This document shows, one piece after another, positions 1 to 64,000 of a stretch of 64,000 nucleotides of DNA (its first letter is position 1; each line of letters starts with the position of its first letter). The notes under the pieces were generated by a model. It searched no databases, was not told where the DNA came from, and was given only the letters and a program-made list of their open reading frames with translations. The translations under genes and the position numbers were made by a program. Source of the stretch: Stigmatella aurantiaca DW4/3-1. GTDB lineage: Bacteria > Myxococcota > Myxococcia > Myxococcales > Myxococcaceae. The stretch spans positions 5,164,893 to 5,228,892 of the forward strand of contig NC_014623.1 in assembly GCF_000165485.1 (NCBI RefSeq), in the 5' to 3' direction.

Positions 1-238
1 ACTCGGCCGTGCGTGCCAGCCAAGTCGTGGACGAACTTGAGCACCACGTCCTCCTGAAGGCGTGACAGGCAGGCTGGACCGTCCGGAGGGGCACTCACGG
101 TCTCTCCGGATGGGACCTGGACCGGAGGAGGCGAACCCACCGCAGTCGATGCAGCATCGCTGAAGGGCTCTGAGGATTCCTCCTGCTGGGCATGCTCCAG
201 CGCGGCGGCTACGAGCGTTCTCTCGCGTGCACCACCCG
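1..238 (-). CDS. Partial open frame running off the window start, function unknown
   Basis: The minus-strand frame stays open from about 238 to the first base. It reads as an acidic Pro/Ser/Ala-rich segment ending in LQEDVVLKFVHDLAG at the window edge. It has no ATG, and the beginning is confused with the transposase remnant immediately upstream, so the start could be any of several internal GTG codons. I recognise no family. It could be the surviving 3' part of the gene broken by the transposon debris at 209-390, or a separate gene whose main part lies outside the window. Low confidence. Confidence 0.3.
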
Positions 239-390
239 TGAGTGCCTGGGCAGGGCGACTCCTCGAAACTCACGCAGCGGATGGAGCCGCTTCTGACTTC
301 CGGGCAGGTGATTGCCGTCGATGACTCGGACGCGATAGCCCTCGGCCCACGGCTTCTGGCCTATCCGCAAGGGCTTCACCAGGAGAGGAT
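209..390 (-). pseudogene. IS4-type transposase remnant
   Basis: A short minus-strand frame reads YRVRVIDGNHLPGSQKRL followed by LREFRGVALPRHSRVV and a TAG stop at 209-211. The VxxIDGNHL...KRL...LR...LPGxSLVV pattern is what I know from the N-terminal catalytic region of IS4-family transposases, with the first DDE aspartate in IDGN. Only about 55 codons remain and neither terminal repeats nor the rest of the enzyme are visible. It abuts the truncated kinase start at 376-588, so it probably marks an old insertion that decayed. The family assignment rests on motif memory only. Confidence 0.5.
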
Positions 391-588
391 CTGGGCTTCC
401 CGGGTGAAGCGGAAGGCCACCTCTGGGTTCGTCGGCTTGAGGGCCACCGTACGGCCCGTGTGGCCATCCCAGGCCTGATAGACGAGGCCCATGCCGCCTC
501 GGCCCTCGAGCCGCTGGAGGGTGAAGCGGCCAGCGAGGACGGTACCCGGGGGCAGCAGGGGCGCAAACATCGCGGATGAGGGCTGCAT
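376..588 (-). pseudogene. Truncated Ser/Thr protein kinase N-terminus
   Basis: Seventy codons encode the first part of a Hanks-type kinase: a short leader, FTLQRLEGRGGMGLVYQAWD (glycine-rich loop), then VALK, which supplies the ATP-binding lysine, and the beginning of helix C (FTREAQILS). The frame then hits TGA at 376-378, just where transposase-like sequence begins. The HRD and DFG catalytic segments are missing, so no active kinase can be made. The gene is a fragment left by insertion or deletion. Full-length relatives are abundant in myxobacteria; two intact kinases occur at 26383-27726 and 41506-45537. Confidence 0.7.
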
Positions 589-669
589 TCGATGTGAAGT
601 CTAGCGCCGTGGTTGGCGGAGGGAGGGGAGGGTGGTAGGCCTTCTGTTCACCTTGGAGCCCACCCTCCC

Positions 670-1563
670 GTGAAGCCTCTGCTCACCGTGATCGCGGGCC
701 CGACGGCCTCGGGCAAGACGGCGCTGGCCGTGGAGCTGGCCCGGCGCGCGGGCGGAGAGATCGTCAGCGCGGACTCCCAACAGGTGTACCGTTTCTTCGA
801 CATTGGGACGGCCAAGCCCTCCGAGGAGGAGCGGGCCGCCGTGCCCCATCACCTCATCTCGGTGGTGGATCCCCTGGAGACGTTCTCGGCGGCGGAGTAC
901 CAGCGGCACGCGGACGCGGCCATCGCGGAGATCGCCGCGCGGGGCCGGCCGGTGTTCCTCGTGGGGGGCACGGGCTTGTACCTGCGCATCCTTCTGCACG
1001 GGGTGGTGGAGGCGCCCGGGGCGGATCCCGCGCTCCGGGCGTCCCTGGAAGCCCTGGCCGCCGCCGAGGGACGCGAGGCCGTTCACCGGCAACTGGCCCA
1101 GGTGGATCCCGAGACGGCCGCGAAGCTGCCCACCAACGACCTGGTCCGGATCATCCGCGCGCTGGAGATCCACTCACGGACCGGCGTCCCCGCCTCGGTC
1201 TGGCGCCGGGAGCATGCGTTCGCGCCGGACCGGTATCCGTTCCGGCTCTTCATCCTGGAGCCTCCGCGAGAGGACCTCTACCGGGCCATCCACGCGCGCA
1301 CCGAGGCCATGTTCGCCCGGGGGCTCATCGAGGAGACGCAAGCGCTGCTGGCCCGGGGCTATGCGGAGGCCGCGCCCATGCGGAGCGTGGGCTACGTGCA
1401 GGCCCGCGCCGTGGCCGAGGGGCGGATGAGCCGCGAGGAGGCCCTCCAGGACACGGCGCAGGAGACGCGCCGGTACGCCAAGCGGCAGCTCACCTGGTTC
1501 CGGAAGGAACCCGGCGCGGTGCACGTGTCCCCTCCGTATGACGTGGCGCTCTGGGAGCGCTGA
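670..1563 (+). CDS. miaA: tRNA dimethylallyltransferase
   Basis: MiaA transfers a dimethylallyl group from DMAPP to N6 of A37 in tRNAs that read UNN codons, an early step in making ms2i6A. The 297-residue product has the P-loop GPTASGKT at residues 10-17, the SADSQQVYRFFDIGTAKPS segment that contacts the substrate, and the family motif FLVGGTGLYLR. Length is normal. I start at GTG 670 because homology begins with KPLLTVIAGPT. The frame is open upstream to a TTG at 613, but that extension looks non-conserved. A GGAG lies about 12 bases upstream. The gene converges on the flavoprotein gene at 1576-3306. Confidence 0.93.
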   Translation: MKPLLTVIAGPTASGKTALAVELARRAGGEIVSADSQQVYRFFDIGTAKPSEEERAAVPHHLISVVDPLETFSAAEYQRHADAAIAEIAARGRPVFLVGGTGLYLRILLHGVVEAPGADPALRASLEALAAAEGREAVHRQLAQVDPETAAKLPTNDLVRIIRALEIHSRTGVPASVWRREHAFAPDRYPFRLFILEPPREDLYRAIHARTEAMFARGLIEETQALLARGYAEAAPMRSVGYVQARAVAEGRMSREEALQDTAQETRRYAKRQLTWFRKEPGAVHVSPPYDVALWER

Positions 1564-1579
1564 GCCGCCGAGGGCTCAG
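1560..1579. terminator. Short hairpin between convergent genes
   Basis: A perfect 7-bp inverted repeat, CTGAGCC (1560-1566) and GGCTCAG (1573-1579), spans the 12-base gap between the miaA stop and the stop of the convergent flavoprotein gene. There is no T-run, so this is only a candidate bidirectional transcription end point. Confidence 0.35.
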
Positions 1580-3306
1580 GACGCGTAGCGATCCGAGTCG
1601 AGGTCCGAGGGCCCCGCCGCCGGGTGCAGGGGGGCGTGGTGGGGGGCCTCCAGGGGCTCGCCCAGCAGGGCCTGCATCAGCTGCCGGGGCTCCACGGGCT
1701 TCGGGAGGAACGCCTCCGCTCCCGCATCCAGGGCGCCCTGCTGCACGTGGGGGCGGTTCAGACCGCTCATGACGATGACCCGCGTGTTGCGCGTCAACGG
1801 GTGCTTCTTGAGCCCCTCGCACAGCCGCAGGCCGTCCACCCAGTGCAGCACCACATCCAGCAGGATGGCGGTGGGCGGGCGGCGGGCCACCGCGCAGAAC
1901 AGCGCCAGCTCGTCCGCGAAGGCCACCACCGTGGCCCCCGTGGACTCCAGCAGCTGCGTCATCGCATCGCGGGCATCCGCATCGTCATCCACCACGTAAT
2001 AGAGGTCCGGCTCCAGCGAGGGCATGGCCGTCGGCACGGGTTCCACCGTCGTGCGCAGCCACGAGCCCACCACTTCGCGCATGCCCGCCCAGCGCGCCGA
2101 GGCCAGCAGCGCCAGCGGGGTGGGCGAGGCCAGTCCGAGCACGCCGCCACTGTAGACGCCGCCCACGGCTCCCCGCTTGCGGGCGGCCAGGAACGCCTCG
2201 GGGGCCCTGCGTCCCGCCCGCCGCAGCCAGGCGATGGAGCGAGCTCCCGCGGCCGAGTCCTCCAACATCTCCGAGAGCCCGTGGCGGATATACCGGCGCT
2301 CCAGCGACGCGCAGGACAGCCCGCCATCGAGCAGCCCCACCGCGGCGCGGCTACAGGTCGCCAGCGTCTCGGACAGGCCGATCTGCAAGGGGTGCCCGAG
2401 CGCCGCCGCGCCCACGGCGATCTGCCCCGGTGCCACCAGGGTGCGGCCAGGGCCGAAGGGCAGGCGCGTCGTCTCCAGGCACGACAGCTCGAAGCCCTCC
2501 TCGAGCAGACCGTCGCGGGCGGCCATCATCAGGGCCTGGCACAGGTCCGCCGGGGTCACCGCGGGGCCGAAGGCGAGCACATAGACCGAGTGGGCGCTCG
2601 GCAGGAGGAACAGGCCATCAATGGTGGGCAGGGGAGAGATCCACAGCCGCGCCAGCGGGGCCAGGGTCAACCGGGAGGCGCTCTGCCGCACACGGGCGTG
2701 GACGGCTGCCACCGAGGGGGCGGGTTGGAACCCTGGGAAGAAGCCATCCCCCAGCGAAGCGCCCGCCCCGGCGGCCAGCGCCACCGCATGGAACCGCTCG
2801 CCGCTGCCCTGCGCACGCACCACCAGCGAGCCGCTGCCGCGCACGGCGGCGGGGGCATCTGGCGAAGGGGGCTGGTTCTCCACGCGGTCGACGTGGCGGG
2901 GAATGAACCGGGCCCCTTGCGTCGTCGCGGCGGTGGAGAGCGCCTCGCGCACCGCCGCCATGCCGCCAGGCCCATGGGGCCAGCTGTCCACCACCCACAG
3001 CCCTCCGGGAGGCGCGGGCAGCAACTCGCGCCGGCCGTGGGCGATCACCTCCACCCCGCGCAGCTCGTGCACGCGCCAGTCCAGGGGAACCCGGCATCCG
3101 AGCGCGGCCAGACGGGAGCGGCACTCAGGGGTCAGCACCACGGGAGGGGGCACGCTGTCCGGCTCACCCTGCGAGTAGACGCGCACATCCAGCGAGATGC
3201 CCCGTGCCCGGCCATTGAACAGAAGCGAGGCGGCCAGTCCCGCGCCCGCGATGCCTCCGCCGACGATCGCCACCCTCGAACCGCTGACCAGCCTGTCTGC
3301 GCTCAT
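1576..3306 (-). CDS. FAD-dependent oxidoreductase fused to a response-regulator receiver domain
   Basis: This 576-residue protein has two parts. Residues 10 to about 420 resemble flavin monooxygenases or dehydrogenases: a dinucleotide fold VAIVGGGIAGAGLAASL at the N-terminus and a later GQIAVGAAALGHPLQIGLSE segment, like the second FAD-binding motif. Residues 434 to about 555 form a receiver domain with the acidic pocket VDDDAD, phosphoacceptor Asp484 (ILLDVV) and the conserved Lys536 (LPKP). A flavoenzyme with a C-terminal receiver is unusual and suggests phosphorylation-controlled activity or localisation; that is inference. The gene reads in the same direction as the diguanylate cyclase at 3354-4322, 47 bases upstream, so they probably share a transcript. 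Confidence 0.75.
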   Translation of the reverse strand: MSADRLVSGSRVAIVGGGIAGAGLAASLLFNGRARGISLDVRVYSQGEPDSVPPPVVLTPECRSRLAALGCRVPLDWRVHELRGVEVIAHGRRELLPAPPGGLWVVDSWPHGPGGMAAVREALSTAATTQGARFIPRHVDRVENQPPSPDAPAAVRGSGSLVVRAQGSGERFHAVALAAGAGASLGDGFFPGFQPAPSVAAVHARVRQSASRLTLAPLARLWISPLPTIDGLFLLPSAHSVYVLAFGPAVTPADLCQALMMAARDGLLEEGFELSCLETTRLPFGPGRTLVAPGQIAVGAAALGHPLQIGLSETLATCSRAAVGLLDGGLSCASLERRYIRHGLSEMLEDSAAGARSIAWLRRAGRRAPEAFLAARKRGAVGGVYSGGVLGLASPTPLALLASARWAGMREVVGSWLRTTVEPVPTAMPSLEPDLYYVVDDDADARDAMTQLLESTGATVVAFADELALFCAVARRPPTAILLDVVLHWVDGLRLCEGLKKHPLTRNTRVIVMSGLNRPHVQQGALDAGAEAFLPKPVEPRQLMQALLGEPLEAPHHAPLHPAAGPSDLDSDRYAS

Positions 3307-3353
3307 CCCCGCCCTCGCTCGCCCTGTGGCCCACCGCCGCCTCGTGAAGTGCT

Positions 3354-4322
3354 TCAGTGCCGCTGGGCCACCGGGGGAGGGTGGGGCTCCGCGGCGGTGG
3401 TGCTGTGCACCACCACCCGGTCCCGTCCCTCGCGCTTGGCCACATAAAGTGCCGCGTCCGCCGCCTTCATCAGCGCGTCCGTGTTCTCGCGCGGCGCCTC
3501 CGGCGAGTGGTCCGCGATCCCCACGCTCACGCTCAGCCCGAAGGGGGCCGGCCGGCCATCGCTGCGCTGCACGACGACGTTGCGCAGCCCCGCCCGGATC
3601 CGCTCGGCGAAGGCCGCCGCCTCGGCCGCCGTCTGGTGGGGCAAGAGCGCCACGAACTCGTCCCCGCCGAAGCGGGCCGCGAAGTCCGACTCGCGCAGGT
3701 TGTTCTTCAGGTGGGTGGAGAGCGCCAGGATGGCGCGGTTGCCCACATCGTGGCCCATCCCATCATTGATGGCCTTGAGGTGATCCAGGTCGATGACGAC
3801 CACGGACAGCGGATACTGGTAGCGCAGCGCGCGCCGGAACTCCTCCTCCAGGCGCAGCGTCAGCGAGCGGAAGTTGGCCAGGCCCGTGAGCCCATCGGTC
3901 TGGGCCAGCACGCGGAGCCGGTGCTGCTGCTCGCTCTGGCGCAGGGCCCGGTCGATGCGCGCCAGCAATTCCCGCGCGCTTGCGGGCTTGTGAATGAAGT
4001 CCACGGCTCCCATTTCCAGGCACCGCTCCAGGGTGGCTTCGTCGGCGTCTCCCGTGAGGAAGATGACCGGCACACAGTCGGTGCGCACGTCGCCCTGAAG
4101 GGCCTCCAGCACCGCCAGCCCATCCCCGCTGGGCAGGAAGCGATCCAGGAGGATGAGATCCGGGCAGCGCTCCCGCGCCAGCTCCATGCCTGCGTCCGCG
4201 TCGCTCGCGGTCAGCACCGCGAATCGCGACACGAGCAAATCCGAGAGGCTTTCCTGCACACCCGTATCGTCCTCGATGATGAGGACAAGGGGCTGCTCAC
4301 TGCCCCGGCCGCGCCGTTCCAT
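3354..4322 (-). CDS. Receiver-GGDEF response regulator, diguanylate cyclase
   Basis: The 322-residue protein makes cyclic di-GMP from two GTP under control of an N-terminal receiver. The receiver (residues about 11-130) has the acidic pair EDD, phosphoacceptor Asp60 and Lys112 in HKPAS. A short linker leads to a GGDEF domain with DGLTGLANFR, DLDHLKAINDGMGHDVGN and an intact GGDEF active site at 219-223. The product-inhibition site RESD lies exactly five residues before GGDEF (210-213), so feedback inhibition should work. There is no membrane segment, so it is cytoplasmic. It lies directly upstream of the flavoprotein-receiver gene on the same strand. The cognate histidine kinase is not in the window. 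Confidence 0.92.
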   Translation of the reverse strand: MERRGRGSEQPLVLIIEDDTGVQESLSDLLVSRFAVLTASDADAGMELARERCPDLILLDRFLPSGDGLAVLEALQGDVRTDCVPVIFLTGDADEATLERCLEMGAVDFIHKPASARELLARIDRALRQSEQQHRLRVLAQTDGLTGLANFRSLTLRLEEEFRRALRYQYPLSVVVIDLDHLKAINDGMGHDVGNRAILALSTHLKNNLRESDFAARFGGDEFVALLPHQTAAEAAAFAERIRAGLRNVVVQRSDGRPAPFGLSVSVGIADHSPEAPRENTDALMKAADAALYVAKREGRDRVVVHSTTAAEPHPPPVAQRH

Positions 4323-4723
4323 TCAACGCTCCGCTGCGCATGCCTGCCTTGAAATGGCAGGCCGAAGATCTCGAGCGCTACGCCCTGTGGAGTGCTCTCG
4401 CCGCCCTAGCGCCCCACGCGCCCCCGCCGCCACCCTGTCCACCCGCACCCGTCGACCTCCGCAACCTTCACCCGAGACCTCCGGCTGCCAAGCCCGTTTG
4501 TCTCTTTGCCCCGATCTTTCGTGACCGGCGGCGTGATGAACGGGGAATGGAGCAAGCTGCGTGCCCCCGGCGAAATCCCAGGGGTTGGAGTCATTTCGGG
4601 GAGTTGCGCGACCCGATCCACGCCCGGGTCTTACCCTGGCTGGAAGAGGTTCCAGCGTCAGAAGTCGTGATCCGGTAGGAATTCCCGTATCCGGGCCAAC
4701 GGATCACCACCTCCCGTCCACTA
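4323..4723. other. 401-base intergenic region upstream of the diguanylate cyclase gene
   Basis: This gap lies between the 3' end of the TPR membrane-protein gene and the start of the GGDEF gene, both on the minus strand. It holds a perfect 7-bp inverted repeat, GCCTGCC (4342-4348) and GGCAGGC (4356-4362), about 20 bases before the GGDEF start, which could be an operator or leader hairpin. A weaker repeat CACTAC/GTAGTG lies around the TPR gene stop. Open frames here look like composition artefacts, and I see no RNA gene. Confidence 0.4.
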
Positions 4724-5470
4724 CTAGCGTCGGGTAGTGAACTGAACTCGCCGTCCGCCGCCCCCGCCGAGCGTGGGCATGGGGGGAGTCTCCAGGCCGA
4801 ACTGCCACCAGGTGGGCTCGTAAGGCTTCATCTTGAGCCGCTTGTCGTTCTGGAGTTGGGTGAGGCTGGACTTGAGCTTCTCATCGGAGGGGTTGGTCTC
4901 CACGCCCCGGGCGAGCACCCGCAGGGCCTTGTCCTTCTCCTTGAGCTGCATCAGACACCAGGCGTAGGCCGCCCACATGAGCGACTCCTTCTTACCGGCC
5001 TTCACCGCGGCCTCGAAGGCGGACTCCATGGCGACGTAGTCCTTGCGCTGGTAGTGCAGGGCGCCCTCCATGGCCTTGGCCATGGCGTTGCGCGCGCTGG
5101 CCTTGGCGAAGTGCGTGCGGGCGCCCTCCAGGTCCTTGGCCATGTACTTGAGCATGCCGATCTGGGCGTGAAGCTCCGGGCCGACCATGATCTGCCACTT
5201 CTCGTAGACGAGCCCCTGCTCCAGGGTCTTCACCGCCCGCTCCACGCGCTGGAGGGCTTCCTTCTGGGTGGTGGGCTGTCCCTGGAACTCCTTTTGAACA
5301 GATTCCATGAGGCCCTGGATGCGTTGGGCCACCCGGCGTGCCAGGAGGATGAAGGCGCCAATGAAGGCCAGGACGCCCGGGACAAGGCCGGCCCAGAGGG
5401 GGAACCCGGCCAATTTAACGCCCAGTGCGATCGCGATGCCGACGCCCAGGGAAATGAGGAGGTTGTACAT
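4724..5470 (-). CDS. Membrane-anchored TPR-like protein
   Basis: The 248-residue product starts with two hydrophobic helices (residues about 4-21 and 27-45) separated by a short turn. A long helical region follows with tetratricopeptide-like repeats (AQIGMLKYMAKDLEGARTHF, ALHYQRKDYVAMESAFEAAV, AYAWCLMQLKEKDKALRVL), and the tail is Gly/Arg-rich (GGGGGRRVQFTTRR). It is probably anchored in the inner membrane with the repeats in the cytoplasm, acting as a protein-protein interaction scaffold. I cannot name a pathway. It stands alone, between the GGDEF gene and the tRNA-Leu gene. Confidence 0.75.
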   Translation of the reverse strand: MYNLLISLGVGIAIALGVKLAGFPLWAGLVPGVLAFIGAFILLARRVAQRIQGLMESVQKEFQGQPTTQKEALQRVERAVKTLEQGLVYEKWQIMVGPELHAQIGMLKYMAKDLEGARTHFAKASARNAMAKAMEGALHYQRKDYVAMESAFEAAVKAGKKESLMWAAYAWCLMQLKEKDKALRVLARGVETNPSDEKLKSSLTQLQNDKRLKMKPYEPTWWQFGLETPPMPTLGGGGGRRVQFTTRR

Positions 5471-5566
5471 GCGCGGTCCCTCTAGTCATTTGGCTGTGGC
5501 ACCGCAATCTCCGGATGCAAGAGAACGTCGGGCGAGGTATACGTCTGCGCCAGTCGACGTCGAAGA

Positions 5567-5652
5567 GGCCCTCTGTCGAAATTGGTAGACGAGGCGGACT
5601 CAAAATCCGCTGCGGCTGACCCCGCGTCCCGGTTCGAGTCCGGGGAGGGCCA
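5567..5652 (+). tRNA. tRNA-Leu (anticodon CAA)
   Basis: The sequence folds as a class II tRNA of 86 bases. The acceptor stem GGCCCTC (5567-5573) pairs with GAGGGCC before discriminator A at 5652. The anticodon stem-loop GCGGA-CTCAAAA-TCCGC presents CAA, which reads the leucine codon UUG. There is a long variable arm, and the T-loop TTCGAGT is flanked by CCCGG/CCGGG. The 3' CCA is not encoded. It reads on the strand opposite to the TPR gene. No integrase or attachment duplication is visible beside it. Confidence 0.93.
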
Positions 5653-5739
5653 TTCACCTACCCAGCCACATGTGTCACGCAGCCACCCGGGCGGGTTGGG
5701 GATGAACCGCCTTCGGCGCTCGTGGCGAGAGGTGCTCCC

Positions 5740-6411
5740 ATGAAGGTGCTGCTGGTCGAGGATGACCCCAACCTGCGCGAAGGCATGGGCGAGTTGCTGT
5801 CCGAGCTGGCCGAGGTGCGCATGGTGGGGCAGGTGAGGGAGGCCCTGGCGGCCCTGAGGGAGGAGCGCTTCGAACTGGTGCTGACGGACCTGCGCATCTC
5901 GGGTGACGCGCAGGGGGGCCGCACCATCGTGGAGGCCGCCCAGAAGCAGCAGCAGCCGGTGGCCATCGTCAGCGCGGCCGCCGCCGAGGAGATGACGAAG
6001 CTTCTGCTCCCCTTCCATGCGGACGCGATGTTGAGCAAGCCCTTCCAGCTGGAGGACATCCTGGCGCTCGTCGAGCGCTTCCTCGCCCTGCGCACCGAGG
6101 CGGAGCGGTGGGCGAAGGCGCCCCCCCCGGCCGGGTCCGCCTGGGCCGAGGTGGCCACGGGGGTGCAGGTGGCGCCTGCCCCGCCGGCCCAGGTCCCGGG
6201 GAGCCCCACCTGGGTGCGGATGCAGGCCGGCGCGAGCCATGCCTGGGCGATCCGCCAGAGCGGCGAGGGCATCCTGCTCGTCGAGGGGGACGTTGAAGTG
6301 GGCGGCGAGCGCAGGCCCGCCCCTCATTATTTCTTCCTGTCCGCCGGAGGGCCCCGCGAGGTGCACACGGGGGCGGGGTGCCTGGCCGTCTCGCTGGCGT
6401 GGAACCGGTGA
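5740..6411 (+). CDS. Response regulator with C-terminal cupin-like region
   Basis: This is a 224-residue protein starting at ATG 5740 behind GAGAGGTG. The frame is open six codons further, but homology begins at MKVLLVEDD. The receiver (residues 1-120) has the acidic pair EDD, phosphoacceptor Asp50 (LVLTDL) and Lys100 (LSKPF). After a Pro/Ala-rich linker, residues about 145-224 are beta-rich (GILLVEGDVEVGG, PHYFFLSAGGPREVHTG) and look like a small cupin, not a DNA-binding domain. The output is therefore probably ligand or protein binding. It is followed after 28 bases by the rRNA methyltransferase gene on the same strand. Confidence 0.8.
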   Translation: MKVLLVEDDPNLREGMGELLSELAEVRMVGQVREALAALREERFELVLTDLRISGDAQGGRTIVEAAQKQQQPVAIVSAAAAEEMTKLLLPFHADAMLSKPFQLEDILALVERFLALRTEAERWAKAPPPAGSAWAEVATGVQVAPAPPAQVPGSPTWVRMQAGASHAWAIRQSGEGILLVEGDVEVGGERRPAPHYFFLSAGGPREVHTGAGCLAVSLAWNR

Positions 6412-6439
6412 GGGAGCGGAAGACGGTTCGGACGTGAGC

Positions 6440-7804
6440 ATGCTCTGGCCCACACCCATGGATCCGGCCCTGATGGGCCGTCCCTCGCGCCGTGCCGCCA
6501 CGGCCGCCATCGAGGCGCACGTCGCAGTGCTTCGCGGGGAGCCGCTCAAGGCCTCCCTGGCCACGGCGCTGCGGGAGGCGGAGGGGTTGGGCGGGCAGGA
6601 GCGCCGCTTCGCGGCCCTGGCCGTCCGGGAGCTGTCGCGCCACCAGCGGTTGCTGGATGCCGCGGCCCGGGCGCTCGGACACCCGCCCGGGAAGGTGGGG
6701 CTCACCGAGGATCAGGCCTTGGTCCGGTACGCGCTCTGGCGGCGGATCTTCTGTGGGGAGGGGTGGGCTCGCATTGGCCCGGAGGTGCGGCTGCCAGGCC
6801 CGGTGCGGCCCCGCACCATTAAAGACGACCTGCTGGCGGGCGTGGTGGAGAAGCCCCTGCCGGACATGCCCCTGCCCGAGTCGGCCACCGAGCGCCTGGC
6901 GATGCGCTACTCGTTCCCCACCTGGCTGGTGGAGCGGCTGGCGGCCCTGCACACGCCGCCCATCCTGGAGGCGTTGCTCGCCGCGCTGGACGAGGAGCCG
7001 GCGCTGCACTTCCGGGTCCGCCCCTCGGGGACGCGGGACGAGGTGCTCGCGCGGCTGACGGAGGAGGGCGTGGCGGCCGAGGCGGTGGCGCTGGCGCCGG
7101 ACGCGGTGCGCATCGCGGACAGCAGCCACCGGGTTTTCGAGACACGGGCGATGAAGACGGGGCGCCTCCAGGTCCAGGACGTGGGCAGCCAGCTCATCGC
7201 CGAGGTCTGCCGTCCTCCGGGCGGTTCGCTGGAGGGCCGCACGGTGGCGGACGTGTGCGCGGGGGCGGGGGGCAAGACGCTGGCGCTGGCGGACATGGTG
7301 GGCAGCGCCGGGCGGGTGCTGGCCGGGGATCGCTCGCGGCGGCGGCTGGCGCAGGCCCGGGAGCGGGTCCGGGAACTGTCGGTGCGCAACGTGGCCTTTC
7401 CCCACCCCTTGCCGCTGAGCGAGGCGGACGTGTTGCTGGTGGACGCGCCGTGCAGTGGCACGGGCTCGCTGGGGCGCGAGCCGGATCAGAAGTGGAAGCT
7501 CACCGCGAAGGCCATCTCCGAGTTCCAGGCCACCCAGCTGACGCTCCTGGAGGAAGTGGGGCGGGAGGCCCGGCCCGGAGCGCTCATCGTCTACGCGACG
7601 TGCTCGCTGCTGCCCGAGGAGAACGACGAGGTGGTGCGGGGCTTTCTGGCGAAGGCGCCGGGCTTCACCTTGGAGCCGGTGGCGCCGGTGCTGGGCGCGG
7701 AGCGGGCCGAGGCGCTGTGTGACGGCCCCTTCCTGCGGCCCATTCCTCCGCGGGTGCCAGGGGGCGGCTTCTTCGCCGCGCGCCTGCGCAAGTCCGAGGG
7801 TTGA
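6440..7804 (+). CDS. rsmB: RsmB/NOL1/NOP2-family RNA (cytosine-5) methyltransferase
   Basis: The 454-residue protein has a NusB-like helical N-terminal region and a C-terminal SAM-dependent methyltransferase fold (VADVCAGAGGKTLALADM). The two catalytic cysteines of RNA m5C methyltransferases are present in DAPCSGTGSLG (near residue 335) and YATCSLLPEEND (near residue 387). In E. coli, RsmB methylates C967 of 16S rRNA; the domain arrangement matches, but myxobacteria carry several paralogues, so the exact target is inferred. I start at ATG 6440; GTG 6434 is an equal alternative, and the long upstream extension overlaps the preceding gene. Confidence 0.85.
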   Translation: MLWPTPMDPALMGRPSRRAATAAIEAHVAVLRGEPLKASLATALREAEGLGGQERRFAALAVRELSRHQRLLDAAARALGHPPGKVGLTEDQALVRYALWRRIFCGEGWARIGPEVRLPGPVRPRTIKDDLLAGVVEKPLPDMPLPESATERLAMRYSFPTWLVERLAALHTPPILEALLAALDEEPALHFRVRPSGTRDEVLARLTEEGVAAEAVALAPDAVRIADSSHRVFETRAMKTGRLQVQDVGSQLIAEVCRPPGGSLEGRTVADVCAGAGGKTLALADMVGSAGRVLAGDRSRRRLAQARERVRELSVRNVAFPHPLPLSEADVLLVDAPCSGTGSLGREPDQKWKLTAKAISEFQATQLTLLEEVGREARPGALIVYATCSLLPEENDEVVRGFLAKAPGFTLEPVAPVLGAERAEALCDGPFLRPIPPRVPGGGFFAARLRKSEG

Positions 7805-7861
7805 CAGTCCCCAAGGGCCCACGTTACGCACGCTCACCCGTCCTTCCGGAGGTGGTGTGTC

Positions 7862-8257
7862 TTGGCGGAAGTGAAGCAGACCGAGCTGATGAAGCAGATC
7901 CAGGAGGCCTTCCGGGTCGCGCAGGCCCAGCTGTCTCACCTCCGGGAAGAGGTCACCCGGACCTCGGAGCTGGCGAGGCTCAACTCCCAGGGCAACTTCC
8001 TTCAGATGGAGAAGGACAAGGTGCTGCGCGAGCTGGGCGAGGCGGTTTGGCGGCAGGTGCAGAAGGGCAAGCTGGAGCTGCCTGCCTCGCTCGCTCCGGC
8101 CGTGAAAGCCGTGCAGGCGGCCGAGCAGAAGGCCCAGGCCCACGCGCAGGATGTCACCGACATCCTCCAGGAAGGAGAGGCGGCGGCCGCGCGGTTGAAG
8201 GGAAAAAACGACGCGAAGGCGCAAACTTCTCTAGCGCCCAAGCCGAAACGGAAGTAG
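7862..8257 (+). CDS. Small coiled-coil protein of unknown function
   Basis: The 131-residue product begins at TTG 7862 behind a good Shine-Dalgarno sequence (GGAGGTG, about 7 bases upstream), which is why I accept the rare start. The sequence is almost wholly helical and charged (QIQEAFRVAQAQLSHLREEV, EQKAQAHAQDVTDILQEGE) and ends in a basic tail KPKRK. It has no cysteines, signal peptide or membrane segment. It follows the rRNA methyltransferase by 57 bases and precedes tRNA-Ala. I know no named family for it. Confidence 0.65.
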   Translation: MAEVKQTELMKQIQEAFRVAQAQLSHLREEVTRTSELARLNSQGNFLQMEKDKVLRELGEAVWRQVQKGKLELPASLAPAVKAVQAAEQKAQAHAQDVTDILQEGEAAAARLKGKNDAKAQTSLAPKPKRK

Positions 8258-8312
8258 AAGAGCGCCGCTTTCGACGTCGACGCCTCCCAGGGCGAAGGCG
8301 GCAGGAAAATTC

Positions 8313-8385
<73 letters not shown>

Positions 8386-8386
8386 C

Positions 8387-8430
8387 AAAAAAAGCCCTCC
8401 GAGGACAATTCCTCGGGGGGCTTTTTGTTT
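8387..8430 (+). terminator. Rho-independent terminator after tRNA-Ala
   Basis: An A-run leads into GCCCTCCGAGGA, a CAAT loop and TCCTCGGGGGGC, then CTTTTTGTTTT. The stem is about 12 bp with one mismatch. A and T runs flank both sides, so it could work in both directions. Confidence 0.88.
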
Positions 8431-8465
8431 TCCCGGCGCCTCGTGGACGCGGGCGGCGGGCCATG

Positions 8466-8500
8466 AAAAACGGCCGGGCCCCCGAGGGAGCACCGGCCGT
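8466..8500 (-). terminator. Rho-independent terminator of the aldolase gene
   Basis: On the minus strand, ACGGCCGG and CCCGGCCGT form a stable stem around a G-rich loop, followed by TTTTT (A-run at 8466-8470 on the plus strand). It sits about 30 bases beyond the fbaB stop codon and points the right way. Confidence 0.8.
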
Positions 8501-8529
8501 CTGGAACGACGGGCGTTCGGGCGGGCGCC

Positions 8530-9450
8530 CTACTTGCCGGCGAAGATGCCCATCACGTCCTTGAGCAGCTTGACGGACTCGTCGTGCGGACGCTGGAAGG
8601 CGTTGCGGCCCATGATGGATCCGAAGCCGCCGCCCTGGTGGATCTGCTTGATGTCCTCGAGCAGCTCCGGCGTGCTCTTGGACTCGCCGCCCGAGAAGAT
8701 GACGATGCGCTTGCCGTTGAAGGACGAGCGCACCACCTCGCGCACGCGATCGGCCAGCGTCTTGGTGGCGATGCCGGCCTTCTCGAAGGCCTTCTTGGCC
8801 TCGGGCTGCTCGATGAAGTCCGTGGGGGGCTTCACCTTGATGATGTGGGCGCCGAGCTGGGCGCTGATGTGCGCGGCGTAGGCAATCACGTCAATGCCCG
8901 TCTCGCCCTCCTTGGAGATGGCGCCGCGCGCGTAGGCCCAGAGCACGGTGGGCAGGCCGTAGGACTTGGCCTCGGCGATGATGTCGCGCAGGTCCTGGTA
9001 CTGCTCATTGCGCGCCCCGGAGCCGGGGTAGATGGTGTAGCCCACGGCGGCGCAGCCCAGCCGCACGGCGTCCTTCACGGAGGACGTCACGGCGGAGATG
9101 GGGTTGGGCACCTTGGCCAGGGTGTCCGAGTTGTTCACCTTGAGGATGAGGGGAATTTCACCGGCGAGCTTGCCGGCGATGGCCTCCAGGAAGCCGAGCG
9201 GCGCCGCGTAGGCGCTGCAACCCGTCTCGATGGCGAGCTGGGCGTGGTAGTCGGGATCATACCCGGCCACGTTGGGGCCGAAGGAGCGCGCCGGACCGTG
9301 CTCGAAGCCCTGATCCACGGGCAGGATGACCAGCTTGCCGGTGCCGGCGAGCGCGCCGGTGTTCAGCAGGCGGGCCAGGTTGGTGAGGGTGCCCGGGTTG
9401 TCGGATGGGTACCACGAGAGGATCTGCTTGACGCGATCAGTGTAGGCCAT
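8530..9450 (-). CDS. fbaB: Class I fructose-bisphosphate aldolase (FbaB/DhnA type)
   Basis: This enzyme interconverts fructose 1,6-bisphosphate with DHAP and glyceraldehyde 3-phosphate through a Schiff base. The 306-residue protein has the family start LVILPVDQGFEHGP, the segment PTVLWAYARG, the catalytic lysine region HIIKVKPP near residue 205, and the phosphate-binding end IVIFSGGES with GSIMGRNAFQRP. Start ATG 9450 follows GAGGAG by six bases. The frame is open far upstream, but nothing there is conserved. A terminator lies just downstream. It is transcribed divergently from the TolC-like gene. Confidence 0.95.
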   Translation of the reverse strand: MAYTDRVKQILSWYPSDNPGTLTNLARLLNTGALAGTGKLVILPVDQGFEHGPARSFGPNVAGYDPDYHAQLAIETGCSAYAAPLGFLEAIAGKLAGEIPLILKVNNSDTLAKVPNPISAVTSSVKDAVRLGCAAVGYTIYPGSGARNEQYQDLRDIIAEAKSYGLPTVLWAYARGAISKEGETGIDVIAYAAHISAQLGAHIIKVKPPTDFIEQPEAKKAFEKAGIATKTLADRVREVVRSSFNGKRIVIFSGGESKSTPELLEDIKQIHQGGGFGSIMGRNAFQRPHDESVKLLKDVMGIFAGK

Positions 9451-9718
9451 GTGGCTCCTCGGTCTCGGGCCGGGGCCTGCGAGGCCCAGGCCGGTCGAAA
9501 ACGGCGCGGATTGTGCTTCCCCGTAACCCACTGCGCCAAGGAGATCTCGCGAAAAAGTGTCGCCCGGGCCCCAGGCGGGTGGACGGGGGGCGGGTGCAGA
9601 TGTTCGTTGAACGAAGGCCGGAGGCCTGTGAAAGAAGCGGTGACGCCGCCCTTGCGAAGGGAGATGCTGCGCCGCCGCGATTCTTGGCAGCAGCAAGGGT
9701 CGCGAACGAGGCCATCCG

Positions 9719-11323
9719 GTGAAACACACAGTTCTGGCACATCTCGTGGGGATGGGACTGGCGCTCTCCGCCAGCGCGGCGAAGGCACAGGGCGCCCCCG
9801 CGGTCTCCCCGGGGACTTCCGCGCCCGTCCCCGGTACGTCCGCCCCCGTTCCCGGGCAGCCCAGCGGCCCAGCGGCGCCGGGCCCGGCGACTCCCTTGGT
9901 GGATGTGCCCGCGAGGGCTCCCGAGGTGGGCACGCCAGGGCAGCCTCTGGCCCCCACCCCCCCGGGCGCGCAGCTGCCGGGAGTGCCCGCGAGCCCGGAG
10001 CAACCGCTTCTCCAGGGAAAGCCGATCACCTTGGCGGTGCTGGTGGCGCGGGCGCGTCAGCAGGACGCCCGCGTGGAAGAGTCCGAGGCGGAGCTGCGGC
10101 GGTTGCAGTCCCTCCAGCGGCAGGCCCACTGGGCCTGGTTCCCGAAGTTCGAGACCGTGCTCGGTTTCGGAGGCCCCATCCCCGAGGCGCGCAACGATGG
10201 GTTGGGAGGCCCTCCAACGACGGAGGCCACCCTGGAAGGAGACTTCAACTTCGGAGAGCTGGGCGTGACGTTCCGCGCGGAGGTCAACGCCCTGTTGCCG
10301 CTGTTCACCTTCGGCAAGCTCACGGCGCTGGAGAAGGCGGGAGACCAGGGGCCCATCATCGGCCGGGCGCTCCGGGAGCGGGCCCGGGCCGAGGCGGGCT
10401 TCCAGGCGGCACAGGCCTTCTATGGATACCAGCTGGCGCGCTCGGGGCTGGCCCAGCTCGATGACACCGAGAAGCGCTTGGATGACGCGGCCAAGCGCAT
10501 CAACGCCCTGCTGGAGGAAGAGTCCGCGCAGGTGTCCAAGCTGGACACGTACAAGGTGAACTTCTTCCGGCAGGTGGTCATCTCACGCCGCAGCGAGGCG
10601 CGGCAGGGCAGGGCGCTCGCGCTGGAGGCCATCCGCCTGCTGGCGGGAAGCAAGCCGGACGAGCCGCTGGAGATCGCCGCGGTGGATCTGCCGCTGGAGG
10701 AGGAGTTCAATCCTCCCACCTTGGAGGAGGCGCTGGCGCTGGCCGAGCAGCGCCGGCCCGAGTTGGTGGCGATCCAGGCGGGCGTCACGGCGCGGGAGCA
10801 GGAAGTCCTCATCCGCGAGCGCAGCTTCTACCCGGACCTGGGGCTCGTGGGTTTCGCGAAGTTCGCGTACACCACCAACACCACCGTCCAGCGCTCGCCC
10901 TTTGCCTATGATCCCTACAACGAGCGCACCGCGGGCATCGGCCTCGCCATGCGGGGCACCTTCGACATCCCCGTGAAGAAGGCGCAGCTGGAGCAGGCCC
11001 GCGCCGAGCTGGACAAGCTCAAGGCCCAGCAGCGGCTGTTGCAGGCGGGTCTGCGCCTGGAGGTGACCAAGACGCATGGCGAGCTGGTGGCGGCCCTGGA
11101 GCGCGCCCGGTCCGCGACCGAGGCCGAGAAGAACGCGCGGCGCTGGGCCACCGCGGCCTACGCCGCCTTTGATCTCGGCACGGGGGACACCCGTGAACTG
11201 GTGGACGCATTCACCGCGCTTGCTCAGGGATCGGCCGACAAAGCGAAGAGCTGGTTTGACGTCCGCCTGGGAATCGCGGCGTTGGAGCGGGTGACCGCCG
11301 CACCGCCCGCCCCGGGTGAATAA
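9719..11323 (+). CDS. TolC-family outer-membrane protein
   Basis: The 534-residue protein begins at GTG 9719 with a signal peptide (MKHTVLAHLVGMGLALSASA, cleaved near AKAQG). A Pro/Ala-rich spacer of about 70 residues follows, then two long helical repeats typical of outer-membrane efflux proteins (ARARQQDARVEESEAELRRL; TLEEALALAEQRRPELVAIQ; KAQLEQARAELDKLKAQQRL). Such proteins form trimeric channels that carry substrates across the outer membrane with an inner-membrane pump. No pump or adaptor gene is adjacent; the neighbour is an MlaC homologue 57 bases downstream on the same strand, so lipid or toxin export is possible but unproven. Confidence 0.85.
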   Translation: MKHTVLAHLVGMGLALSASAAKAQGAPAVSPGTSAPVPGTSAPVPGQPSGPAAPGPATPLVDVPARAPEVGTPGQPLAPTPPGAQLPGVPASPEQPLLQGKPITLAVLVARARQQDARVEESEAELRRLQSLQRQAHWAWFPKFETVLGFGGPIPEARNDGLGGPPTTEATLEGDFNFGELGVTFRAEVNALLPLFTFGKLTALEKAGDQGPIIGRALRERARAEAGFQAAQAFYGYQLARSGLAQLDDTEKRLDDAAKRINALLEEESAQVSKLDTYKVNFFRQVVISRRSEARQGRALALEAIRLLAGSKPDEPLEIAAVDLPLEEEFNPPTLEEALALAEQRRPELVAIQAGVTAREQEVLIRERSFYPDLGLVGFAKFAYTTNTTVQRSPFAYDPYNERTAGIGLAMRGTFDIPVKKAQLEQARAELDKLKAQQRLLQAGLRLEVTKTHGELVAALERARSATEAEKNARRWATAAYAAFDLGTGDTRELVDAFTALAQGSADKAKSWFDVRLGIAALERVTAAPPAPGE

Positions 11324-11380
11324 CCTCCTGCCTCACCCTGTCGTCACACCGGCATCGATCTTCTTCCGGAGCTCAAAACG

Positions 11381-12037
11381 ATGATTGCTTCCCTTCTTAC
11401 CGCCACGCTGCTTGCCGCCGCGCCGGGACCCCTGGATGTGGTCAAGTCCGGCAACGCGGATGTTCAGAAGGCCGCCTCGGCGCCCGGAGCCACCGTCGAG
11501 CAACTGGCTACTGTCGTCGAGAAGTTTGTCGACTTCGAGGAACTCTCGAAGCGAGCCCTCGGCAAGAACTGGGACACGCTCAACGCCACGCAGCGCAAGG
11601 ACTTCACGGAAACCATGAAGGGCCTGCTGCGGGCCTCCTACGCCCAGAAGGCCATCGGACAGGCCCAGGCGGACGTGAAGTACGGCAAGGAGACCATCGA
11701 GGGCGACGAAGCCACCGTCGACACCACGTTGACCGTGAAAAAGGATCAGGTTCCGGTCGGCTACAAGCTCTACAAGGCGGCAGGCAAGGGGAACTGGCGC
11801 ATCTACGACGTCGTCACCGACGATGTGTCCCTGGTGGAGACGTACCGGGGCCAGTTCCGCAAGCTGCTCGCCGACAAGGGCTTCGATGGCCTGCTGTCTA
11901 CCCTGAAGGCCAAGCGGGCACAGCTGGAGAAGTCGTCGGCCAGCACGGCGGCGCCCGCCCCGGGCGGTGTGGGCGCGAAGGCCCAGGCCACCAGCACCAG
12001 CCAGACGGCGCCGGCGGCCAAGGTTCAGAAGCAGTAG
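11381..12037 (+). CDS. mlaC: MlaC-type periplasmic phospholipid-transport protein
   Basis: The 218-residue exported protein has a short signal peptide (MIASLLTATLLAAAPG). Its MlaC/Ttg2D body contains VEKFVDFEELSKRALGKNW, QRKDFTETMKGLLRASYA, VPVGYKLYKAAGKGNWRIYD and the end SLVETYRGQFRKLL. The C-terminal 45 residues are a low-complexity Ala/Ser/Gln tail not typical of the family. MlaC shuttles phospholipids between the MlaFEDB inner-membrane complex and the outer membrane; none of those partners is nearby. It follows the TolC-like gene and converges on the ceramide operon. The family is clear, but the partner proteins are unknown. Confidence 0.85.
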   Translation: MIASLLTATLLAAAPGPLDVVKSGNADVQKAASAPGATVEQLATVVEKFVDFEELSKRALGKNWDTLNATQRKDFTETMKGLLRASYAQKAIGQAQADVKYGKETIEGDEATVDTTLTVKKDQVPVGYKLYKAAGKGNWRIYDVVTDDVSLVETYRGQFRKLLADKGFDGLLSTLKAKRAQLEKSSASTAAPAPGGVGAKAQATSTSQTAPAAKVQKQ

Positions 12038-12052
12038 TGCTTCACGGCAGAG

Positions 12053-12077
12053 CGCCCCGCGGCCTCACTTCGGGGCG
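12053..12077. terminator. Hairpin between mlaC and the ceramide operon
   Basis: CGCCCCG (12053-12059) and CGGGGCG (12071-12077) form a perfect 7-bp stem at the meeting point of two convergent genes. It overlaps the last codons of the reductase gene. There is no T-run, so its action as a terminator is only plausible. Confidence 0.4.
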
Positions 12078-13051
12078 GCCAGGGCGCTCTGAAGTCCCTG
12101 GGCGAGCGGGATGACGGGGGTGAAGCCCAGCTCTTTCGTCGCCCGCTCCGTGGAGCAGGTCCACGCCGCGCACCGCATCTCGCGGACCTTGTCGCGGCTG
12201 AGCATGGGGATCGTGCCCCGTACGCGCGCGGCCAGCTCCGAGCCCAAGCCCACCACGTAGCTGATTGCCTCGGGCACCGGCAGCACCGTGGGCGGCGCCC
12301 GCCCCAGGGCCTCCGCGAGCGTCACGCAGAAGTCTTCCCACCGGTACTCCGAGCCGTCCGACACCATGTAGACGCCCGCCTCGGGAGCGTCCTGGCGCAG
12401 CGTCTGGCCTCGCTCGGCCGCGGCGAGCAGCGCCGTGCAGAGATCATCCACGTGGATGAGCGAGTAGTGCTTCGGGCCAAAGCCGCTCTTGAGCACCAGC
12501 CCCAGCCGCGCCATGGGCAGCAGGGCGGGGAGGAACTCCTGATCGCCCGGCCCGTAGACGATGGGCGGGCGGACGATGACCGAAGGAACCCGGTCCGAGA
12601 ACTCGCGCACCGCGGCCTCGCCCCCCAGCTTGCTGCGGCCGTAGCGGGACACCGGCGCGGGAGTCTCCTCTTCCCGCCGGGGCTGGCCTGGGACGGAGGG
12701 GCCCGCGGCCGCCAGCGACGAGCAGAAGACGAGCCGGGGAGGCTTGGGCAGCGCCGCCAGGGCCCGGGCCAGCCGCCGGGTGCCCTCGGCGTTGCCCTGG
12801 AAGTAACCCTCCTCGGTCCGGGCCTTGGTGACGCCCGCCAGGTGGAGCACGCAGTCCACGCCGGCCACGGCCTCGGTGAGCCCCTGGCCCGTGAGCAAAT
12901 CCCCCTCGGCGAAGCGGACACCCAGCGCCTCCAGGGGCCCGCGCTTGGAGGTGCTGCGCACGAGCACGGTCAGCGTGTCGCCGCGCTCGATGATGCGGCG
13001 GGCGAGCCGCTGTCCAATGAATCCGGTACCACCCGTGAGGAGAAAGTGCAC
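12065..13051 (-). CDS. cerR: NAD(P)-dependent epimerase/dehydratase, probable ceramide reductase CerR
   Basis: This is a 328-residue extended short-chain dehydrogenase with the nucleotide motif LTGGTGFIGQRLA at the N-terminus, a YGRSK active-site motif (YxxxK) near residue 143, and the substrate-loop segment VIVRPPIVYGPGD. It is the third gene of a tight minus-strand operon behind serine palmitoyltransferase and a GNAT-type acyltransferase. In Caulobacter the bacterial ceramide pathway uses Spt, bCerS and the epimerase-like reductase CerR, which reduces oxidised ceramide. The same three families occur here in that company, so I assign that role. The alternative is an unrelated sugar or steroid dehydrogenase. 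Confidence 0.78.
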   Translation of the reverse strand: MHFLLTGGTGFIGQRLARRIIERGDTLTVLVRSTSKRGPLEALGVRFAEGDLLTGQGLTEAVAGVDCVLHLAGVTKARTEEGYFQGNAEGTRRLARALAALPKPPRLVFCSSLAAAGPSVPGQPRREEETPAPVSRYGRSKLGGEAAVREFSDRVPSVIVRPPIVYGPGDQEFLPALLPMARLGLVLKSGFGPKHYSLIHVDDLCTALLAAAERGQTLRQDAPEAGVYMVSDGSEYRWEDFCVTLAEALGRAPPTVLPVPEAISYVVGLGSELAARVRGTIPMLSRDKVREMRCAAWTCSTERATKELGFTPVIPLAQGLQSALAAPK

Positions 13052-13062
13052 TGAGAGGCCTT

Positions 13063-14241
13063 TCAGAGCGGACGCTGGTAGATGCGATGGGTCTTGGAAC
13101 GCTGGCCGCCCATGGACTCGATCGCCCGGTTCACCAGGTGATTGTCCTCGAGCGTCCAGGAGATCTCTCCGCCCTCGTAGCCGAGGCGGCGCGCGGTCCG
13201 GAGCGTGTCCAGGTACAGGATGGCGTCAATCCCGCGCCGCCGGTAGCCCTCCTTGATGCCCAGGGTGATGAGCCGCAGCCGGCGGATCCTCCGCACCGCC
13301 AGCAACATCTTCGCCAGCCCCACCGGTATGCCAAAGGTGGTGAGCCGGCCCCCAGCGGCCTTGATGGCCTCGTTGGCGTCCGGCAGCGTGATGGAGAAGG
13401 CGACGGGCTCGCCCTTCACCTCGGCGATGAGCACCAGCTCCGGCCGGATGATCTGCTTCATCTCCCGGGCCAGGTGATCGAACTCGCGCTCCGTCATGGG
13501 GACGAAGCCCCAGTTCTTCTCCCAGGCCGAGTTGTAGATGGCCTTGAGGCGGGCGACTTCCTCGTTGAGCTGCTTCAGGTTCGCGGGGCGCACGGTGATG
13601 CCCTCGCGCTGGCGGATCTTCTCCGCGATGCGGACCACCTTCTCGGGCGGCTCGGCCGAGGACGACAGCTCGAACGACCAGAGGTCCTTGGCCTTGGTGA
13701 ACCCGCAGGCCTCGATGATCGCGGCGTAGTAGGGCGGGTTGTACGTCGTCATGATGGCCGGCGGTGAGCCAAAGCCGTCCACCAGCAGCCCCAGCTCCTG
13801 GTTGCCGGAGAAGTTCATCGGCCCGAGCATCGTGGTGAACCCCTGGGCCTTCAGCCACTGGGACGCCGCGTCGAACAGGCCCCGGGCCACCCCGGCGTCA
13901 TTCACGCACTCGAACAGGCCGAAGAACCCGTAGTTGGTCCCCTGGAACTCGTTGAAGCGCGGATCCTTCACCGCCGCGATGCGGCCCACCACGTCCTTGC
14001 CCCGCCGCGCGAGAAACAGCGCCACCTCGCCGAACTCGAGGAAGGGGTTCTTGCGCGGATCCAGGAAGTCCCGGCGCTCCATCTCCAGGGGGGGCACCCA
14101 GTTCGAGTCCCCCCGGTAGAGGGGGTACGCCATGCGGATGAAGGCCGTCTTGTCCGCGCTGCCCTGCACGGGGGTCACCGTCACATCGGCGGGGAGCGGC
14201 GGCAGCGAGGGGAAGATCATCGGTTCGGCGGGCAGGGCCAT
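13063..14241 (-). CDS. GNAT-superfamily acyltransferase, probable bacterial ceramide synthase
   Basis: The 392-residue protein resembles large GNAT-type N-acyltransferases: NPFLEFGEVALFLARRGKDV and VVGRIAAVKDPRF near the N-terminus, FTTMLGPMNFSGNQELGLL, NPPYYAAIIEACGF, and a C-terminal acyl-CoA-type loop KEGYRRRGIDAILYLDTL. It sits 6 bases after the serine palmitoyltransferase gene and 11 bases before the reductase gene, so all three should be co-transcribed. Known bacterial ceramide synthases (bCerS) belong to this superfamily and acylate 3-ketosphinganine. The assignment rests on that knowledge plus the operon. Without the neighbours I would call it only a GNAT-family acetyltransferase. Confidence 0.75.
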   Translation of the reverse strand: MALPAEPMIFPSLPPLPADVTVTPVQGSADKTAFIRMAYPLYRGDSNWVPPLEMERRDFLDPRKNPFLEFGEVALFLARRGKDVVGRIAAVKDPRFNEFQGTNYGFFGLFECVNDAGVARGLFDAASQWLKAQGFTTMLGPMNFSGNQELGLLVDGFGSPPAIMTTYNPPYYAAIIEACGFTKAKDLWSFELSSSAEPPEKVVRIAEKIRQREGITVRPANLKQLNEEVARLKAIYNSAWEKNWGFVPMTEREFDHLAREMKQIIRPELVLIAEVKGEPVAFSITLPDANEAIKAAGGRLTTFGIPVGLAKMLLAVRRIRRLRLITLGIKEGYRRRGIDAILYLDTLRTARRLGYEGGEISWTLEDNHLVNRAIESMGGQRSKTHRIYQRPL

Positions 14242-14247
14242 GGGCGC

Positions 14248-15801
14248 CTAGTTCCTTTCCACCGGGGTGCCGTTGTGGTCGTGCCCGTTCTTCATGAAGA
14301 AGTGGGCGCCCTTCTCCAGCAGCAGCCCAGGCAGCTCTCCACGCTTCTTCCACAGGCGCCGGGAGGCTCCGCCCAGCTTGCGCAGATCCTCCGGCTGGAA
14401 GTTGGCGGCCCGCCAGGTCAGGTGCTCCACCGCGTCGAAGAGCTTGCCGGCCACCTCCCGGGAGGACATGCGCGAGAGTTGATCCAGCGAGAAGCCGTTC
14501 GAATTCACCAGGTGTCCCGCCGCGCCGGCCGCCCACTTCTCCGAGGCCCTGTTGGCGCGCACGCCCGTGCCGGGCCGGGCGATCTGCACCGGTTCGTACA
14601 CCATGGGCCGCGTCTCGGGGATGACGTCCAGGCGCCGGCCGATCTTCTCGAAGGTGTCCAGCACCTGATCCAGCTGCGCGTCGGTGTGCGTGGCCATGTA
14701 GCTGGTGCGGATGAGCGCGTGGCCCGCCTCCACCGCCGGGGGGATGACGGGGTTGGCGAACACGCCCGCCTCGTGCAGCGCCTTCCAGAAGCGGAAACAC
14801 TTCACCTGATCGCCGATGTGCACCGGCACCACCGGGGTGACGGACACGCCCGTGTCGAACCCCATGGCGCGGAAGCCGTTGTGCATCTTCTCCGCGATGT
14901 CGAGCAGCCGCGCGCGGCGCTCCGGCTCCGCCTCGATGATCTCCAGCGCCTTGAGCGCCGACGCCACGGAGGCGGGCGTCATGGACGCCGAGAAGATGAC
15001 CGAGCGCGCCTTGTGGCGCATGTAGTTGATGACGTCGAAGGGCCCCGCGAGCACGCCGCCCAGCGAGGCGAAGCTCTTGGAGAACGTGCCCATCACCAGG
15101 TCCGTCTCCGCCTCCAGGCCGAAGTACTCGGACACGCCGCGCCCGTGCGCGCCCAGCACGCCCATGGAGTGGGCATCGTCCGTCATCAGCCGCGCGTTGT
15201 AGCGCTTGGCCAGCTCCACCAGCCGGGGGAGGTTGCACAGGTCCCCCTCCATGGAGAACACCCCGTCGGTGATGATGATCTTCCCGGCGTTCGGCTCGGC
15301 GGCGGCCAGCAACTGCTCCAGGTGATCCAGATCATTGTGGCGGAACTTGCGCTCGGTGGCGAAGCCCAGCCGGATGCCGTCCACCAGGGACGCGTGGTTC
15401 TGCCGGTCGCTGAAGACGATGTCGTGCCGGCCGAGGATGGAGGAGAGCGCCAGGTTCGTCTGGAAGCCCGTCGAGATGACGAGCGCCGACTCGCGGCCCA
15501 GGAACTTGGCCAGCCGGGCCTCGAGCTCCTCGTGGAGCGCCAGGGTGCCATTGAGCAAGCGGGAGCCCGAGCACGTCGTGCCGAACTTCTCCACCGCGCG
15601 GATGGCGGCTTCCTTCACCCGGGGGTCCGCGGACAGACCCAGGTAGTTGTTCGAGCCCACCATGATGACGCGGCGGCCTTCGATCTCCACCTCCGTGGCG
15701 CCGTGCGATGCTTCGATGGAACGGAAGTAAGGGTAGATGCCCGCGGCCTTCGCGATGCGGTAGTCCTTCCAACTGCGGCACTTATCGAAGACGTCGCTCA
15801 T
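14248..15801 (-). CDS. spt: Serine palmitoyltransferase (alpha-oxoamine synthase)
   Basis: Spt condenses L-serine with an acyl-CoA or acyl-ACP to 3-ketosphinganine, the first committed step to sphingolipids. The 517-residue PLP enzyme has NNYLGLSADPRVKEAAI, GTTCSGSRLLNGTLALHEEL, DRQNHASLVDGIRLG, DDAHSMGVLG and the PLP lysine in MGTFSKSFASLGG near residue 242. Typical family members end near residue 400; this one carries about 115 extra C-terminal residues rich in Arg, Lys and Trp (HLTWRAANFQPEDLRKLGG). Start ATG 15801 follows AAGGA. It is the first gene of the ceramide operon, behind the promoter at 15928-15956. Confidence 0.88.
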   Translation of the reverse strand: MSDVFDKCRSWKDYRIAKAAGIYPYFRSIEASHGATEVEIEGRRVIMVGSNNYLGLSADPRVKEAAIRAVEKFGTTCSGSRLLNGTLALHEELEARLAKFLGRESALVISTGFQTNLALSSILGRHDIVFSDRQNHASLVDGIRLGFATERKFRHNDLDHLEQLLAAAEPNAGKIIITDGVFSMEGDLCNLPRLVELAKRYNARLMTDDAHSMGVLGAHGRGVSEYFGLEAETDLVMGTFSKSFASLGGVLAGPFDVINYMRHKARSVIFSASMTPASVASALKALEIIEAEPERRARLLDIAEKMHNGFRAMGFDTGVSVTPVVPVHIGDQVKCFRFWKALHEAGVFANPVIPPAVEAGHALIRTSYMATHTDAQLDQVLDTFEKIGRRLDVIPETRPMVYEPVQIARPGTGVRANRASEKWAAGAAGHLVNSNGFSLDQLSRMSSREVAGKLFDAVEHLTWRAANFQPEDLRKLGGASRRLWKKRGELPGLLLEKGAHFFMKNGHDHNGTPVERN

Positions 15802-15927
15802 GGTGGTCCTTCTGTCTGCGTTGGGGGATCCGGGTGCGGTCTGGAGTGGCGATCTGTGCGCGGCGCGGTCCAGCCTGCTGCACCAGGGTGGTGCTGCGTG
15901 CAACCTCCTCGGGGCGACGCGGAGCCG

Positions 15928-15956
15928 TGAATAAAGAGGGATTCCGGCAGTGTCAA
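15928..15956 (-). promoter_or_regulatory. Sigma70-like promoter of the ceramide operon
   Basis: Reading the minus strand, TTGACA (15956-15951) is followed by exactly 17 bases and TATTCA (15933-15928). The -35 box is a perfect consensus and the -10 box matches four of six positions. It sits about 130 bases upstream of the spt start codon, so the transcript would have a leader of roughly 120 bases. Confidence 0.7.
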
Positions 15957-16155
15957 GGCACCAACTTTCAGCGCCATGGCAGGGCTGTCAGGGGGGGCCT
16001 CGCGGAAAAGTCGTTCGGCCCTCGCACGAGTTCGCCGTTGCCCGTACTTCCACGGACTTGGCGCCCTGGATCCACGGCCTCCGGGACGCCGTCTCCCGGA
16101 AATCGTCCCGGTGATGGCCATTGTTGCGTGGCGGGCAGTTGATGCTGGGAGCTTC

Positions 16156-16180
16156 GCGACACCTGACACGGGTGTCGCGG
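16156..16180. promoter_or_regulatory. 9-bp inverted repeat upstream of the aminotransferase gene
   Basis: CGCGACACC and GGTGTCGCG are perfectly complementary across a 7-base spacer (TGACACG). The repeat ends 73 bases before the ATG at 16254, a typical operator position. The repeated GACAC/GTGTC half-sites suggest a dimeric regulator. No regulator gene is adjacent. Confidence 0.4.
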
Positions 16181-16253
16181 TGGGCGGGGCGCTATGGTGT
16201 GCGGACGACGTGCCGGCCGCTTGCTCCTCCCTCCGGCCGTCCAGGAGCCCTCG

Positions 16254-17468
16254 ATGAGCCGCTCACACTTCGCCAGCCGCGTCTCGGGTTTTGGCACCAC
16301 GGTCTTCTCCGAGTTCAGCGCGCTCGCCTTGAAGCACGGTGCGGTGAACCTGGGGCAGGGCTTCCCGGACTTCGAGGGGCCCGAGGAGGTCAAGGAAGCG
16401 GCGTGCCGCGCCATCCGGGAAGGCTCCAACCAGTACGCCCCGAGCATGGGGGCGCGGGAGTTGCGCGTGGCCATCGCCGAGCACGCGGCGCGCTTCTATG
16501 GCCAGCAGGTGGATCCTGACACCATGGTGACCGTCACCAGTGGGGCCACCGAGGCCCTGTTCGACGCCATCCTGGGGCTGGTGGATCCCGGTGACGAGGT
16601 GATCGTCTTCGAGCCCTTCTACGACTCCTATGTGGCGAACATCGCCTTCGTGGGGGCCACGCCGCGCTACGTGCCGCTCCGGGCCCCCGATGCGCTGCAC
16701 CCCACGTGGTGGTTTGACGGGGCGGAGCTGGAGGCAGCCTTTACCCCCCGGACGCGGCTGCTCATCCTCAACACCCCCCACAACCCCACCGGCAAGGTGT
16801 TCACCCGCGAGGAGCTGGAGCGCATCGGCACCCTGTGCGAGCGGCATGGGGTGAAGGTGCTCTCGGATGAGGTGTACGAGCACATCGTGTTCGCCCCCGC
16901 CCGGCACGTGCGCCCCTCCACGCTGCCCGTATTGGCGGACCGGACCGTCACGGTGAGCAGCATGGGCAAGACGTTCAGCCTGACGGGGTGGAAGATCGGG
17001 TGGATCCTCGCCCCGCCGCCGCTGCGTGACGCAGTGCAGCGCGCACACCAATTCGTCAGCTTCGCCACCGCGGCCCCGCTCCAGAGCGCCACCGCGGCGG
17101 CGCTGCGGATGCCGGATGGGTACTTCCAGGAGCTGGCCGTCCGCTATCTGGCGAGGCGGGAGAAGCTGCTGCACGGCTTGCGCGAGGCGGGGCTCCCCGC
17201 GCAGGCCCCCGAGGGCAGCTACTTTATCCTCGCGGACATCTCGCGGCAGGGCTTCCCGGACGATGTGGCCTTCTGCCGCCACCTGGTGACGCAAGGCGGG
17301 GTGGCGGCCATTCCCCCGAGCGTCTTCTATTCGCCGGAGCACCGGCACCTGGGGCAAGGCTTCGCGCGCTTCGCCTTCTGCAAGACGGAGGCGGTGCTGG
17401 AGGAAGGGGCGAGGCGCTTGAAGGAAGGGCTCTCGACACGTCGCTCCTCCTCCTCCGAGCGCCCGTGA
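16254..17468 (+). CDS. Class I/II PLP aminotransferase (methionine/kynurenine aminotransferase-like)
   Basis: The 404-residue fold-type I aminotransferase has AVNLGQGFPDFEGPEEVK near the start, YAPSMGARELR, TSGATEALFDAI, LLILNTPHNPTGKVF (cofactor-contacting Asn-Pro), LSDEVYEHIVF and the PLP lysine at residue 239 in SSMGKTFSLTGWKIGW. The pattern fits the YbdL/kynurenine-glutamine transaminase subgroup, which transaminates methionine, glutamine or aromatic amino acids to 2-oxoacids. I start at ATG 16254 behind AGGAG; an upstream GTG in frame lacks conservation. It overlaps the next gene by 4 bases, so they are translationally coupled. Confidence 0.88.
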   Translation: MSRSHFASRVSGFGTTVFSEFSALALKHGAVNLGQGFPDFEGPEEVKEAACRAIREGSNQYAPSMGARELRVAIAEHAARFYGQQVDPDTMVTVTSGATEALFDAILGLVDPGDEVIVFEPFYDSYVANIAFVGATPRYVPLRAPDALHPTWWFDGAELEAAFTPRTRLLILNTPHNPTGKVFTREELERIGTLCERHGVKVLSDEVYEHIVFAPARHVRPSTLPVLADRTVTVSSMGKTFSLTGWKIGWILAPPPLRDAVQRAHQFVSFATAAPLQSATAAALRMPDGYFQELAVRYLARREKLLHGLREAGLPAQAPEGSYFILADISRQGFPDDVAFCRHLVTQGGVAAIPPSVFYSPEHRHLGQGFARFAFCKTEAVLEEGARRLKEGLSTRRSSSSERP

Positions 17469-18193
17469 GCTTCTTCGGGGAGCTGTACGTTCGCAGCACG
17501 CTGCCCTTCCTCTCCGCCGAGATCACGGCGCGCGAGGTGGCTTATCTGGAGCGCTGTTTCACCGGCCTGGGGCCCGCTGGCCCGGTGGCGGACCTGGGTT
17601 GTGGCCACGGACGGCATGCCGCGCCGCTCAACACCTCGGGGGTGCTCGCGGGCCGGGTGGTGGGGCTGGAGCTGGACGCCTACTCCCTGGCGCACCGGCT
17701 CCCCGGCTTTCCGGTGGTGCAGGGGGATCTGCGGGCCTTGCCCTTCCAGACCGCCTCTCTGGCGGGGGCGTATGCCTGGTACTCGACGCTCTTTGCCTTC
17801 TCGGACGTGGAGCACCGCGTCATCCTTCAGGACATCACACGGTGTCTCCAGCCGGGCGGCTTGCTCGTCTTTCAGACGGTGCCGTACGAGCGGCTCCTGG
17901 AACAGCCCAGCGCGTCATTCCAGCGGTTGCTGCCGGATGGCAGCCGGTTGGAGGAGGAGAGCCACTTCGAGGCCGCCACCGGGAGGGATCACGGCCGCCG
18001 TCGGCTGATCACCCCGGAGGGCCGAGTCCTTTCGGGGGCCTATGCCATTCGTTACTACCCTCTGCCGGAGCTGGTTCAGCTCGTGGAGGCCGCGGGCCTC
18101 TCGGTGAAGTGGGTGCATGGCGGGTTGGAGGGCGAGCCTCTGACCTCCGCTTCCACGGACCTCATCATGGGGGCCGGGCCACGGGAGGGATGA
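17465..18193 (+). CDS. SAM-dependent methyltransferase (class I)
   Basis: The 242-residue protein begins at GTG 17465, which overlaps the aminotransferase stop (GTGA). It has the SAM-binding motif VADLGCGHGRHAAPL near residue 43, an acidic loop VVGLELDAYSLA, motif II-like QGDLRALPFQTASLAGAYAW and LQPGGLLVFQTV. Such enzymes methylate small molecules. The tight coupling to a transaminase suggests a shared small-molecule pathway, but the substrate cannot be read from sequence. There is no signal peptide or membrane segment. Confidence 0.8.
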   Translation: MSFFGELYVRSTLPFLSAEITAREVAYLERCFTGLGPAGPVADLGCGHGRHAAPLNTSGVLAGRVVGLELDAYSLAHRLPGFPVVQGDLRALPFQTASLAGAYAWYSTLFAFSDVEHRVILQDITRCLQPGGLLVFQTVPYERLLEQPSASFQRLLPDGSRLEEESHFEAATGRDHGRRRLITPEGRVLSGAYAIRYYPLPELVQLVEAAGLSVKWVHGGLEGEPLTSASTDLIMGAGPREG

Positions 18194-18383
18194 GGGAAGC
18201 GTCCAGATCTCCACCCAGGCCTTGCGCGGCGCGGGAATGAAGGTCATCTACACAAGAGGGCAGGACCAGAGGCCTCCGCGTTTTTGGTGGCGGGATCATC
18301 CCGGACGGCGGCATACCTAAGTGGAAGGGGTGGGGAGAGATGGCACTCCTCATCGCCGGAAGCTCGACGCAGGACATCGTCCA

Positions 18384-19361
18384 GTGGACTCGAACGAACA
18401 TCCCAGGGCACGTGCAGGAAGCTGGCTCGGAGGGCTTCCGCAGCGGGTCGACGTGTACGAGGTCGGCCCCCGGGACGGCTTGCAGAACGAGCTGCGCACC
18501 CTGCCGACGAAGGACAAGGCGCGCCTGGTGGAGGCGCTGGTGGCGGCGGGCGAGAAGCGCATCGAGGTGACCTCGTTCGTGTCACCCAAATGGATTCCCC
18601 AGTTGGCGGACGCCGAGGAGCTGCTTCGCCTGGTGGGACGCAAGCCGGGGGTGGTGTTCTCGGCGCTGGTGCCGAACCTCAAGGGGTTGCAGCGGGCGAG
18701 GGAGGCGGGCTTGCAGGAGGCGGCCGTCTTCATCTCGGCGTCCGAGGCCCACTCCAAGAAGAACATCAACAAGAGCATCGCCGAGGCGCTGGAGGCCTCG
18801 CGCGAGGTGGCCACGGCCGCGGCTGGGATGGGGATGCGCGTGCGGGGCTACCTGTCCACGGTGTGGGGCTGCCCGTACGAGGGCCATGTGCCGGTGGAGC
18901 GGGTGGTGGACATCTGCCGTCAACTCGTGGACATGGGGCTCTACCAGCTGAGCCTGGGGGACACGATTGGGGTGGGCACGCCACGGCAGACGGAGGAGAT
19001 CCTCTCGGCGCTGCTGAAGTACATCCCGCTGGAGAAGCTGGCGCTGCACCTGCACGACACGCGGGGCACGGCGCTGGCGAACGCGCTGGTGGGGCTGTCG
19101 GCGGGGGTCACGACCTTCGATGCCAGCATTGGCGGGCTGGGGGGTTGTCCCTATGCGCCGGGAGCGGCGGGCAACCTGGCCACGGAGGATGCGGTCTTCA
19201 TGTTCCAGGGAATGGGCGTGGAGACGGGCATCAACATGGACCGGCTCGTCGAGGCGGGAGAGCTGGCGCAGGAACTGATTGGCCGGAAACTGGCCGGCAA
19301 GTTCCTCCAGGCGGCGCTGGGCGAGCGGGAGAAGAAGGCGTCTCGCCGGGCTCAGACGTAG
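18384..19361 (+). CDS. mvaB: Hydroxymethylglutaryl-CoA lyase
   Basis: The enzyme cleaves HMG-CoA to acetoacetate and acetyl-CoA, the last step of leucine breakdown, and in myxobacteria is linked to isovaleryl-CoA metabolism. The 325-residue product has VDVYEVGPRDGLQNE (substrate and metal Asp), EVTSFVSPKWIPQLAD, VPNLKGLQRA, LHLHDTRGTALANAL and the glycine loop GLGGCPYAPGAAGNLATED with the catalytic cysteine. I start at GTG 18384, nine bases after AGGA, because homology begins soon after. The frame extends to GTG 18321, but that part is unlike the family. No other leucine-degradation gene is adjacent. Confidence 0.9.
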   Translation: MDSNEHPRARAGSWLGGLPQRVDVYEVGPRDGLQNELRTLPTKDKARLVEALVAAGEKRIEVTSFVSPKWIPQLADAEELLRLVGRKPGVVFSALVPNLKGLQRAREAGLQEAAVFISASEAHSKKNINKSIAEALEASREVATAAAGMGMRVRGYLSTVWGCPYEGHVPVERVVDICRQLVDMGLYQLSLGDTIGVGTPRQTEEILSALLKYIPLEKLALHLHDTRGTALANALVGLSAGVTTFDASIGGLGGCPYAPGAAGNLATEDAVFMFQGMGVETGINMDRLVEAGELAQELIGRKLAGKFLQAALGEREKKASRRAQT

Positions 19362-19418
19362 CCCGAGGCCGTTCGCGGTCTTGTTGCTGGGCATTTCCGC
19401 GCTCTTTAAGCTGGTCAG

Positions 19419-20189
19419 ATGGATCCTTCTTCTCCTCAAGTCATCGTCCTAGGGGCTGCGGGACGGCTCGGACGCGAGTTCGTGCGCGTGGGACTGCGGT
19501 TGGGCTACACGGTGACCGCGGTTGCCCGGGACAGCGGGAAGCTCCGGGCAGCGCTGGGGGTGCCGGAGTCTTCGTCCCTCACCTTGGCCGAGGCGGATGC
19601 GCGGGATGTGGGCGCGCTGACTTCCCTCATGAAGGGGATGTCCGCCGTCGTGAACGCCGCTGGGCACGCCGGTGATGGGGACGCATTCGTCGAAATTGGC
19701 CGCACGGTGGTTCAAGCAACAGAGCAAGCACTGGGGCCCGAGGGACGGCTCTGGTTCGTTGGTGGCCTTGGCGTGCTGCGCATTCCCCACACGGATCGGC
19801 TGGGGGTCGATCTCGCCGGGATGCCGGCGATGTACCAGACCCACCGCCGCAATCACGAGACGCTGCGCGCCTCGGTGCTCGACTGGTCGATGCTGTGCCC
19901 GGGTCCCCTGATCGACACGGCCGAAGGGCCCTCCTTGGAGGAACTGCGCATCACCACCGAGGTGATGCCTTTCGATGTCGATGTGAGCGATGGGCCTGAC
20001 GATTCACTGCTGTTTTCCCGCCTGCGCGAGCGTTTCCCCGAGACCACCATCCCCTATGCAACAGCCGCCGAGGTTGCCATGCGCCATCTCGTGAGGGGAG
20101 GTCCGTTCAGTCGCCAGCGCGTGGGCATCGCGCTTCCCGTAGGACGCACCGCCGAGAAGAAGGGATGGAAGATCGGCGAACGTGGGTAG
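19419..20189 (+). CDS. NAD(P)-binding oxidoreductase, atypical short-chain dehydrogenase
   Basis: The 256-residue protein has the nucleotide-binding start VIVLGAAGRLGREFVRVGL and a fold like NAD(P)H-binding NmrA-type reductases (AVVNAAGHAGDGDAFVEIG, LWFVGGLGVLRIPHTDRLG, SMLCPGPLIDTAEGP, IPYATAAEVAMRHL). It lacks a clear YxxxK motif, so it may be a binding or regulatory member. Its 3' half is duplicated in decayed form at 22087-22395 on the other side of the IS66 element. Start ATG 19419 has no strong Shine-Dalgarno sequence. Confidence 0.75.
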   Translation: MDPSSPQVIVLGAAGRLGREFVRVGLRLGYTVTAVARDSGKLRAALGVPESSSLTLAEADARDVGALTSLMKGMSAVVNAAGHAGDGDAFVEIGRTVVQATEQALGPEGRLWFVGGLGVLRIPHTDRLGVDLAGMPAMYQTHRRNHETLRASVLDWSMLCPGPLIDTAEGPSLEELRITTEVMPFDVDVSDGPDDSLLFSRLRERFPETTIPYATAAEVAMRHLVRGGPFSRQRVGIALPVGRTAEKKGWKIGERG

Positions 20190-20203
20190 GGGAAATGAAT
20201 GGC

Positions 20204-20314
20204 TCATTCCCGGGAAAGAATGTGGCCCTTGTTGTCCACCGCGAAAGTAATTGGGCCTCCATGCGCGCTCGCCTGGTCGTTGCCGAGCTCGATGCCGGTG
20301 AGCCTGCCCCGGTT
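20204..20314 (-). pseudogene. C-terminal remnant of an unknown gene cut by the IS66 insertion
   Basis: Directly beside the left end of the IS element, a minus-strand frame reads GRLTGIELGNDQASAHGG and PITFAVDNKGHILSRE before TGA at 20204-20206. When the element is removed in thought, the frame remains open into sequence beyond 21902. A related ending (GRILAQE then stop) appears on the minus strand beside the decayed oxidoreductase copy near 22405-22425. I take it as the tail of a gene that once faced the oxidoreductase gene. The product is not recognised. Confidence 0.35.
20307..20314 (+). repeat. Left target-site duplication of the IS66 element
   Basis: CCCCGGTT immediately precedes the left inverted repeat and recurs exactly at 21895-21902 after the right one. 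Eight-base duplications are the known mark of IS66-family insertion. Confidence 0.9.
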
Positions 20315-21894
20315 GTAACCGTTCACCGTTTCAGGCAGCGTTCGCGAGCTGAGGCGTGTCCGTCACGGGCAGCAGCGAGGGCATCGGAAGGCTTCGTCGG
20401 TGAGCGTGTAACGTGTCGGTCAGAAAGGACAGCACACCGCGCCGTTGGAGCTTGAGGGTAGTGACTGTCGTGAGGATCCGTTCCACGAAGCGACTGCCCT
20501 GGGGGCCTTGCGTCCCGAAGGAGGTTTTCCTGTACATGACCGCGTGACGCAGGCACCTCTCGCCGAAATTGTTCGTCGGCTCCAGGCCCGGTACGTCCAC
20601 AAACGTTCACAGGCACTTCTCCCATTGGAGAATCTCCCGAGCCATCCCGGCCGTCTTCTTCTCCGCGCGCATTACGGCTCGGCGCAGCAGCCGCCCCACC
20701 TCGCGCTCCACTTCGCGCATCCTCTTCTCGAAGTCCTGACGCGTCAGGGTTCCATCTCGCACGCGGTGATACCAGGTGAAGAAGAGATTTCTCTGACGCA
20801 TCAGCTTCTTGCCTAAGCGGCCCCCCTTACCGCCACGGTCGATGAAGCCCTGGAAGTCTCGGGTGAGGTGGGCCCAGCAGATTTGCCGGAGGCCCGCGTC
20901 GTACCACTGATAGCCACTCCACCTGTCAGTGACGAGGAAGCCTGTGAAGTCCTCTCCCAACAGGGCTCGCGCCACCTTGCCGCCTCGACTCGGGGCGATA
21001 TGGAAGAGGGCCACCCGTGCGGTAGCTACTATCCACAGCCAGGCGCGCTTGCCCCGGCCGTCCTCGCGTCCCTCCACCCACCCGGTTTCATCTGCATGCA
21101 CGGGGGTGGCTGACTGCACAGACTGGGCGGCTTGGGCCACCGCTGGCACCAGCGCCTCGGCCATCTCCTCTTCGAGGTTGACCACACTGCCCACACACAA
21201 CTCGACACCCAGCATGTCCGAGAGCGCGTCCTTCACCAGCCGCTTGGACAGCCGGTACTTGCCCACCAGGAGGCTGGCCAGGGCACCCAGCCTGTCCCCG
21301 AAGGCGCTGCGTGCGTGCGCGGGCACCGGCTGTCGCGTCACCGTGCCGCACTCGCTGCACTCCAGCGCGTGGCTGCGGTACTCGGTGATGATGGCAGACA
21401 GAGGCGGCACTTCCACCACCTGATGGCGCCGCGGCTCGGTGTCCCGTCCCACCAGCCTTCGCCGACACTTCTGGCACTGCGTGGGCACCAGTTCCACAAA
21501 GTGCTGCACGGCCTCGGGCGGCACCAGCCTTCGCTCATGCTTCTTGTGTCCGGGCTGTCCTCCCGGCCGCTTCCCCGTGGGCTTCTTGCCTGGGCGCGCG
21601 CTGCCAGGTGCATCGGACGAGGGCGGGCGCGAGGAGTTGCTGGAGTTTTGGGCCAGCCGCTGCTCCAGCTCCGCCACCCGTTGGGTGAGCGCACCTACCA
21701 GCGCCATCAGCTGCGTAATGCGTTCGTCCCTCTCGGCCAGTTGCGCTTCCAACTCAGCGATTCGGGCATCCTTGGCATCTGTTGGGCTCACCTCACAGGT
21801 AGTACACTCTTCCTCCTACCCTGTCGATGGGTTCCTCGCCCCGTTGTCTGCTCCTGCTCTCCCTTCAGACAGGCCTATTCCGGTGAACGGTTAC
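20315..21894 (-). mobile_element. IS66-family insertion sequence, single-ORF (ISBst12-like) type
   Basis: The element is 1580 bases long. The left end GTAACCGTTCACCG (20315-20328) is the exact complement of the right end CGGTGAACGGTTAC (21881-21894), and CCCCGGTT flanks both sides. It encodes only the IS66-type transposase (tnpC) and no tnpA or tnpB, as in the ISBst12 group. The intact ends and perfect 8-bp duplication point to a fairly recent insertion, but the transposase has one in-frame TGA, so this copy should not move unless a sister copy helps. Pieces of the same duplicated neighbourhood lie on both sides. Confidence 0.9.
20331..21791 (-). pseudogene. tnpC: IS66 transposase interrupted by one TGA codon
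   Basis: The frame runs from GTG 21791 to TGA 20331-20333 with a single internal TGA at 20607-20609, with about 92 codons remaining in the same frame after it. The upstream part has the coiled coil (RIAELEAQLAERDERIT), the Pro-rich SSNSSRPPSSDAPG, the zinc-binding CQKCRR and CSECGT pairs, VHADETGW with the first Asp, and VTDRWSGYQW with the second. The downstream part has VPGLEPTNNFGERCLRHAVM with the catalytic Glu, then SFGTQGPQGSRFVERIL. The stop therefore removes an essential catalytic residue. An Arg codon CGA to TGA change would explain it. Confidence 0.88.
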
Positions 21895-21902
21895 CCCCGG
21901 TT
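21895..21902 (+). repeat. Right target-site duplication of the IS66 element
   Basis: CCCCGGTT, identical to 20307-20314, begins at the first base after the right inverted repeat. Confidence 0.9.
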
Positions 21903-21949
21903 TAGTGGCTCTTCCGCACTCTGTGCGAATCGCGTTCTGAGGCATTCAC

Positions 21950-22056
21950 AAGGGCGTCGTGCCAGTCGCCGCCTCGCAGAACCTGTCTGCTTGTCGGACA
22001 GGTTCATGCGTCGGTAGGGGCGAAGCGGAGGTTCCTGGCGGGCAGCCACACAAAGG
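21950..22056 (-). repeat. Dispersed repeat, copy A
   Basis: On the minus strand this segment matches 61755-61860 on the plus strand. The best-matched core is AACCTGTCCGACAAGCAGAC, followed by a GGTTC arm and GCGACTGGCACGACGCCCTT; the upstream GCCAGGA and CGCTTCGC blocks also match. The core contains a perfect hairpin, GAACCTGTC (21979-21987) and GACAGGTTC (21997-22005), with a 9-base loop. It lies in a 597-base gene-poor stretch (21903-22499) that otherwise holds only the decayed oxidoreductase copy. It may be a small non-autonomous mobile element or a transcription-stop hairpin family. Confidence 0.6.
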
Positions 22057-22086
22057 CGGGAGAGCCACACAAACGGGGCAAGCCCA

Positions 22087-22395
22087 AATCGGCTGCACGG
22101 TGGTTCAAGCGGCGGAACAGCACTTGGGCCCGAGGGACGGCTCTGGTTTGTTGGTGGCCTTGGCGTGCTGCGCATTCCCCACACAGATATGGGCGATGGG
22201 CCCGACGACGCGCTGCTGTCTTCCCTCCTGCGCGGGCGTTTCCCCGAGACCACCATCCCCTATGCAACAGCCGCTGAGGTTGCCATGCGCCATCTTGCGA
22301 GGGGAGGCCCGTTCAGCCGTCAGCGCGTGGGCATCGTCCTTCCCATGGGACGCACCGCCGAGATGAAGGGGTGGAAGAGCGGCGAACGTGGGTAG
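22087..22395 (+). pseudogene. Decayed second copy of the oxidoreductase 3' end
   Basis: The DNA matches the end of the 19419-20189 gene, starting at the IGRTVVQATEQALGP region and running through IPYATAAEVAMRHL, GGPFSRQRVGI and GWKIGERG to its TAG. It has one missing base near 22110 that shifts the frame and a deletion of roughly 190 bases after the IPHTD codons, which joins directly to the DGPDD codons. Similarity continues about 30 bases past the stop to 22425. It cannot make a working enzyme. It is evidence that a segment was duplicated before or during the rearrangement that brought in the IS66 element and the toxin pair. Confidence 0.85.
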
Positions 22396-22499
22396 GGTTG
22401 CTCATTCCTGGGCTAGAATGCGGCCTGTGTATGTCATGGCTCCCTTATAACCCCATGTGTGCTCCCTCGCCCGGGAGCCGTTGCCAGAAGGCCCCCTCT

Positions 22500-23948
22500 A
22501 TGCGGCGCTGGGCGCTTCTGCTGCTGTTCGCAGCCCTTGTGGGGTGCAGCCATCCGATAAAGGTCGTCCGCCTGGATACAGGCCAGGGCGAGCCCCGCGT
22601 CCACGTCCCGCACCGCGTCGTTGAGCCGGTGGAGTTGAGCGAAAAAAGGTTCAAGGAGGCCGTAGCCCAATACGCCCCCTCCGTGCCAGCAGTGGAGCAT
22701 CCCCTGAAATACGCCGGGCGGCTGTTCGGAGTGCCCGAGCGGAGTGGCTGGTTCTGGTACGAAGAGAAGAGCCAGCGGCTCATGGTCTCGAAATCAGGGA
22801 GCAACAGGAACCTGCGCCTGCTGCCCGAGGACGAAGAACTGAGACGCCGCTATCTGCTGTGGTGCGAGCAGATGTGGGAAGGTGGAGATTGCCTGCGCCT
22901 GCTGGTGGACAAGCCTCTGTTGGATAGTGATGCCAGGTACGCTTTGGCCATGGCCATTGCCCAAAACAAGGTGCTGGGAGCCATGAAGGAGGAACTCGCG
23001 AAGTTGGTGAGTCCTCAAGCTGTGGTGGCTACGATCGTCAGTGGTCTGACGATGTACGCGATATTGCTCGCTCTCCCAGAGCCGGTGAGCAAGGGTATCG
23101 CCGCGCTGCTGACACTGGGAGCCATGACGTATCTTGGCTGGGACACGGTGTGGCGTTTGATCGACGGGTGGCTGGTGTTGATGAGAGAAGTGGATAGCGC
23201 CACCACCTTCGACAGCATTCACGCGTCCGGAGAGAAGTTCGGTGACACGATAGGGGAGAAGGCGGCTCGCGCCTTCGTCATGCTAGGCACGGCAGCCCTG
23301 GGGAACACGGTTTCCGGCATGGCAGCAACGCTGCCGAAGTTACCGGGGGCCGGGCAAGCCGCAGTGGTGGCCGAGGCGCAGTTGAACATCCGCTTCTCAG
23401 CTCCAGCGCTTGCTCAGGTGGAGTCGGTCGTACTCGGTGCTGAGGGGGTCACCATCGCCCTTGCCCCCGGTGCCGTGGCCATGGCGGCGCACGGCACCTC
23501 CGGCGGAAAGGGTGGCGCGCAGGCTGCGCCGCCCAGCGGTGGCCCTGGGAAATGGGTTCAGGCGAACGAGTCCATGTCCGAGAGTGCCCGAGACTACCAA
23601 GCACAGATGACTGGGGCTCCCAAGGGGTACGCCTATCGTGTGCACCGAGGGAATGAAGAGGTGGACTACGATGGCTTCGAGCAAGGAGTTCTCCTTGAGA
23701 TCAAGGCCACAGGCTACGCGCAGTGGATTACCCAAAAACTGGACTTTCTGCCGGGCTTCAAGGGACGCGACAAACTGCTTGAGCAGGCGCTGCGCCAGTT
23801 CAAGGTCGCCCGCGGAACGCCCATCCGGTGGATCGTTGCGGAGGAGAAACTCGCAGGTGCACTCAAGAAAATGTTCAAGGGGGCCGGTCTCGACGAGATT
23901 GAGGTCGTCCATATTCCCCAGACTCCGCGAGGTACAGGGGCTCCATGA
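22500..23948 (+). CDS. Lipoprotein toxin with C-terminal Tox-REase-5-like nuclease domain
   Basis: The 482-residue protein starts at ATG 22500 with a lipoprotein signal (MRRWALLLLFAALVGC, lipid on Cys16). The middle has hydrophobic stretches (residues about 165-205 and 260-290: MYAILLALPEPVSKGIAALL). The C-terminal 130 residues look like a restriction-endonuclease-fold toxin of the Tox-REase-5 type: SESARDYQAQMTGAPKGYAY, EEVDYDGFEQGVLLEIKATG (D...ExK catalytic pattern), then PIRWIVAEEKLA. The next gene overlaps by 4 bases and is a probable immunity gene. In Myxococcus, SitA lipoprotein toxins pass between cells by outer-membrane exchange; architecture and partner fit that model, but delivery here is inferred. 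Confidence 0.82.
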   Translation: MRRWALLLLFAALVGCSHPIKVVRLDTGQGEPRVHVPHRVVEPVELSEKRFKEAVAQYAPSVPAVEHPLKYAGRLFGVPERSGWFWYEEKSQRLMVSKSGSNRNLRLLPEDEELRRRYLLWCEQMWEGGDCLRLLVDKPLLDSDARYALAMAIAQNKVLGAMKEELAKLVSPQAVVATIVSGLTMYAILLALPEPVSKGIAALLTLGAMTYLGWDTVWRLIDGWLVLMREVDSATTFDSIHASGEKFGDTIGEKAARAFVMLGTAALGNTVSGMAATLPKLPGAGQAAVVAEAQLNIRFSAPALAQVESVVLGAEGVTIALAPGAVAMAAHGTSGGKGGAQAAPPSGGPGKWVQANESMSESARDYQAQMTGAPKGYAYRVHRGNEEVDYDGFEQGVLLEIKATGYAQWITQKLDFLPGFKGRDKLLEQALRQFKVARGTPIRWIVAEEKLAGALKKMFKGAGLDEIEVVHIPQTPRGTGAP

Positions 23949-24682
23949 TAGAAACCTATTACGCTGGCTCCTACTGGCTCGCTCGGCCCGAATCCGCTGA
24001 GGTTTGCGCGCGGCGCGCGGCGCTGTTCTTTCACCTCCTTGGGCGCTGCGACCCTGCGTGGACCCGCTGGTATGAGAAAGCAGACTCTTTCGAGGAGGCA
24101 CTCAAGCTTCCATTCACGACAGAAGCAGTGAACTTCCAGAAGCTATTTGCACGGGAGGAGCGTCAGATCGGCGATGGCTTCATTTTCCACTTATGGACGG
24201 GCGACAGCCTTCAAGAAGCATCCGTCGTTGATGTGACGTGCGGTTCAGCGGACCCATGGCTTCGAACCCACTGCGTCCTCAGGCCTTGCGATGAAGGGCG
24301 CACTGGGGAGCGGGTACTGACCGCTCCCGTCATGACTGAGGTGCTGCGCGCCATGGCCCTTGCTTGGCAACCGGAGTGGGCAGTGGCGACATCCGAGGTG
24401 CACCGGGACAGCGTGACAGAGAAAGCGAAGCCGGGCACCTTCGTGGGATGGGTGATGTACTTTTCGCGGCTGCGCGGCACAGTGCCCCCACTCCCTGCCC
24501 CGGTTCACATCGAGCCTGTCGAGAATATTGGCACCCTGGTCACCCTCACCCCCGAACGGTTTACCGCTTCCAACCCAGAACACGTCGCGCTTGCCGCTCG
24601 CGTTCACGAGTTGTTGGACCGGGCCGGGCTGCTGCGGCCGTTGCAGCCCTGGCCGGTAGAGAAAAGCTCCTCGCAAAGGTAA
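23945..24682 (+). CDS. Probable immunity protein (Imm52-like)
   Basis: The 245-residue cytoplasmic protein starts at ATG 23945 inside the last codons of the toxin gene (ATGA overlap), so the two are translationally coupled. It has no signal peptide or membrane helix. The opening ETYYAGSYWLARPESAEVCA, the middle FFHLLGRCDPAWTRWYEK and the later VGWVMYFSRLRG resemble Imm52 proteins, which I know as usual partners of Tox-REase-5 toxins. Its expected job is to bind and block the nuclease domain made by the same or neighbouring cells. The family name is from memory of the pattern; the pairing by position is strong. Confidence 0.75.
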   Translation: MIETYYAGSYWLARPESAEVCARRAALFFHLLGRCDPAWTRWYEKADSFEEALKLPFTTEAVNFQKLFAREERQIGDGFIFHLWTGDSLQEASVVDVTCGSADPWLRTHCVLRPCDEGRTGERVLTAPVMTEVLRAMALAWQPEWAVATSEVHRDSVTEKAKPGTFVGWVMYFSRLRGTVPPLPAPVHIEPVENIGTLVTLTPERFTASNPEHVALAARVHELLDRAGLLRPLQPWPVEKSSSQR

Positions 24683-24707
24683 AGACTTGGAGCTCTCGAC
24701 CAGAGGA

Positions 24708-24744
24708 TCAGAAGGGGCTTTTAAGAAAGCCAATACTCTTCTGA
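24708..24744. terminator. Nested hairpin between convergent genes
   Basis: TCAGAAG (24708-24714) pairs with CTTCTGA (24738-24744), and inside it GGCTTT pairs with AAAGCC around TAAG. It lies between the immunity gene and the convergent ATPase gene, where a bidirectional terminator is expected. No long T-run follows. Confidence 0.5.
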
Positions 24745-24769
24745 GGGCTTCAGTCTTGACTTCTTTATG

Positions 24770-26278
24770 TTAGATGATTTCATTTTCATTCTTTTGCTCT
24801 TTGGCTTCTTTCATTCCCAAAAATGCTCTAAACATTGGGTGGACGTGAAAGTGTTGAATGTTGGAAAGCCCCAATGAGGTAATCTGATGAGACCCGAGGT
24901 ATGAACTGCCGCTGCGCCTTCGAGCCTTGAGTCCTCCAACAGCTCGTGCACGAATGAATCCAACGTGCCAGAGAGTTTTGATCATTTCCTCCGGATCCAT
25001 GTCGGCACACCAAGTCTTTGCATCGGAGTCGACCTTCATCTCTCCTGTAGCGATTGAAAGACAATGCAGCTCAAGATCGCTGCGATCAAAATTGTAGCGC
25101 AATCCACGAAACGTATCAAAAACGCTTCTCAATCCGGGATACTGAAAGCGATACTCGGAGGCAATGTCCTTGAGTCGCTCTTCTGAGTAACCGACCTCTG
25201 CTTCACTGATGATTTGATAGTCGGCAGGCAGTCCATGATTCGAGTCCACCATGTGCTCGCGGATAAGAATCGCAAGTTGGATCATTTCTCTCGGGCGATA
25301 TAGTGTACGATCTACCAAGTAGTTAAATGACTTGGTTTTTCGGTAATCAAGGGTCTCCGAAAAAACGATATTCCATCGAGATTCTGGAGATAGCTTTGTC
25401 GTATCCGGCAGGGAATGCGCGATTCTGCGTGCAATCAAATCAAGCAACTGGGGCTCATCCCACTCAATCGTCTGAATGATATCCCTTACCTTCTGTGCAT
25501 CGTCATAAAGAGCAGGGATGCTTTCGTATAATTCACGCCTAAGAGAGATGAGAACTCTAAGATGAGGCGTCTGTTGAGTTATTGCCACGGAAGCCTGAAA
25601 AAGCCCGGCTACGAATGCCACCGCATCCTCAGATTTGTCCCATCCCTTATCTAGTTCATCAATCAGAACTACTACGCGACGCCTCTTGCATAGTGAGTTA
25701 AGAGGCTCCAGGAGTGGCGCTAATTCCTCTAGGCTGTAAAGTTGCTGGAGCTCACGTGCCTTAAGGGATGCTTCAAAATTGCCAATCTTAATCCCTTCAA
25801 GACGCTTCAGGTATGAGATTAGCATTCCGACGGGATTGGTCTCTGTGTGCTTGTGTTTGTCGCGAAGATATTCGTAGATCTTCGCTTCTGCGCCAGTTTT
25901 AATTGCGGCACCCTGCCGAACCGCCTCCTTCATTACAAGCACATAAAGCAAGTGCTTCCATGCTGCTGTGTAGGCGCCATGTTTTGCCCAGGACCCCCGC
26001 TCTTCTGGGAGCATTGTTTTGGCGAGCAGTTCGTATGAGTAGTCCTCTGGAGAAAGCTCGATAACAACTGACTTTCGAGCCCTCTCGTGCTCAGCGATCA
26101 TTTTAAAGATGGCGCTTTTGCCTGCTCCTCTATTACCAAGAGCGACCATTTTCTTGCCATCACGAAGGTTGCGATAAGCATCGGACTCAACAAAATAAGA
26201 CTTGAGTCCCTCGTTGATGTCTCGCTCCGCAGATAAAGCGCCAAAACTCAGTCGCCGGACATCAAATGCGGGTTCCAT
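24770..26278 (-). CDS. AT-rich P-loop ATPase, accessory gene, possible defence function
   Basis: The 502-residue protein (start ATG 26278; an upstream start at 26317 is possible) has Walker A GNRGAGKS at residues 48-55 and Walker B RRVVVLIDELDKGWD near residue 210. A later segment DLIARRIAHSLPDTTK is typical of STAND/AAA-type ATPases. The opening FGALSAERDINEGLKSYFVE resembles ATPases sometimes labelled Sll1717 family. Base composition is strikingly lower in GC than everything around it, and rare codons such as ATA and AGA are common, which points to horizontal transfer. There is no signal or effector domain that I can name. Location beside a toxin pair and IS66 supports an accessory role. 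Confidence 0.72.
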   Translation of the reverse strand: MEPAFDVRRLSFGALSAERDINEGLKSYFVESDAYRNLRDGKKMVALGNRGAGKSAIFKMIAEHERARKSVVIELSPEDYSYELLAKTMLPEERGSWAKHGAYTAAWKHLLYVLVMKEAVRQGAAIKTGAEAKIYEYLRDKHKHTETNPVGMLISYLKRLEGIKIGNFEASLKARELQQLYSLEELAPLLEPLNSLCKRRRVVVLIDELDKGWDKSEDAVAFVAGLFQASVAITQQTPHLRVLISLRRELYESIPALYDDAQKVRDIIQTIEWDEPQLLDLIARRIAHSLPDTTKLSPESRWNIVFSETLDYRKTKSFNYLVDRTLYRPREMIQLAILIREHMVDSNHGLPADYQIISEAEVGYSEERLKDIASEYRFQYPGLRSVFDTFRGLRYNFDRSDLELHCLSIATGEMKVDSDAKTWCADMDPEEMIKTLWHVGFIRARAVGGLKARRRSGSSYLGSHQITSLGLSNIQHFHVHPMFRAFLGMKEAKEQKNENEII

Positions 26279-26382
26279 GGTTTCTCGCGGATAGATAAGG
26301 AAGCACAGTTGCAACAAGAGGATGAGAGGCTTCTATCAGGTTTCATATCATAGAGAAGGAGGGGCGTCAGGTTGTTCATGCC

Positions 26383-27726
26383 TCAAGGTGTCTCTGAGGT
26401 AGGGGGACGCGGAAGTTCAAAAATAGGCCAAAAGCAGCTATTTTTCCATTCGACGGAGTGGTCATCGCATGGAGGGGATGCATTGCCAGAACGTCCCCAA
26501 CAACCTTTGTTGATCTCGATCTCGTGTGTTCCGCAGGGAGGACGCCGCTGTCCTGGAAAGGGCTTCTTGGGCAGATCGCGGCTGACCTGTGGCTGCATGG
26601 GCTCAAGTGGAGTGCTGTTCGCGGAAGACTTGAGCACGGTATCGGCGAGGCCTACGACGCCTCCATCCTGCTCGTGCAAGGTCGCAGCAAGAGGTGATTC
26701 CTTTTGGGGCGGAACTTGGGCACACCAGACACCGAGCGCCAGACACGTCCCCAAGGCGGCGGTTAGCCCCAGCCATCCCAGGGAGGCGGAGCGCGGGGCT
26801 GGGAACTGGAGCCCGTTCCTGGAAGGACGGTGGGCAGACCCCGGCGACAGAGGCCGATCCACCCGGGACCGCGATGTGCTCGCAGCCCGTTCGAGAGCGC
26901 AGGCGATGTCTGTCGCAGTGCCCCTGCGAGAGGGCTCGTAGGAGAGCATCCGGCGGATGAGTGAGGCCAACTCCGGGGAGAGGCGCTTCCAGGCAGGAGG
27001 GGGCCGCCAAGGGGGTGCGACCAGCCGGAAGCCGTCCTGGGTCTCCTCTCGATCCACGGCGGGAGGGTACCTGCCGGTGACGAGCCGATAGGCGGTCACA
27101 CCCAGGGCGTACACGTCATCGGCGGGCTGAGCGAGGTAGCGGGCCGTGGGCTGGTGATGGTGCTCCCATTGGAAGCGCAGGGACTCGGGGCTGTAGTACG
27201 GGGCCGTGCCGGGCGGAGGCATGTGGCCCGTGAGGGTGGGGGCATCCCGGTAGTGGCACGAGCCGAAGTCCACGAGGACCGCATGGCCATCGGGCCGGAC
27301 ACGAATATTGTCCCCCTTCACGTCGCGGTGAACGCCCCCCATGGCATGCGTGGCCTCCAGGGCTCGGGCGATCTGGGCCAGCAGCCTCAGCACCTGCCGC
27401 GAGGTCAAGGCGCGCTCCGACGCCCACGCGTAGAGGGTGACACCCTCCACCCAGTCCATGACGAGGTAGGGGAAAGATGGGCCGCCGGGGAGTGCCCACC
27501 CACCTCGGTCCCGCAGCCTGGGAACATGGGGGTGGTGGATGCGAGAGAGCAACTCCGCTTCCCGTTCGAAGCGCAAATCGTCCGGATGGAGCGCCAGCTT
27601 CAGGGCAAACGGTCCGAGGTGCGGGTGCTCCGCATGTTCGACCCGATGGACGATGCCGTAGGCGCCACGGCCACAGGTGTCCAGGACCCGCCAAGCGCCG
27701 ATCCGAGGCTCAAGGGGAGGTGTCAT
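26383..27726 (-). CDS. Membrane-anchored Ser/Thr protein kinase
   Basis: The 447-residue protein has an N-terminal kinase domain: glycine loop CGRGAYGIVHRVEH, FALKL with the ATP lysine, catalytic loop GGVHRDVKGDNIRV, DFGSCHYRD and PGTAPYYSPESLRF, with GVTAYRLVTGRYPP near the end. A single membrane helix (LGWLGLTAALGTCLALGVW) follows near residue 315. The outer tail of about 110 residues has six cysteines in two clusters (CGTHEIEINKGCWG, CDDHSVEWKNSCFW). Such tails are common in myxobacterial kinases and may sense an outside signal. All catalytic residues are present. No target is evident from the neighbours. Confidence 0.9.
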   Translation of the reverse strand: MTPPLEPRIGAWRVLDTCGRGAYGIVHRVEHAEHPHLGPFALKLALHPDDLRFEREAELLSRIHHPHVPRLRDRGGWALPGGPSFPYLVMDWVEGVTLYAWASERALTSRQVLRLLAQIARALEATHAMGGVHRDVKGDNIRVRPDGHAVLVDFGSCHYRDAPTLTGHMPPPGTAPYYSPESLRFQWEHHHQPTARYLAQPADDVYALGVTAYRLVTGRYPPAVDREETQDGFRLVAPPWRPPPAWKRLSPELASLIRRMLSYEPSRRGTATDIACALERAASTSRSRVDRPLSPGSAHRPSRNGLQFPAPRSASLGWLGLTAALGTCLALGVWCAQVPPQKESPLAATLHEQDGGVVGLADTVLKSSANSTPLEPMQPQVSRDLPKKPFPGQRRPPCGTHEIEINKGCWGRSGNASPPCDDHSVEWKNSCFWPIFELPRPPTSETP

Positions 27727-27799
27727 GCTCCTGGGTCAGCCGCCTGGCCAGGGATTCTTCTCGAACCGCACGGCATTCGGAAGAAGGAGCTCATGAAGA

Positions 27800-28807
27800 T
27801 TACCCGGTTTTCTTCACGGTCTTCAGGAAGTTCGCGCCGGGGCCCGCGGGGGCGACGCTGCTGGCCAGCTTGAAGACCGTCTCGTTGAGAAAGGCCGTCA
27901 GGGTGGCGATGGAGGCGGACGTGTCGATCAACTGGACGAGCTTGGCGCCGGTGTCGATCGCGGAGAGGGCGCCCAGGGTGTGCTCCATCCGCTCTCTCAG
28001 CGTCTTGCCTTCTCCCATGTGGTCCTTCTCGGAGTGCTTGTGTTGATCCTGGGAGCCGTAGTCATGGAACTGCTGGATCGAACCGTCCTGCTTGCGCTCG
28101 ACGTGGCTGTGAGAAAACGAGTCCTGGATGAGGTGCAGCAGGATCCCGGTCGCCCGCTGCCGGACATCCAGCTTCGTGAGTTGTTTGCCCCTCGACTCAT
28201 TTCCCGCCAGGAGGGATTTGATCTTCCACGAGTAATGGCCCCGGAAGAAGAGCTGGATGCTCTCGAACCTCGTGGGCAGTTGCTGAATCTCCGTCTCGGG
28301 ATCGATCTTGCCCAGCGCCAGCTCGATGGCGAAGTTCGACCACTCCAGGATCTTCTTCTTCGTCGCGGCCGCGGCTTCCCCGCCCTGCACGGCCATCGCA
28401 TGGATGAACTGCAAGTCGCCGTAATGGCTGCGCTTGATCAGCGCGGTGTCATCGGAAACGCTGCCATTCGAGAACTCCTTGTACCAGCGAAGTCCGGAGG
28501 AGTAGTTGGTGGTTCCTCGCGCCGAATCGAACAGCCAGCCCTTCGGATCATCGGGCCAGGTCACCCCACGGAGAAACTCCTGCGCTTTGGTGGGCGCATC
28601 CGTGGGGTCGACGTAGTCCTCGGCATCCCAATTGGGGAGCGTTCTCAGCTCGATGCCCGTGAGAATCATCCCTCCGGCATAGGAGGCGTTGGCCTTCTGG
28701 AGCGCTTCCAGGGCTGTCCTGAGCGTGAGAAGGGTCATGTTCTCATGCACGGGCTCGGTCTTGTCCCAGGGGCCAGCGATTTCATGCAACGGCATGGTGA
28801 ATGACAT
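27800..28807 (-). CDS. His-rich cytoplasmic protein, distantly like zinc-dependent phospholipase C / S1-P1 nuclease folds
   Basis: The 335-residue product starts at ATG 28807 behind GGAGG. It is largely helical and contains ILLHLIQDSFSHSHVER followed by FHDYGSQDQHKHSEKDH; the first motif resembles the His/Asp zinc-binding core of phospholipase C and S1/P1 nucleases (HxxxD). An earlier HYGDLQFIHAMAV could provide more metal ligands. There is no signal peptide, so unlike secreted phospholipases it would act inside the cell or be exported otherwise. The metal-hydrolase idea is inference from the motif. It lies 54 bases upstream of the SnoaL-like gene's stop side, in the same direction. Confidence 0.6.
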   Translation of the reverse strand: MSFTMPLHEIAGPWDKTEPVHENMTLLTLRTALEALQKANASYAGGMILTGIELRTLPNWDAEDYVDPTDAPTKAQEFLRGVTWPDDPKGWLFDSARGTTNYSSGLRWYKEFSNGSVSDDTALIKRSHYGDLQFIHAMAVQGGEAAAATKKKILEWSNFAIELALGKIDPETEIQQLPTRFESIQLFFRGHYSWKIKSLLAGNESRGKQLTKLDVRQRATGILLHLIQDSFSHSHVERKQDGSIQQFHDYGSQDQHKHSEKDHMGEGKTLRERMEHTLGALSAIDTGAKLVQLIDTSASIATLTAFLNETVFKLASSVAPAGPGANFLKTVKKTG

Positions 28808-28861
28808 GGGGAGCCTCCGCTTGGCAGAGTGTACCCGCTCGCATGCTTTTGTCGCGAGGCG

Positions 28862-29407
28862 TCAGTCGCTGAAGGTGGGCGGGGGGGTCTGGGTCAGGGC
28901 GGGGGCGGGCGTGTCGCCGGACATTGCCAGGAGACCCTTGAAACACCGGATAGCGAGAAGCCAGTTTTTCGGGTTCTTCAGATCGAGTCCGCCGATGAGT
29001 TGCTTCAGCATGCTGAGGGTGTCGAAGTAGACGCGCTCGCAGACCAGCGTCTCCGTTTCGTCGAAGATGAAGAACGCTGTCATTCGCACCCGGAACCGGT
29101 TGCCGGTGGGGGGAATCTTCCCCAGCGGTCCGAGGTGGGTGCCCATCAGCCAGAACTCGACGATGACGGCGTCGTCGCTGTGTCGCAGCGCGATGATTTC
29201 GTGATTCTGGTCCGGGAATGCGACGCGCGTGTTGAGGTAATACTTGCGCACGTCGCTGTTGCCGTCGTGCACCGTCATGGTGGCGACCAGCTCGTAGTGC
29301 GGGTGCGGGAAGGTCGCCAGCACGTCGTCCCAGTCCTGTCTCACCTCATTGTGGAAGTGGTCCAACACCAGTTTCTGACGTGCCTTGCGTTGTTGCTCTG
29401 TCACCAT
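28862..29407 (-). CDS. NTF2/SnoaL-like protein
   Basis: The 181-residue protein has the pattern of SnoaL-type polyketide-cyclase-like or ester-cyclase-like proteins: an N-terminal helix (QQRKARQKLVLDHFHNEVRQ), TFPHPHYELVATMTVHDGNS, then a curved sheet (VIVEFWLMGTHLGPL, FRVRMTAFFIFDETETLVCE). These form cone-shaped pockets that bind or convert small hydrophobic molecules. A short disordered Pro/Thr tail closes the sequence. The gene precedes the His-rich protein gene and follows the DUF4139 pair by 9 bases on the same strand, so they may be one transcript. The substrate is unknown. Confidence 0.65.
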   Translation of the reverse strand: MVTEQQRKARQKLVLDHFHNEVRQDWDDVLATFPHPHYELVATMTVHDGNSDVRKYYLNTRVAFPDQNHEIIALRHSDDAVIVEFWLMGTHLGPLGKIPPTGNRFRVRMTAFFIFDETETLVCERVYFDTLSMLKQLIGGLDLKNPKNWLLAIRCFKGLLAMSGDTPAPALTQTPPPTFSD

Positions 29408-29416
29408 GCGTGCCTC

Positions 29417-30973
29417 TCAGAGTCCGGCGACCTTGGAGGAACTCGAGACAGCGTAGGTGAAGTCAAGCGTCTGCTGGGAGCGGGGCGGCGCGGAGAGCTC
29501 GAACCGGACGATGCCGTCCTGGCTGACCTTCACGGGGGCGGGCTTTGTCTTGTCCTTGAGCAGTTCGATCTCCACCGCCTCCACTTCCGAGACAGGCATG
29601 CGCTCCTCGATGGCGATCTTCTCCGGCTGATGGCCCGTGTTGGAGAGGAACAGCTTCACGAAGTGCGTGCGCACGCGCCGGCCCGTCAGCCGGTTCGTGT
29701 CTTGTTTGGTCTCCACCTGCCGGGAGATCCGCAGGGCGTCCTCGCTGCCGAAGCCCAGCTTCACCCGCTCGCCCACGCCCGCGAAGGCCAGCTGGGCGCG
29801 GCCCACGTAGCCGCTCGTGCGCACCAGCTCCACCGGACCGGCCAGCAAGACCGAGGTGCCCTTGTTCTCGAAGCGGGCCACCCGGTGCACCAAGGGAGAG
29901 TGTTCCGGGGTGCCCACCAGCTCCGAGGTGGCCGGGGCGGTGAACTGGAACAGGGGCACCCGGTGGGGCGCTCCGTCCGAGGGCAGGGTGACGCGGTGGG
30001 ACGCCTTCAGGGTGAGGGCCTCGCCCCCGTCGTCCAGCCCGGGCATGTCCTCGGCTCGCTTCGCACCGCCGCCCTCGCCCGTGGTTTGCACGGCCTCCTC
30101 CCGGATGGCCACCTCCACCACCTGCTTTTCCTGCTGGGTCTTGTCCCGGAGGTACAGCCGGTCCTCCACCAGGCGCGGGGGGCTGGCCCCCAGGGTGGGG
30201 CGCGCCGTCGAGAAGGCCAACTCCACGTTCGTCCAGTCTTCCTCCGTCCGCTGCCACACCACGGCCTCGCACTCCAGCGTCACGCTCTCGCCCCCGTCCT
30301 GGGGCCGCAGCGTGGCCCGGTAGGCGGGCCGCCACACGGCGCAGGGCACCAGGTAAGCCACCCCCAGCGTCACCGTGCCCCCCGTGGGGTGGTGGATCTC
30401 CATGCTGGCCGAGGTGAGGAGCTTCGTCTCGGGTTGCTCCCCCTGGGTTTGCGCGCCCTGGGCCGCCACCAGCTCATGGCGGACATGGGCCTCTCGCTTG
30501 CGCGCCTGGCGAAGGGCCTCCTCTGTCGTGTTCACCTCTGCCCGCACCTGGGCGAGGTGTTGGTGCCACGTGTCCGGAGAGGCTTTCCCGGCGCCGGCCC
30601 CCTCCGAGATGGCGCGGAGCACGTCCTGGCGCGCGGCGTTCGCCACGCTCAGCCGCGACTCCAGCCGCAGCACATCCCCGGCGGCGATCCGCACCGCTTG
30701 CTCGAGCGCCTCGATGCGGCGTCCGAGCGCCGTGCGGTGCTCGCGCAGGCCCTCCTTGGGTTGCTCCTTCCAGGCGCGGCTCACGTGGGCCCCGATGAGG
30801 GTGCCCCCGGAGAGCGAGACCTGGAGCGAGCGGTCCACCGCGAGCGCGGACAGGCCCTCCACCCGCAGCGGGTGCGCCCCGGCGGGGAGGGTGACCTCGC
30901 CCCGGCGCTCCACGAGCGCGCGATCTTCCAGGACGGTGACCTTGACGACAGGGAGTGTGACGGGAGTGCTCAC
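29417..30973 (-). CDS. DUF4139/DUF4140 (mucoidy inhibitor MuiA-like) protein
   Basis: The 518-residue protein opens with a DUF4140-like segment (VVKVTVLEDRALVERRGEVT, then HPLRVEGLSALAVDRSLQV). A coiled coil of about 100 residues follows (RRIEALEQAVRIAAGDVLRL), then a large beta-sheet DUF4139 region (VPCAVWRPAYRATLRPQDGG, EDWTNVELAFSTARP, DFTYAVSS). No signal peptide is visible. The start is GTG 30973, directly after the TAA of the upstream paralogue (TAAGTG), so translation is coupled. The biochemical role of this family is unknown. The domain order matches the upstream gene, which suggests tandem duplication and possibly a heteromer. Confidence 0.82.
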   Translation of the reverse strand: MSTPVTLPVVKVTVLEDRALVERRGEVTLPAGAHPLRVEGLSALAVDRSLQVSLSGGTLIGAHVSRAWKEQPKEGLREHRTALGRRIEALEQAVRIAAGDVLRLESRLSVANAARQDVLRAISEGAGAGKASPDTWHQHLAQVRAEVNTTEEALRQARKREAHVRHELVAAQGAQTQGEQPETKLLTSASMEIHHPTGGTVTLGVAYLVPCAVWRPAYRATLRPQDGGESVTLECEAVVWQRTEEDWTNVELAFSTARPTLGASPPRLVEDRLYLRDKTQQEKQVVEVAIREEAVQTTGEGGGAKRAEDMPGLDDGGEALTLKASHRVTLPSDGAPHRVPLFQFTAPATSELVGTPEHSPLVHRVARFENKGTSVLLAGPVELVRTSGYVGRAQLAFAGVGERVKLGFGSEDALRISRQVETKQDTNRLTGRRVRTHFVKLFLSNTGHQPEKIAIEERMPVSEVEAVEIELLKDKTKPAPVKVSQDGIVRFELSAPPRSQQTLDFTYAVSSSSKVAGL

Positions 30974-33226
30974 TTACGTCCTCCGGTTGCCGCCCTGGAG
31001 CATCTTGCTCGAGGGGATCTTGATGGTCCACGACGCGTCCAGCCCCTGCTTCTCACCCGGTTGCAGCGTCACCCGCCAGGCCCGTTCACCTTCCACCGGC
31101 GTCTCTCCAGGCAGCGGCGTGGGGGCGCGCCAGGCGGGCTTTACCTCGGCCTCTTCCACCTTGATGTCCTTCTCGCCCGTGGGCACCACGGGGACGCGCT
31201 CCCGGAGCTCCACCGTCACCGGCCGTCCCAGGCGGTTGGCCACCTCCAGCGAGACGCGGTGGGTGAGCACGGTGGCGCCGCCGAAGACGCCGCCCGAGGC
31301 TTCGTCGAAGCGCGTGTTGCGCGACACCTTGATGGCTTCCTCCACGCCCAGCCCCAGCCGCTGCGTGGCGCCCGGTGCCAGCGTGGGCAGCGGGGACGTC
31401 ATGAGGAACTCCTCCCCAAGCGTCACGTCCACGGGCCCCGCCAGCAGCGCGTGCGGCGTGCGGTTCTCCACCTTCACGGAGCGGAACACCTGGGGCTCCA
31501 GGGAGGGGACGCAGAGGTACTCGGCGATGAGGCCCACCGGTGCCGAGAACACGGACACCGTGTGCCACGTCCCATCCGAGGGCACGTCCGTCCGGGCCTC
31601 CACGTCATAGCGATAGTCGAAGTGGGGGGTGGACTGGCGCGGAGGGACCGTCCATGGGGGGGGCGGGGGAGGGGGGCCCGCGTTCCGGGTGCGCTGGCTC
31701 ACCTGGATCATCAGCGTGCTGATGTCCACCTGGAGGTTCACCGCCGTGAGGGCCACCCGCCATTCCTGGGAGGAAGAGGCCGGGGGATGCAGCTTGCCTC
31801 GACGCCCGGGCTCGCTCGCGGCGGACAGCTCCAGCGAACCGTAGTCCAGCAGATCTCCACCCAACTCGAGCTCCGTGGGCGAGTCGGCTTCTTCCTTCTG
31901 GTGCCTGGCTCCGCCGAAGCCGCCCAGGGACTCGGCTTCGTCCGCCAACTCCTCCATCACGTCGTCGTCCTCAGGATCCGGTTCCCGCCGGACGTTGGTG
32001 TCCCGAAGGGGGGCCCGCTTCTTCTTCTCCAGGAACGAACCTCCGCCTCCCCGGGGCATGCTCCGCATGGGCACGGCGCCGGGAGCAGGGGGGGGGACGG
32101 CGGCCTGGGGCACCGCGAAGGATCCCGTGGGTCTCCGTCCTGAGGATTTCGACGCCTTCGGCATCGGTTCGGGGAAGGCCATGGAGGGGGCGGCGGCCAT
32201 GGAGGGGGCGCCCTCGTCCATCTCCGGCAGGACCGGTGCCTCGCGGGGAGCGGGCACCTCGGGCTTCGCGGGCGGGGGAGGGGGAGGAGGGGGGAGCGAG
32301 CGGTTGGCCGCGGCATCGTATCCGGAGAAGAGTTCCTCCAGGCCGGGGGGCGGCTCGCGCCAGCCCGAGCGGGCGGGGGGCGGCTGGCGCCGGCCGATGC
32401 GCAGGGCCTTCAACTCCGGCACGTCCGCGCGCCGGTTCAGCTCGGCCGTGGACAGGGCCAGCTTCACGCCCGTCCAATCCTCGCCCGTGCGCTGGAACAC
32501 CGAGGCGCGCATGCGCAGGATGCCCCCGTCGAGCGAGCGGGGCATCCGCAGCTCGTACCCGGGCAGCCAGTGGGCGCCCTTCACGGCGTATTCCAGGGCG
32601 AGCCGCGCCGTGCCTTCCACCGCCCCTGTCTCCGAGAGGGTGAGGGTGGCGGCCCGGTACACCACCGCCCGCTGGCCCCTCACCGCGGAGGAGCCCTCTT
32701 GGAGCCGGCGCCGGCGCAACTCCACCTCCGCCAAGGCGTCCCGTTGCTGCCGTTCCAGCTCCAGCTTGCGGGTGTGGAGGGTCGCCAGCTCCTCGTCGAC
32801 GAAGGCGCCGAGGGTGAGGACGGCGGTGGGGGATGCGTCGCGGGGGTCATCCCCGGCTTTGGGCTTCGGGAAGGAAGGCCCGAGCCGTTGCAATGCCTCG
32901 ATCTCCCGTTGCACCCGCTCCGCCTCGGAGGTGACGCGGGCAAGCCCCTCCAAGGCCTCCTCGAGCGCGCGGTGCTCCGCGGGCATGTCCAGCTCGGGAG
33001 GCAACTGCACATCGAAGCTGGGGCGGATGTCCCGGACGGCGAGGCCGGGGGGCCCTTGAAGAATGGAGGCGCGCAGCGAGCCCGGGGTGAGCCCGAGTGG
33101 CAGGCCAAGGATGCGCACCTGCGTGGGCAGGCGGCCCTGATCGGGTGAGAGCGTGGCCACGCGGGTACAAAGCGCGCCGTCAGCGTGGACGGTGACTGCG
33201 TCCAGGACGGATGGGACGACGAGCAT
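30974..33226 (-). CDS. Large DUF4139/DUF4140 protein with Pro-rich insertion
   Basis: The 750-residue paralogue of the downstream gene starts at ATG 33226 behind GAGGGG. It keeps the N-terminal segment (VLDAVTVHADGALCTRVATL), the coiled coil (SEAERVQREIEALQRLG) and the beta-rich DUF4139 core (GAHWLPGYELRMPRSLDGG, EDWTGVKLALSTAELNR). A disordered Pro/Gly/Ala-rich insertion of about 200 residues with runs of eight and seven prolines splits the core. It has no signal peptide. The pairing of a compact and an expanded paralogue with zero spacing is noteworthy. Function is unknown. Confidence 0.82.
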   Translation of the reverse strand: MLVVPSVLDAVTVHADGALCTRVATLSPDQGRLPTQVRILGLPLGLTPGSLRASILQGPPGLAVRDIRPSFDVQLPPELDMPAEHRALEEALEGLARVTSEAERVQREIEALQRLGPSFPKPKAGDDPRDASPTAVLTLGAFVDEELATLHTRKLELERQQRDALAEVELRRRRLQEGSSAVRGQRAVVYRAATLTLSETGAVEGTARLALEYAVKGAHWLPGYELRMPRSLDGGILRMRASVFQRTGEDWTGVKLALSTAELNRRADVPELKALRIGRRQPPPARSGWREPPPGLEELFSGYDAAANRSLPPPPPPPPAKPEVPAPREAPVLPEMDEGAPSMAAAPSMAFPEPMPKASKSSGRRPTGSFAVPQAAVPPPAPGAVPMRSMPRGGGGSFLEKKKRAPLRDTNVRREPDPEDDDVMEELADEAESLGGFGGARHQKEEADSPTELELGGDLLDYGSLELSAASEPGRRGKLHPPASSSQEWRVALTAVNLQVDISTLMIQVSQRTRNAGPPPPPPPWTVPPRQSTPHFDYRYDVEARTDVPSDGTWHTVSVFSAPVGLIAEYLCVPSLEPQVFRSVKVENRTPHALLAGPVDVTLGEEFLMTSPLPTLAPGATQRLGLGVEEAIKVSRNTRFDEASGGVFGGATVLTHRVSLEVANRLGRPVTVELRERVPVVPTGEKDIKVEEAEVKPAWRAPTPLPGETPVEGERAWRVTLQPGEKQGLDASWTIKIPSSKMLQGGNRRT

Positions 33227-33347
33227 GGGGAGCCCCTCCTGCGAGAAATCTCGAAGGAGAGGATGCAACCGCAGGGGGCTGCCCATCCACCATTAATCCT
33301 GAATTCTCACCCCCCCGCGTGGAGCGCGCGGCCGCACCGGGCCTTCT

Positions 33348-34091
33348 TTACCCGGAGGGGCGCTCGGCGCGGATGACCAGGCGGGGGCTGTTCCAGGCCA
33401 AGGGGGTGCCCTCCAGGCTGCCCCAACAGCCCACGGTGCGCAGCCGCGCGGCCTGCACCATCCCGAGGAGTTCGTGCGCGGAGAAGAGCCGGTAGCTGAT
33501 CCGCTGCTGGAAGGCCTGGCCCGTCTTGCGGTTCAGCCCTTCGTAGAAGAGGTGGTTGCGGCTGGTCAGGACATCGAACCGGTTCTCCTCGACCCAGAGC
33601 AGGCCGCTGTACTCACCCCACTGGCGCGAGGGCTGGGAAATGACATGGTCCCGGTTGTCGACCTCGATCAGCACACTGCCGCCCGGCGCGAGGGCCTCGC
33701 GGATGACGTGAAGCACCTGGAGGTTGTCTGCGTCCGTGTCGAGGTAGCCAAAAGAGGTGTACAGGCTGAGCACGGCGGCGTACCCGCCCGGAGGCATCTG
33801 GCGCATGTCGGCCTGGACCCACTCCACGTTCACCTGGGCTTGGGTGGCCCGCTGCCTGGCCAGCGCCAGACGTTCGGAAGAGATGTCCAGGCCAGTCACC
33901 TGATAACCCCGGAGCGCCAACTCCACGGCGTGGCGCCCTTGTCCGCAACACAGATCCAACACCTTGCTGCCCGGGGGCAATGCCAACAGCCGCAGGCACT
34001 GCTCCACTTCAGCGGGAGCCACTTCGTTGAGCGGCTCGTACCAGATAGGGTCCGTGATATTGAAGGCGTCGCGGTACCATTCTTGTCCCAT
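33348..34091 (-). CDS. Class I SAM-dependent methyltransferase
   Basis: The 247-residue cytoplasmic enzyme has the SAM motif VLDLCCGQGRHAVELALRG near residue 43, the acidic TGLDISSERLALARQRA, VQADMRQMPPGGYAAVLSLY and ALAPGGSVLIEVDN. The end shows FSAHELLGMVQAARLRTVG, as in many small-molecule methyltransferases. The start is ATG 34091. It stands between the DUF4139 pair (same strand, 121 bases away) and a divergent lipoprotein nuclease gene. The substrate is unknown. Confidence 0.82.
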   Translation of the reverse strand: MGQEWYRDAFNITDPIWYEPLNEVAPAEVEQCLRLLALPPGSKVLDLCCGQGRHAVELALRGYQVTGLDISSERLALARQRATQAQVNVEWVQADMRQMPPGGYAAVLSLYTSFGYLDTDADNLQVLHVIREALAPGGSVLIEVDNRDHVISQPSRQWGEYSGLLWVEENRFDVLTSRNHLFYEGLNRKTGQAFQQRISYRLFSAHELLGMVQAARLRTVGCWGSLEGTPLAWNSPRLVIRAERPSG

Positions 34092-34166
34092 GCCCCTCCC
34101 TGGAAAGGGTCTCGGGGCGGCAAGGTAACAGAACTCCCCATCGAATCCCCCTGCTCAGGAGGCACC

Positions 34167-35126
34167 ATGCGGCTTCGCCGTTGCATCTTGTGGTCTGTTT
34201 CCTTCCTCGTTGCCTGTGGCGGTGATCCCTCATTTGAAGCGCTCTCGCCCGGGGCCTCACTGGGCACCCAGGAGGCGGCTGTCACCATCCCGTCGCAGGG
34301 CAGCGCCACGACGGTGGACATCGGCTGCTGGAACGTGGAGTGGTTTGGCTCTTCGTCGAACGGTCCCACCAACGACACGCTTCAGCAGCAGAACGTGCGG
34401 GACGTGCTCCTGGGCTCGAACCTGGACATCTGGGGGTTGGAGGAGGTGGTCAGCACCACCGCCTTCAGCAACCTCAAGGCCCAGCTCTCTGGCTACGCGG
34501 GCCTGCTGGCGAGTGACGCCAGCGTGACGAGCGGCAGCAGCTTCTACAGCTCCAGCGAGCAGAAGGTGGGCATCCTCTACAAGACGAGTGTGGCTTCCGT
34601 GCAGAGCGCTCGGATCATCCTCACGGCCAACGACAGTGACTTCGCCGGCCGCCCGCCGCTCGAGGTGAAGATGCGGGTCACCCTCAATGGGACGGCCCGG
34701 GACATCGTCGTCATCGTCTTCCACGCCAAGGCGTTCGATGACGCCACGAGCTGGCAGCGCCGGCTCAACGCCTCCAATGCCCTCAAGGCCTACCTGGACA
34801 GCACGTATCCCAGCACCCCGGTGGTGGTGCTTGGAGACTGGAACGACGACGTGGACACCTCCATCACCTCGGGCAAGGCGTCCCCGTACCAGAACTTCGT
34901 GAGTGACGCTCAGGACTACTTCTTTCCCACCAAGGCCCTGTCCGACGCGAAGGTGGCCTCCACCGCCAGTTACCCAGACATGATCGACCACCAACTCGTC
35001 ACCAATGAGCTGAAGTCGCTCTACGTGGCTGGCTCCGCCAAGGTGTACCGGGTGGACACGTACATCTCCAGCTACGCCACCACGACGACCGATCACTTCC
35101 CGGTCCTCACGCGCTACGCGTGGTAG
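34167..35126 (+). CDS. Secreted lipoprotein of the endonuclease/exonuclease/phosphatase family
   Basis: The 319-residue protein starts at ATG 34167 behind AGGAGG. It has a lipoprotein signal (RCILWSVSFLVACGG, lipobox LVAC). The body carries EEP-fold motifs: DIGCWNVEWFGSS, LDIWGLEEVVS (metal Glu), VVVLGDWNDDVDTS (catalytic Asp/Asn) and the final TTTDHFPVLTRY (catalytic Asp-His). This fold cleaves phosphodiesters in nucleic acids or phosphoinositides. As a lipoprotein on the cell surface it could degrade prey or environmental DNA; that use is inferred. The active-site set looks complete. Confidence 0.85.
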   Translation: MRLRRCILWSVSFLVACGGDPSFEALSPGASLGTQEAAVTIPSQGSATTVDIGCWNVEWFGSSSNGPTNDTLQQQNVRDVLLGSNLDIWGLEEVVSTTAFSNLKAQLSGYAGLLASDASVTSGSSFYSSSEQKVGILYKTSVASVQSARIILTANDSDFAGRPPLEVKMRVTLNGTARDIVVIVFHAKAFDDATSWQRRLNASNALKAYLDSTYPSTPVVVLGDWNDDVDTSITSGKASPYQNFVSDAQDYFFPTKALSDAKVASTASYPDMIDHQLVTNELKSLYVAGSAKVYRVDTYISSYATTTTDHFPVLTRYAW

Positions 35127-35189
35127 GGCGTTTCTGGGTGGGGGGTGGGGGCTGGATTGGCATGTGCCAGCTGCCGTAATGTTCACCAT

Positions 35190-35789
35190 GTGACACCTCT
35201 CTTTTCCTCTCGTGCCAGGATCTTCTGGAGCGTGTGCTGGCTTGGGCTGGTGCTCCTGATGGTCTTCCCAGGGCCCGCTTCCGCCCAGCGCCGCAGGCGC
35301 GCCAGCCTGCGCGATGATCCGGATCCGATCTGCGAGAAGAACCGCGGTGCGCCCTGTACGAAGTGGCGCATCGCGGCGCTGGGCTCGGGTGTCGTCTCGA
35401 CCGAGGATGTGTCCGCCGAGGTGGGGATCAAGGCGGGCGTGTCCTGGGTGGTGGGGCCCGGCATGGAGCTGGGCGCGGGCATGCTGATGCTCTCCGATGG
35501 GCACTGGGATGAGTGGGACGAAGGCTCTCACCTGGGCCTCATCGAGGGGGTGTTCCGGATTGCCCCGGTCACCGGGCGCAACGCCCGGATCTTTCTGGAG
35601 TTCTCCTTGGGGTTCGCGGCCCGGGAGGAGCCCGATGTCTCGCTCTTTTCGTTCCCGGCGGGCGGGGTGGCGACGTCCTTGGAGATCTCCGTGCCCAACG
35701 TGGGCTTCTTCGTCACCGCGGGGCTCTCGTTGTTGCGCATCGAGCGGATGACCGCACTGCCGCATGTCGGCGCGGGCGTGGTGTTCTGA
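35190..35789 (+). CDS. Exported beta-barrel-like protein of unknown function
   Basis: The 199-residue product starts at GTG 35190; an in-frame upstream extension would precede the signal peptide awkwardly. The signal is FWSVCWLGLVLLMVFPGPAS, cleaved before AQRR. The rest has alternating hydrophobic strands with many Gly residues (AALGSGVVSTEDVSAEVGIK, GPGMELGAGMLMLSD, NVGFFVTAGLSLLRIER) and ends in VGAGVVF with a terminal phenylalanine, a usual sign of an outer-membrane barrel. Two cysteines near the start (CEKNRGAPC) may form a disulfide. It follows the nuclease lipoprotein by 63 bases. Confidence 0.65.
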   Translation: MTPLFSSRARIFWSVCWLGLVLLMVFPGPASAQRRRRASLRDDPDPICEKNRGAPCTKWRIAALGSGVVSTEDVSAEVGIKAGVSWVVGPGMELGAGMLMLSDGHWDEWDEGSHLGLIEGVFRIAPVTGRNARIFLEFSLGFAAREEPDVSLFSFPAGGVATSLEISVPNVGFFVTAGLSLLRIERMTALPHVGAGVVF

Positions 35790-35813
35790 GGCTGGGCCCG
35801 GGCCACAAGTCGC

Positions 35814-37118
35814 TCAGTCGGCGGTGGCCGGCGCGGTGAGCTGCTCCCGGACGTCCCGCAGCCCGAACAGCCGGGTGGTCGCATCGGCGAGCTCTTGGAA
35901 GTCGTCCGTGTCCACGCTGGCGCGAAGGCTCAGCGTGGGCTCATGCAGCAGCTTGTTGACGATCGCGCGCCCCATGGCCTCGATGCTCTGACGTTGCTTG
36001 GAGGTCAGCCCCTCGCCGAGCCCCGCCAGCGTTCGCTCCGTCTCGGCCTTGGCAATCTGCCCGGCCCGTTGCCGCAGCTGGGCCAGGACCGGGGCGCTCT
36101 GCCTCACCGTCCGGTCGCGCAGGAACCGGGCAATCTCCTGGCGGATCAACACCTCGGCCTTCCGCGCCTCCTCGGCCCGCGCGGCCTCGTTCTCCGCGGC
36201 GAACTGCTGGAGGCCATCCACGTCATACGCCGTCACCCAGTCGAGCAGGGCCACCTCCGGGGCGATGTTCCGGGGAACCGACAGGTCGGCCATGAACAGA
36301 GGACGGCCCTGGCGCGCCCGGCTCACCGCGGAGACGTGCTCGTGGGTCAGCAGGGGCACCGGCGCGGCGGTGGAGCACACCACCACGTCGGCTTCCACCA
36401 GGAGCGCGCCCAGGGTCTCGAAAGGCCGGGCACTGCCGCCCACCTCGGCGGCCAGCGCCTCGGCGCGGGACGGCGTGCGGTTGGTGATGAGCAGCCGTCC
36501 TGCCTGGGCTTGCCGGAAGTGCCGGGCGGCCAATCCTCCCATCTCGCCCGCGCCCACCAGCAGCACCGTCTTGTCCGACAGCGTGCCGAAGAGCTGGCTG
36601 GCCAGCGCGGCGACGGCGGGCGCCACGGAGGTGGCGGCCCGGCCAATGGCCGTCTCGGTGCGCACGCGCTTGGCGCAGGCGAAGGCCGCGGAGCAGACGC
36701 GCGTCAGCCCACCGCGCGCCGCCCCCGTCCGGCGGGCTTGCTCGAAGGCCTTCTTGAGCTGGCCCAGGATCTGCGCTTCCCCCACCACCCGGGAATCCAG
36801 GCTGGAGGCCACGCGGAACAGGTGCTCCAGCGCCTGGGGCCCTTCGTACTCGTAGAGGTGTTCGAGCACCTCGGGGCCTCCCAGGCGCCCCAGCGCCTCC
36901 CGCACCCACGCCCGTGCCAGGGCGGGGTCCGGCGTGGCCACGTACACCTCGACCCGGTTGCACGTGGCCACGGTCATCGCCTCGTGAGGGCCCTGCGAGC
37001 CTTGGTGCAGCAGCCGCATCTGCTGAACCTCGGTCATGGAGAGCTTCTCGCGGACCGCCAAGGGGGCCGTCCGGTGAGACAGTCCAACGCACACCCACTC
37101 CAGGGCTTGATGCACCAT
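35814..37118 (-). CDS. hemA: Glutamyl-tRNA reductase
   Basis: HemA reduces Glu-tRNA with NADPH to glutamate-1-semialdehyde, the first step of C5-pathway tetrapyrrole synthesis. The 434-residue protein has GLSHRTAPLAVREKL, the catalytic Cys53 in VATCNRVEVYVATP, SRVVGEAQILGQLK, the NADPH loop LLVGAGEMGGLAARH and the C-terminal dimerisation helix (LTSKQRQSIEAMGRAIVNKL). Length and motifs are normal. The start is ATG 37118. No other heme gene is adjacent; it converges on the barrel-protein gene with 24 bases between. Confidence 0.95.
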   Translation of the reverse strand: MVHQALEWVCVGLSHRTAPLAVREKLSMTEVQQMRLLHQGSQGPHEAMTVATCNRVEVYVATPDPALARAWVREALGRLGGPEVLEHLYEYEGPQALEHLFRVASSLDSRVVGEAQILGQLKKAFEQARRTGAARGGLTRVCSAAFACAKRVRTETAIGRAATSVAPAVAALASQLFGTLSDKTVLLVGAGEMGGLAARHFRQAQAGRLLITNRTPSRAEALAAEVGGSARPFETLGALLVEADVVVCSTAAPVPLLTHEHVSAVSRARQGRPLFMADLSVPRNIAPEVALLDWVTAYDVDGLQQFAAENEAARAEEARKAEVLIRQEIARFLRDRTVRQSAPVLAQLRQRAGQIAKAETERTLAGLGEGLTSKQRQSIEAMGRAIVNKLLHEPTLSLRASVDTDDFQELADATTRLFGLRDVREQLTAPATAD

Positions 37119-37198
37119 CGCGGTCTTTCTCCTGTGAGGCGGCGTTCATCCCGCCGCGGGGGTGGAGTGGCTTGGGCAGGGACGTGACAGGGGGACGC

Positions 37199-37813
37199 TC
37201 AGGAGATGGGTGCGGCGAACTCTTGAGCTTGCACCGGGCGGGGGAGTGGTCTCCACAGCAGCAGCAGGGTGGTGAGCAGCAGGAAGACTTCCAGGGGCAG
37301 CCGCCAGGCCTGCTGGGTGACCGGGATGCCTCCCATCAACACGGGCTGGCCCATGGCGTTGCGCAATCCCACGGTGAAGGTGGCCACCACCATGTCCCCG
37401 AAGAGGGGCAGGGCCGCCAGGCGGGTGAAGAGCGCGGGCGCGGGGAGGAAGGCACTGAGCACCAGCCCCAGGCCGCAGATCATCTCCACCAGGCACACCA
37501 TATAAGCGTTGAGCAGCGGGAAGGGCACCCCGATGGCGGCCAAGTACTGGGCGAAGCCTTCCGGCCCCGTGGGCAGGGAGATGGCCGTGGTGCCCAGCAA
37601 GATGCTGTCGAAGAACTTCATCTGGCCCAGGGTGATGAAGACGATGCCTGCCGTGGCGCGCAGGGCCATCCGGACGGGGGTGTCCGCGGGCTTGAAGCGG
37701 CCCGGCCCCGGAGAAGCAATCCGGGATCGATGGACCCGCTTGGAGCGGGCCATGAGAGGGGAAAGCGCGTGAGGGGAGGGAGGGGGTGCTGCGTAACGGG
37801 CTCGGTATTTCAC
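37199..37813 (-). CDS. DoxX-family inner-membrane protein
   Basis: The 204-residue protein begins at GTG 37813 behind GGAAG. It has a basic N-terminal region of about 45 residues and four membrane helices (MALRATAGIVFITLGQMKFF; ICGLGLVLSAFL; PLFGDMVVATFTVG; LEVFLLLTTLLLLW). The sequence fits DoxX, with roles in quinone-linked oxidation or thiosulfate metabolism that are poorly defined. It sits 15 bases after the Dyp-type peroxidase gene, suggesting one transcript and a shared redox theme. The basic extension is longer than usual; ATG at codon 21 would remove part of it. Confidence 0.78.
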   Translation of the reverse strand: MKYRARYAAPPPSPHALSPLMARSKRVHRSRIASPGPGRFKPADTPVRMALRATAGIVFITLGQMKFFDSILLGTTAISLPTGPEGFAQYLAAIGVPFPLLNAYMVCLVEMICGLGLVLSAFLPAPALFTRLAALPLFGDMVVATFTVGLRNAMGQPVLMGGIPVTQQAWRLPLEVFLLLTTLLLLWRPLPRPVQAQEFAAPIS

Positions 37814-37828
37814 AGACGGATCTTCCTT

Positions 37829-39382
37829 TCACGCCGCTGGCGGCTTCAGGTGCGCGAGGAACTCCAGAGCCTTCACCCCGGGCAGGAAGAAGTAGCCTCC
37901 GCCCTTCACGGTGACGAAGCTCTGGAGGTCCATCACGCACCTCCGCAATGGCTTGATAGGAAGGGTCATCATTCCGCCCTCGTGATTTGACGCGACCGGA
38001 TCTCGCTCGCTGTACAGCCGTCCGGCCTTCTCCTGGTTCATCCAGCTCTGCTGAATGAACTCGAACTGACGCCCGAGGTTGGCGTTGAGCGCCATGAAGA
38101 TCAGCCCGCGTCCGGAAGGGGCCTTGTCGCTCTCCCCCATGTGGGGGCCATAGGCGACGGCCCGCCGGAGGATCCGGTGCCGGCGGTTCATCTTCATGGA
38201 CAGCTCTGGATTGGGCGCCAGGGAGTCCCGGGGGTTGGTGCGCCGGACGTGCGAGGTCACTGGGCAGCCCAGCCCCCCCGCGTCCTCCTGGACGAAGCGG
38301 AACGCGTTCGAGGGCGGTTGGGAGCCCAGATCCGGGGCTTCGTGCTGATCCGGCTTCAAGGGCGCGCCGTTGGGCCAGCGCCCCAGGAGCTTGGCCTTCA
38401 ACCACTCCTTCTTTTTCGCATCGTCCTCGACGCCCAGGGGGGCGAGTGCCTTGTTCTTTTCCAGGAACGCATCGAACCCCTCGACGTCCTGCTCGAGCTT
38501 GCGCAGCGCGAGATAGGTGCCGTTGAGCCCCAGGTCCTTGCGGCCCGGTTTCTCGGCCGGGCCGAGCCGTCCGTGGGGATCCTGGTGGGCGGGGACGCTC
38601 GGGGAGGAAGGCTTCTCCTCGTATTCGTTCTCGTGGCCCAGGATGAACTCCCCCGCGGCGATGGGGGTGTCATAGTCCTCGCCGGGCGGTGGCCTCATGA
38701 AGCCTCGAATCACCGGCTGGGAGAGCGAGTCCCGGAAGCCGAAGTGCTCCCGGAAGAAGATCTGGCCGTCCTTCTCTTCCCGGAGGTGGGCGGCCTGCTG
38801 GCAATACAGCTCTCGAATCCCCTGGGCCGCCATCCGCTGGCGCTGGTGTGACAGCACGGTCCGCAGCACGTCTTCACTGCGCGCATAGAGCATCAGCAAG
38901 AGGTGCATGTCCTCCGGGGGAGGGCTGCCGGGCCGCGGGCCGCCGAAGTCCCAGTGCTCCGGAGCGCTCGGGCCGGTGTCCCCGAGCACGTGCGCGCGCC
39001 CGGCCATGCCCTTCCGAAACTCGTAGGGGAAGGTCTGGAGGGAGTCGTTGTCCAGGCCCAGGGCCTTCAGCCCCTGCCAGGTGAAGGCCAGGTTCAGGCA
39101 CGCGTGCCGCCGCTCACGCTCCTCACGCGGAATCTCCGCTGCGGTGGTGAGCTCCCCCTTCAGGATCTCCTGAAGCCATGCCCGGGCTGGATCTGCGTGC
39201 TCGATCTTCAGCAGGAGAAAGGCGGCGGTCCTCATGTGCCGGTAGCCATGAAGGAGGAGCCCCTGGACGTCTTCCAGCCTCGCCGGGGATTGCGGGGAGG
39301 TGTGTTCTGAGGGCGAGGTTTTCGGGGGGCGCGAGGGAAGGAACCGGCGCACGTAGGACACCCATCTTCCGGGTTGAGACAT
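37829..39382 (-). CDS. Dyp-type heme peroxidase
   Basis: The 517-residue protein contains both ferredoxin-like halves of a dye-decolourising peroxidase. Key sites are VQGLLLHGYRHMRTAAF at the start of the core, FGFRDSLSQPVIRGF with the distal Asp, VTSHVRRTNPRDS with the proximal heme His, and RRHRILRRAV with the Arg near the heme. There is no signal peptide. Such enzymes oxidise phenolics and dyes with H2O2, or act on heme. The start at ATG 39382 has a good GGAGA, although this makes it overlap the preceding gene by 260 bases. It is followed by doxX at 15 bases. Confidence 0.85.
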   Translation of the reverse strand: MSQPGRWVSYVRRFLPSRPPKTSPSEHTSPQSPARLEDVQGLLLHGYRHMRTAAFLLLKIEHADPARAWLQEILKGELTTAAEIPREERERRHACLNLAFTWQGLKALGLDNDSLQTFPYEFRKGMAGRAHVLGDTGPSAPEHWDFGGPRPGSPPPEDMHLLLMLYARSEDVLRTVLSHQRQRMAAQGIRELYCQQAAHLREEKDGQIFFREHFGFRDSLSQPVIRGFMRPPPGEDYDTPIAAGEFILGHENEYEEKPSSPSVPAHQDPHGRLGPAEKPGRKDLGLNGTYLALRKLEQDVEGFDAFLEKNKALAPLGVEDDAKKKEWLKAKLLGRWPNGAPLKPDQHEAPDLGSQPPSNAFRFVQEDAGGLGCPVTSHVRRTNPRDSLAPNPELSMKMNRRHRILRRAVAYGPHMGESDKAPSGRGLIFMALNANLGRQFEFIQQSWMNQEKAGRLYSERDPVASNHEGGMMTLPIKPLRRCVMDLQSFVTVKGGGYFFLPGVKALEFLAHLKPPAA

Positions 39383-40829
39383 GGGGCGTTCTCCTGGGCT
39401 TCGTGAACGTGAGACGGAGCGGCGAGTGGAGGAGCAGGGAGGCGGCTTGCCTCGGGCTCAGGAACTTCTCCTGATAGGGAAACCGGCCTTGCTCCAGGAA
39501 GGTCTTCAGGGCCTGCGGCTCCGAGTTCTCCTCGGGAGCCGCCGCGCCTTCCGGGGCGAGGGCCTGGCGCAGCGAGAGGAACTCGTGAAGGTCCGTCAAC
39601 GCCAGGGGGGCGGGGGGCGCGTCTCCATGAAGGAAGGCGCTGTAGTGGGCCAGGGTGGGGCACTGCACGCTGCGGATCCACTCCTTGAACGGCTCCACGA
39701 AGGGCACACCCTCGGGAAAATCCTTCGAGCCACCCCAGATGAGCTTCAGGAAGGCGCTCACATCCTCCTGATCGACGAATGAGTCGATGTACGCCTCCCA
39801 GCTCTCGTCATAGGTGACGACGAACAACAGTTGCCGCTTCGTCCCGCGCTGGAAGAGGACCCACCGCGCGAAGTGAATGGCCCGGATGTCGTTCATCCCC
39901 ACCAGGTTGCGCTTCAGCCGCCAGTTGACGAGCCCCATGATGAGCCGTTGCCGGAGCTTCCCCGCGAGGGTGGGCGGTAAGTCCGTGACGAGGATCATCG
40001 AGTTCTGGAGGTGCCCTTGCCTGGCTTCGAATGCCTCCCGCGAGGCATCCGGGGACGTGAGGTGTGACACCACCTGGCGAGGCTTCCGGAGCCAGTTCTT
40101 GAGTTGGATGAGCAAGGCCAGGGGGGGGTCGATGGGTAAAAACGAGAGCGTCGCGATGGCGGCCTCGCGGCGCGCGGCCGCCAGGCCCTGCTCCCACACC
40201 GGGGTGAGGACGGCGCGGAGGCGTGGGCCGAGGTGCTCCCGCAGCGCGCCCTGCACCGAGGCTGCGCTCATCCGCTCCAGGAAGGGGCGCCGGCGCCGGT
40301 CGTTCAGGTAAGCCTCGGTCTCCGCCCGCATGTTCACGAGGGCCTGGAGCCCGGGGACGGTGGTGGCCCGGTAAGCGAAGTCGATGTGCCGCGTCTGGTA
40401 AGCCATCGCATGGCGCCGCAAGTACGCACTCACCGCCTCGGGCGCATTCAGCCCGCTGGCGGGATAGCCTTCGCAGTGGCCATAGAGCGCATCGAAGGTC
40501 TTGTCCCCCGTGCGCGCCGCGTGGAGGGCGAGCCGCTCGACGAGCAGCGTGAGCGCGGCGTCCCGCTGTTTCCGGCCGTGAAGGCCGCCGGCCAGGCGGA
40601 GGTCCGCGGCGAAGATCAGGTAGCAGTCCTCCGGTGGGCCCGGCTGCTGGCCGTCCCAGGGCGAACCCGCGCTGATGCCCCAATGGGCGAAGTAGAGCGC
40701 GTCGAAGCCCTGAAAGAGATGGGGCTCGCGCGCCTGGAAGGTGCGGTCGAGCTCCTTCAGGAAGGCCATCAGGCTCGCGCGGGCCTCGGGGTGGATTTTC
40801 GTGATGATGGTCAATGTGCCGTGGTGCAT
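39123..40829 (-). CDS. Tandem dimeric alpha-beta-barrel protein upstream of the Dyp peroxidase
   Basis: The 568-residue protein starts at ATG 40829 (MHHGTLTIITKIHPEARASL). The N-terminal part has a ferredoxin-like pattern ending in FQGFDALYFAHWGISAG, and a second similar unit begins near residue 290 (MILVTDLPPTLAGKLRQRL, then IRAIHFARWVLFQ). Dyp peroxidases are built from the same kind of fold, so this may be a diverged, heme-free relative or partner. The last 85 residues (from about STRKMGVL) overlap the peroxidase gene in another frame and look like non-conserved filler, so the natural stop may have been lost. Its start overlaps the response-regulator stop by 19 bases. Confidence 0.65.
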   Translation of the reverse strand: MHHGTLTIITKIHPEARASLMAFLKELDRTFQAREPHLFQGFDALYFAHWGISAGSPWDGQQPGPPEDCYLIFAADLRLAGGLHGRKQRDAALTLLVERLALHAARTGDKTFDALYGHCEGYPASGLNAPEAVSAYLRRHAMAYQTRHIDFAYRATTVPGLQALVNMRAETEAYLNDRRRRPFLERMSAASVQGALREHLGPRLRAVLTPVWEQGLAAARREAAIATLSFLPIDPPLALLIQLKNWLRKPRQVVSHLTSPDASREAFEARQGHLQNSMILVTDLPPTLAGKLRQRLIMGLVNWRLKRNLVGMNDIRAIHFARWVLFQRGTKRQLLFVVTYDESWEAYIDSFVDQEDVSAFLKLIWGGSKDFPEGVPFVEPFKEWIRSVQCPTLAHYSAFLHGDAPPAPLALTDLHEFLSLRQALAPEGAAAPEENSEPQALKTFLEQGRFPYQEKFLSPRQAASLLLHSPLRLTFTKPRRTPHVSTRKMGVLRAPVPSLAPPENLALRTHLPAIPGEAGRRPGAPPSWLPAHEDRRLSPAEDRARRSSPGMASGDPEGGAHHRSGDSA

Positions 40830-41266
40830 GCGGCTTCTCCCAAACCGAAGATCAGCGTGGTGTGCGAGAGGCGCGAAGAACGGAGAGCCGCCTCCGGCCG
40901 CGCGGGCTTCCGCACATGGGTGCTGCTGGCGAGCACCCGGTTCACCAGGCTCCCGAACTCCTCCAGCGAACAACTCTTGGAGACGAACTGGGTGCCTGGC
41001 GCATGAGGGTTGCCCGAAGAGCTGTGGAGGATGATGGGAAGGCCCTTCAGGTGCGCATCCCCGTGGAGCTGGTGGCACAGCTCCAGCCCGTCCATGCGCG
41101 GCATCATCCAATCGGTGACCACCAGATCAGGCGCCTTCTGCTGGGCGATGGACAGGGCCTCTTGTCCATCGTGAGCAATGAGGACGCGGTGGTCCATCTG
41201 CTCCAGCACCTCCGTGAAGAGGTCGAGCAGATCCTGTTCATCGTCGACTAAGAGAATCGTGCTCAT
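40811..41266 (-). CDS. Single-domain response regulator
   Basis: The 151-residue protein is a CheY-like receiver: STILLVDDEQDLLDLFTEVL with the acidic pair, phosphoacceptor Asp near residue 53 in LVVTDWMMPRMDGLEL, the switch residue in LPIILHSSSG and the lysine in QFVSKSCS. About 30 extra residues follow with no known domain. It starts at ATG 41266 and overlaps the alpha-beta-barrel gene by 19 bases, so these two, the peroxidase and doxX form one apparent transcription unit. It has no output domain, so it must act by protein contact. Confidence 0.85.
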   Translation of the reverse strand: MSTILLVDDEQDLLDLFTEVLEQMDHRVLIAHDGQEALSIAQQKAPDLVVTDWMMPRMDGLELCHQLHGDAHLKGLPIILHSSSGNPHAPGTQFVSKSCSLEEFGSLVNRVLASSTHVRKPARPEAALRSSRLSHTTLIFGLGEAACTTAH

Positions 41267-41505
41267 GACATCACCTGTTGTCCTCTCGGAGTCTCTTCAT
41301 CCAGAGGGAGTGTGGTGAGCCCTCATGTGATGTGCGCAGAAGGCAGAGGGCTTGCGGGAGGGCAGGCGCTCTCCACCACAGCCCTGCCCAGGAAGGCAGT
41401 TTCAGGGGCCGTTTGCCTGGCACCTGTCCCGGGGATGGCCGGCCCTTAACTTCTCACCGGGCGCCATGCCGGACGGTCTGCCAGGGAACACCAGAGGGCG
41501 ATGAG

Positions 41506-44500
41506 ATGCGTCAAGACGGCATGGAATCAGACGAGGCGTCAGAAGAGTTAGACGACGTTTTTCTCCGGCACGTGGCCCAGGTCTCCGTTCCCTTGCGGAC
41601 CCCGATGCGCGGAGAGTCCCTGGGCGGTCAGGATGGCCGCCGCTTCGAGATCCGCGAGCAACTGGGCGGTGGCTCGATGGGCCTGGTCTTCCGTGCGCGG
41701 GACCAGGAGCTCCAGCGCGTGGTGGCGCTCAAGTTCTTACACCTTCGGGACAGGGGCTCCGAGGAGCCGATGAGCGCCTTGCTCCGGCAGGAGGCAAAGG
41801 CCATCGCGCAGCTCGATCACGAGAACATCGTCCGCATCTTCGATGTGGCCGAGTGGATAGGGGAGCCTTGGGAGCCCAAGGTGCCCTTCTTGATCATGGA
41901 ATGCTTGGAGGGTGAGCCCCTCTCGGCGCTCTTGTCGAGGGAGTTGCCCCCCCTGCGCCGCTGCATCGACATCATGCGAGGCATGGCCGCGGGCTTGGCC
42001 CATGCGCACGAGCACCACATCGTTCACCGGGACCTCAAGCCGGGCAATGTCTTCATCACCCGCAGCGGGCAGGTGAAGCTCCTCGACTTCGGGTTGGCCT
42101 ACCTGACGGACGCCGTCTCTCCGGCCGCCCCCCACCTGCCGGCGGCGGGGACTCCCGCCTACATGGCCCCGGAGCAGTGGCTGGGACAGGCGCAGGACGC
42201 TCGAACCGACATCTGGGCCGCGGGGATCGTGCTCTTCGAGATGCTCACCGGCGAGCTGCCCTGCTCCGAGATGAGCCTCGTGGGGCTCAAGGAGTGGGCG
42301 CTGTCACCCGCGCCCGTCGCGTCGGTCCGGGAGCGGCGCCCGGAGCTGCCCGAGGACGTGGAGCAACTGCTGGCCACCATGTTGGCCAAAGCCCCCGAGC
42401 AGCGCCTTGCCAGCGCGGCCGAGCTGGGCGAACGCCTGCGACAGCTCGAAGCGGGGCTGACGCCCTGGAGTGGCGAGATGGCCAGCCTCGGGCCGCAACG
42501 CAGACAGGTGACGCTGGTGGCATGCTGGCTGTCGGATCTCGCGGGCCTCGCGGAGCACCTGGACGCCGAGGACTTCAGTGACCTGGAGGGCGCATTCCAT
42601 CAGGCCTGCTCGGAGATCCTTGCCCAGCACGGGGGCTCCATCACCACGTGCATGGGCGATGAGGTGCTCGCTTGCTTTGGGTATCCCCAGGCCCGGGAGG
42701 ACGACTCGGAGAAGGCGGCCCGCGCGGGGCTTCATCTGGTCACGCACCTGGGGGCCGTCATCCAGCAGAAGCTGCCGTATCTGCCTCGCCGGAAGCTGAC
42801 CGTGAAGGTGGGGCTTCACACGGACACCGTGGTGCTGGACAACCTTCTGCCCGGGCTCCAGGGCCGGACCGCCGCGCTTCAGGGAGAGGCGCCGAAGATG
42901 GCGTTCTGGTTGGCGCGGCAGGCCGCGCCTGAGTCCGTGTGCCTCAGCCACACGGCCTGGCACCTCGTGAGGGATGCGTTCCGGACGGAGCCGATGGGCG
43001 TTCACTCCTTCCAGGGGTTGTCCGGCGAGGTGAAGGGGGCGATCTACCGTCTGGTCCGGGAGAAGCGCACCACGAGGAGCCGCTTCGAGCGGGCCCACGA
43101 GTCGGGGGGGCTCACGCCTTGGGTGGGCCGGGAGGCGGAGCTCCGGCGGCTGCTGGGGTACTGGGAGCAGGCCCAGCAAGGCTCGGGGGCTTTCGTGCTC
43201 GTGCAGGGCGAGGCGGGGATTGGCAAGTCGCGCCTCCTGCAAGAGCTGCGCGAGCGGATCTCCCTGGAAGGGGGCAGCCGGCTGCACGTGCAATGCTGGG
43301 CCCAGTTCAGCAGCAGCGCCCTGCGGCCCATCATCGAATTGCTGCTGTCGGTGCTGAAGCTCGATCCAGAAGGAAATCCGCAATCGAACCTGCGCAAGCT
43401 GCAAGGGCGCATGGGGGCAGTGGGGCTCCCCATCGAGCATGTGCGGATGCTGGCCGCGTTCCTGTCGCTGCCGGTGGCCGAGCTTCCTCCCCACATGCGC
43501 GTTGCCCCGGAGCGGCAGAAGGAAAAAACCTTCGAGGCCCTGGTGACGTTGCTGCTGCGGATGACCGAGGACCGTCCCGTCTTCGCCGTCGTCGAAGATC
43601 TTCACTGGGCCGACCCCTCGACGTTGGAGTTGCTCGGGGCCCTGCTGGGCCATGTCGGGAATGCCCGGCTCTGTGTTTTCCTGAGCGCTCGTCCGGACTT
43701 CAAACCCGCATGGGCCGAGAACCCCCGGGTTCATCCGGTGCCTTTGGAACGGCTATCGCCCCAGCAGACCGCGGAGCTGATCCGCCTCTCCACCATCGGG
43801 AAGGCGCTGCCAGACGAAACGGTCGAACAGCTCGTGGCGAAGACGGACGGGGTGCCCCTGTTCGCCGAGGAGATGACGCGCATGGTGGTGGAGCAGGCCC
43901 CGGCGGGGACCGCCGCGGGTCCCCCTTCCACCATCCCCATCACCCTGAGCGGGTTGCTGCTGGCGCGGCTGGACATGCTGCCCCGGCAACAAAAGACGCT
44001 GGCCCAATTGTGCGCCGTGGTGGGGCGCGGCTTCAGCCACTCGCTGCTCACCGCGCTCTCTGGCCGGAGTCCGGTCAACCTCCAGAGGGATCTCACCGGG
44101 CTGCTCCAGGCGGGCCTGCTCCAGCAGGAGGAGGTGGCGAGCGAAGCCCGGTACCGGTTCCGCCATGCGCTCATTCAGGATGCGGCCTACCACTCCTTGC
44201 TGCGCCGCACGCGGCGGGAGTACCACCGGCGCATCGCGCAGACCCTGGCCATCCAGGCCCCGGAGCTCGCCGAGACGCAGCCCGAGCTGCTCGCCCACCA
44301 CTATACGGAGGCCGGAGAGAACGAGCGGGCCATCCGCCTCTGGACGAAGGCTGGAGAGCAGGCCAGCTTGCGCTCGGCCAATGTGGAGGCCCTCCGCCAC
44401 CTGGGCCAGGCGCTCCGGTTGCTGGGGACGCTGCCCGATACCCGCGCCCGCTCCGAGCAGGAGTTGCAGCTGCGGGTGGCGTTTGGCATGCCCTTGATGC

Positions 44501-45537
44501 AACTGCGCAGCCTCCGGTCCCGTGAAATGGAGCAGAACTACTCCCGGGTGATGGAGCTGCTTCACCAGGTGGGGGATGCCATGCCCCGCCTGTCCATCTC
44601 CACCTGGGGGACGTATGCCTATGCCTTCGGGCGGGCGAAATTCCATGTAGCGCAGGAGCTGGCGGAGCTCACCGTGGGACAGGGAGAGCGCCAGCACAGC
44701 CGGGAACTGCTCGCCCTGGGGCACCGGATGATCGCCACCAACCACTTCACGTGGGGCAACATGTCCACGGCGCTGGAGCACGTCGATGCCGCGCTGGAGT
44801 TCTCGGATTTTGATCTCGCCCAGCACCGGGAGCTGGCCGTGAGGCAATGGGTCAACCCGCGCGTGGCCGCGCTGGCCTATGGCTCCGTCGTTCTGTCGGC
44901 CGTCGGCCGGGATGCCCTGGCCCGCCGCTATGGTGACGAGGCGGTGACGCTGGCGGAGAAGATCGGCCATCCCCACACCCTGGGTTTTGGATTGACCTAC
45001 GTGGCGCTGGGCTGCCAACTGCGCAAGGAGCCCGGGTGTGCCCAGCAATGGGTGGAGCGGTGCATCGCGATTTCCTCGGAGCACCACTTCCGGCTGTGGC
45101 TCGGCTGGTCCGTGTTCATCAAGAGTTGGCTGCTGGCCGAGCAGGGGCGGGTGCAGGAAGGACTCACGCTCATGCAGGCCAACCTCGCGAGGTGGCGCAA
45201 TGCGGGCATCCGGGCGGGCATGCCCTTGTTCCTGGGCATGTTCGCGGAACTCCACCTGAAGCTGGGCCAGTTCACCCAAGGGATGGCGGCGGTCACCCAC
45301 GCCCTGGGGTGGGCGGAGACGCTGGAGGAGCGCTCGTATGAGGCGGAGCTGCGACGCCTCGAAGGCGAGCTGCACCGGGCGCTTGGCAACGAATCCGCAG
45401 CCACGGAGTCGTTCTCGCAGGCACGGGCGGTGGCTCGCCTCCAAGGGTCGGCGGGCTTCGGCAGACGGGCCGAGGAGAGCTTGAATCGCCAGTTCCGTGA
45501 GCTGGGCTGGGATCGGGGCCACGCCCACCCGCGTTGA
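41506..45537 (+). CDS. Very large kinase / cyclase-like / STAND ATPase / TPR signalling protein
   Basis: The 1343-residue protein starts at ATG 41506 behind GAGGGCG. In order: a Ser/Thr kinase (residues about 47-315; GGGSMGLVFRA, VALKF, HRDLKPGNVFI near 174, LLDFGLAYL, PAYMAPEQW); a class III nucleotide-cyclase-like domain (about 327-515); a STAND ATPase with P-loop GEAGIGKSRLL at 568-578 and EDLHWADPSTLELL near 697; then TPR-like helices to the end. In the cyclase domain the first metal Asp position holds Trp (VTLVACWLSDLAG) while GDEVLACFGYP keeps the second, so it is probably not catalytic. It is followed at 33 bases by a sigma-factor gene on the same strand. Confidence 0.9.
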   Translation: MRQDGMESDEASEELDDVFLRHVAQVSVPLRTPMRGESLGGQDGRRFEIREQLGGGSMGLVFRARDQELQRVVALKFLHLRDRGSEEPMSALLRQEAKAIAQLDHENIVRIFDVAEWIGEPWEPKVPFLIMECLEGEPLSALLSRELPPLRRCIDIMRGMAAGLAHAHEHHIVHRDLKPGNVFITRSGQVKLLDFGLAYLTDAVSPAAPHLPAAGTPAYMAPEQWLGQAQDARTDIWAAGIVLFEMLTGELPCSEMSLVGLKEWALSPAPVASVRERRPELPEDVEQLLATMLAKAPEQRLASAAELGERLRQLEAGLTPWSGEMASLGPQRRQVTLVACWLSDLAGLAEHLDAEDFSDLEGAFHQACSEILAQHGGSITTCMGDEVLACFGYPQAREDDSEKAARAGLHLVTHLGAVIQQKLPYLPRRKLTVKVGLHTDTVVLDNLLPGLQGRTAALQGEAPKMAFWLARQAAPESVCLSHTAWHLVRDAFRTEPMGVHSFQGLSGEVKGAIYRLVREKRTTRSRFERAHESGGLTPWVGREAELRRLLGYWEQAQQGSGAFVLVQGEAGIGKSRLLQELRERISLEGGSRLHVQCWAQFSSSALRPIIELLLSVLKLDPEGNPQSNLRKLQGRMGAVGLPIEHVRMLAAFLSLPVAELPPHMRVAPERQKEKTFEALVTLLLRMTEDRPVFAVVEDLHWADPSTLELLGALLGHVGNARLCVFLSARPDFKPAWAENPRVHPVPLERLSPQQTAELIRLSTIGKALPDETVEQLVAKTDGVPLFAEEMTRMVVEQAPAGTAAGPPSTIPITLSGLLLARLDMLPRQQKTLAQLCAVVGRGFSHSLLTALSGRSPVNLQRDLTGLLQAGLLQQEEVASEARYRFRHALIQDAAYHSLLRRTRREYHRRIAQTLAIQAPELAETQPELLAHHYTEAGENERAIRLWTKAGEQASLRSANVEALRHLGQALRLLGTLPDTRARSEQELQLRVAFGMPLMQLRSLRSREMEQNYSRVMELLHQVGDAMPRLSISTWGTYAYAFGRAKFHVAQELAELTVGQGERQHSRELLALGHRMIATNHFTWGNMSTALEHVDAALEFSDFDLAQHRELAVRQWVNPRVAALAYGSVVLSAVGRDALARRYGDEAVTLAEKIGHPHTLGFGLTYVALGCQLRKEPGCAQQWVERCIAISSEHHFRLWLGWSVFIKSWLLAEQGRVQEGLTLMQANLARWRNAGIRAGMPLFLGMFAELHLKLGQFTQGMAAVTHALGWAETLEERSYEAELRRLEGELHRALGNESAATESFSQARAVARLQGSAGFGRRAEESLNRQFRELGWDRGHAHPR

Positions 45538-45570
45538 GTTCCCCGTCACAAAAAGGGGGGAGCCCACTCT

Positions 45571-46272
45571 ATGGAGGTGGACGGGGCCGCGGACATGTTG
45601 GGAGCAACCATGGCGATTGATCGCGAGAGGCTGGAGCGGGACATCCAGGAGCTGTGTCTGCGCAAGGACACGGGCAAGGCGGTGGAGCGGGCCCTGCAAG
45701 GCTACGGGATGGAGATCATGCGGCTCATCGCCTCCGTGCTGCACAACCCGGAGCAGGCCAAGGACGCCTTCAGCCTTTTCTGTGAGAGTCTTCTCAAGGG
45801 GTTGCCCGGGTTCCGGTGGGAGAGTTCCTTCCGGACGTGGGCTTACCGTCTGGCACGCAACGCCTGTTATCAGCTCATGCACGCGCCCTCCGGGCGCGAG
45901 CTGCCCGTCACGTCCTCGGCCTTTCCAGAGCAGCCTCAGTGGCACCGCTCCGACACGCGCCCCTGGCAGCGGACGTCGGTGAAGGAGCGCTTCCGGGCCC
46001 TGCGCGACAGCCTGGAGCCCGAGGAGCGCATGCTCCTGATGCTCCGTGTTGATCAGCGCCTGTCCTGGACCGAGGTGGCCCGCATCATGTGGGATCTGGA
46101 CGAGGCGCCCACGGGGGCGGCGCTGAGCCGCAAGGCCACGGCCCTGCGGCAGCACTTCCAGCGCGTCAAGACCCACTTGCGCACCCGGGCCATCGAGCAG
46201 GGCCTCATCGAGCAAGAGGAGGCCGCCTCCGCCAGGACGCCTTCACCGGAGGAGGAGGGCCCTTCTCCTTGA
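45571..46272 (+). CDS. ECF-type RNA polymerase sigma factor
   Basis: The 233-residue protein has a sigma-2-like region (MEIMRLIASVLHNPEQAKDA, SFRTWAYRLARNACYQLM, with the WAYRLARN element of region 2) and a sigma-4-like region (DSLEPEERMLLMLRVDQRLS, WTEVARIMW). The end is an acidic tail. ATG 45610 with GGAG five bases upstream is an alternative start. It follows the giant kinase gene by 33 bases in the same direction, so kinase and sigma factor may form one signalling line. It converges on the asparagine-synthetase gene of the peptide cluster. Control of that cluster by this sigma factor is possible but unproven. Confidence 0.82.
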   Translation: MEVDGAADMLGATMAIDRERLERDIQELCLRKDTGKAVERALQGYGMEIMRLIASVLHNPEQAKDAFSLFCESLLKGLPGFRWESSFRTWAYRLARNACYQLMHAPSGRELPVTSSAFPEQPQWHRSDTRPWQRTSVKERFRALRDSLEPEERMLLMLRVDQRLSWTEVARIMWDLDEAPTGAALSRKATALRQHFQRVKTHLRTRAIEQGLIEQEEAASARTPSPEEEGPSP

Positions 46273-46312
46273 GTCATCGCCCGGTTGACGGGCACGGCGT
46301 CCACGCTCGGTC

Positions 46313-48061
46313 TCAGACCCGGGTCAGCGCTTCGGTCAGCTCCCTCCGGTGTGTGGTGTAGAGCTCCCGCCACCGGAAGTCTTCGGGCAGATCGCCGCCT
46401 CTTCCGATGAAGAGGTACACGAACAAGTCCAACAGGATCCGCTGGGCCGGTGTGGCGCAGTAGCGTTGCAGGGGATGGGGTTCCCGCTCGTCCGACGGCA
46501 GGATCTCCCGGGCCGCGCGATCCAGTGCCTCCGCGGTGCGGCGGACCGCCGAAGGGGCCGCGAGCTTCGGCCGATCGACAATCACGGCGGCGAGGGAGGC
46601 GGGCAATACCTTCCGGGCCACCTCGCGCAGGAGCGCCTTGCGCACCCGTCCCCGGATGCGTTGCTCCCAGGGCAGGGCGAATGCCACGTCGCGGACGCTC
46701 CGGTCCAGGTACGGCACCCGGACCTCCAAGCCACTGGCCATGGAGCCTCCGTCCCAGACACGCAGGTGGGCGTCCGTGAGCTGGCCTTCCAGGAAAAAGC
46801 GATACACGGCCTCTCGCGCCGCCGCTGGGTCCGGGACGGCCATGGCATGAAGCGAGGCCTTGGCGGCCGCGCACTCGTCCTGGGGAATCTCTCCCGTCCG
46901 GATCATCCGGTTGTAGCCCTCCATGCAGGACTTCAACCAAGGGCCTGGCAGGGAGTGAATCACGTAGCCCGCGAACAGTTCATCCGCGCCATCCCCACAG
47001 AGCACGGCCTTGACGTGGTTCCGGATCAGCGGGGCGGCGCTCTCCACGATCGTCGGCTCGCCGGGGGCCTCCAGGGAGCAGATGGAGCGCGGAAGGGATT
47101 CCAGCAGGGTGTCCGGTTCGAAGCTGTACTCATGGTGATGCGTGCCCAGGGCCTCGGACAGCCGCCGGCTCACGGCGAGATCCGGCAGGGTGGGATCATC
47201 GGCCAGGGAGAAGGTGTGGATCTCCCGGGAGCCGCCCTGCGCCAGCAACGCGGCCAGCAGGGAGCTATCGACCCCACCCGAGAGGAAGATGCCCACGGGA
47301 TGGTCGGCCACCCACTGGCCGCGCACCGACTCCGTGAGCCGCTCGCGCAGCAGCTTGATCCGGTCTTCCTCGCGCTCGGGAAGGGGGAGGGGGCGGGGTG
47401 GGCTGTGCCGTCCCGCGCGCAAGGTCAGCGTGCCGTCCGGCTCGCGAGAGACCTCCAGGGTGCCTCCGGGGGGGACTTGGCGCACGGCCTTGAAGAGCGT
47501 GCGCTCCCCAAGGGTGAAGCGGAAGGTGGCCCACTCGAAGAGGGAGGTGCGGTCCAGCTCCCGCGGCAGCGCTGGATCCACGAGCAGCGCTTTGAGCTCC
47601 GAGGCGAACACGAGCCTGCGCCCCCCGTCGACGAGGGCGTAGTACAGGGGCTTGATGCCGAAGGCATCCCGGACCAGCGTGAGCCGCGCTCCATCCGAGA
47701 AGGCGAAGGCGAACATGCCTTCCAGCTCTTCCAGGCAGGCCAATCCGCGCTGCTCCAGGGCGCGCAGCAGCACCTCGGTGTCGCTGCGTGTCTGGAAGGC
47801 GACGCCCTCCTGTTCGAGGCTCCGGCGCAGCGTCGCGTGGTTGTACAGCTCTCCGTTGTAGACGAGCGTCAACCCTGTCCGGCCCGTCATGGGTTGGGCG
47901 CCGCCCTCCCAGTCCAGGAGGCTCAGGCGCGTGTTGCCCAGTCCCGCCTGGCCCACCACGGCCGTTCCGTGCCCATCCGGGCCGCGGTGGTGGAGCCGCC
48001 GCGTCATGCGCTCGAGCAGCACGGGATCCGGCCCACCAAAGATGCCAGCAATGCCGCACAC
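46313..48061 (-). CDS. asnB: Glutamine-dependent asparagine synthetase-like amidotransferase in the peptide cluster
   Basis: The 582-residue protein has an N-terminal glutaminase with catalytic Cys2 (MCGIAGIFGG) and LVYNGELYNHATLRR, and a synthetase domain with the ATP-pyrophosphate loop FLSGGVDSSLLAALLA. It also has VLCGDGADELFAGYV and LEVRVPYLDRSVRDVAF. These enzymes make amides from carboxylates and ATP. It may be primary-metabolic AsnB, but its place 28 bases downstream of a peptide-modifying glycosyltransferase gene, on the same strand, suggests it amidates the peptide product. It is not a lasso-cyclase type, because the glutaminase is intact. Confidence 0.85.
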   Translation of the reverse strand: MCGIAGIFGGPDPVLLERMTRRLHHRGPDGHGTAVVGQAGLGNTRLSLLDWEGGAQPMTGRTGLTLVYNGELYNHATLRRSLEQEGVAFQTRSDTEVLLRALEQRGLACLEELEGMFAFAFSDGARLTLVRDAFGIKPLYYALVDGGRRLVFASELKALLVDPALPRELDRTSLFEWATFRFTLGERTLFKAVRQVPPGGTLEVSREPDGTLTLRAGRHSPPRPLPLPEREEDRIKLLRERLTESVRGQWVADHPVGIFLSGGVDSSLLAALLAQGGSREIHTFSLADDPTLPDLAVSRRLSEALGTHHHEYSFEPDTLLESLPRSICSLEAPGEPTIVESAAPLIRNHVKAVLCGDGADELFAGYVIHSLPGPWLKSCMEGYNRMIRTGEIPQDECAAAKASLHAMAVPDPAAAREAVYRFFLEGQLTDAHLRVWDGGSMASGLEVRVPYLDRSVRDVAFALPWEQRIRGRVRKALLREVARKVLPASLAAVIVDRPKLAAPSAVRRTAEALDRAAREILPSDEREPHPLQRYCATPAQRILLDLFVYLFIGRGGDLPEDFRWRELYTTHRRELTEALTRV

Positions 48062-48089
48062 GGGAGGCTCCTCGGGGGCTCAGGCCCCC

Positions 48090-50060
48090 TTACGCACCCG
48101 CGCGAGGGGCGGCTGGCTTGACGAAGACGATGAGGCCTTCCTGGTGGAAGCGCTCCAGGGCCTGAAGCACCGCGGGCTCCACCTTCCCGGAGGAGGCCGC
48201 GCCCCGGCTCCGGTAGTGCTCGAGCAACTCACCCACCGTCTGCTGGCCGTTGCACCGATCGAGCAGCTCCGAGGTGAAGGGATTCACGCGGAAGTGATGC
48301 CCATAGAGGTTGGTCCGCTTGTGGAAGACGACGGTCGCCTCTCCGCCAGGGCTTGCCGCGCCGGCGAGCAGTCCCGGCGGCAACGCGTGGAAGCGCTCCA
48401 CCCGTACCCACTGGCTTCGCAGGGGCGCCAGCGCCCGAAGTGTCTCGGGAGAGGGGCCTCCCCGGGTGGCTTCCCACACGTCGGGACGCTCGAAGGCAGG
48501 CTGGGCTTCGTCCTCGGCCGTGAAGTGGCCCATCCACACGAGCAATCCCGTGTAGCGCGCCACCTCCGCCAGGGTGGCATCCCTCTGCGTTCCGCCCCCG
48601 CCCGTTTCGATCCACCGGCAGAACGCGCTCGCGTCCTCGAACAGGTGGGCAGGCTCCTTCGGGTGGGCTTCCAGGTACGCCTGGAGCGTCGCCTCGGCCC
48701 GCTCTCCGAGCGCCTCCAGCAGCCCCGGCACCGTTCGCCGCAAACCCTCCTCGCGGTTCTCGGGAAGCCCCCGCTCGGCCGCGGACATCTGTCCCGGCTG
48801 CCCGCGGTGCCGGGCGAGGACATCCTCGAAGAGGCGGGTGTACTCGGCGGCGAGATCTCTTGGGCGGATGGTCTCGAGCAGCTCATGGCCTTTCTGGCCC
48901 ATGCGCTGGGCGCCCTCGGGATCCTCGAGGGCCTTGCGCACCGCCGCCGCCAGGTCTTCCGTCACCTGGGGGTTCGGCACCAGCAGCATGTTCTGCCCGG
49001 AGATCAGGCGATCGTGGAACGGCTGCTTGGCGGCGACCTCTCCGGAGAGCACCAGGCAGGTGCCGCACCCCAGCACCTCCCGGGGCACCGTGGGCGCGTG
49101 GAAGGTGATGGGAAAGTCCCGTTCGAGGAAGCACACCGCGCGGCACGCGCGGATGAAGCGCGCCACGTTCCAGTGGGCGACGAAGGGGAGGATCCAGGTC
49201 ACCTCGCTCAGGCCCTGCTCCTCCACCGCCTTGAGCAGGGGGCCTACCCGCTTGCCGCGCGTGAGCGACACGAAGTGGAACTTCTGCCCCTCCTTGCGCA
49301 GCTGGCCGAGCGCCTTCACCAGATCATACGTCCCCTTGTTCACGCCGACCTTGCCGTAGATGCCAATCACCGGCACCGAGGGATCGATGGGGCGCCGGTT
49401 GTTCAGCAGGTGGGGCTGATCGCGGGCCACCTCGTTCAGGTAGCCGTTCAGATCGAGCGGCTCGACGTCCGGCCGGAAGCGCTGGCGGATGATGTCGGGC
49501 GGAGGCCCCCGGTAGAGGTTGCTGGGGGGCACCCCCATGCCGAGGAACAACAGCGGGTTGCCCACGCAGACGCCGTTCGCGCGCCGGATGATCTCCCGGT
49601 ACGTGGTGCCCAGGCCATGCCGGTTCATCAGCCGGCCCAGGTCGCTGCCGGCATTGCGCACCAGGTAGGGCACACCGGTCCACGACGAGGCCATGTGCGC
49701 CGCGACGCCGTAGGGCTCGTAGTAGTAGCTGAAGATGATCTCGCAGCGGTGGCGCCGGACAACCTCCGTGGCCACGCCCGCGAGCTTGCCCACGTAGGGG
49801 TTGGTCTGGGGCACGTGCAGGAAGATCGGGGACATGCGCTCGGTCCCGTGCAGCTGGACACGCCCCGTGCCGAAGGAGGGCTCCAGCCAGGTGCGGTCCT
49901 CCTGCGTGAGCATGAGCCGGTAGTCTTCTTCCACCTCATCCGCGTTGGTGACCACGTGCACTTCGTGGCCTGCTTCGGCCAGCGCGCGGCACATCCAATA
50001 GGATTGGGCGCTCACACCGCCCTGGATGGGCGGGTACTTGATGATGGCACAGATGCGCAC
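48090..50060 (-). CDS. GT4 glycosyltransferase fused to a peptide-binding (partner/PqqD-like) module
   Basis: The 656-residue protein opens as a GT-B glycosyltransferase (KYPPIQGGVSAQSYWMCRAL; VPVIGIYGKVGVNKGTYDLV; FHAPTVPREVLGCGTCLVLS) to about residue 420. The rest does not belong to GT4 enzymes: helical sequence LLEALGERAEATLQAYLEAH and LAEVARYTGLLVWMGHF, then a basic sheet SQWVRVERFHALPP, and finally a winged-helix-like end (HHFRVNPFTSELLDRCNGQQ, TVGELLEHY, LERFHQEGLIVF). The same order of elements closes the MNIO protein next door (LGDIVRFERTQLEL; HVRVERFGCDV; LAINERTRSLLALCDGTRTT). I infer that it glycosylates the precursor peptide and holds it with this module. It ends 28 bases before asnB. 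Confidence 0.8.
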   Translation of the reverse strand: MRICAIIKYPPIQGGVSAQSYWMCRALAEAGHEVHVVTNADEVEEDYRLMLTQEDRTWLEPSFGTGRVQLHGTERMSPIFLHVPQTNPYVGKLAGVATEVVRRHRCEIIFSYYYEPYGVAAHMASSWTGVPYLVRNAGSDLGRLMNRHGLGTTYREIIRRANGVCVGNPLLFLGMGVPPSNLYRGPPPDIIRQRFRPDVEPLDLNGYLNEVARDQPHLLNNRRPIDPSVPVIGIYGKVGVNKGTYDLVKALGQLRKEGQKFHFVSLTRGKRVGPLLKAVEEQGLSEVTWILPFVAHWNVARFIRACRAVCFLERDFPITFHAPTVPREVLGCGTCLVLSGEVAAKQPFHDRLISGQNMLLVPNPQVTEDLAAAVRKALEDPEGAQRMGQKGHELLETIRPRDLAAEYTRLFEDVLARHRGQPGQMSAAERGLPENREEGLRRTVPGLLEALGERAEATLQAYLEAHPKEPAHLFEDASAFCRWIETGGGGTQRDATLAEVARYTGLLVWMGHFTAEDEAQPAFERPDVWEATRGGPSPETLRALAPLRSQWVRVERFHALPPGLLAGAASPGGEATVVFHKRTNLYGHHFRVNPFTSELLDRCNGQQTVGELLEHYRSRGAASSGKVEPAVLQALERFHQEGLIVFVKPAAPRAGA

Positions 50061-50090
50061 GAGGCTCTCCTGAGAGCGCGGAGGAGGGGT

Positions 50091-51863
50091 TCAGCTCGCG
50101 AAGGTGAGGGTGAGGGCGTTCAGTTCATGGAGGCGGCGGATCACCTCGGCACAGGCCAGCGCCTCCTGAGACTTCCCGGCCCCCGCGCCCGGTGAGAGCT
50201 GGGCGGCGATCTCCACCGTGGTCCGGGTGCCATCGCAGAGCGCGAGCAGCGAGCGCGTGCGCTCATTGATGGCCAGGTGGCGCACGTTGCGGAAGCCTGG
50301 GGCCTTGGTGAAGAGCACGGCGGTGGCGGTGCTTGGAATCTCTTGAGGATCCTGGCCCGCGTTGATGCGCCGCACGAGATCGACGACGTCACACCCGAAG
50401 CGCTCCACGCGCACGTGGGCGCCGGTGCGGGGCCGGGAGGCCAGGACGGTCTCGGCGCCTGGGGAGGGCGTGGTCTCGAAGGCCTGGCGGAAGTCCTTGG
50501 CGCTCTGCACGGGCTCGACCGTCGAGGACAGCTCGAGCTGGGTGCGCTCGAAGCGCACGATGTCGCCGAGCGGTGTGCGCAGCTCCGGCCGCTCCGTCAG
50601 CACCTGGTCGAGCATTCGCAGGAACCAGAAGCCGTCCCGCACCGAGCGATTCACGAACTCGGAGGAATAGAGCGGGGCGTTTTCATCGACGAAGCGGTGC
50701 GCGAGCTCGTGCCAGAGCCCCCGGTTCTGCAACCACTTGCAGCTCGCCGGGGCCGCCTTCGCCAGCAGGGAGAGCCGCTTGCTCGCCAGATCGTGCGCGA
50801 AGGAGGAGAGGTGCTCCGCGCCCACGGCGAGCAAGGCCTCCGTCTGCTCGCCCCGGAGGGACAGCTCCTCGCCCACGGCCTGGGGCGTGGCCAGGAACCG
50901 CTTGCGGAGTTCCGGCTCCACGAGGAGCCGGGCCAGCGCCGTCTGGAACGTCAGCTCATCCATCGGGAGCGGCACGGGCTCGGCGCTCGCCGGGGGGAGG
51001 GCGGGGGCCGGGGGCCGGGGCGCCCGGTGGTGCGCGCGGTGCATGATGTCCCGCGCCCGATCGAGATCCTGGAGCATCTCCTGGAACTCCTCGGGGAAGT
51101 TCTGGTCGCGCTCGATCAGCACCGCCCGGATCTCACTGCGCCGCGCCACGTACTCCAGCAGCCGCCACACCTCGGGGTTCGCGTCCACGCGCTGGCTGTG
51201 GCTGTCGATCCACTGCGCGCCCCGCCGCTCTCCGCCCGCCAGGTGCACCTGGATGACGCGCTCCAGGGGCAACGCGTCCAGGAGGGCGTACGGATCGTAC
51301 CGGTGGTTCTGGGAGTTGATGAAGACGTTGGCCAGATCGAGCAGCAGACCGCAGTCCGCCTCGGTGACGACCCGGGTGACGAACTCCGCCTCGCCCAGGG
51401 GGCTGGGGAAGGCGAAGGCATAGGTGATGTTCTCGACCAGGAACGGAACGCCGAGGATCTCCTGCACCTGGCGCGCTTTCCTCGCGCACCGGCGGACCGC
51501 TGCCTCGGTGAAGGGCAGGGGGGTGAGCTGTCCGAGCTCCACGCCGCCTGCCTTCGTCATGCACAGGTGATCGCTGGAGAAGGGGGCCCGGACGAGCTTC
51601 ACCAACTCCGCCACCTCCTCACAGTACTCGACGTCCAAGGGCCCATCGGTGCCCAGGGAGGTTTCCAGCGCATGAGGAATGAGCGGGTGCCGCTCCAACA
51701 GGGGCAGCGCCCGCTCGATGCTCTCGGGAACGGAGCGAACGTACCGGTCGGCGATCAGCTCGAACCAGTCAATGCGATCCGCGTACTTCGATTGGTGCTC
51801 GCGCAGCTCGGGGCGGTAACCAATGCCCGCCCCCAGGGTGGGCAAGTCTTCCAACCGGGCCAA
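50091..51863 (-). CDS. MNIO (DUF692) multinuclear iron oxidase fused to partner and winged-helix module
   Basis: MNIO enzymes use two or three iron ions to oxidise cysteines or other residues of ribosomal peptides (methanobactin, 3-thiaglutamate, bufferins). Residues about 10-280 show the family landmarks: GAGIGYRPELREHQSKYADR, SSDHLCMTKAG, PFLVENITYAF, LLLDLANVFINSQNHRYDP, VIQVHLAGGE, WIDSHSQRV and LIERDQNFPEEF, which contain the His/Glu/Asp/Asn iron ligands. Residues about 305-500 look like the usually separate partner protein, and the last 85 like a PqqD-type peptide-binding domain. The start is TTG 51863, five bases after the precursor stop; upstream GTG codons overlapping the precursor are alternatives. 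It is 30 bases upstream of the GT4 gene. Confidence 0.87.
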   Translation of the reverse strand: MARLEDLPTLGAGIGYRPELREHQSKYADRIDWFELIADRYVRSVPESIERALPLLERHPLIPHALETSLGTDGPLDVEYCEEVAELVKLVRAPFSSDHLCMTKAGGVELGQLTPLPFTEAAVRRCARKARQVQEILGVPFLVENITYAFAFPSPLGEAEFVTRVVTEADCGLLLDLANVFINSQNHRYDPYALLDALPLERVIQVHLAGGERRGAQWIDSHSQRVDANPEVWRLLEYVARRSEIRAVLIERDQNFPEEFQEMLQDLDRARDIMHRAHHRAPRPPAPALPPASAEPVPLPMDELTFQTALARLLVEPELRKRFLATPQAVGEELSLRGEQTEALLAVGAEHLSSFAHDLASKRLSLLAKAAPASCKWLQNRGLWHELAHRFVDENAPLYSSEFVNRSVRDGFWFLRMLDQVLTERPELRTPLGDIVRFERTQLELSSTVEPVQSAKDFRQAFETTPSPGAETVLASRPRTGAHVRVERFGCDVVDLVRRINAGQDPQEIPSTATAVLFTKAPGFRNVRHLAINERTRSLLALCDGTRTTVEIAAQLSPGAGAGKSQEALACAEVIRRLHELNALTLTFAS

Positions 51864-51867
51864 GTTT

Positions 51868-52068
51868 TCAGGCGGTCTTGGAGGTCGTGGAGACACAGCC
51901 ACACAGGCAGCCGGAGCCGCACGCACAGCTGATGCAGACGCTGCCCGCGTCCGTGAAGGAGTAGGCAGGACCACAGTCCAGCATCTCCAGCTTGAACTCC
52001 TCGGTCTCCACTTGCGGCGCGGAGGGCCTGACTACTTGCGGGTTGGGAACAGCACTGGCGTTGTCCAT
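51868..52068 (-). CDS. Cys-rich RiPP precursor peptide (66 residues)
   Basis: This small gene starts at ATG 52068 behind GAGGAA and ends four bases before the MNIO gene. The first 31 residues are Cys-free and likely the leader (acidic TEEFKLEMLD before the first Cys). Seven cysteines follow at 32, 45, 48, 50, 54, 56 and 58; the last six form CISCACGSGCLCGC, then VSTTSKTA with many Ser/Thr at the end. This CxxCxCxxxCxCxC core is a natural target for MNIO oxidation, and the Ser/Thr tail for glycosylation. There is no signal peptide. I recognise no named family. Its own promoter and a palindrome lie just upstream. Confidence 0.85.
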   Translation of the reverse strand: MDNASAVPNPQVVRPSAPQVETEEFKLEMLDCGPAYSFTDAGSVCISCACGSGCLCGCVSTTSKTA

Positions 52069-52104
52069 GGCATTCCTCGGCGCTCAACAAAAGGTGGAGA
52101 AGTC

Positions 52105-52134
52105 AGACTAAGCCTCACTCTGAGGCTGGGTCAA
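52105..52134 (-). promoter_or_regulatory. Promoter with embedded palindrome for the RiPP operon
   Basis: Reading the minus strand, TTGACC (52134-52129) and TAGTCT (52110-52105) are separated by 18 bases, which is sigma70-like spacing. The spacer contains a perfect palindrome GCCTCA-CTC-TGAGGC (52112-52126 on the plus strand), ideally placed for a repressor to block polymerase. The expected transcript starts about 30 bases before the precursor ATG. It lies just after the GT1 glycosyltransferase stop. Confidence 0.6.
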
Positions 52135-52163
52135 TACATTGTCTTGAATGTTTCAATCTCGCT

Positions 52164-53303
52164 TCACCTCGGCCGGAGGGTGAGGCTTTTCACCACCGTC
52201 TCGACACCGTTTCGGGGGGACAAGGTGGTGGCGAGCGCGCGCGCCTGAGCCTGGATGGAGGGGGACTCCAGCGCATGACGTAGCGCGGCAATGAGGGTGG
52301 GCGCGTCCACGCCTCGGGCCGGCACGGGGGCGGGGGCGATTCCCAGCCGGTGGGCCCGCTCCGCCCAGAAGGGTTGATCGTACGCATGGGGCACCACGAC
52401 CTGGGGCACCCCCGCGCGAGCGGCCGCCGCCAGGGTGCCTGCGCCCCCGTGGTGCATCACGGCCGCGACGCGAGCGAAGAGCTGGGCATGCGAGGTGTGG
52501 CCGATGCGAAAGAGCTGCCCGTTCGTCTCTTGGCGTCCGGGGGGCACCGTGCCGGTGTAGAGCAGGGCGCGGCAGCCCACGGCGCCGACCACCTCCCGGA
52601 GGAGGTGCTCGTTGAGTCCGGGAGCGCTCCCCGTGAGGCTGCCGAAGCCGATGTAGACAGGAGGGGCCCCCGCCGCCAGGAAGGCCTCGAGCCCGGCGTC
52701 GAGCGGCCGGGGATCCTCGAGCAGCAGTGCCCCCGTGGGTGGAGCCCAGAGCGTCACACCGCCCAGGGGGCCCACGAGCGCCGCGTCCGCGGCGAGCAGC
52801 ACGCGCTCGGGGGCGAACGCGTAGGCGAGCAGGTTCTCCACGTCCGGCAGCCCGTGCTTGGAATGGAAAGCGCGCAGGGTTAGGAGCAATGGCTCCGGCA
52901 GGAGGATGGAGCGGCGCCCGCTGGGCATGAAGAGGCCCGGGGCATAGGCCACGGCCAGCGAGGCCACCCCCGCGGCCTCGGCCGCGGAGCGGACCGCGAA
53001 GGCCATCCCCGCCCCCAGGACGAGATCGGCTCCGGCCGCCAACGCGGGAAGAACGTCGAGCTGCGCTTGAAGCTCTTGCGCGAGGAAGGCCTGGATGGCG
53101 TTGGGACCGGACTGCGTCCGGAGGAATTCGTCCGCGTCTCGCCCCAGCGGGACGAAGGGCACCTCGAAGGCGGCGGCGTCGGGCGCATAGAGCGGCCGTG
53201 CCGCCACCGTGGCCTCATGTCCCGCGGCGCGCAGCCCTCGGGCCAGGGCCAGCATGGGCTGGAAGTCTCCGCGGGAGCCTGGCGCCGCGAGCAGGAATTT
53301 CAT
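52164..53303 (-). CDS. GT1/MGT-type glycosyltransferase
   Basis: The 379-residue GT-B enzyme begins MKFLLAAPGSRGDFQPMLAL and has VYIGFGSLTGSAP and the sugar-nucleotide motif AAVMHHGGAGTLAAAARAGV, then PHAYDQPFWAERAHRLG. This is the pattern of macrolide, sterol and antibiotic glycosyltransferases. I start at ATG 53303, nine bases after GAAGGG; ATG 53312 would leave no spacing. It lies on the same strand directly upstream of the peptide promoter, so it may be a second sugar-adding enzyme for the peptide or an independent self-resistance or tailoring gene. It is divergent from the AtuA-like gene. Confidence 0.85.
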   Translation of the reverse strand: MKFLLAAPGSRGDFQPMLALARGLRAAGHEATVAARPLYAPDAAAFEVPFVPLGRDADEFLRTQSGPNAIQAFLAQELQAQLDVLPALAAGADLVLGAGMAFAVRSAAEAAGVASLAVAYAPGLFMPSGRRSILLPEPLLLTLRAFHSKHGLPDVENLLAYAFAPERVLLAADAALVGPLGGVTLWAPPTGALLLEDPRPLDAGLEAFLAAGAPPVYIGFGSLTGSAPGLNEHLLREVVGAVGCRALLYTGTVPPGRQETNGQLFRIGHTSHAQLFARVAAVMHHGGAGTLAAAARAGVPQVVVPHAYDQPFWAERAHRLGIAPAPVPARGVDAPTLIAALRHALESPSIQAQARALATTLSPRNGVETVVKSLTLRPR

Positions 53304-53405
53304 GACGCCCATCCCTTCACGAATAGCGCATTGCCTTGTCAGGCGGGTCTACCATTGCCAGGAGTTGGGCGGTACCCTTGAAGGTTCGCTGCCAGTGGAG
53401 GCCTC

Positions 53406-55100
53406 GTGAGCACGTCCCCCTTTCGTATCGGCAATGCCTCGGGCTTCTATGGTGACCGCTTCTCGGCCTTCCGCGAGATGCTCGAAGGGGGACGGCTCGA
53501 CGTCCTCACCGGGGACTACCTCGCCGAGTTGACGATGCTCATCCTCGGCCGGGACCGGATGAAGGATCCGGACGGGGGCTTCGCGAAGACCTTCCTCCGG
53601 CAGATGGAGCAGTGCCTGGGGCTGGCCGCCGAGAAACGGGTGAAGATCGTCACGAACGCGGGCGGGTTGAACCCCGCGGGCCTCGCCGCCGCGCTGCGGG
53701 CCCTGGCCGGGCGCCTCGGCGTGAAGGTCCAGGTGGCTCACGTCGAGGGGGATGATCTCCTGGGGCGTGCCGGGGAGCTGGGGCTCGGAACGCCCCTCAC
53801 GGCGAACGCCTACCTGGGCGCGTGGGGGATCGCCGCGTGCCTGCGCGCGGGGGCCGACATCGTCGTCACCGGACGGGTGACCGATGCGTCGCTCGTCGTG
53901 GGCCCGGCCGCCGCGCACTTTGGCTGGCGGCCCGATGAGTGGGACCGGCTCGCGGGGGCCATGGCGGCCGGTCACGTGCTCGAGTGCGGGGCTCAGGCCA
54001 CGGGCGGCAACTACTCGTTCTTCACGGAGGTGGACGTCCGCCGCCCGGGCTTCCCGATCGCCGAGATCGACGCTTCAGGTGCCTGTGTCATCACGAAGCA
54101 CGAGGGCACCGGCGGCGCGGTGACCGTCGACACGGTGCTCGCGCAGATGCTCTATGAGATTTCGGGCGCCCGGTACGCGGGGCCCGACGTGACGGCGCGC
54201 TTCGATACCGTGGAGCTGTCCTCGGAAGGGCCCGACCGCGTCCGCATGAGCGGGGTGCGGGGTGAGCCGCCGCCTCCCACGGTGAAGGTCTGCTTGAACC
54301 ACCTGGGTGGGTTCCGCAACGAGATGACCTTCGTCCTCGTGGGGCTGGACATCGAGCAGAAGGCGCACCTGGTGCGCGAGCAGCTCGAAGCGGCCCTGGT
54401 CAAGAAGCCGAAAGAAGTTCACTGGACGCTTGTCCGGACCGATCGGGAGGATGCGCCCACGGAGGAGCAGGCGGCGGCGTTCCTGCGGGTCGTGGTGAAG
54501 GATCCCGACACGAAGGTGGTGGGGCGTGCCTTCAGCGGGGCGGTGATTGAGCTGGCCCTGGCCAGCTATCCAGGCTTCACGATGACGACGCCGCCCACGG
54601 ACGGCGCGCCCTATGGCGTGTACACGCCCGCATATATTGATGCGGGACAGGTCGAGCACGTCGCCGTCCTACCGGATTTGACGCGAAGCGTTATTCCGCC
54701 ATCCAAGGAGACGCGCGTGCTGGAGGCGGTGGCGCCTCCCGCGCTTCCCTTGCCACTGCCTGCCGGGCCGACGCGCCGCGTGCCCCTGGGACGTGTCGCC
54801 GCCGCCCGGAGTGGCGACAAGGGCGGAACGGCGAACATCGGGCTCTGGGTGCGGACGGACGAGGCCTGGCGGTGGCTGGTGCATGCGCTCACCGCCGATG
54901 CGCTTCGGGAACTGCTTCCCGAGACGAAGGCGTTTCCCATCGAGCGGCACCTCTTCCCCCGTCTCCGGGGGGTGAACTTCGTCATCGACGGATTGCTCGG
55001 TGAGGGCGTTTCCTCCTCGACGCGCTTCGATCCCCAGGGAAAGGCGCTCGGAGAGTGGCTCCGGTCGCGCCATGTCGATGTTCCCGAAGCGCTCCTGTGA
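53406..55100 (+). CDS. AtuA-like DUF1446 protein
   Basis: The 564-residue protein begins at GTG 53406 with GGAGG upstream. It matches the acyclic-terpene-utilisation AtuA type: RIGNASGFYGDRFSAFREML, VKIVTNAGGLNPAGLAAALR, GADIVVTGRVTDASLVVGP, then ASGACVITKHEGTGGAVTVD, and a C-terminal AARSGDKGGTANIGLWVRT domain that is a separate protein in some genomes. AtuA is needed for citronellol and geraniol breakdown in Pseudomonas, but its chemistry is unknown. No other Atu gene is near. It converges with the GH127 gene at 7 bases. Confidence 0.85.
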   Translation: MSTSPFRIGNASGFYGDRFSAFREMLEGGRLDVLTGDYLAELTMLILGRDRMKDPDGGFAKTFLRQMEQCLGLAAEKRVKIVTNAGGLNPAGLAAALRALAGRLGVKVQVAHVEGDDLLGRAGELGLGTPLTANAYLGAWGIAACLRAGADIVVTGRVTDASLVVGPAAAHFGWRPDEWDRLAGAMAAGHVLECGAQATGGNYSFFTEVDVRRPGFPIAEIDASGACVITKHEGTGGAVTVDTVLAQMLYEISGARYAGPDVTARFDTVELSSEGPDRVRMSGVRGEPPPPTVKVCLNHLGGFRNEMTFVLVGLDIEQKAHLVREQLEAALVKKPKEVHWTLVRTDREDAPTEEQAAAFLRVVVKDPDTKVVGRAFSGAVIELALASYPGFTMTTPPTDGAPYGVYTPAYIDAGQVEHVAVLPDLTRSVIPPSKETRVLEAVAPPALPLPLPAGPTRRVPLGRVAAARSGDKGGTANIGLWVRTDEAWRWLVHALTADALRELLPETKAFPIERHLFPRLRGVNFVIDGLLGEGVSSSTRFDPQGKALGEWLRSRHVDVPEALL

Positions 55101-55107
55101 AGGGGGC

Positions 55108-57930
55108 TTACTTGATCAGCCAGTTGTGATCGGGCGTCCCGTTGTCCTGGTACTGCTCGACGTTGGCCGAGTCGGCCGTCGACGCGTTGTGGACGGCGAG
55201 CACCTTGCCGCTGTTCGCGTTCTGGATCCGCACCGAACCACTTCCACCCGTGTTGACCCGGATTCGCCACAGGTGGTCCGCGGTACCGGTGTCGTCGAAC
55301 TGCACGACCTGCGCCGAGTCCGCCGTCGACATCCCGCTCACGCCGAGCACCTTGCCTGAGTTCACATTGCGGATGCGGAAGTAGCCATTCGCGTCCGGCA
55401 GGAACACCCACCGGTGGTCTGCCGAGCCAACATCGGAGTACTGCTGCACCCGCGCCGAGTTGGCGGTGGACATGTTCTCCACGGCGAGCATCTTGCCGGA
55501 GTGGACGTTCTGGATCTTGATCGAGCCATCGGGGATCAGACGCCAGTCGTGGTCCGCGGTGCCGGTGTCGTCGAACTGCACGGCCTGCGCCGAGTTGGCG
55601 GTGGACATCCCGCTGACGCCCAGCACCTTTCCGCTGTTGCCGTTGCGCAGCCGCATCCAGCCATTGCCGGAGTCGATCAGTTGCCACCGGTGGTCTGCCG
55701 AGCCGACATCGGAGTACTGCTGCACCCGCGCCGAGTTGGCGGTGGACATGTTCTCCACGGCGAGCACCTTGCTGGAGTTGACGTTCTGCAGCTTCACGAA
55801 GCCGCCCCCGGCGTCGATGATCCGCCACAGGTGGTCGGCGGTGCCGTTGTCATCGAACTGGACGACGTTGGCCGAGTCGGCACCCGACATTCCGTCCACG
55901 CCGAGCACCTTGCCCGAGTGGCGGTTTTGCAGCCGGTAGTTCGCGCCCTGCGGCACCCACGCGCGGGTCCCACCGGTCTGCGGGAAGGCGGTGATCCGCA
56001 GCCGGGCCGCGCCCATCGGAATGAGCGTCACGGGCTCGACCGGGGTGGCGGTGGCGATGGGGCCGTCCTGAAGGGGGGTGACGACGTGCTGGCTGTCGGC
56101 TTGCCATCCGTCGATGCGTTGGCCGCTGGTGGTCAACCGGATGGGGGCATTGGCCGGTGTGAACGGATCGGCGAGGTTGCCGACCCCGGTGGTCACGGAG
56201 ATCGCCGCGCCAGGCACCAATCCGTAGTTCCAGGAAGAGCCCGCGTGCACGTCGTACTGGGGCCACTGGGCGGTCCCGCCCGTCTGGACCCAGTTCTCGG
56301 TGATGCGCAGCGAGAACGTCAGGGGCCCGTGGTTGACCGAGACAGCATTGTGCTGCGCCGGCCACGTGCGCACGGTGGGGCGCATCGGCAACCGGAGCGT
56401 GACGGTGTCGCCGTTGGCCCAGGTCCGGGTGGTGCTCGCGTAGCGAGGCCCACCGCTGACGGGAACCGTCGCGCCGTTGATCCGCAGCTCCGGCGCGGTA
56501 CACCACGCCGGGATGCGCAGTTGCAGCGGGAAGGTGGCGGGCCCGGTCATCGCGAGGCTCAGCGTGATGGTGTCCGTGAAAGGGTAGTGGGTGTTCTCGG
56601 TGATGGTGACCCGGACGCCGCCCGCCACGGTGGCGGTCACCGTACAGGGCCCATACATCGCCGCGCACAAGCCCCCATCGGGCGTGGCGAGCCACATCTC
56701 CTCGACGAAGTACGGCCAGCCCATGCCGTAGTTGTGCGGACAGCAGCGGTACTCGTCGATGCCGGACTTGTAGGACTGCATGGCAAAGCCGTTCTGGAAT
56801 TGCCCCAGGGTCTTCGGGGCGTTGTCCAGATCGATGCTGTTGGCGCTGGTGATGTAGTGGATCGACCGGCCCAGCGGGTCCAGGGCCGCGGGCAGCGAGT
56901 TGAACGCCAGGTCCTCGACGCGGTCCGCCCACACCGGGTCGCCGGTGATCCGGTTGAGCAGCTCGTGGCTCAGCATGTACTCGACGATGCCGCACGTCTC
57001 GAAGCCCTGGCGGGGATCCACCAGGCCGGCCCGGATGTTCTCATCCCCGGCGAAGCCACCCCCGGGGAACTGTCCGAAGCGCGCTTGCACATCGTTGTAG
57101 CGGTCGTAGCTGGCGGTGCGGTGCCGCGCCTCGCCGGAGAGCACCCCATACTGGGCGGGCTCCCGGAAGCCCTGCGCGATGTTGACGTTGTGCAGGTTGG
57201 GCAGGCCGTCGACCCAGTTGGCCGAGTTGCTGTGGATCTTCCGGACCAGGTCGAGCAGGAACGGGTCGCCCGTATGGTTGTAGAGCCAGTAGATGACGTC
57301 GATCGCGTCCCCCCACCGCCAGGTGCCCCAGCCATCGCGGAACACACCGGTCGGCTGGCCATTGAGGTAGGAAAAGAACCGGGTGAGGAACGGGACAATT
57401 CGGCTGTCCCCCGTGTATTCGGCGTGTGCCCGCAGCGCCTGGAGCATCGGCATGTGCGGCCAGACATCGGCGTGCCCATTGAGCGAGGTGCGCAAGCCCG
57501 TGGGGCCGAAGAAGCCATCGGAGGCTTGGGTTCCGAGCACGCCATCGATCCAGCGGGACGCCGTGGACAGCACGGTGGGGTTGCCAGTGACGTAGCCGAG
57601 GTCGACGTAGCCGCGCAGCCAGTAGGTGACCTCTTCCCAGCCCCCGAGGTTGGGCCGGGTCCATCCCGTGTTGTCGTATTGGAGGAAGTGGGACACCTCC
57701 ATGAACCGACCGCAGAGGCCATTGACCTGGCGGTCCAACTGGGTGGCAAGCCAGCCCTGGGGCCGGACAGCCCCTGGCGGCAGGCGCAGGAACGCGTCCG
57801 GCCGCAGCGGGGATCGGTTGAGCATGTAGGCGGCCGCGGCCGCGGCTTGGGCCTCGCCGGGACGGGCCACCACGGCCGCACCGGCGGCAGCCAGACCGCC
57901 CTTGATGAGTTCACGTCTGTCGATCTTCAT
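55108..57930 (-). CDS. Tat-exported GH127 beta-L-arabinofuranosidase-like enzyme with ricin-type lectin repeats
   Basis: The 940-residue protein has a twin-arginine signal (MKIDRRELIKGGLAAAGAAV). The catalytic part (to about 640) carries the GH127 zinc site: GFETCGIVEY near residue 312 (Glu-x-Cys) and EYRCCPHNYGMGW near residue 394 (two Cys, one the nucleophile), so the active site is intact. From about 665 to the end come six repeats of about 46 residues, each with a SGKVLxV...QFDDTGTADHxWRI pattern, forming two ricin-type trefoils. It would cleave plant or microbial arabinofuranosides outside the cell while bound to sugars. The start is ATG 57930 with AGAGGTG eight bases upstream. Confidence 0.92.
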   Translation of the reverse strand: MKIDRRELIKGGLAAAGAAVVARPGEAQAAAAAAYMLNRSPLRPDAFLRLPPGAVRPQGWLATQLDRQVNGLCGRFMEVSHFLQYDNTGWTRPNLGGWEEVTYWLRGYVDLGYVTGNPTVLSTASRWIDGVLGTQASDGFFGPTGLRTSLNGHADVWPHMPMLQALRAHAEYTGDSRIVPFLTRFFSYLNGQPTGVFRDGWGTWRWGDAIDVIYWLYNHTGDPFLLDLVRKIHSNSANWVDGLPNLHNVNIAQGFREPAQYGVLSGEARHRTASYDRYNDVQARFGQFPGGGFAGDENIRAGLVDPRQGFETCGIVEYMLSHELLNRITGDPVWADRVEDLAFNSLPAALDPLGRSIHYITSANSIDLDNAPKTLGQFQNGFAMQSYKSGIDEYRCCPHNYGMGWPYFVEEMWLATPDGGLCAAMYGPCTVTATVAGGVRVTITENTHYPFTDTITLSLAMTGPATFPLQLRIPAWCTAPELRINGATVPVSGGPRYASTTRTWANGDTVTLRLPMRPTVRTWPAQHNAVSVNHGPLTFSLRITENWVQTGGTAQWPQYDVHAGSSWNYGLVPGAAISVTTGVGNLADPFTPANAPIRLTTSGQRIDGWQADSQHVVTPLQDGPIATATPVEPVTLIPMGAARLRITAFPQTGGTRAWVPQGANYRLQNRHSGKVLGVDGMSGADSANVVQFDDNGTADHLWRIIDAGGGFVKLQNVNSSKVLAVENMSTANSARVQQYSDVGSADHRWQLIDSGNGWMRLRNGNSGKVLGVSGMSTANSAQAVQFDDTGTADHDWRLIPDGSIKIQNVHSGKMLAVENMSTANSARVQQYSDVGSADHRWVFLPDANGYFRIRNVNSGKVLGVSGMSTADSAQVVQFDDTGTADHLWRIRVNTGGSGSVRIQNANSGKVLAVHNASTADSANVEQYQDNGTPDHNWLIK
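55408..55767 (-). repeat. Near-identical DNA repeats in the lectin region
   Basis: Two stretches of about 85 bases, near 55408-55491 and 55684-55767, are almost identical (for example CGGAGTACTGCTGCACCCGC in both) at a spacing of 276 bases, which equals two lectin repeats. This shows recent internal duplication of repeat pairs. The other units are more diverged. Confidence 0.75.
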
Positions 57931-58000
57931 GGCAGGAACACCTCTTGGTGCGGGTTCATCCCCAATCGAGGAATATTGAAATAGTCTGAATATGCATGCT

Positions 58001-58017
58001 AACCAGGAAATCTGGTT
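58001..58017. promoter_or_regulatory. 6-bp inverted repeat before the HEAT-like gene
   Basis: AACCAG (58001-58006) and CTGGTT (58012-58017) are perfect complements across GAAAT. The repeat ends five bases before the likely ATG at 58023, inside an AT-rich divergent promoter region shared with the glycosidase gene (57931-58022). It could be an operator or control ribosome access. Confidence 0.4.
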
Positions 58018-58022
58018 CTGAC

Positions 58023-59204
58023 ATGCAACGTCCTTTCTTCAAGGCCATCGGCGTCCTGGGGGTCCTGCTGCTCATCGCCCTGGGCGCCGCGTGGTTTTCG
58101 CACCGCTCGGACGCCTCAGAGAGAGCATCCTCGGCCCCCCAAGCTTCCCCGGCTCCGCCCGTCCTGGGCGCCCCGTCCGCAGTGCCTCCCTCCGGTGCGG
58201 GAGCGCCCACCGTCCCGGGGGAGCGCAAACCCAAGGAGGACATCCTGCCCATGCCCGGGTGCTGGGAGGGGGTGGCGGAGTTCGACAAGAACGGCTCGCT
58301 GGAGACCTTCCGTCAGGCGCTGAGCGCCGCGGCCGGGGCGGGGGACTCCGAGTTGTTGCTCTACCTCCAGGAACGGCTCACGGAGCTCATCGCGGAGGAC
58401 CCGGGCAAGGCGCTCCAGGTGCTGGCGTGGGCGGAGAAGTCCTCGCCGCCCGAGCTGGGCGTCTACATGGAGGCGCTGAAGCGCGCGCCCGCCGTCCACC
58501 AACCCCAGGTGGTGGAACGCCTGCTGAAGATGGGGGAGGACTCGGGCGCCCAGCCCAGCAACCGCGCCGCCGCCATGGACGCGCTGGAGTCCCAGAAGCG
58601 CCTGTCGGCCTCGAGCATCCAGCGCCTGAAGGCCCTCGCGATGGATCCGGCCACCGACGCGGCGGGCTGGATGGCCACGCGCACCCTGGGCCGGGTGATG
58701 AAGGAGGACTACGAGCGCACCGGCACCTTCGCCCCCTACTGGAACGAGCTGCTCGAGGTGGGCGAGAAATCCGAGGACCTGGCCGTGCGTCTGCTGGCCC
58801 TGGAGATGCCCTCCTATTCGGACCCCCTCATCGGGGGCGAGTCGATGGATCGGCTCGCGGCCATCATGCGCCAGGATCCGGAACGCGACGTGCGCGAGAT
58901 GGCCGCCTTCCGGCTCGCCGTCACGGAGGATCCCCAGAAGGCCCTGGAGGCCTACCGCACGGCCTTCCCCCTGGAGAAGGACGAGTGCGTGCGCTGGGCG
59001 CTCTTCCGCTTCGCCGTCCGCGCCGCGGGCCCTGGCGCCCTGCCTTTGCTCCAGCAGATGGCCGCCCAGGATCCGCGCTTCGTGCAGGACTACCAGGACT
59101 TCCAGCGGCTCTATGCCGAGGGCACCGTGGACTTCGCCCGTATCTGGCTGGGCGTGCAGGAGCGCCACCGGTGCACCATCGAGGAAGGGGCTCCCCACCA
59201 ATGA
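58023..59204 (+). CDS. Exported HEAT-like helical protein
   Basis: The 393-residue protein starts at ATG 58023 (an upstream ATG at 57996 is in frame but precedes the inverted repeat). It has one N-terminal membrane helix (AIGVLGVLLLIALGAAWF), then a Pro/Ala-rich linker and helical repeats (LYLQERLTELIAEDPGKALQ, RLKALAMDPATDAAGWMATR, EALRVRLLALEMPS-like units). This suggests an alpha-solenoid facing the periplasm. Four bases overlap the next gene (ATGA), so both are coupled. I know no named family. The related helical gene follows. Confidence 0.65.
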   Translation: MQRPFFKAIGVLGVLLLIALGAAWFSHRSDASERASSAPQASPAPPVLGAPSAVPPSGAGAPTVPGERKPKEDILPMPGCWEGVAEFDKNGSLETFRQALSAAAGAGDSELLLYLQERLTELIAEDPGKALQVLAWAEKSSPPELGVYMEALKRAPAVHQPQVVERLLKMGEDSGAQPSNRAAAMDALESQKRLSASSIQRLKALAMDPATDAAGWMATRTLGRVMKEDYERTGTFAPYWNELLEVGEKSEDLAVRLLALEMPSYSDPLIGGESMDRLAAIMRQDPERDVREMAAFRLAVTEDPQKALEAYRTAFPLEKDECVRWALFRFAVRAAGPGALPLLQQMAAQDPRFVQDYQDFQRLYAEGTVDFARIWLGVQERHRCTIEEGAPHQ

Positions 59205-60205
59205 TCTCCTCCCGTCCTCCTGTTCCCCCGAAGCATGCTTCCCGGTGGTGGGTGGTGTGGTTGGCCTCGGCGGCATGGCTGCTGCCGATCACCGCCGGGG
59301 CCGAGGCCCCGTTGAAGCAGACGGCGTGCTCGTTTACCGGGATGATCGACGAGCTGCGCGTGGCGTTGAAGTCGGGCTCGCCGGCCTACCGCAAGTACGC
59401 CCGGGAGCGGCTCAAGGCCGCCGCGCGCGTCATGCCCGCGGACGAGCTGCGCGCGGCCGTGCAGAGCGAGCACGACCCGGACACCCTGGAGTCGCTGGGC
59501 GCGGCGCTTGCCAGCAAGTCCTCCTTCACGGAGGACGCCACCCTCGTGCAGCCCTTGCTCGTCCGCGCGGCGGGAGATGCGGACCCCCAGGCCCGCGCCG
59601 CGGCGGTGCGGAGCCTGCGGGGCACGGGCTCCGTGGACCTCATGGCGAAGAACAGCGGCGTGGTGACGTACGAGCAGCTCATCCGCGACAGCGCCCCCGA
59701 GGTGCGTCAAGCCGTGGCGGACAACCTCATCCACGAGAGCGCCAAGGTGTATTTCGGCCACGACCGCACCGTGTCCGAGGCGGCCGTGTCCGCGGCGCTG
59801 GCCTCGAAGGATCCCCAGGTGGCCGCGAAGCTGCTGTCCGAGGTCTCCATGGAGGCCGTCGGCCACGAGACGGTGGAGCGGCTGCGCCAGCAGTTGCGCG
59901 CGGACGATCCCGCCCTGCGAGGGGCGGCGGCCACGGCGCTCGGCGGAGTCCCTGGGGCGGAGGCCCCCGCCATGCGCGAAGCGCTCGTGTCGCTCTACCG
60001 CGGCGAGAAAGACCCGGCGGTGCGCAAGGCCGCGCTGCAAGGGATCGTCCGGTTGGGCATGGGGGGCGCTCGCTCCACGCTCGAGTCCCTGCGGGGCGTG
60101 GCCCCTGGGCTCGATCCGGAAATCGATGCCTGGCAATCCGCGCTCAACCGCGGACTCCAGGAGTGGCACTTGCTGCTGCGCGAAAAGGAGCGCTTGCGCA
60201 GGTAG
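59201..60205 (+). CDS. Exported HEAT-repeat protein
   Basis: The 334-residue product begins at ATG 59201 overlapping the preceding stop. The signal peptide is WWVVWLASAAWLLPITAGA, cleaved near AEA. The mature part has clear HEAT-like helix pairs (ARAAAVRSLRGTGSVDLM, APEVRQAVADNLIHESA, DPALRGAAATALGGVPG, KDPAVRKAALQGIVRLG). Such solenoids bind proteins or, in some cases, act as phycobilin-lyase-like scaffolds. With its neighbour it probably forms a two-protein periplasmic unit of unknown target. It is followed 48 bases later by the peptidase-like gene, which has its own strong Shine-Dalgarno sequence. Confidence 0.72.
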   Translation: MISSRPPVPPKHASRWWVVWLASAAWLLPITAGAEAPLKQTACSFTGMIDELRVALKSGSPAYRKYARERLKAAARVMPADELRAAVQSEHDPDTLESLGAALASKSSFTEDATLVQPLLVRAAGDADPQARAAAVRSLRGTGSVDLMAKNSGVVTYEQLIRDSAPEVRQAVADNLIHESAKVYFGHDRTVSEAAVSAALASKDPQVAAKLLSEVSMEAVGHETVERLRQQLRADDPALRGAAATALGGVPGAEAPAMREALVSLYRGEKDPAVRKAALQGIVRLGMGGARSTLESLRGVAPGLDPEIDAWQSALNRGLQEWHLLLREKERLRR

Positions 60206-60253
60206 CAGCCGTTTCACCCCGCAGTCCCGCAGTGTCGTCCCCGAGGAGGATGT

Positions 60254-60796
60254 ATGAATGTGAAGAAGGTGTTGTACACCGCCAGCGCGTTGCTGGCGGG
60301 CTGGGCCGGAGTGGCCGTCGCGGCGAACGCCAAGGGCCCCATCTGCGAGCCCAACGCACGCGTGAACTCGACGACGTATTACAGCTGCAGCAGCGGCAGC
60401 CACACGGCGCTCGACATCAGCAACAGCACGTGCGGTGAGTGGAACCACCGCGCCATGCTCGCGGGCAGCTTCGCCTACACGTATTACGGCGGATGTGCGG
60501 CGGCGTGCAACGGCTCGACCTGTAACGGCGGCGCGGGCAACTACTACGTCGTCTCGGGAGCCAGCGGCTGGGACTTCCGCCAACTGCACATCTACGCCAA
60601 CGTCAGCTCGGGCACGAAGACGTGCGACGGCTGCGCCCTGGGCCTGGTGGGCGGCACCGGGGATGCCACCGGTCCCCATGTGCACGCGGACAACCGCCAG
60701 TACGGCACCCGCAAGTCCGCCTGGTACACCAGCAAGGGCACCACCTGCGGCACCACGGGCAACTGCACCACGGTGATCGGCGCCCCGTCGCTGTAG
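60254..60796 (+). CDS. Secreted M23-type metallopeptidase-like protein
   Basis: The 180-residue protein starts at ATG 60254 behind GAGGAGG with a signal peptide (VLYTASALLAGWAGVAVAAN). It keeps the zinc motifs of M23 peptidases: HTALDI (His50, Asp54) and GPHVHAD (His142, His144), with LHIYA between. M23 enzymes cut Gly-rich bonds in bacterial peptidoglycan, as in lysostaphin or LasA, and would help a predator lyse prey. Eight or more cysteines (CNGSTCNGG, CDGCALG) suggest disulfides for use outside. The domain is short, and whether it is active needs proof, but the ligands are all present. Confidence 0.72.
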   Translation: MNVKKVLYTASALLAGWAGVAVAANAKGPICEPNARVNSTTYYSCSSGSHTALDISNSTCGEWNHRAMLAGSFAYTYYGGCAAACNGSTCNGGAGNYYVVSGASGWDFRQLHIYANVSSGTKTCDGCALGLVGGTGDATGPHVHADNRQYGTRKSAWYTSKGTTCGTTGNCTTVIGAPSL

Positions 60797-60809
60797 TCCT
60801 TGCGGTTCT

Positions 60810-60842
60810 CGTCCCGCTCGCGTTTGCCGGGCGGGACGTTTC
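60810..60842 (+). terminator. Terminator after the M23-like gene
   Basis: CGTCCCGC (60810-60817) pairs with GCGGGACG (60831-60838) and is followed by TTTCTC. It sits 14 bases after the stop codon. The T-run is short but the stem is strong. Confidence 0.6.
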
Positions 60843-60894
60843 TCTGGCGACCCCCGTGCCCAGCGTCATCCGCCCAGTCCCCCTGCAATTGGCG

Positions 60895-61714
60895 CCTTCC
60901 GCCAACCTTAGGAGCGCTGGCGCGAGCCTCTCGGCCAGCATCGGCAACTGAGGGACGAGGGCGTGGCAGACCACCATCTGGAGCATCCTCGCGGCGTCGA
61001 TGACGCGCAGGGCGGCCGGGTCGAGAGGCCGCACACCCGCCCTTGCCGCTGCGGCGTTGTAGACGGCGGCCCCCTCTGCGCCGAGGAAGGAGACGTCCCA
61101 TTCCACGGGCCCCAGGGTCACGTCCTCGAAATCGGCATAACGGACTCCCGAGGTTGTCCGGAGGATGTTGTACGAGGGCGCATCCCCATGAATCGGCTGG
61201 AGACTGACTTGGGGGGAACGCCGCGGCGAACCCCTCGCGGGTGGAGAGCATGGGCGCGAGGACGGCCCACTCGCCCCGTGCCCGTTCGAGGTCCGCGGGG
61301 GTGAGCAACCCGGGGTGCTCCTCCAGGAGCGCCAGGCACGTGGGCAAGGTCGCGGTGAGGGGAGAGAGAAACGGAAGGTCGCCCGGGTAGCCGCGCAGCG
61401 CCGCGTGCAGGTCCGCGGCGAGTGCCACTTCGGCGACGTAATTCGGCTCGCGCGAAGCGTCGATGTCCACGAACTCCCAGAACGTCATCGAGAAGCCGTC
61501 CCGCTGCACGGGTTCGCAGGGCACCAGGGGGCTTGGGCGCACGACCGGGAGACCATGGCCGTCCAGCGAGGTGCACGACGACGGAGAACACGTCATGCAA
61601 GATCTTGGAGTGGGCCCCATCGAGTCCGAGCGCGCGGCCCGCGTCTGTCGTAGCGGCAACGGCTCGAGCCGTACGTACCTGGCGGCTGGCCGACGTCATG
61701 TGCGAGGTAGGCAT
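60895..61714 (-). pseudogene. Aminoglycoside-phosphotransferase-family pseudogene
   Basis: Three reading frames must be joined to recover a phosphotransferase. The first piece, from ATG 61714, reads VRTARAVAATTDAGRALGLD and ILHDVFSVVVHLAG. Near 61560 it shifts to VVRPSPLVPCEPVQRDGFSM, TFWEFVDIDASREPNYVAEV and DLHAALRGYPGDLPFL, with about 35 codons of the family missing at the join. Near 61210, in a run of six G, it shifts again to VSLQPIHGDAPSYNILRTTS and YADFEDVTLGPVEWDVSFL, which hold the HGD catalytic loop and a DFED metal motif. The frame then runs past the usual end. The first lesion is a true deletion; the second could be a sequencing error. Confidence 0.8.
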
Positions 61715-61754
61715 CTCCTTATCGTCCCCAGAGAGACCTCACGGCAGCCACGGG

Positions 61755-61860
61755 CCTTTGCCTGCCAGGAGCCCGCGCTTCGCTCCTAACGATGGGGAAG
61801 GCACGAACCTGTCCGACAAGCAGACCGGTTCCGCGAGGCTGCGACTGGCACGACGCCCTT
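61755..61860 (+). repeat. Dispersed repeat, copy B
   Basis: This is the second copy of the repeat at 21950-22056, in the opposite orientation and about 40 kb away. The shared core is AACCTGTCCGACAAGCAGAC followed by a GGTTC arm and ending GCGACTGGCACGACGCCCTT. One arm of the hairpin differs by one base (GACCGGTTC). It lies between the phosphotransferase pseudogene and a truncated-looking gene, again in disturbed sequence. Confidence 0.6.
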
Positions 61861-61971
61861 ACCACAGGGAACGGAGGTAAACGCCCAGTCCATGTCCGTC
61901 ACTTCCGCTCGAGCTTGGCGGTCCTTCGAAATGAGGAAGTTTTGTGCGGACGGCAAGGAGCACTCGCCAGA

Positions 61972-62673
61972 GTGTCGAGAGCAGTGCGGCGGGTGAGGTG
62001 GCCTGTCCTTCTGGCGGGCTTTGCGGGAGGACTCCTGCCTGTGCCCCTCGCTTTATTGTTGGGGGCGACACTGTGGCCGGTATCTCCCGAAACCGTACCG
62101 GGAGGCAGACAAATCAGCCCCGTTCTCGATACGGAGACGCGTACGAGGCTGAGCACCTATCGCCGCGGTTGTGGGCCTGCTCGTCCCTGTGAGCCGCCGC
62201 TGGGCTGTGTCTGGGACACCCGCATCTTCACGCAGTACTGCTCCGACAGTCAGTGTCTGACGGACATGCAGTGCCCGCAGGGGCAGGTGTGCCGCGCCGT
62301 TGCTTCAGAAGAGGAAGGACCCCTGGTGCGGTTCTGTGTTCCCGTTGGCAGGGGCCTGCGGCCTCACTTGCGGAGCATCGACTCCAACTGGGGCAGAACC
62401 CCCAGGTGCATGGCGGTGGAGACCAGCATGCGCCGCTCCTTGAGATCGACGCGTCCGTCCACCAGGGCCATCTGCACCAGGTGGTCCATGAAGACGGAGG
62501 CCTCGGGGCTGCCCTTGCCCGGCATGAGCCGGTGGAAGAGGGGCTGCCCGGCGTTGAGGGCCATCTCCACGTTCTGCCAGGGGATGCTCCAGCGCGTGGC
62601 GCAGACCTTGAGCAGCTTGCGCTCCTGGGCGTCCACCGTGCCATCCGAGGCGGCGATGGCCGCCATCATGTAG
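61972..62673 (+). CDS. Cys-rich membrane or exported protein, probably 3'-truncated
   Basis: From GTG 61972 the frame has a basic start, a membrane helix (WPVLLAGFAGGLLPVPLALL) and a Cys-rich segment (RRGCGPARPCEPPLGCVWDT, YCSDSQCLTDMQCPQGQVCR) ending VRFCVPVGR. Such CxxxxxCxxxxQVC units occur in myxobacterial exported proteins. Beyond about 62360 the frame only reads the opposite strand of the TerB gene and is not plausible protein, so the natural C-terminus seems lost and the stop at 62671 is accidental. The gene is likely a truncated relic or makes a protein with a junk tail. The frame upstream of 61972 enters the dispersed repeat. Confidence 0.5.
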   Translation: MSRAVRRVRWPVLLAGFAGGLLPVPLALLLGATLWPVSPETVPGGRQISPVLDTETRTRLSTYRRGCGPARPCEPPLGCVWDTRIFTQYCSDSQCLTDMQCPQGQVCRAVASEEEGPLVRFCVPVGRGLRPHLRSIDSNWGRTPRCMAVETSMRRSLRSTRPSTRAICTRWSMKTEASGLPLPGMSRWKRGCPALRAISTFCQGMLQRVAQTLSSLRSWASTVPSEAAMAAIM

Positions 62674-64000
62674 AGGAGTCGCTCGCGCTCCTGAGCGTCC
62701 ACCACCGTGTCCGTGGCCTCTGGGGGCCCGGAAGCCGGGGCCGTGGCTCCGGACGACCGGCGGTGCCGCGTCTGAGCCTCCCACGTCTCGTAGGGCAGGG
62801 TGGTGGCGAGCACCCAGTCCCGTTCGCTGGTGCCGAGCTGGGTGCCGCAGTACGCGCAGGCACTGGCGCCACTGCTCGTGAGGGGGGCATTGCACTGTGG
62901 GCAGCGGTCGGTGGCCATGCCGTTGGCCGTGTTCGTCCTCACCCCATGCCGCCGCGTCAGTGTGAACACCCACCGCTGGGGAACAGGAGGCAATTCCTGC
63001 CGCCGCTCGTTCGCGGCCACCGTGCCCAGCCGGGCGCTCCAGCGGATCTCCACGTGGGCCCGATCGTCCCCCTCTGGGTGGACTTCCAAGTCCCGGGTGA
63101 CCACGGCCCCCACGGCGCACTCCAGGATGGCGCGGCGGCGGCCCTGTTGGCGCAAGCTGTCGAGCTCCGCGCCCAGTTGGGAGACGATGTCCGCGGTGGC
63201 CACCTGCGCCATCCGCTTCTCCTCGCCGCGGCTCTGCGCATCGATCCACTTCCAGAACAGGAGCGAGGCGCGATCCTCGAGGATCTCCAGGTTGAGCGCC
63301 GGATCCGCTGCCCGGGCCTCCCTCAGTCCCTTCACGATGACCGCCTGGCGGTTGTGCTCGATGCCCTGGGTGATTTCCGAGAGCGTCCAGTCGTAGTTGC
63401 CGGAGTTGACGATGGCCTGGCAGTACTCGCAGACGTTGCTGGCCCCTCCTTGATAGGGCGCGCCACACTGGGGGCACTTGCCCTGGTAGACGTCCTGGCC
63501 GATCCGCGTCGTCGCCCCGGGCTTGCGGACGAAGGTCCACACCTCGGTGAACGACTCCAGGGGAGCCCTCTGGGCGGCGGCCAGGGCCTGCGCGTCCGAA
63601 GCGTCCGCGGGCACGTCCGTGTCGCGCATCTCGGCCTGGATGCGGATCTGGAGGCTGTCGAACCACTCGCTCTGCGACAGCCCGATGATGCGCGCGTCCA
63701 GCAGCCGGATGTCGCAAATGGCGTCGCGCACGCCCTGGGCCGCCATGAGCTGGAGCTGGACGTTGAAGCGCTGGTAGGTGGCATCCGAGAGGAACGGCCG
63801 GACCGGGGTCAGCTCCCGCTTGAACCAGGCCTCCTGAAGCAACGGGAAGAGATGCCGCACCTTGGCAAGCACTCCCTGAACCTCGAACTGCGGATCCTTG
63901 CGCTTCAGGGCTTGGACCCACTCCTGGACCGACTGGTCCGAGACCTGGGTGCGCTGCTCCGCCTCCTTGCGTTCGAGGGCTCGCTGGGTGGAGCCGGTGG
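62364..64000 (-). CDS. Tim44-like / zinc-ribbon / TerB-like protein, N-terminus outside the window
   Basis: The frame is open from the stop at 62364 to the last base of the window, so the start lies outside. The visible 545 residues start in a helical segment, then a Tim44-like domain (QGVLAKVRHLFPLLQEAWFK, ATYQRFNVQLQLMAAQGVR). Two zinc ribbons follow (CPQCGAPYQ with CEYC; CPQCNAPLT with CAYC). The C-terminal 120 residues form a TerB-like helical bundle (LLYMMAAIAASDGTVDAQER, MALVDGRVDLKERRMLVSTA) with the usual acidic DGxxxxxE turns that bind metal. The role is unknown; such proteins may sense metal or attach to membranes. The 3' end overlaps the plus-strand gene at 61972-62673. Confidence 0.82.
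   Translation of the reverse strand, partial: TGSTQRALERKEAEQRTQVSDQSVQEWVQALKRKDPQFEVQGVLAKVRHLFPLLQEAWFKRELTPVRPFLSDATYQRFNVQLQLMAAQGVRDAICDIRLLDARIIGLSQSEWFDSLQIRIQAEMRDTDVPADASDAQALAAAQRAPLESFTEVWTFVRKPGATTRIGQDVYQGKCPQCGAPYQGGASNVCEYCQAIVNSGNYDWTLSEITQGIEHNRQAVIVKGLREARAADPALNLEILEDRASLLFWKWIDAQSRGEEKRMAQVATADIVSQLGAELDSLRQQGRRRAILECAVGAVVTRDLEVHPEGDDRAHVEIRWSARLGTVAANERRQELPPVPQRWVFTLTRRHGVRTNTANGMATDRCPQCNAPLTSSGASACAYCGTQLGTSERDWVLATTLPYETWEAQTRHRRSSGATAPASGPPEATDTVVDAQERERLLYMMAAIAASDGTVDAQERKLLKVCATRWSIPWQNVEMALNAGQPLFHRLMPGKGSPEASVFMDHLVQMALVDGRVDLKERRMLVSTAMHLGVLPQLESMLRK

Follow-up and report, generated by a model that had tools for sequence, protein, structure and literature searches.

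Gene order, conservation and homology at a Stigmatella aurantiaca locus point to a probable glycosylating branch of MNIO-dependent RiPP biosynthesis

What product is specified by five closely spaced genes of Stigmatella aurantiaca DW4/3-1, one of which encodes a 66-residue peptide? We analyzed a window of 64,000 nucleotides (the whole stretch of DNA under study), in which a first-pass annotation had claimed a five-gene locus for a Cys-rich peptide, a DUF692 protein (MNIO), a GT4 glycosyltransferase, an AsnB-type protein and, upstream, a GT1 glycosyltransferase. The locus is real. All five ORFs lie on the minus strand in the order GT1, Cys-rich peptide of 66 aa, MNIO, GT4 and AsnB, with gaps of 95, 4, 30 and 28 bases, respectively, and the gene names were backed by Pfam and NCBIfam matches. 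The features are the following:

52164 to 53312, minus strand: GT1 glycosyltransferase (EryCIII/Rgt-like), in three of four window-type loci
51868 to 52068, minus strand: precursor peptide, 66 aa, 7 Cys, conserved beside the MNIO in four genomes
51895 to 51936, minus strand: CxxCxCxxxCxCxC core, located by a codon pattern search
50091 to 51863, minus strand: MNIO (MbnB/TglH/ChrH family, PF05114) with a fused partner module at its C terminus (Pfam, NCBIfam)
51042 to 51833, minus strand: MNIO catalytic domain (PF05114, residues 48-311 of P0002, 255.6 bits; cut-off 25)
50091 to 50978, minus strand: MNIO partner module, with an N-terminal helical NHLP/LigA-like part and a C-terminal ApyI/HvfC/PqqD-like part
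48090 to 50060, minus strand: GT4 glycosyltransferase with a predicted C-terminal peptide-recognition module (Pfam and profile searches)
48090 to 48818, minus strand: GT4 C-terminal module, with homology to the partner module of the MNIO
46313 to 48061, minus strand: AsnB-type glutamine amidotransferase with Cys2 and an SGGVDSS motif (Pfam, NCBIfam)

We consider it probable that this operon directs the biosynthesis of a ribosomal Cys-rich peptide and represents a glycosylating branch of the MNIO RiPPs. No exporter or protease was recognized among the five genes and the ten neighboring ORFs scanned. No Rfam family reached its gathering score in 44000-56000; in 45900-53600, no sigma-70-like promoter was found, and there were 3 terminator-like sites versus 2.4 expected.

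The codon pattern for CxxCxCxxxCxCxC occurred once in the window and in none of 100 shuffles. The precursor consists of a leader (VETEEFKLEMLD) with the invariant block VETEEFKLEMLDCGP, the Cys-rich core CGPAYSFTDAGSVCISCACGSGCLCGC and a short Ser/Thr tail. In three other genomes it recurs next to the MNIO in the same register (91, 65 and 58% identity), and because of this conservation we conclude that the 66-aa peptide is a real gene. The VETEEFKLEMLDCGP block is identical in all four genomes, its DNA differing solely at third codon positions, and in the same comparison the leader was more conserved than the tail. A related peptide is also present in Plesiocystis. The first-pass annotation had made its reading of a RiPP-type locus depend on conservation of the peptide frame beside DUF692 homologues, and such conservation was found in four genomes. 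Another 17 Myxococcota genomes gave weak matches to the peptide (best E values of 0.003-0.08); these were set aside, with MNIO, GT4 and AsnB absent from the loci of approximately 2-3 kb that were checked.

In homologue searches of 195 Myxococcota genomes, strong matches to the peptide, the fused MNIO and the GT4 all fell into one set of four, and AsnB came next in each of these loci. Of the five-gene order to be sought in other myxobacteria, peptide, MNIO, GT4 and AsnB held in all four genomes, whereas GT1 was missing beside the peptide in one.

The mechanically called MNIO ORF starts at 51974, within the peptide gene. The true start is likely the TTG at 51863, 4 bases past the peptide stop, which lines up with the ATG (MARL...) that opens the Plesiocystis homologue. 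Eight iron ligands are reported for VcMbnB in the accessible text of PMC8888699, and in our alignment with them all eight were retained (H64, H99, E144, D176, N179, H207, D220 and E251). TglH (8hci) is among the solved relatives of this MNIO. Together with the better conserved leader, this relationship would fit a peptide that is a mere carrier, as in pearlins, on which a small molecule is built, glycosylated and released. Pearlin chemistry, however, takes place on a Cys that is appended to the C terminus of the peptide. The cores here carry several encoded Cys, and among the cluster genes no protease or ligase that could serve a cycle of this kind was recognized, so we regard a carrier role as very improbable.

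The partner module, fused to the MNIO here, is encoded separately in the 16 relatives aligned (alignment A5). At an E value of 0.01, partner modules matched HvfC in 14 of 20 cases and ApyI in 9 of 20; the E value given for the ApyI match of the partner module is 1.1e-9. For the window proteins, HvfC, ApyI and PqqD matches stayed under the curated cut-offs, except for PqqD on the GT4 fragment (25.4 bits; cut-off 23.4), which scored 22.9 bits on the whole GT4. Since four-row alignments of MNIO and GT4 yielded poor AlphaFold models (mean pLDDT of 47.8 and 48.8), the RRE fold of the modules is predicted from sequence profiles.

Comparison by hhalign of the MNIO partner modules (A5) with the GT4 modules (A6) gave a probability of 99.7% and an E value of 2.4e-26. 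At an E value of 0.01, the GT4 modules matched PqqD (13/19), ApyI (6/19) and HvfC (4/19). In line with the peptide-binding glycosyltransferase postulated in the first-pass annotation, the C-terminal module of the GT4 is thus homologous to the MNIO partner and appears to be of a peptide-binding type. Furthermore, the motifs KYPPIQGGVS, HAGSD and LERDFP...H.P...E are common, with some variation, to the GT4 and its short relatives, and this therefore suggests that catalysis is retained.

A GT4 module of the MNIO-partner type could also mean that the GT4 serves the MNIO as an additional structural partner and that the product is an unglycosylated, bufferin-like metal-chelating peptide. Indeed, the best-scoring characterized MNIOs are of the bufferin/HvfB types (201 and 198 bits), the partner module is HvfC related, the substrate is Cys rich, and CxC and CxxC abound in the core. 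However, a partner module is already part of the MNIO itself, and the GT4 motifs argue for a working enzyme. Moreover, the precursor appears to differ from bufferins: its N terminus (MDNASAVPNPQVVRPSAPQ) lacks a hydrophobic stretch, so that no signal peptide is evident, and it lacks an EGKCG motif, both judged by reading. Neither the BufB cut-off (201.3 of 310 bits) nor the HvfB cut-off was reached, the partner is fused to the MNIO, and GT4, AsnB and GT1 are added. Bufferins use a DUF2063-RRE partner, while Pfam gave no DUF2063 match here at an E value of 1. We therefore consider a bufferin-like peptide with a noncatalytic GT4 unlikely.

Other known systems resemble the locus in part. As in aminopyruvatide biosynthesis (ApyH MNIO, ApyI partner), the partner module matches ApyI, but the ApyH score was 106 bits against a cut-off of 400, no P450 was recognized in the cluster, and the core is Cys rich. 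With methanobactins (MbnB/MbnC), the locus shares the iron ligands and a Cys-containing core that adjoins the MNIO; it differs in an MbnB score of 40 of the required 325 bits, the lack of an MbnC match and the extra glycosyltransferases. Glycocins, which are S-glycosylated peptides made by GT2 enzymes, share the idea that a ribosomal peptide rich in Cys is the substrate of a glycosyltransferase, but here a GT4 with its own recognition module (GT4/GT1-group Pfam matches, not GT2) is combined with an MNIO. In 2020, RRE-glycosyltransferase fusions were proposed as new RiPP clusters with RRE-Finder (PMC7470986). The present GT4 is likewise a glycosyltransferase predicted to be fused to an RRE (by the PqqD match and the homology to the MNIO partner above), whereas neither an MNIO nor a precursor family nor a distribution is given in the accessible text of that source.

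How widespread is the link between MNIO and GT4? The GT4 sequence by itself retrieved no relatives in a first contig scan; an alignment query then found 36 loci in a GT4-only profile search. Of the 24 loci whose GT4 frame is 600 aa or longer, 23 have an MNIO beside it, as does 1 of the 12 loci with shorter frames (a length cut set after the lengths were seen; one of the short group, L075, is a 57-aa frame only), and several loci are near-copies, so that these counts overstate independence. The long exception (L044) is cut by a contig end; in the short exception (L056), the module is a separate ORF (E value of 3.9e-37). The module profile matched 23 of the 24 long GT4s, 15 of which are contained in it, while among the 9 others 8 matched and L060 did not; it matched none of the 12 short GT4s. 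MNIO-bearing GT4 loci span six phyla, far beyond the myxobacteria in which the first-pass annotation had suggested looking for the five-gene order.

Ten genomes with the system contain 25 PF05114 matches in total. The 15 other MNIOs, in eight of the ten genomes, had no GT4 or AsnB profile match within approximately 5-6 kb. In a tree built from 28 MNIOs linked to a GT4 and 14 without such a link (the 15th control, L092, fell under the tree threshold), the GT4 link required 2 changes versus 11.8 in shuffles. We conclude that MNIO and module-bearing GT4 are coinherited. In a sample of 201 genomes from the family of Nocardia colli, one actinobacterial family, an MNIO was present in 56 genomes and the module profile in 2, the query genome and G357, a lower bound given that 13 candidates were scored per genome. 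The G357 match is a fragment at a locus without MNIO or GT4. MNIOs without a module-bearing GT4 are far commoner.

Candidate precursors also occur in the wider family. A small ORF with at least three Cys near its end directly preceded the MNIO in 15 of 24 relatives, compared with 49 of 191 other genes, by a loose criterion under which the hit in L058 and two of three hits in L052 resemble chance frames. The Fisher values that accompany this part of the analysis take no account of relatedness. In the other nine relatives, this crude test saw no Cys-rich ORF before the MNIO; seven of them have a candidate by eye, with fewer Cys or located elsewhere, and two (L057 and L063) have none that is convincing. 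The cores include CIVCFVCFVCIVC and CTGCEGCDRCNGC, types absent from the MNIO landscape results in the accessible part of PMC12452194. In 6 of 16 candidate precursors (L043, L046, L049, L054, L056 and L069), no Ser/Thr lies between the cysteines, and some lie elsewhere in all six.

AsnB was present in 7 of 24 MNIO and GT4 loci of the wider family, in addition to all four window-type loci; amidation would therefore be optional, and we regard AsnB and GT1 as accessory. All four window-type copies and the seven MNIO-linked relatives retain Cys2, the glutaminase residue. This fits ammonia transfer and speaks against AsnB closing a macrolactam ring in the peptide. Such a role is conceivable, since AsnB-type enzymes serve as lasso cyclases (PMC12710340, accessible text) and the lasso cyclase model NF033535 was matched with 145 bits. 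This score lies far under the cut-off of 525, however, and a B protease (B2-like) was not recognized in the cluster and the ten neighboring ORFs scanned; we give ring closure hardly any credence. AsnB is also similar to the XrtA/PEP-CTERM amidotransferase (294 bits; cut-off 817), and at L073 and L074 short, module-less GT4s adjoin AsnB without an MNIO. Both observations would suit a role of GT4, GT1 and AsnB in surface-polysaccharide synthesis, with AsnB amidating a uronic acid and the peptide-MNIO pair lying beside them by chance. The module-bearing GT4s are, however, tied to MNIOs in six phyla, and their module is homologous to the MNIO partner, so that the polysaccharide explanation, highly improbable for the locus as a whole, survives for the AsnB substrate only.

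For the glycosylating pathway that we favor, Cys oxidation, sugar attachment and metal binding are inferred from the families. The leader strand around EEFKLEML would be bound by the RRE-type partner module of the MNIO and then by the homologous GT4 module. The MNIO would oxidize at least one cysteine of the core, and the likeliest outcome is a thiooxazole-type group, which is what its nearest characterized relatives make. The GT4 would then move a sugar onto the peptide, to a Cys sulfur, to Ser/Thr or to the MNIO-made group. AsnB may amidate a carboxylate, either on the peptide or on the sugar, and in some strains GT1 may add a further sugar. The product might act in metal binding or signaling.

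The first-pass annotation had not known a combination of MNIO, glycosyltransferases and AsnB from described pathways, and we likewise found no description of an MNIO-linked module-GT4 class in the literature searched (main text, mostly of papers free of subscription). To our knowledge, neither a GT4 peptide S-glycosyltransferase nor a glycosylated MNIO product was known earlier. We tentatively propose, as a possibility that we rate below even, a phylum-spanning RiPP class in which an iron oxidase and an unrelated GT4, each equipped with a copy of a duplicated partner/RRE module, modify a single Cys-rich peptide one after the other; the sugar would be placed on a Cys sulfur or on an MNIO-made Cys group. 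If this is true, glycosylation would join the chemistry of MNIO peptides, and one recognition module would have been copied onto a second enzyme, yielding an assembly line. The residue that takes the sugar is a chemical question now testable in E. coli, and the module-bearing GT4 provides a search handle for clusters and candidate precursors in six phyla.

All five genes that the first-pass annotation had proposed for a Cys-rich-peptide RiPP system were re-found in the window:

Genes of the window locus
52164-53312, minus strand: GT1, second glycosyltransferase gene
51868-52068, minus strand: precursor peptide gene, 66 aa
50091-51863, minus strand: MNIO (DUF692/PF05114 iron oxidase) gene, TTG start, 4 bases past the peptide stop
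48090-50060, minus strand: GT4 gene, glycosyltransferase with a C-terminal module
46313-48061, minus strand: AsnB (glutamine amidotransferase) gene

Two genes at 41278-46272 converge on the 3' end of the cluster, one for a 1419-aa serine/threonine kinase that also has an AAA domain, the other for a protein with sigma-70 region 2. Both adjoin it in the Myxococcota genome G095 too, and not at the loci of two others, G081 and G117.

The window holds the core Cys pattern of the peptide at a single site, and 0/100 shuffles contain it. In a set of 195 Myxococcota genomes that includes that of the window, strong peptide matches were found in four (E = 4.8e-41, 2.5e-37, 4.7e-21 and 1.6e-18) and weak ones in 17 further genomes, where no cluster gene was found at the matched loci (~2-3 kb each). 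The peptide immediately precedes MNIO in all four strong-match genomes, and the conservation of the frame beside MNIO, on which the earlier proposal depended, was borne out. The block VETEEFKLEMLDCGP is identical across the four, and all DNA differences inside it are at third codon positions. Compared with its closest relative, the window peptide gene has six silent codon changes and six that alter a residue; the latter, at positions 12-13 and 61-65, spare both the conserved block and the core. This pattern of conservation indicates that the peptide frame is a real gene.

When the C-terminal half of MNIO and GT4 were searched separately in the same 195 genomes, the strong matches to each fell in the same four genomes as the peptide. 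A weak partial match to the MNIO half in G084 (E = 7.1e-4) lies at a short locus without a cluster gene. More distant versions from Plesiocystis (L040) and Sorangium (L043) are missing from these results, their species being outside the set or their matches below threshold. At the four window-type loci, AsnB is next in order in 4/4 and GT1 is present in 3/4, with none beside the cluster in G117; thus, the gene order to be checked in other myxobacteria held for peptide-MNIO-GT4-AsnB and failed for GT1 in G117. The flanking genes differ in G081 and G117. Four other Stigmatella genomes (G096, G097, G098 and G100) have the right-hand AtuA gene and no cluster genes across the adjoining ~16 kb, while a fifth, G099, gave no AtuA match. 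Because the flanks vary, GT1 is variably present and the cluster is missing beside AtuA in four Stigmatella genomes, we conclude that the unit is an accessory, patchy cassette. In G095 (L034), a short-chain dehydrogenase (L034:6149-6952) and a 1482-aa protein (14046-18494) stand at the two cluster borders, where the window has neither; the latter shows DGxDNDxDGxxDC repeats by reading and has no Pfam match.

Past its PF05114 domain, MNIO runs on for ~295 residues; this stretch matches ApyI, with weak matches also to HvfC and to an NHLP-type leader family. GT4 continues for ~240 residues past its GT domains. Alignments of 20 MNIO partner modules (A5) and 19 GT4 modules (A6), from window-type loci and relatives, matched each other as profiles over 216 columns (99.7% probability; E = 2.4e-26), and both matched the PqqD structure 5sxy (A6, E = 3.9e-6; A5 weakly, E = 0.011). 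These common matches indicate that GT4 carries a module of the same kind as that of MNIO. The partner module is fused to MNIO in the four window-type loci and separate from it in the 16 A5 relatives.

A search of genome contigs with the GT4 alignment alone yielded 36 loci, which were then scored with MNIO, AsnB and peptide profiles. Of the GT4 frames, 24 reach 600 aa or more; MNIO accompanies 23 of these, and the one without it (L044) lies at a contig end. MNIO also accompanies 1/12 shorter frames (L056), and here an ORF downstream of GT4 encodes the module on its own (E = 3.9e-37). The module profile matches 23/24 long and 0/12 short GT4s; 15 of the long ones contributed to it, and all of the other nine match except L060. 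By name, the 24 MNIO-bearing loci belong to Myxococcota, Chloroflexota, Acidobacteriota, Actinomycetota, Pseudomonadota and one Bacillota MAG. AsnB occurs in 7/24 of them and in 2/12 MNIO-less loci (L073, L074). Several of the 24 are near-copies (e.g., L052/L053, L054/L055, L059/L061).

As a control, PF05114 was searched in that of the window and in nine further genomes that hold the loci, which gave 25 matches, ten in the system and 15, from eight genomes, outside it. None of these 15 had a match to the GT4 or AsnB profile within ~5-6 kb per side; some matched the partner-module profile, as expected for MNIOs. When 28 MNIOs with the GT4 link and 14 without it were placed on a tree, 2 label changes were counted, versus a mean of 11.8 in shuffles. 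The fork that joins the main linked group, of 23 MNIOs, has weak support (83/74), so that either a single origin or two would fit. Only a minority of MNIOs is linked to GT4: in 201 sampled genomes of one actinobacterial family, with few candidates scored per genome, MNIO was found in 56 and the module profile in 2, one a fragment without MNIO. A third MNIO-like gene of the window genome (L092:5215-7383; C1:5640100-5652900) is unusually long: its 723-aa frame has a divergent MNIO domain at residues 211-452 (104 bits).

Candidate precursors of several families precede MNIO or, in L054 and L055, GT4. In a crude count that ignores relatedness, a small Cys-rich ORF precedes 15/24 MNIOs versus 49/191 other genes (Fisher P = 5e-4). 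The Plesiocystis candidate (FELVDMGPGY...CLSCYCGSGCLCG; E = 7.5e-14) belongs to the sole locus of the 36 matched by the peptide profile. Other groups are PFLFERV/PYLFERV/PFLLE (Sorangium, Nocardia, Actinosynnema, Asanoa), FELRAMKP with CxxC repeats (Streptomyces, Kitasatospora, Caldilineaceae, Acetobacteraceae), CSCGCGCG-like tails (two Alphaproteobacteria) and CxxxCGCSC (Catellatospora, Mycobacterium). By eye, a short alternating strand (FKLEML, FELRAM, LFERV) recurs ahead of the core, which would suit RRE binding. A Thermoanaerobaculia MAG (L042) has seven small GG-leader peptides around MNIO/GT4 (5855-7673, 12875-13153), five with a CxxCxxCxxCxxC core, and a second GT4 with a PqqD-like end (3752-5776); a single enzyme set may serve many precursors there.

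Additional genes adjoin some relatives. LanB-type lantibiotic dehydratases lie beside the Asanoa clusters (L047:11984-15112, L048:14358-17420), suggesting hybrid chemistry. Nif11-leader peptides (1721-2074, 6144-6485) bracket MNIO/GT4 in an Anaerolineae MAG (L041), which also has a small CxxC ORF. In Bryobacterales L053 (7467-9944, 12010-13257, 13235-14932), a gene for a MacB-like permease separates AsnB from GT4, and GT4 is followed by an ORF that weakly resembles M50 peptidases (17.6 bits against a cut-off of 27.2) and by a second glycosyltransferase; the permease and M50-like genes are possible export and leader-removal parts, missing from the window.

PMC8888699 gives the VcMbnB iron ligands as His55, His91, Glu135, Asp165, Asn168, His194, Asp209 and Glu238. 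In the window MNIO, these align to H64, H99, E144, D176, N179, H207, D220 and E251 (numbered from the TTG start, as in the A3 alignment), and none of these eight residues varies among the four window-type copies. AsnB has Cys2 and SGGVDSS; the window genome has two more AsnB-like frames, both distant (37 and 33% identity), and therefore the cluster AsnB is not its sole copy. GT4 and its relatives share the motifs KYPPIQGGVS, HAGSD and LERDFP...E, with some variation among the relatives. On this basis of linkage, homology and catalytic residues, we propose that both modules would bind the same leader, that MNIO would oxidise Cys of the peptide and that GT4 would glycosylate that peptide. By score, the characterised MNIOs closest to that of the window are of the bufferin/HvfB type, and thiooxazole formation by MNIOs is reported. 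Because 6 of 16 precursors examined (L043, L046, L049, L054, L056, L069) have no Ser/Thr between cysteines, a Cys-linked sugar stays in play; all six have Ser/Thr elsewhere.

The window proteins score below the curated thresholds of the bufferin, aminopyruvatide, methanobactin and lasso enzyme models. According to PMC7470986, RRE-glycosyltransferase fusions were reported in 2020 as possible new clusters. The main text of a 2025 MNIO landscape paper (PMC12452194) lacks the word glycosyl; the paper shows a Plesiocystis partner protein that may or may not be that of L040. In passages of RiPP literature mentioning both MNIO and glycosyl, no description of an MNIO-linked GT4 system was found. In summary, the locus is an MNIO RiPP system by every decidable test, with a partner module predicted to be of the RRE type. 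RRE-glycosyltransferase fusions had been noted as possible new clusters; the MNIO-linked system is apparently an undescribed variant with a putative chemistry.
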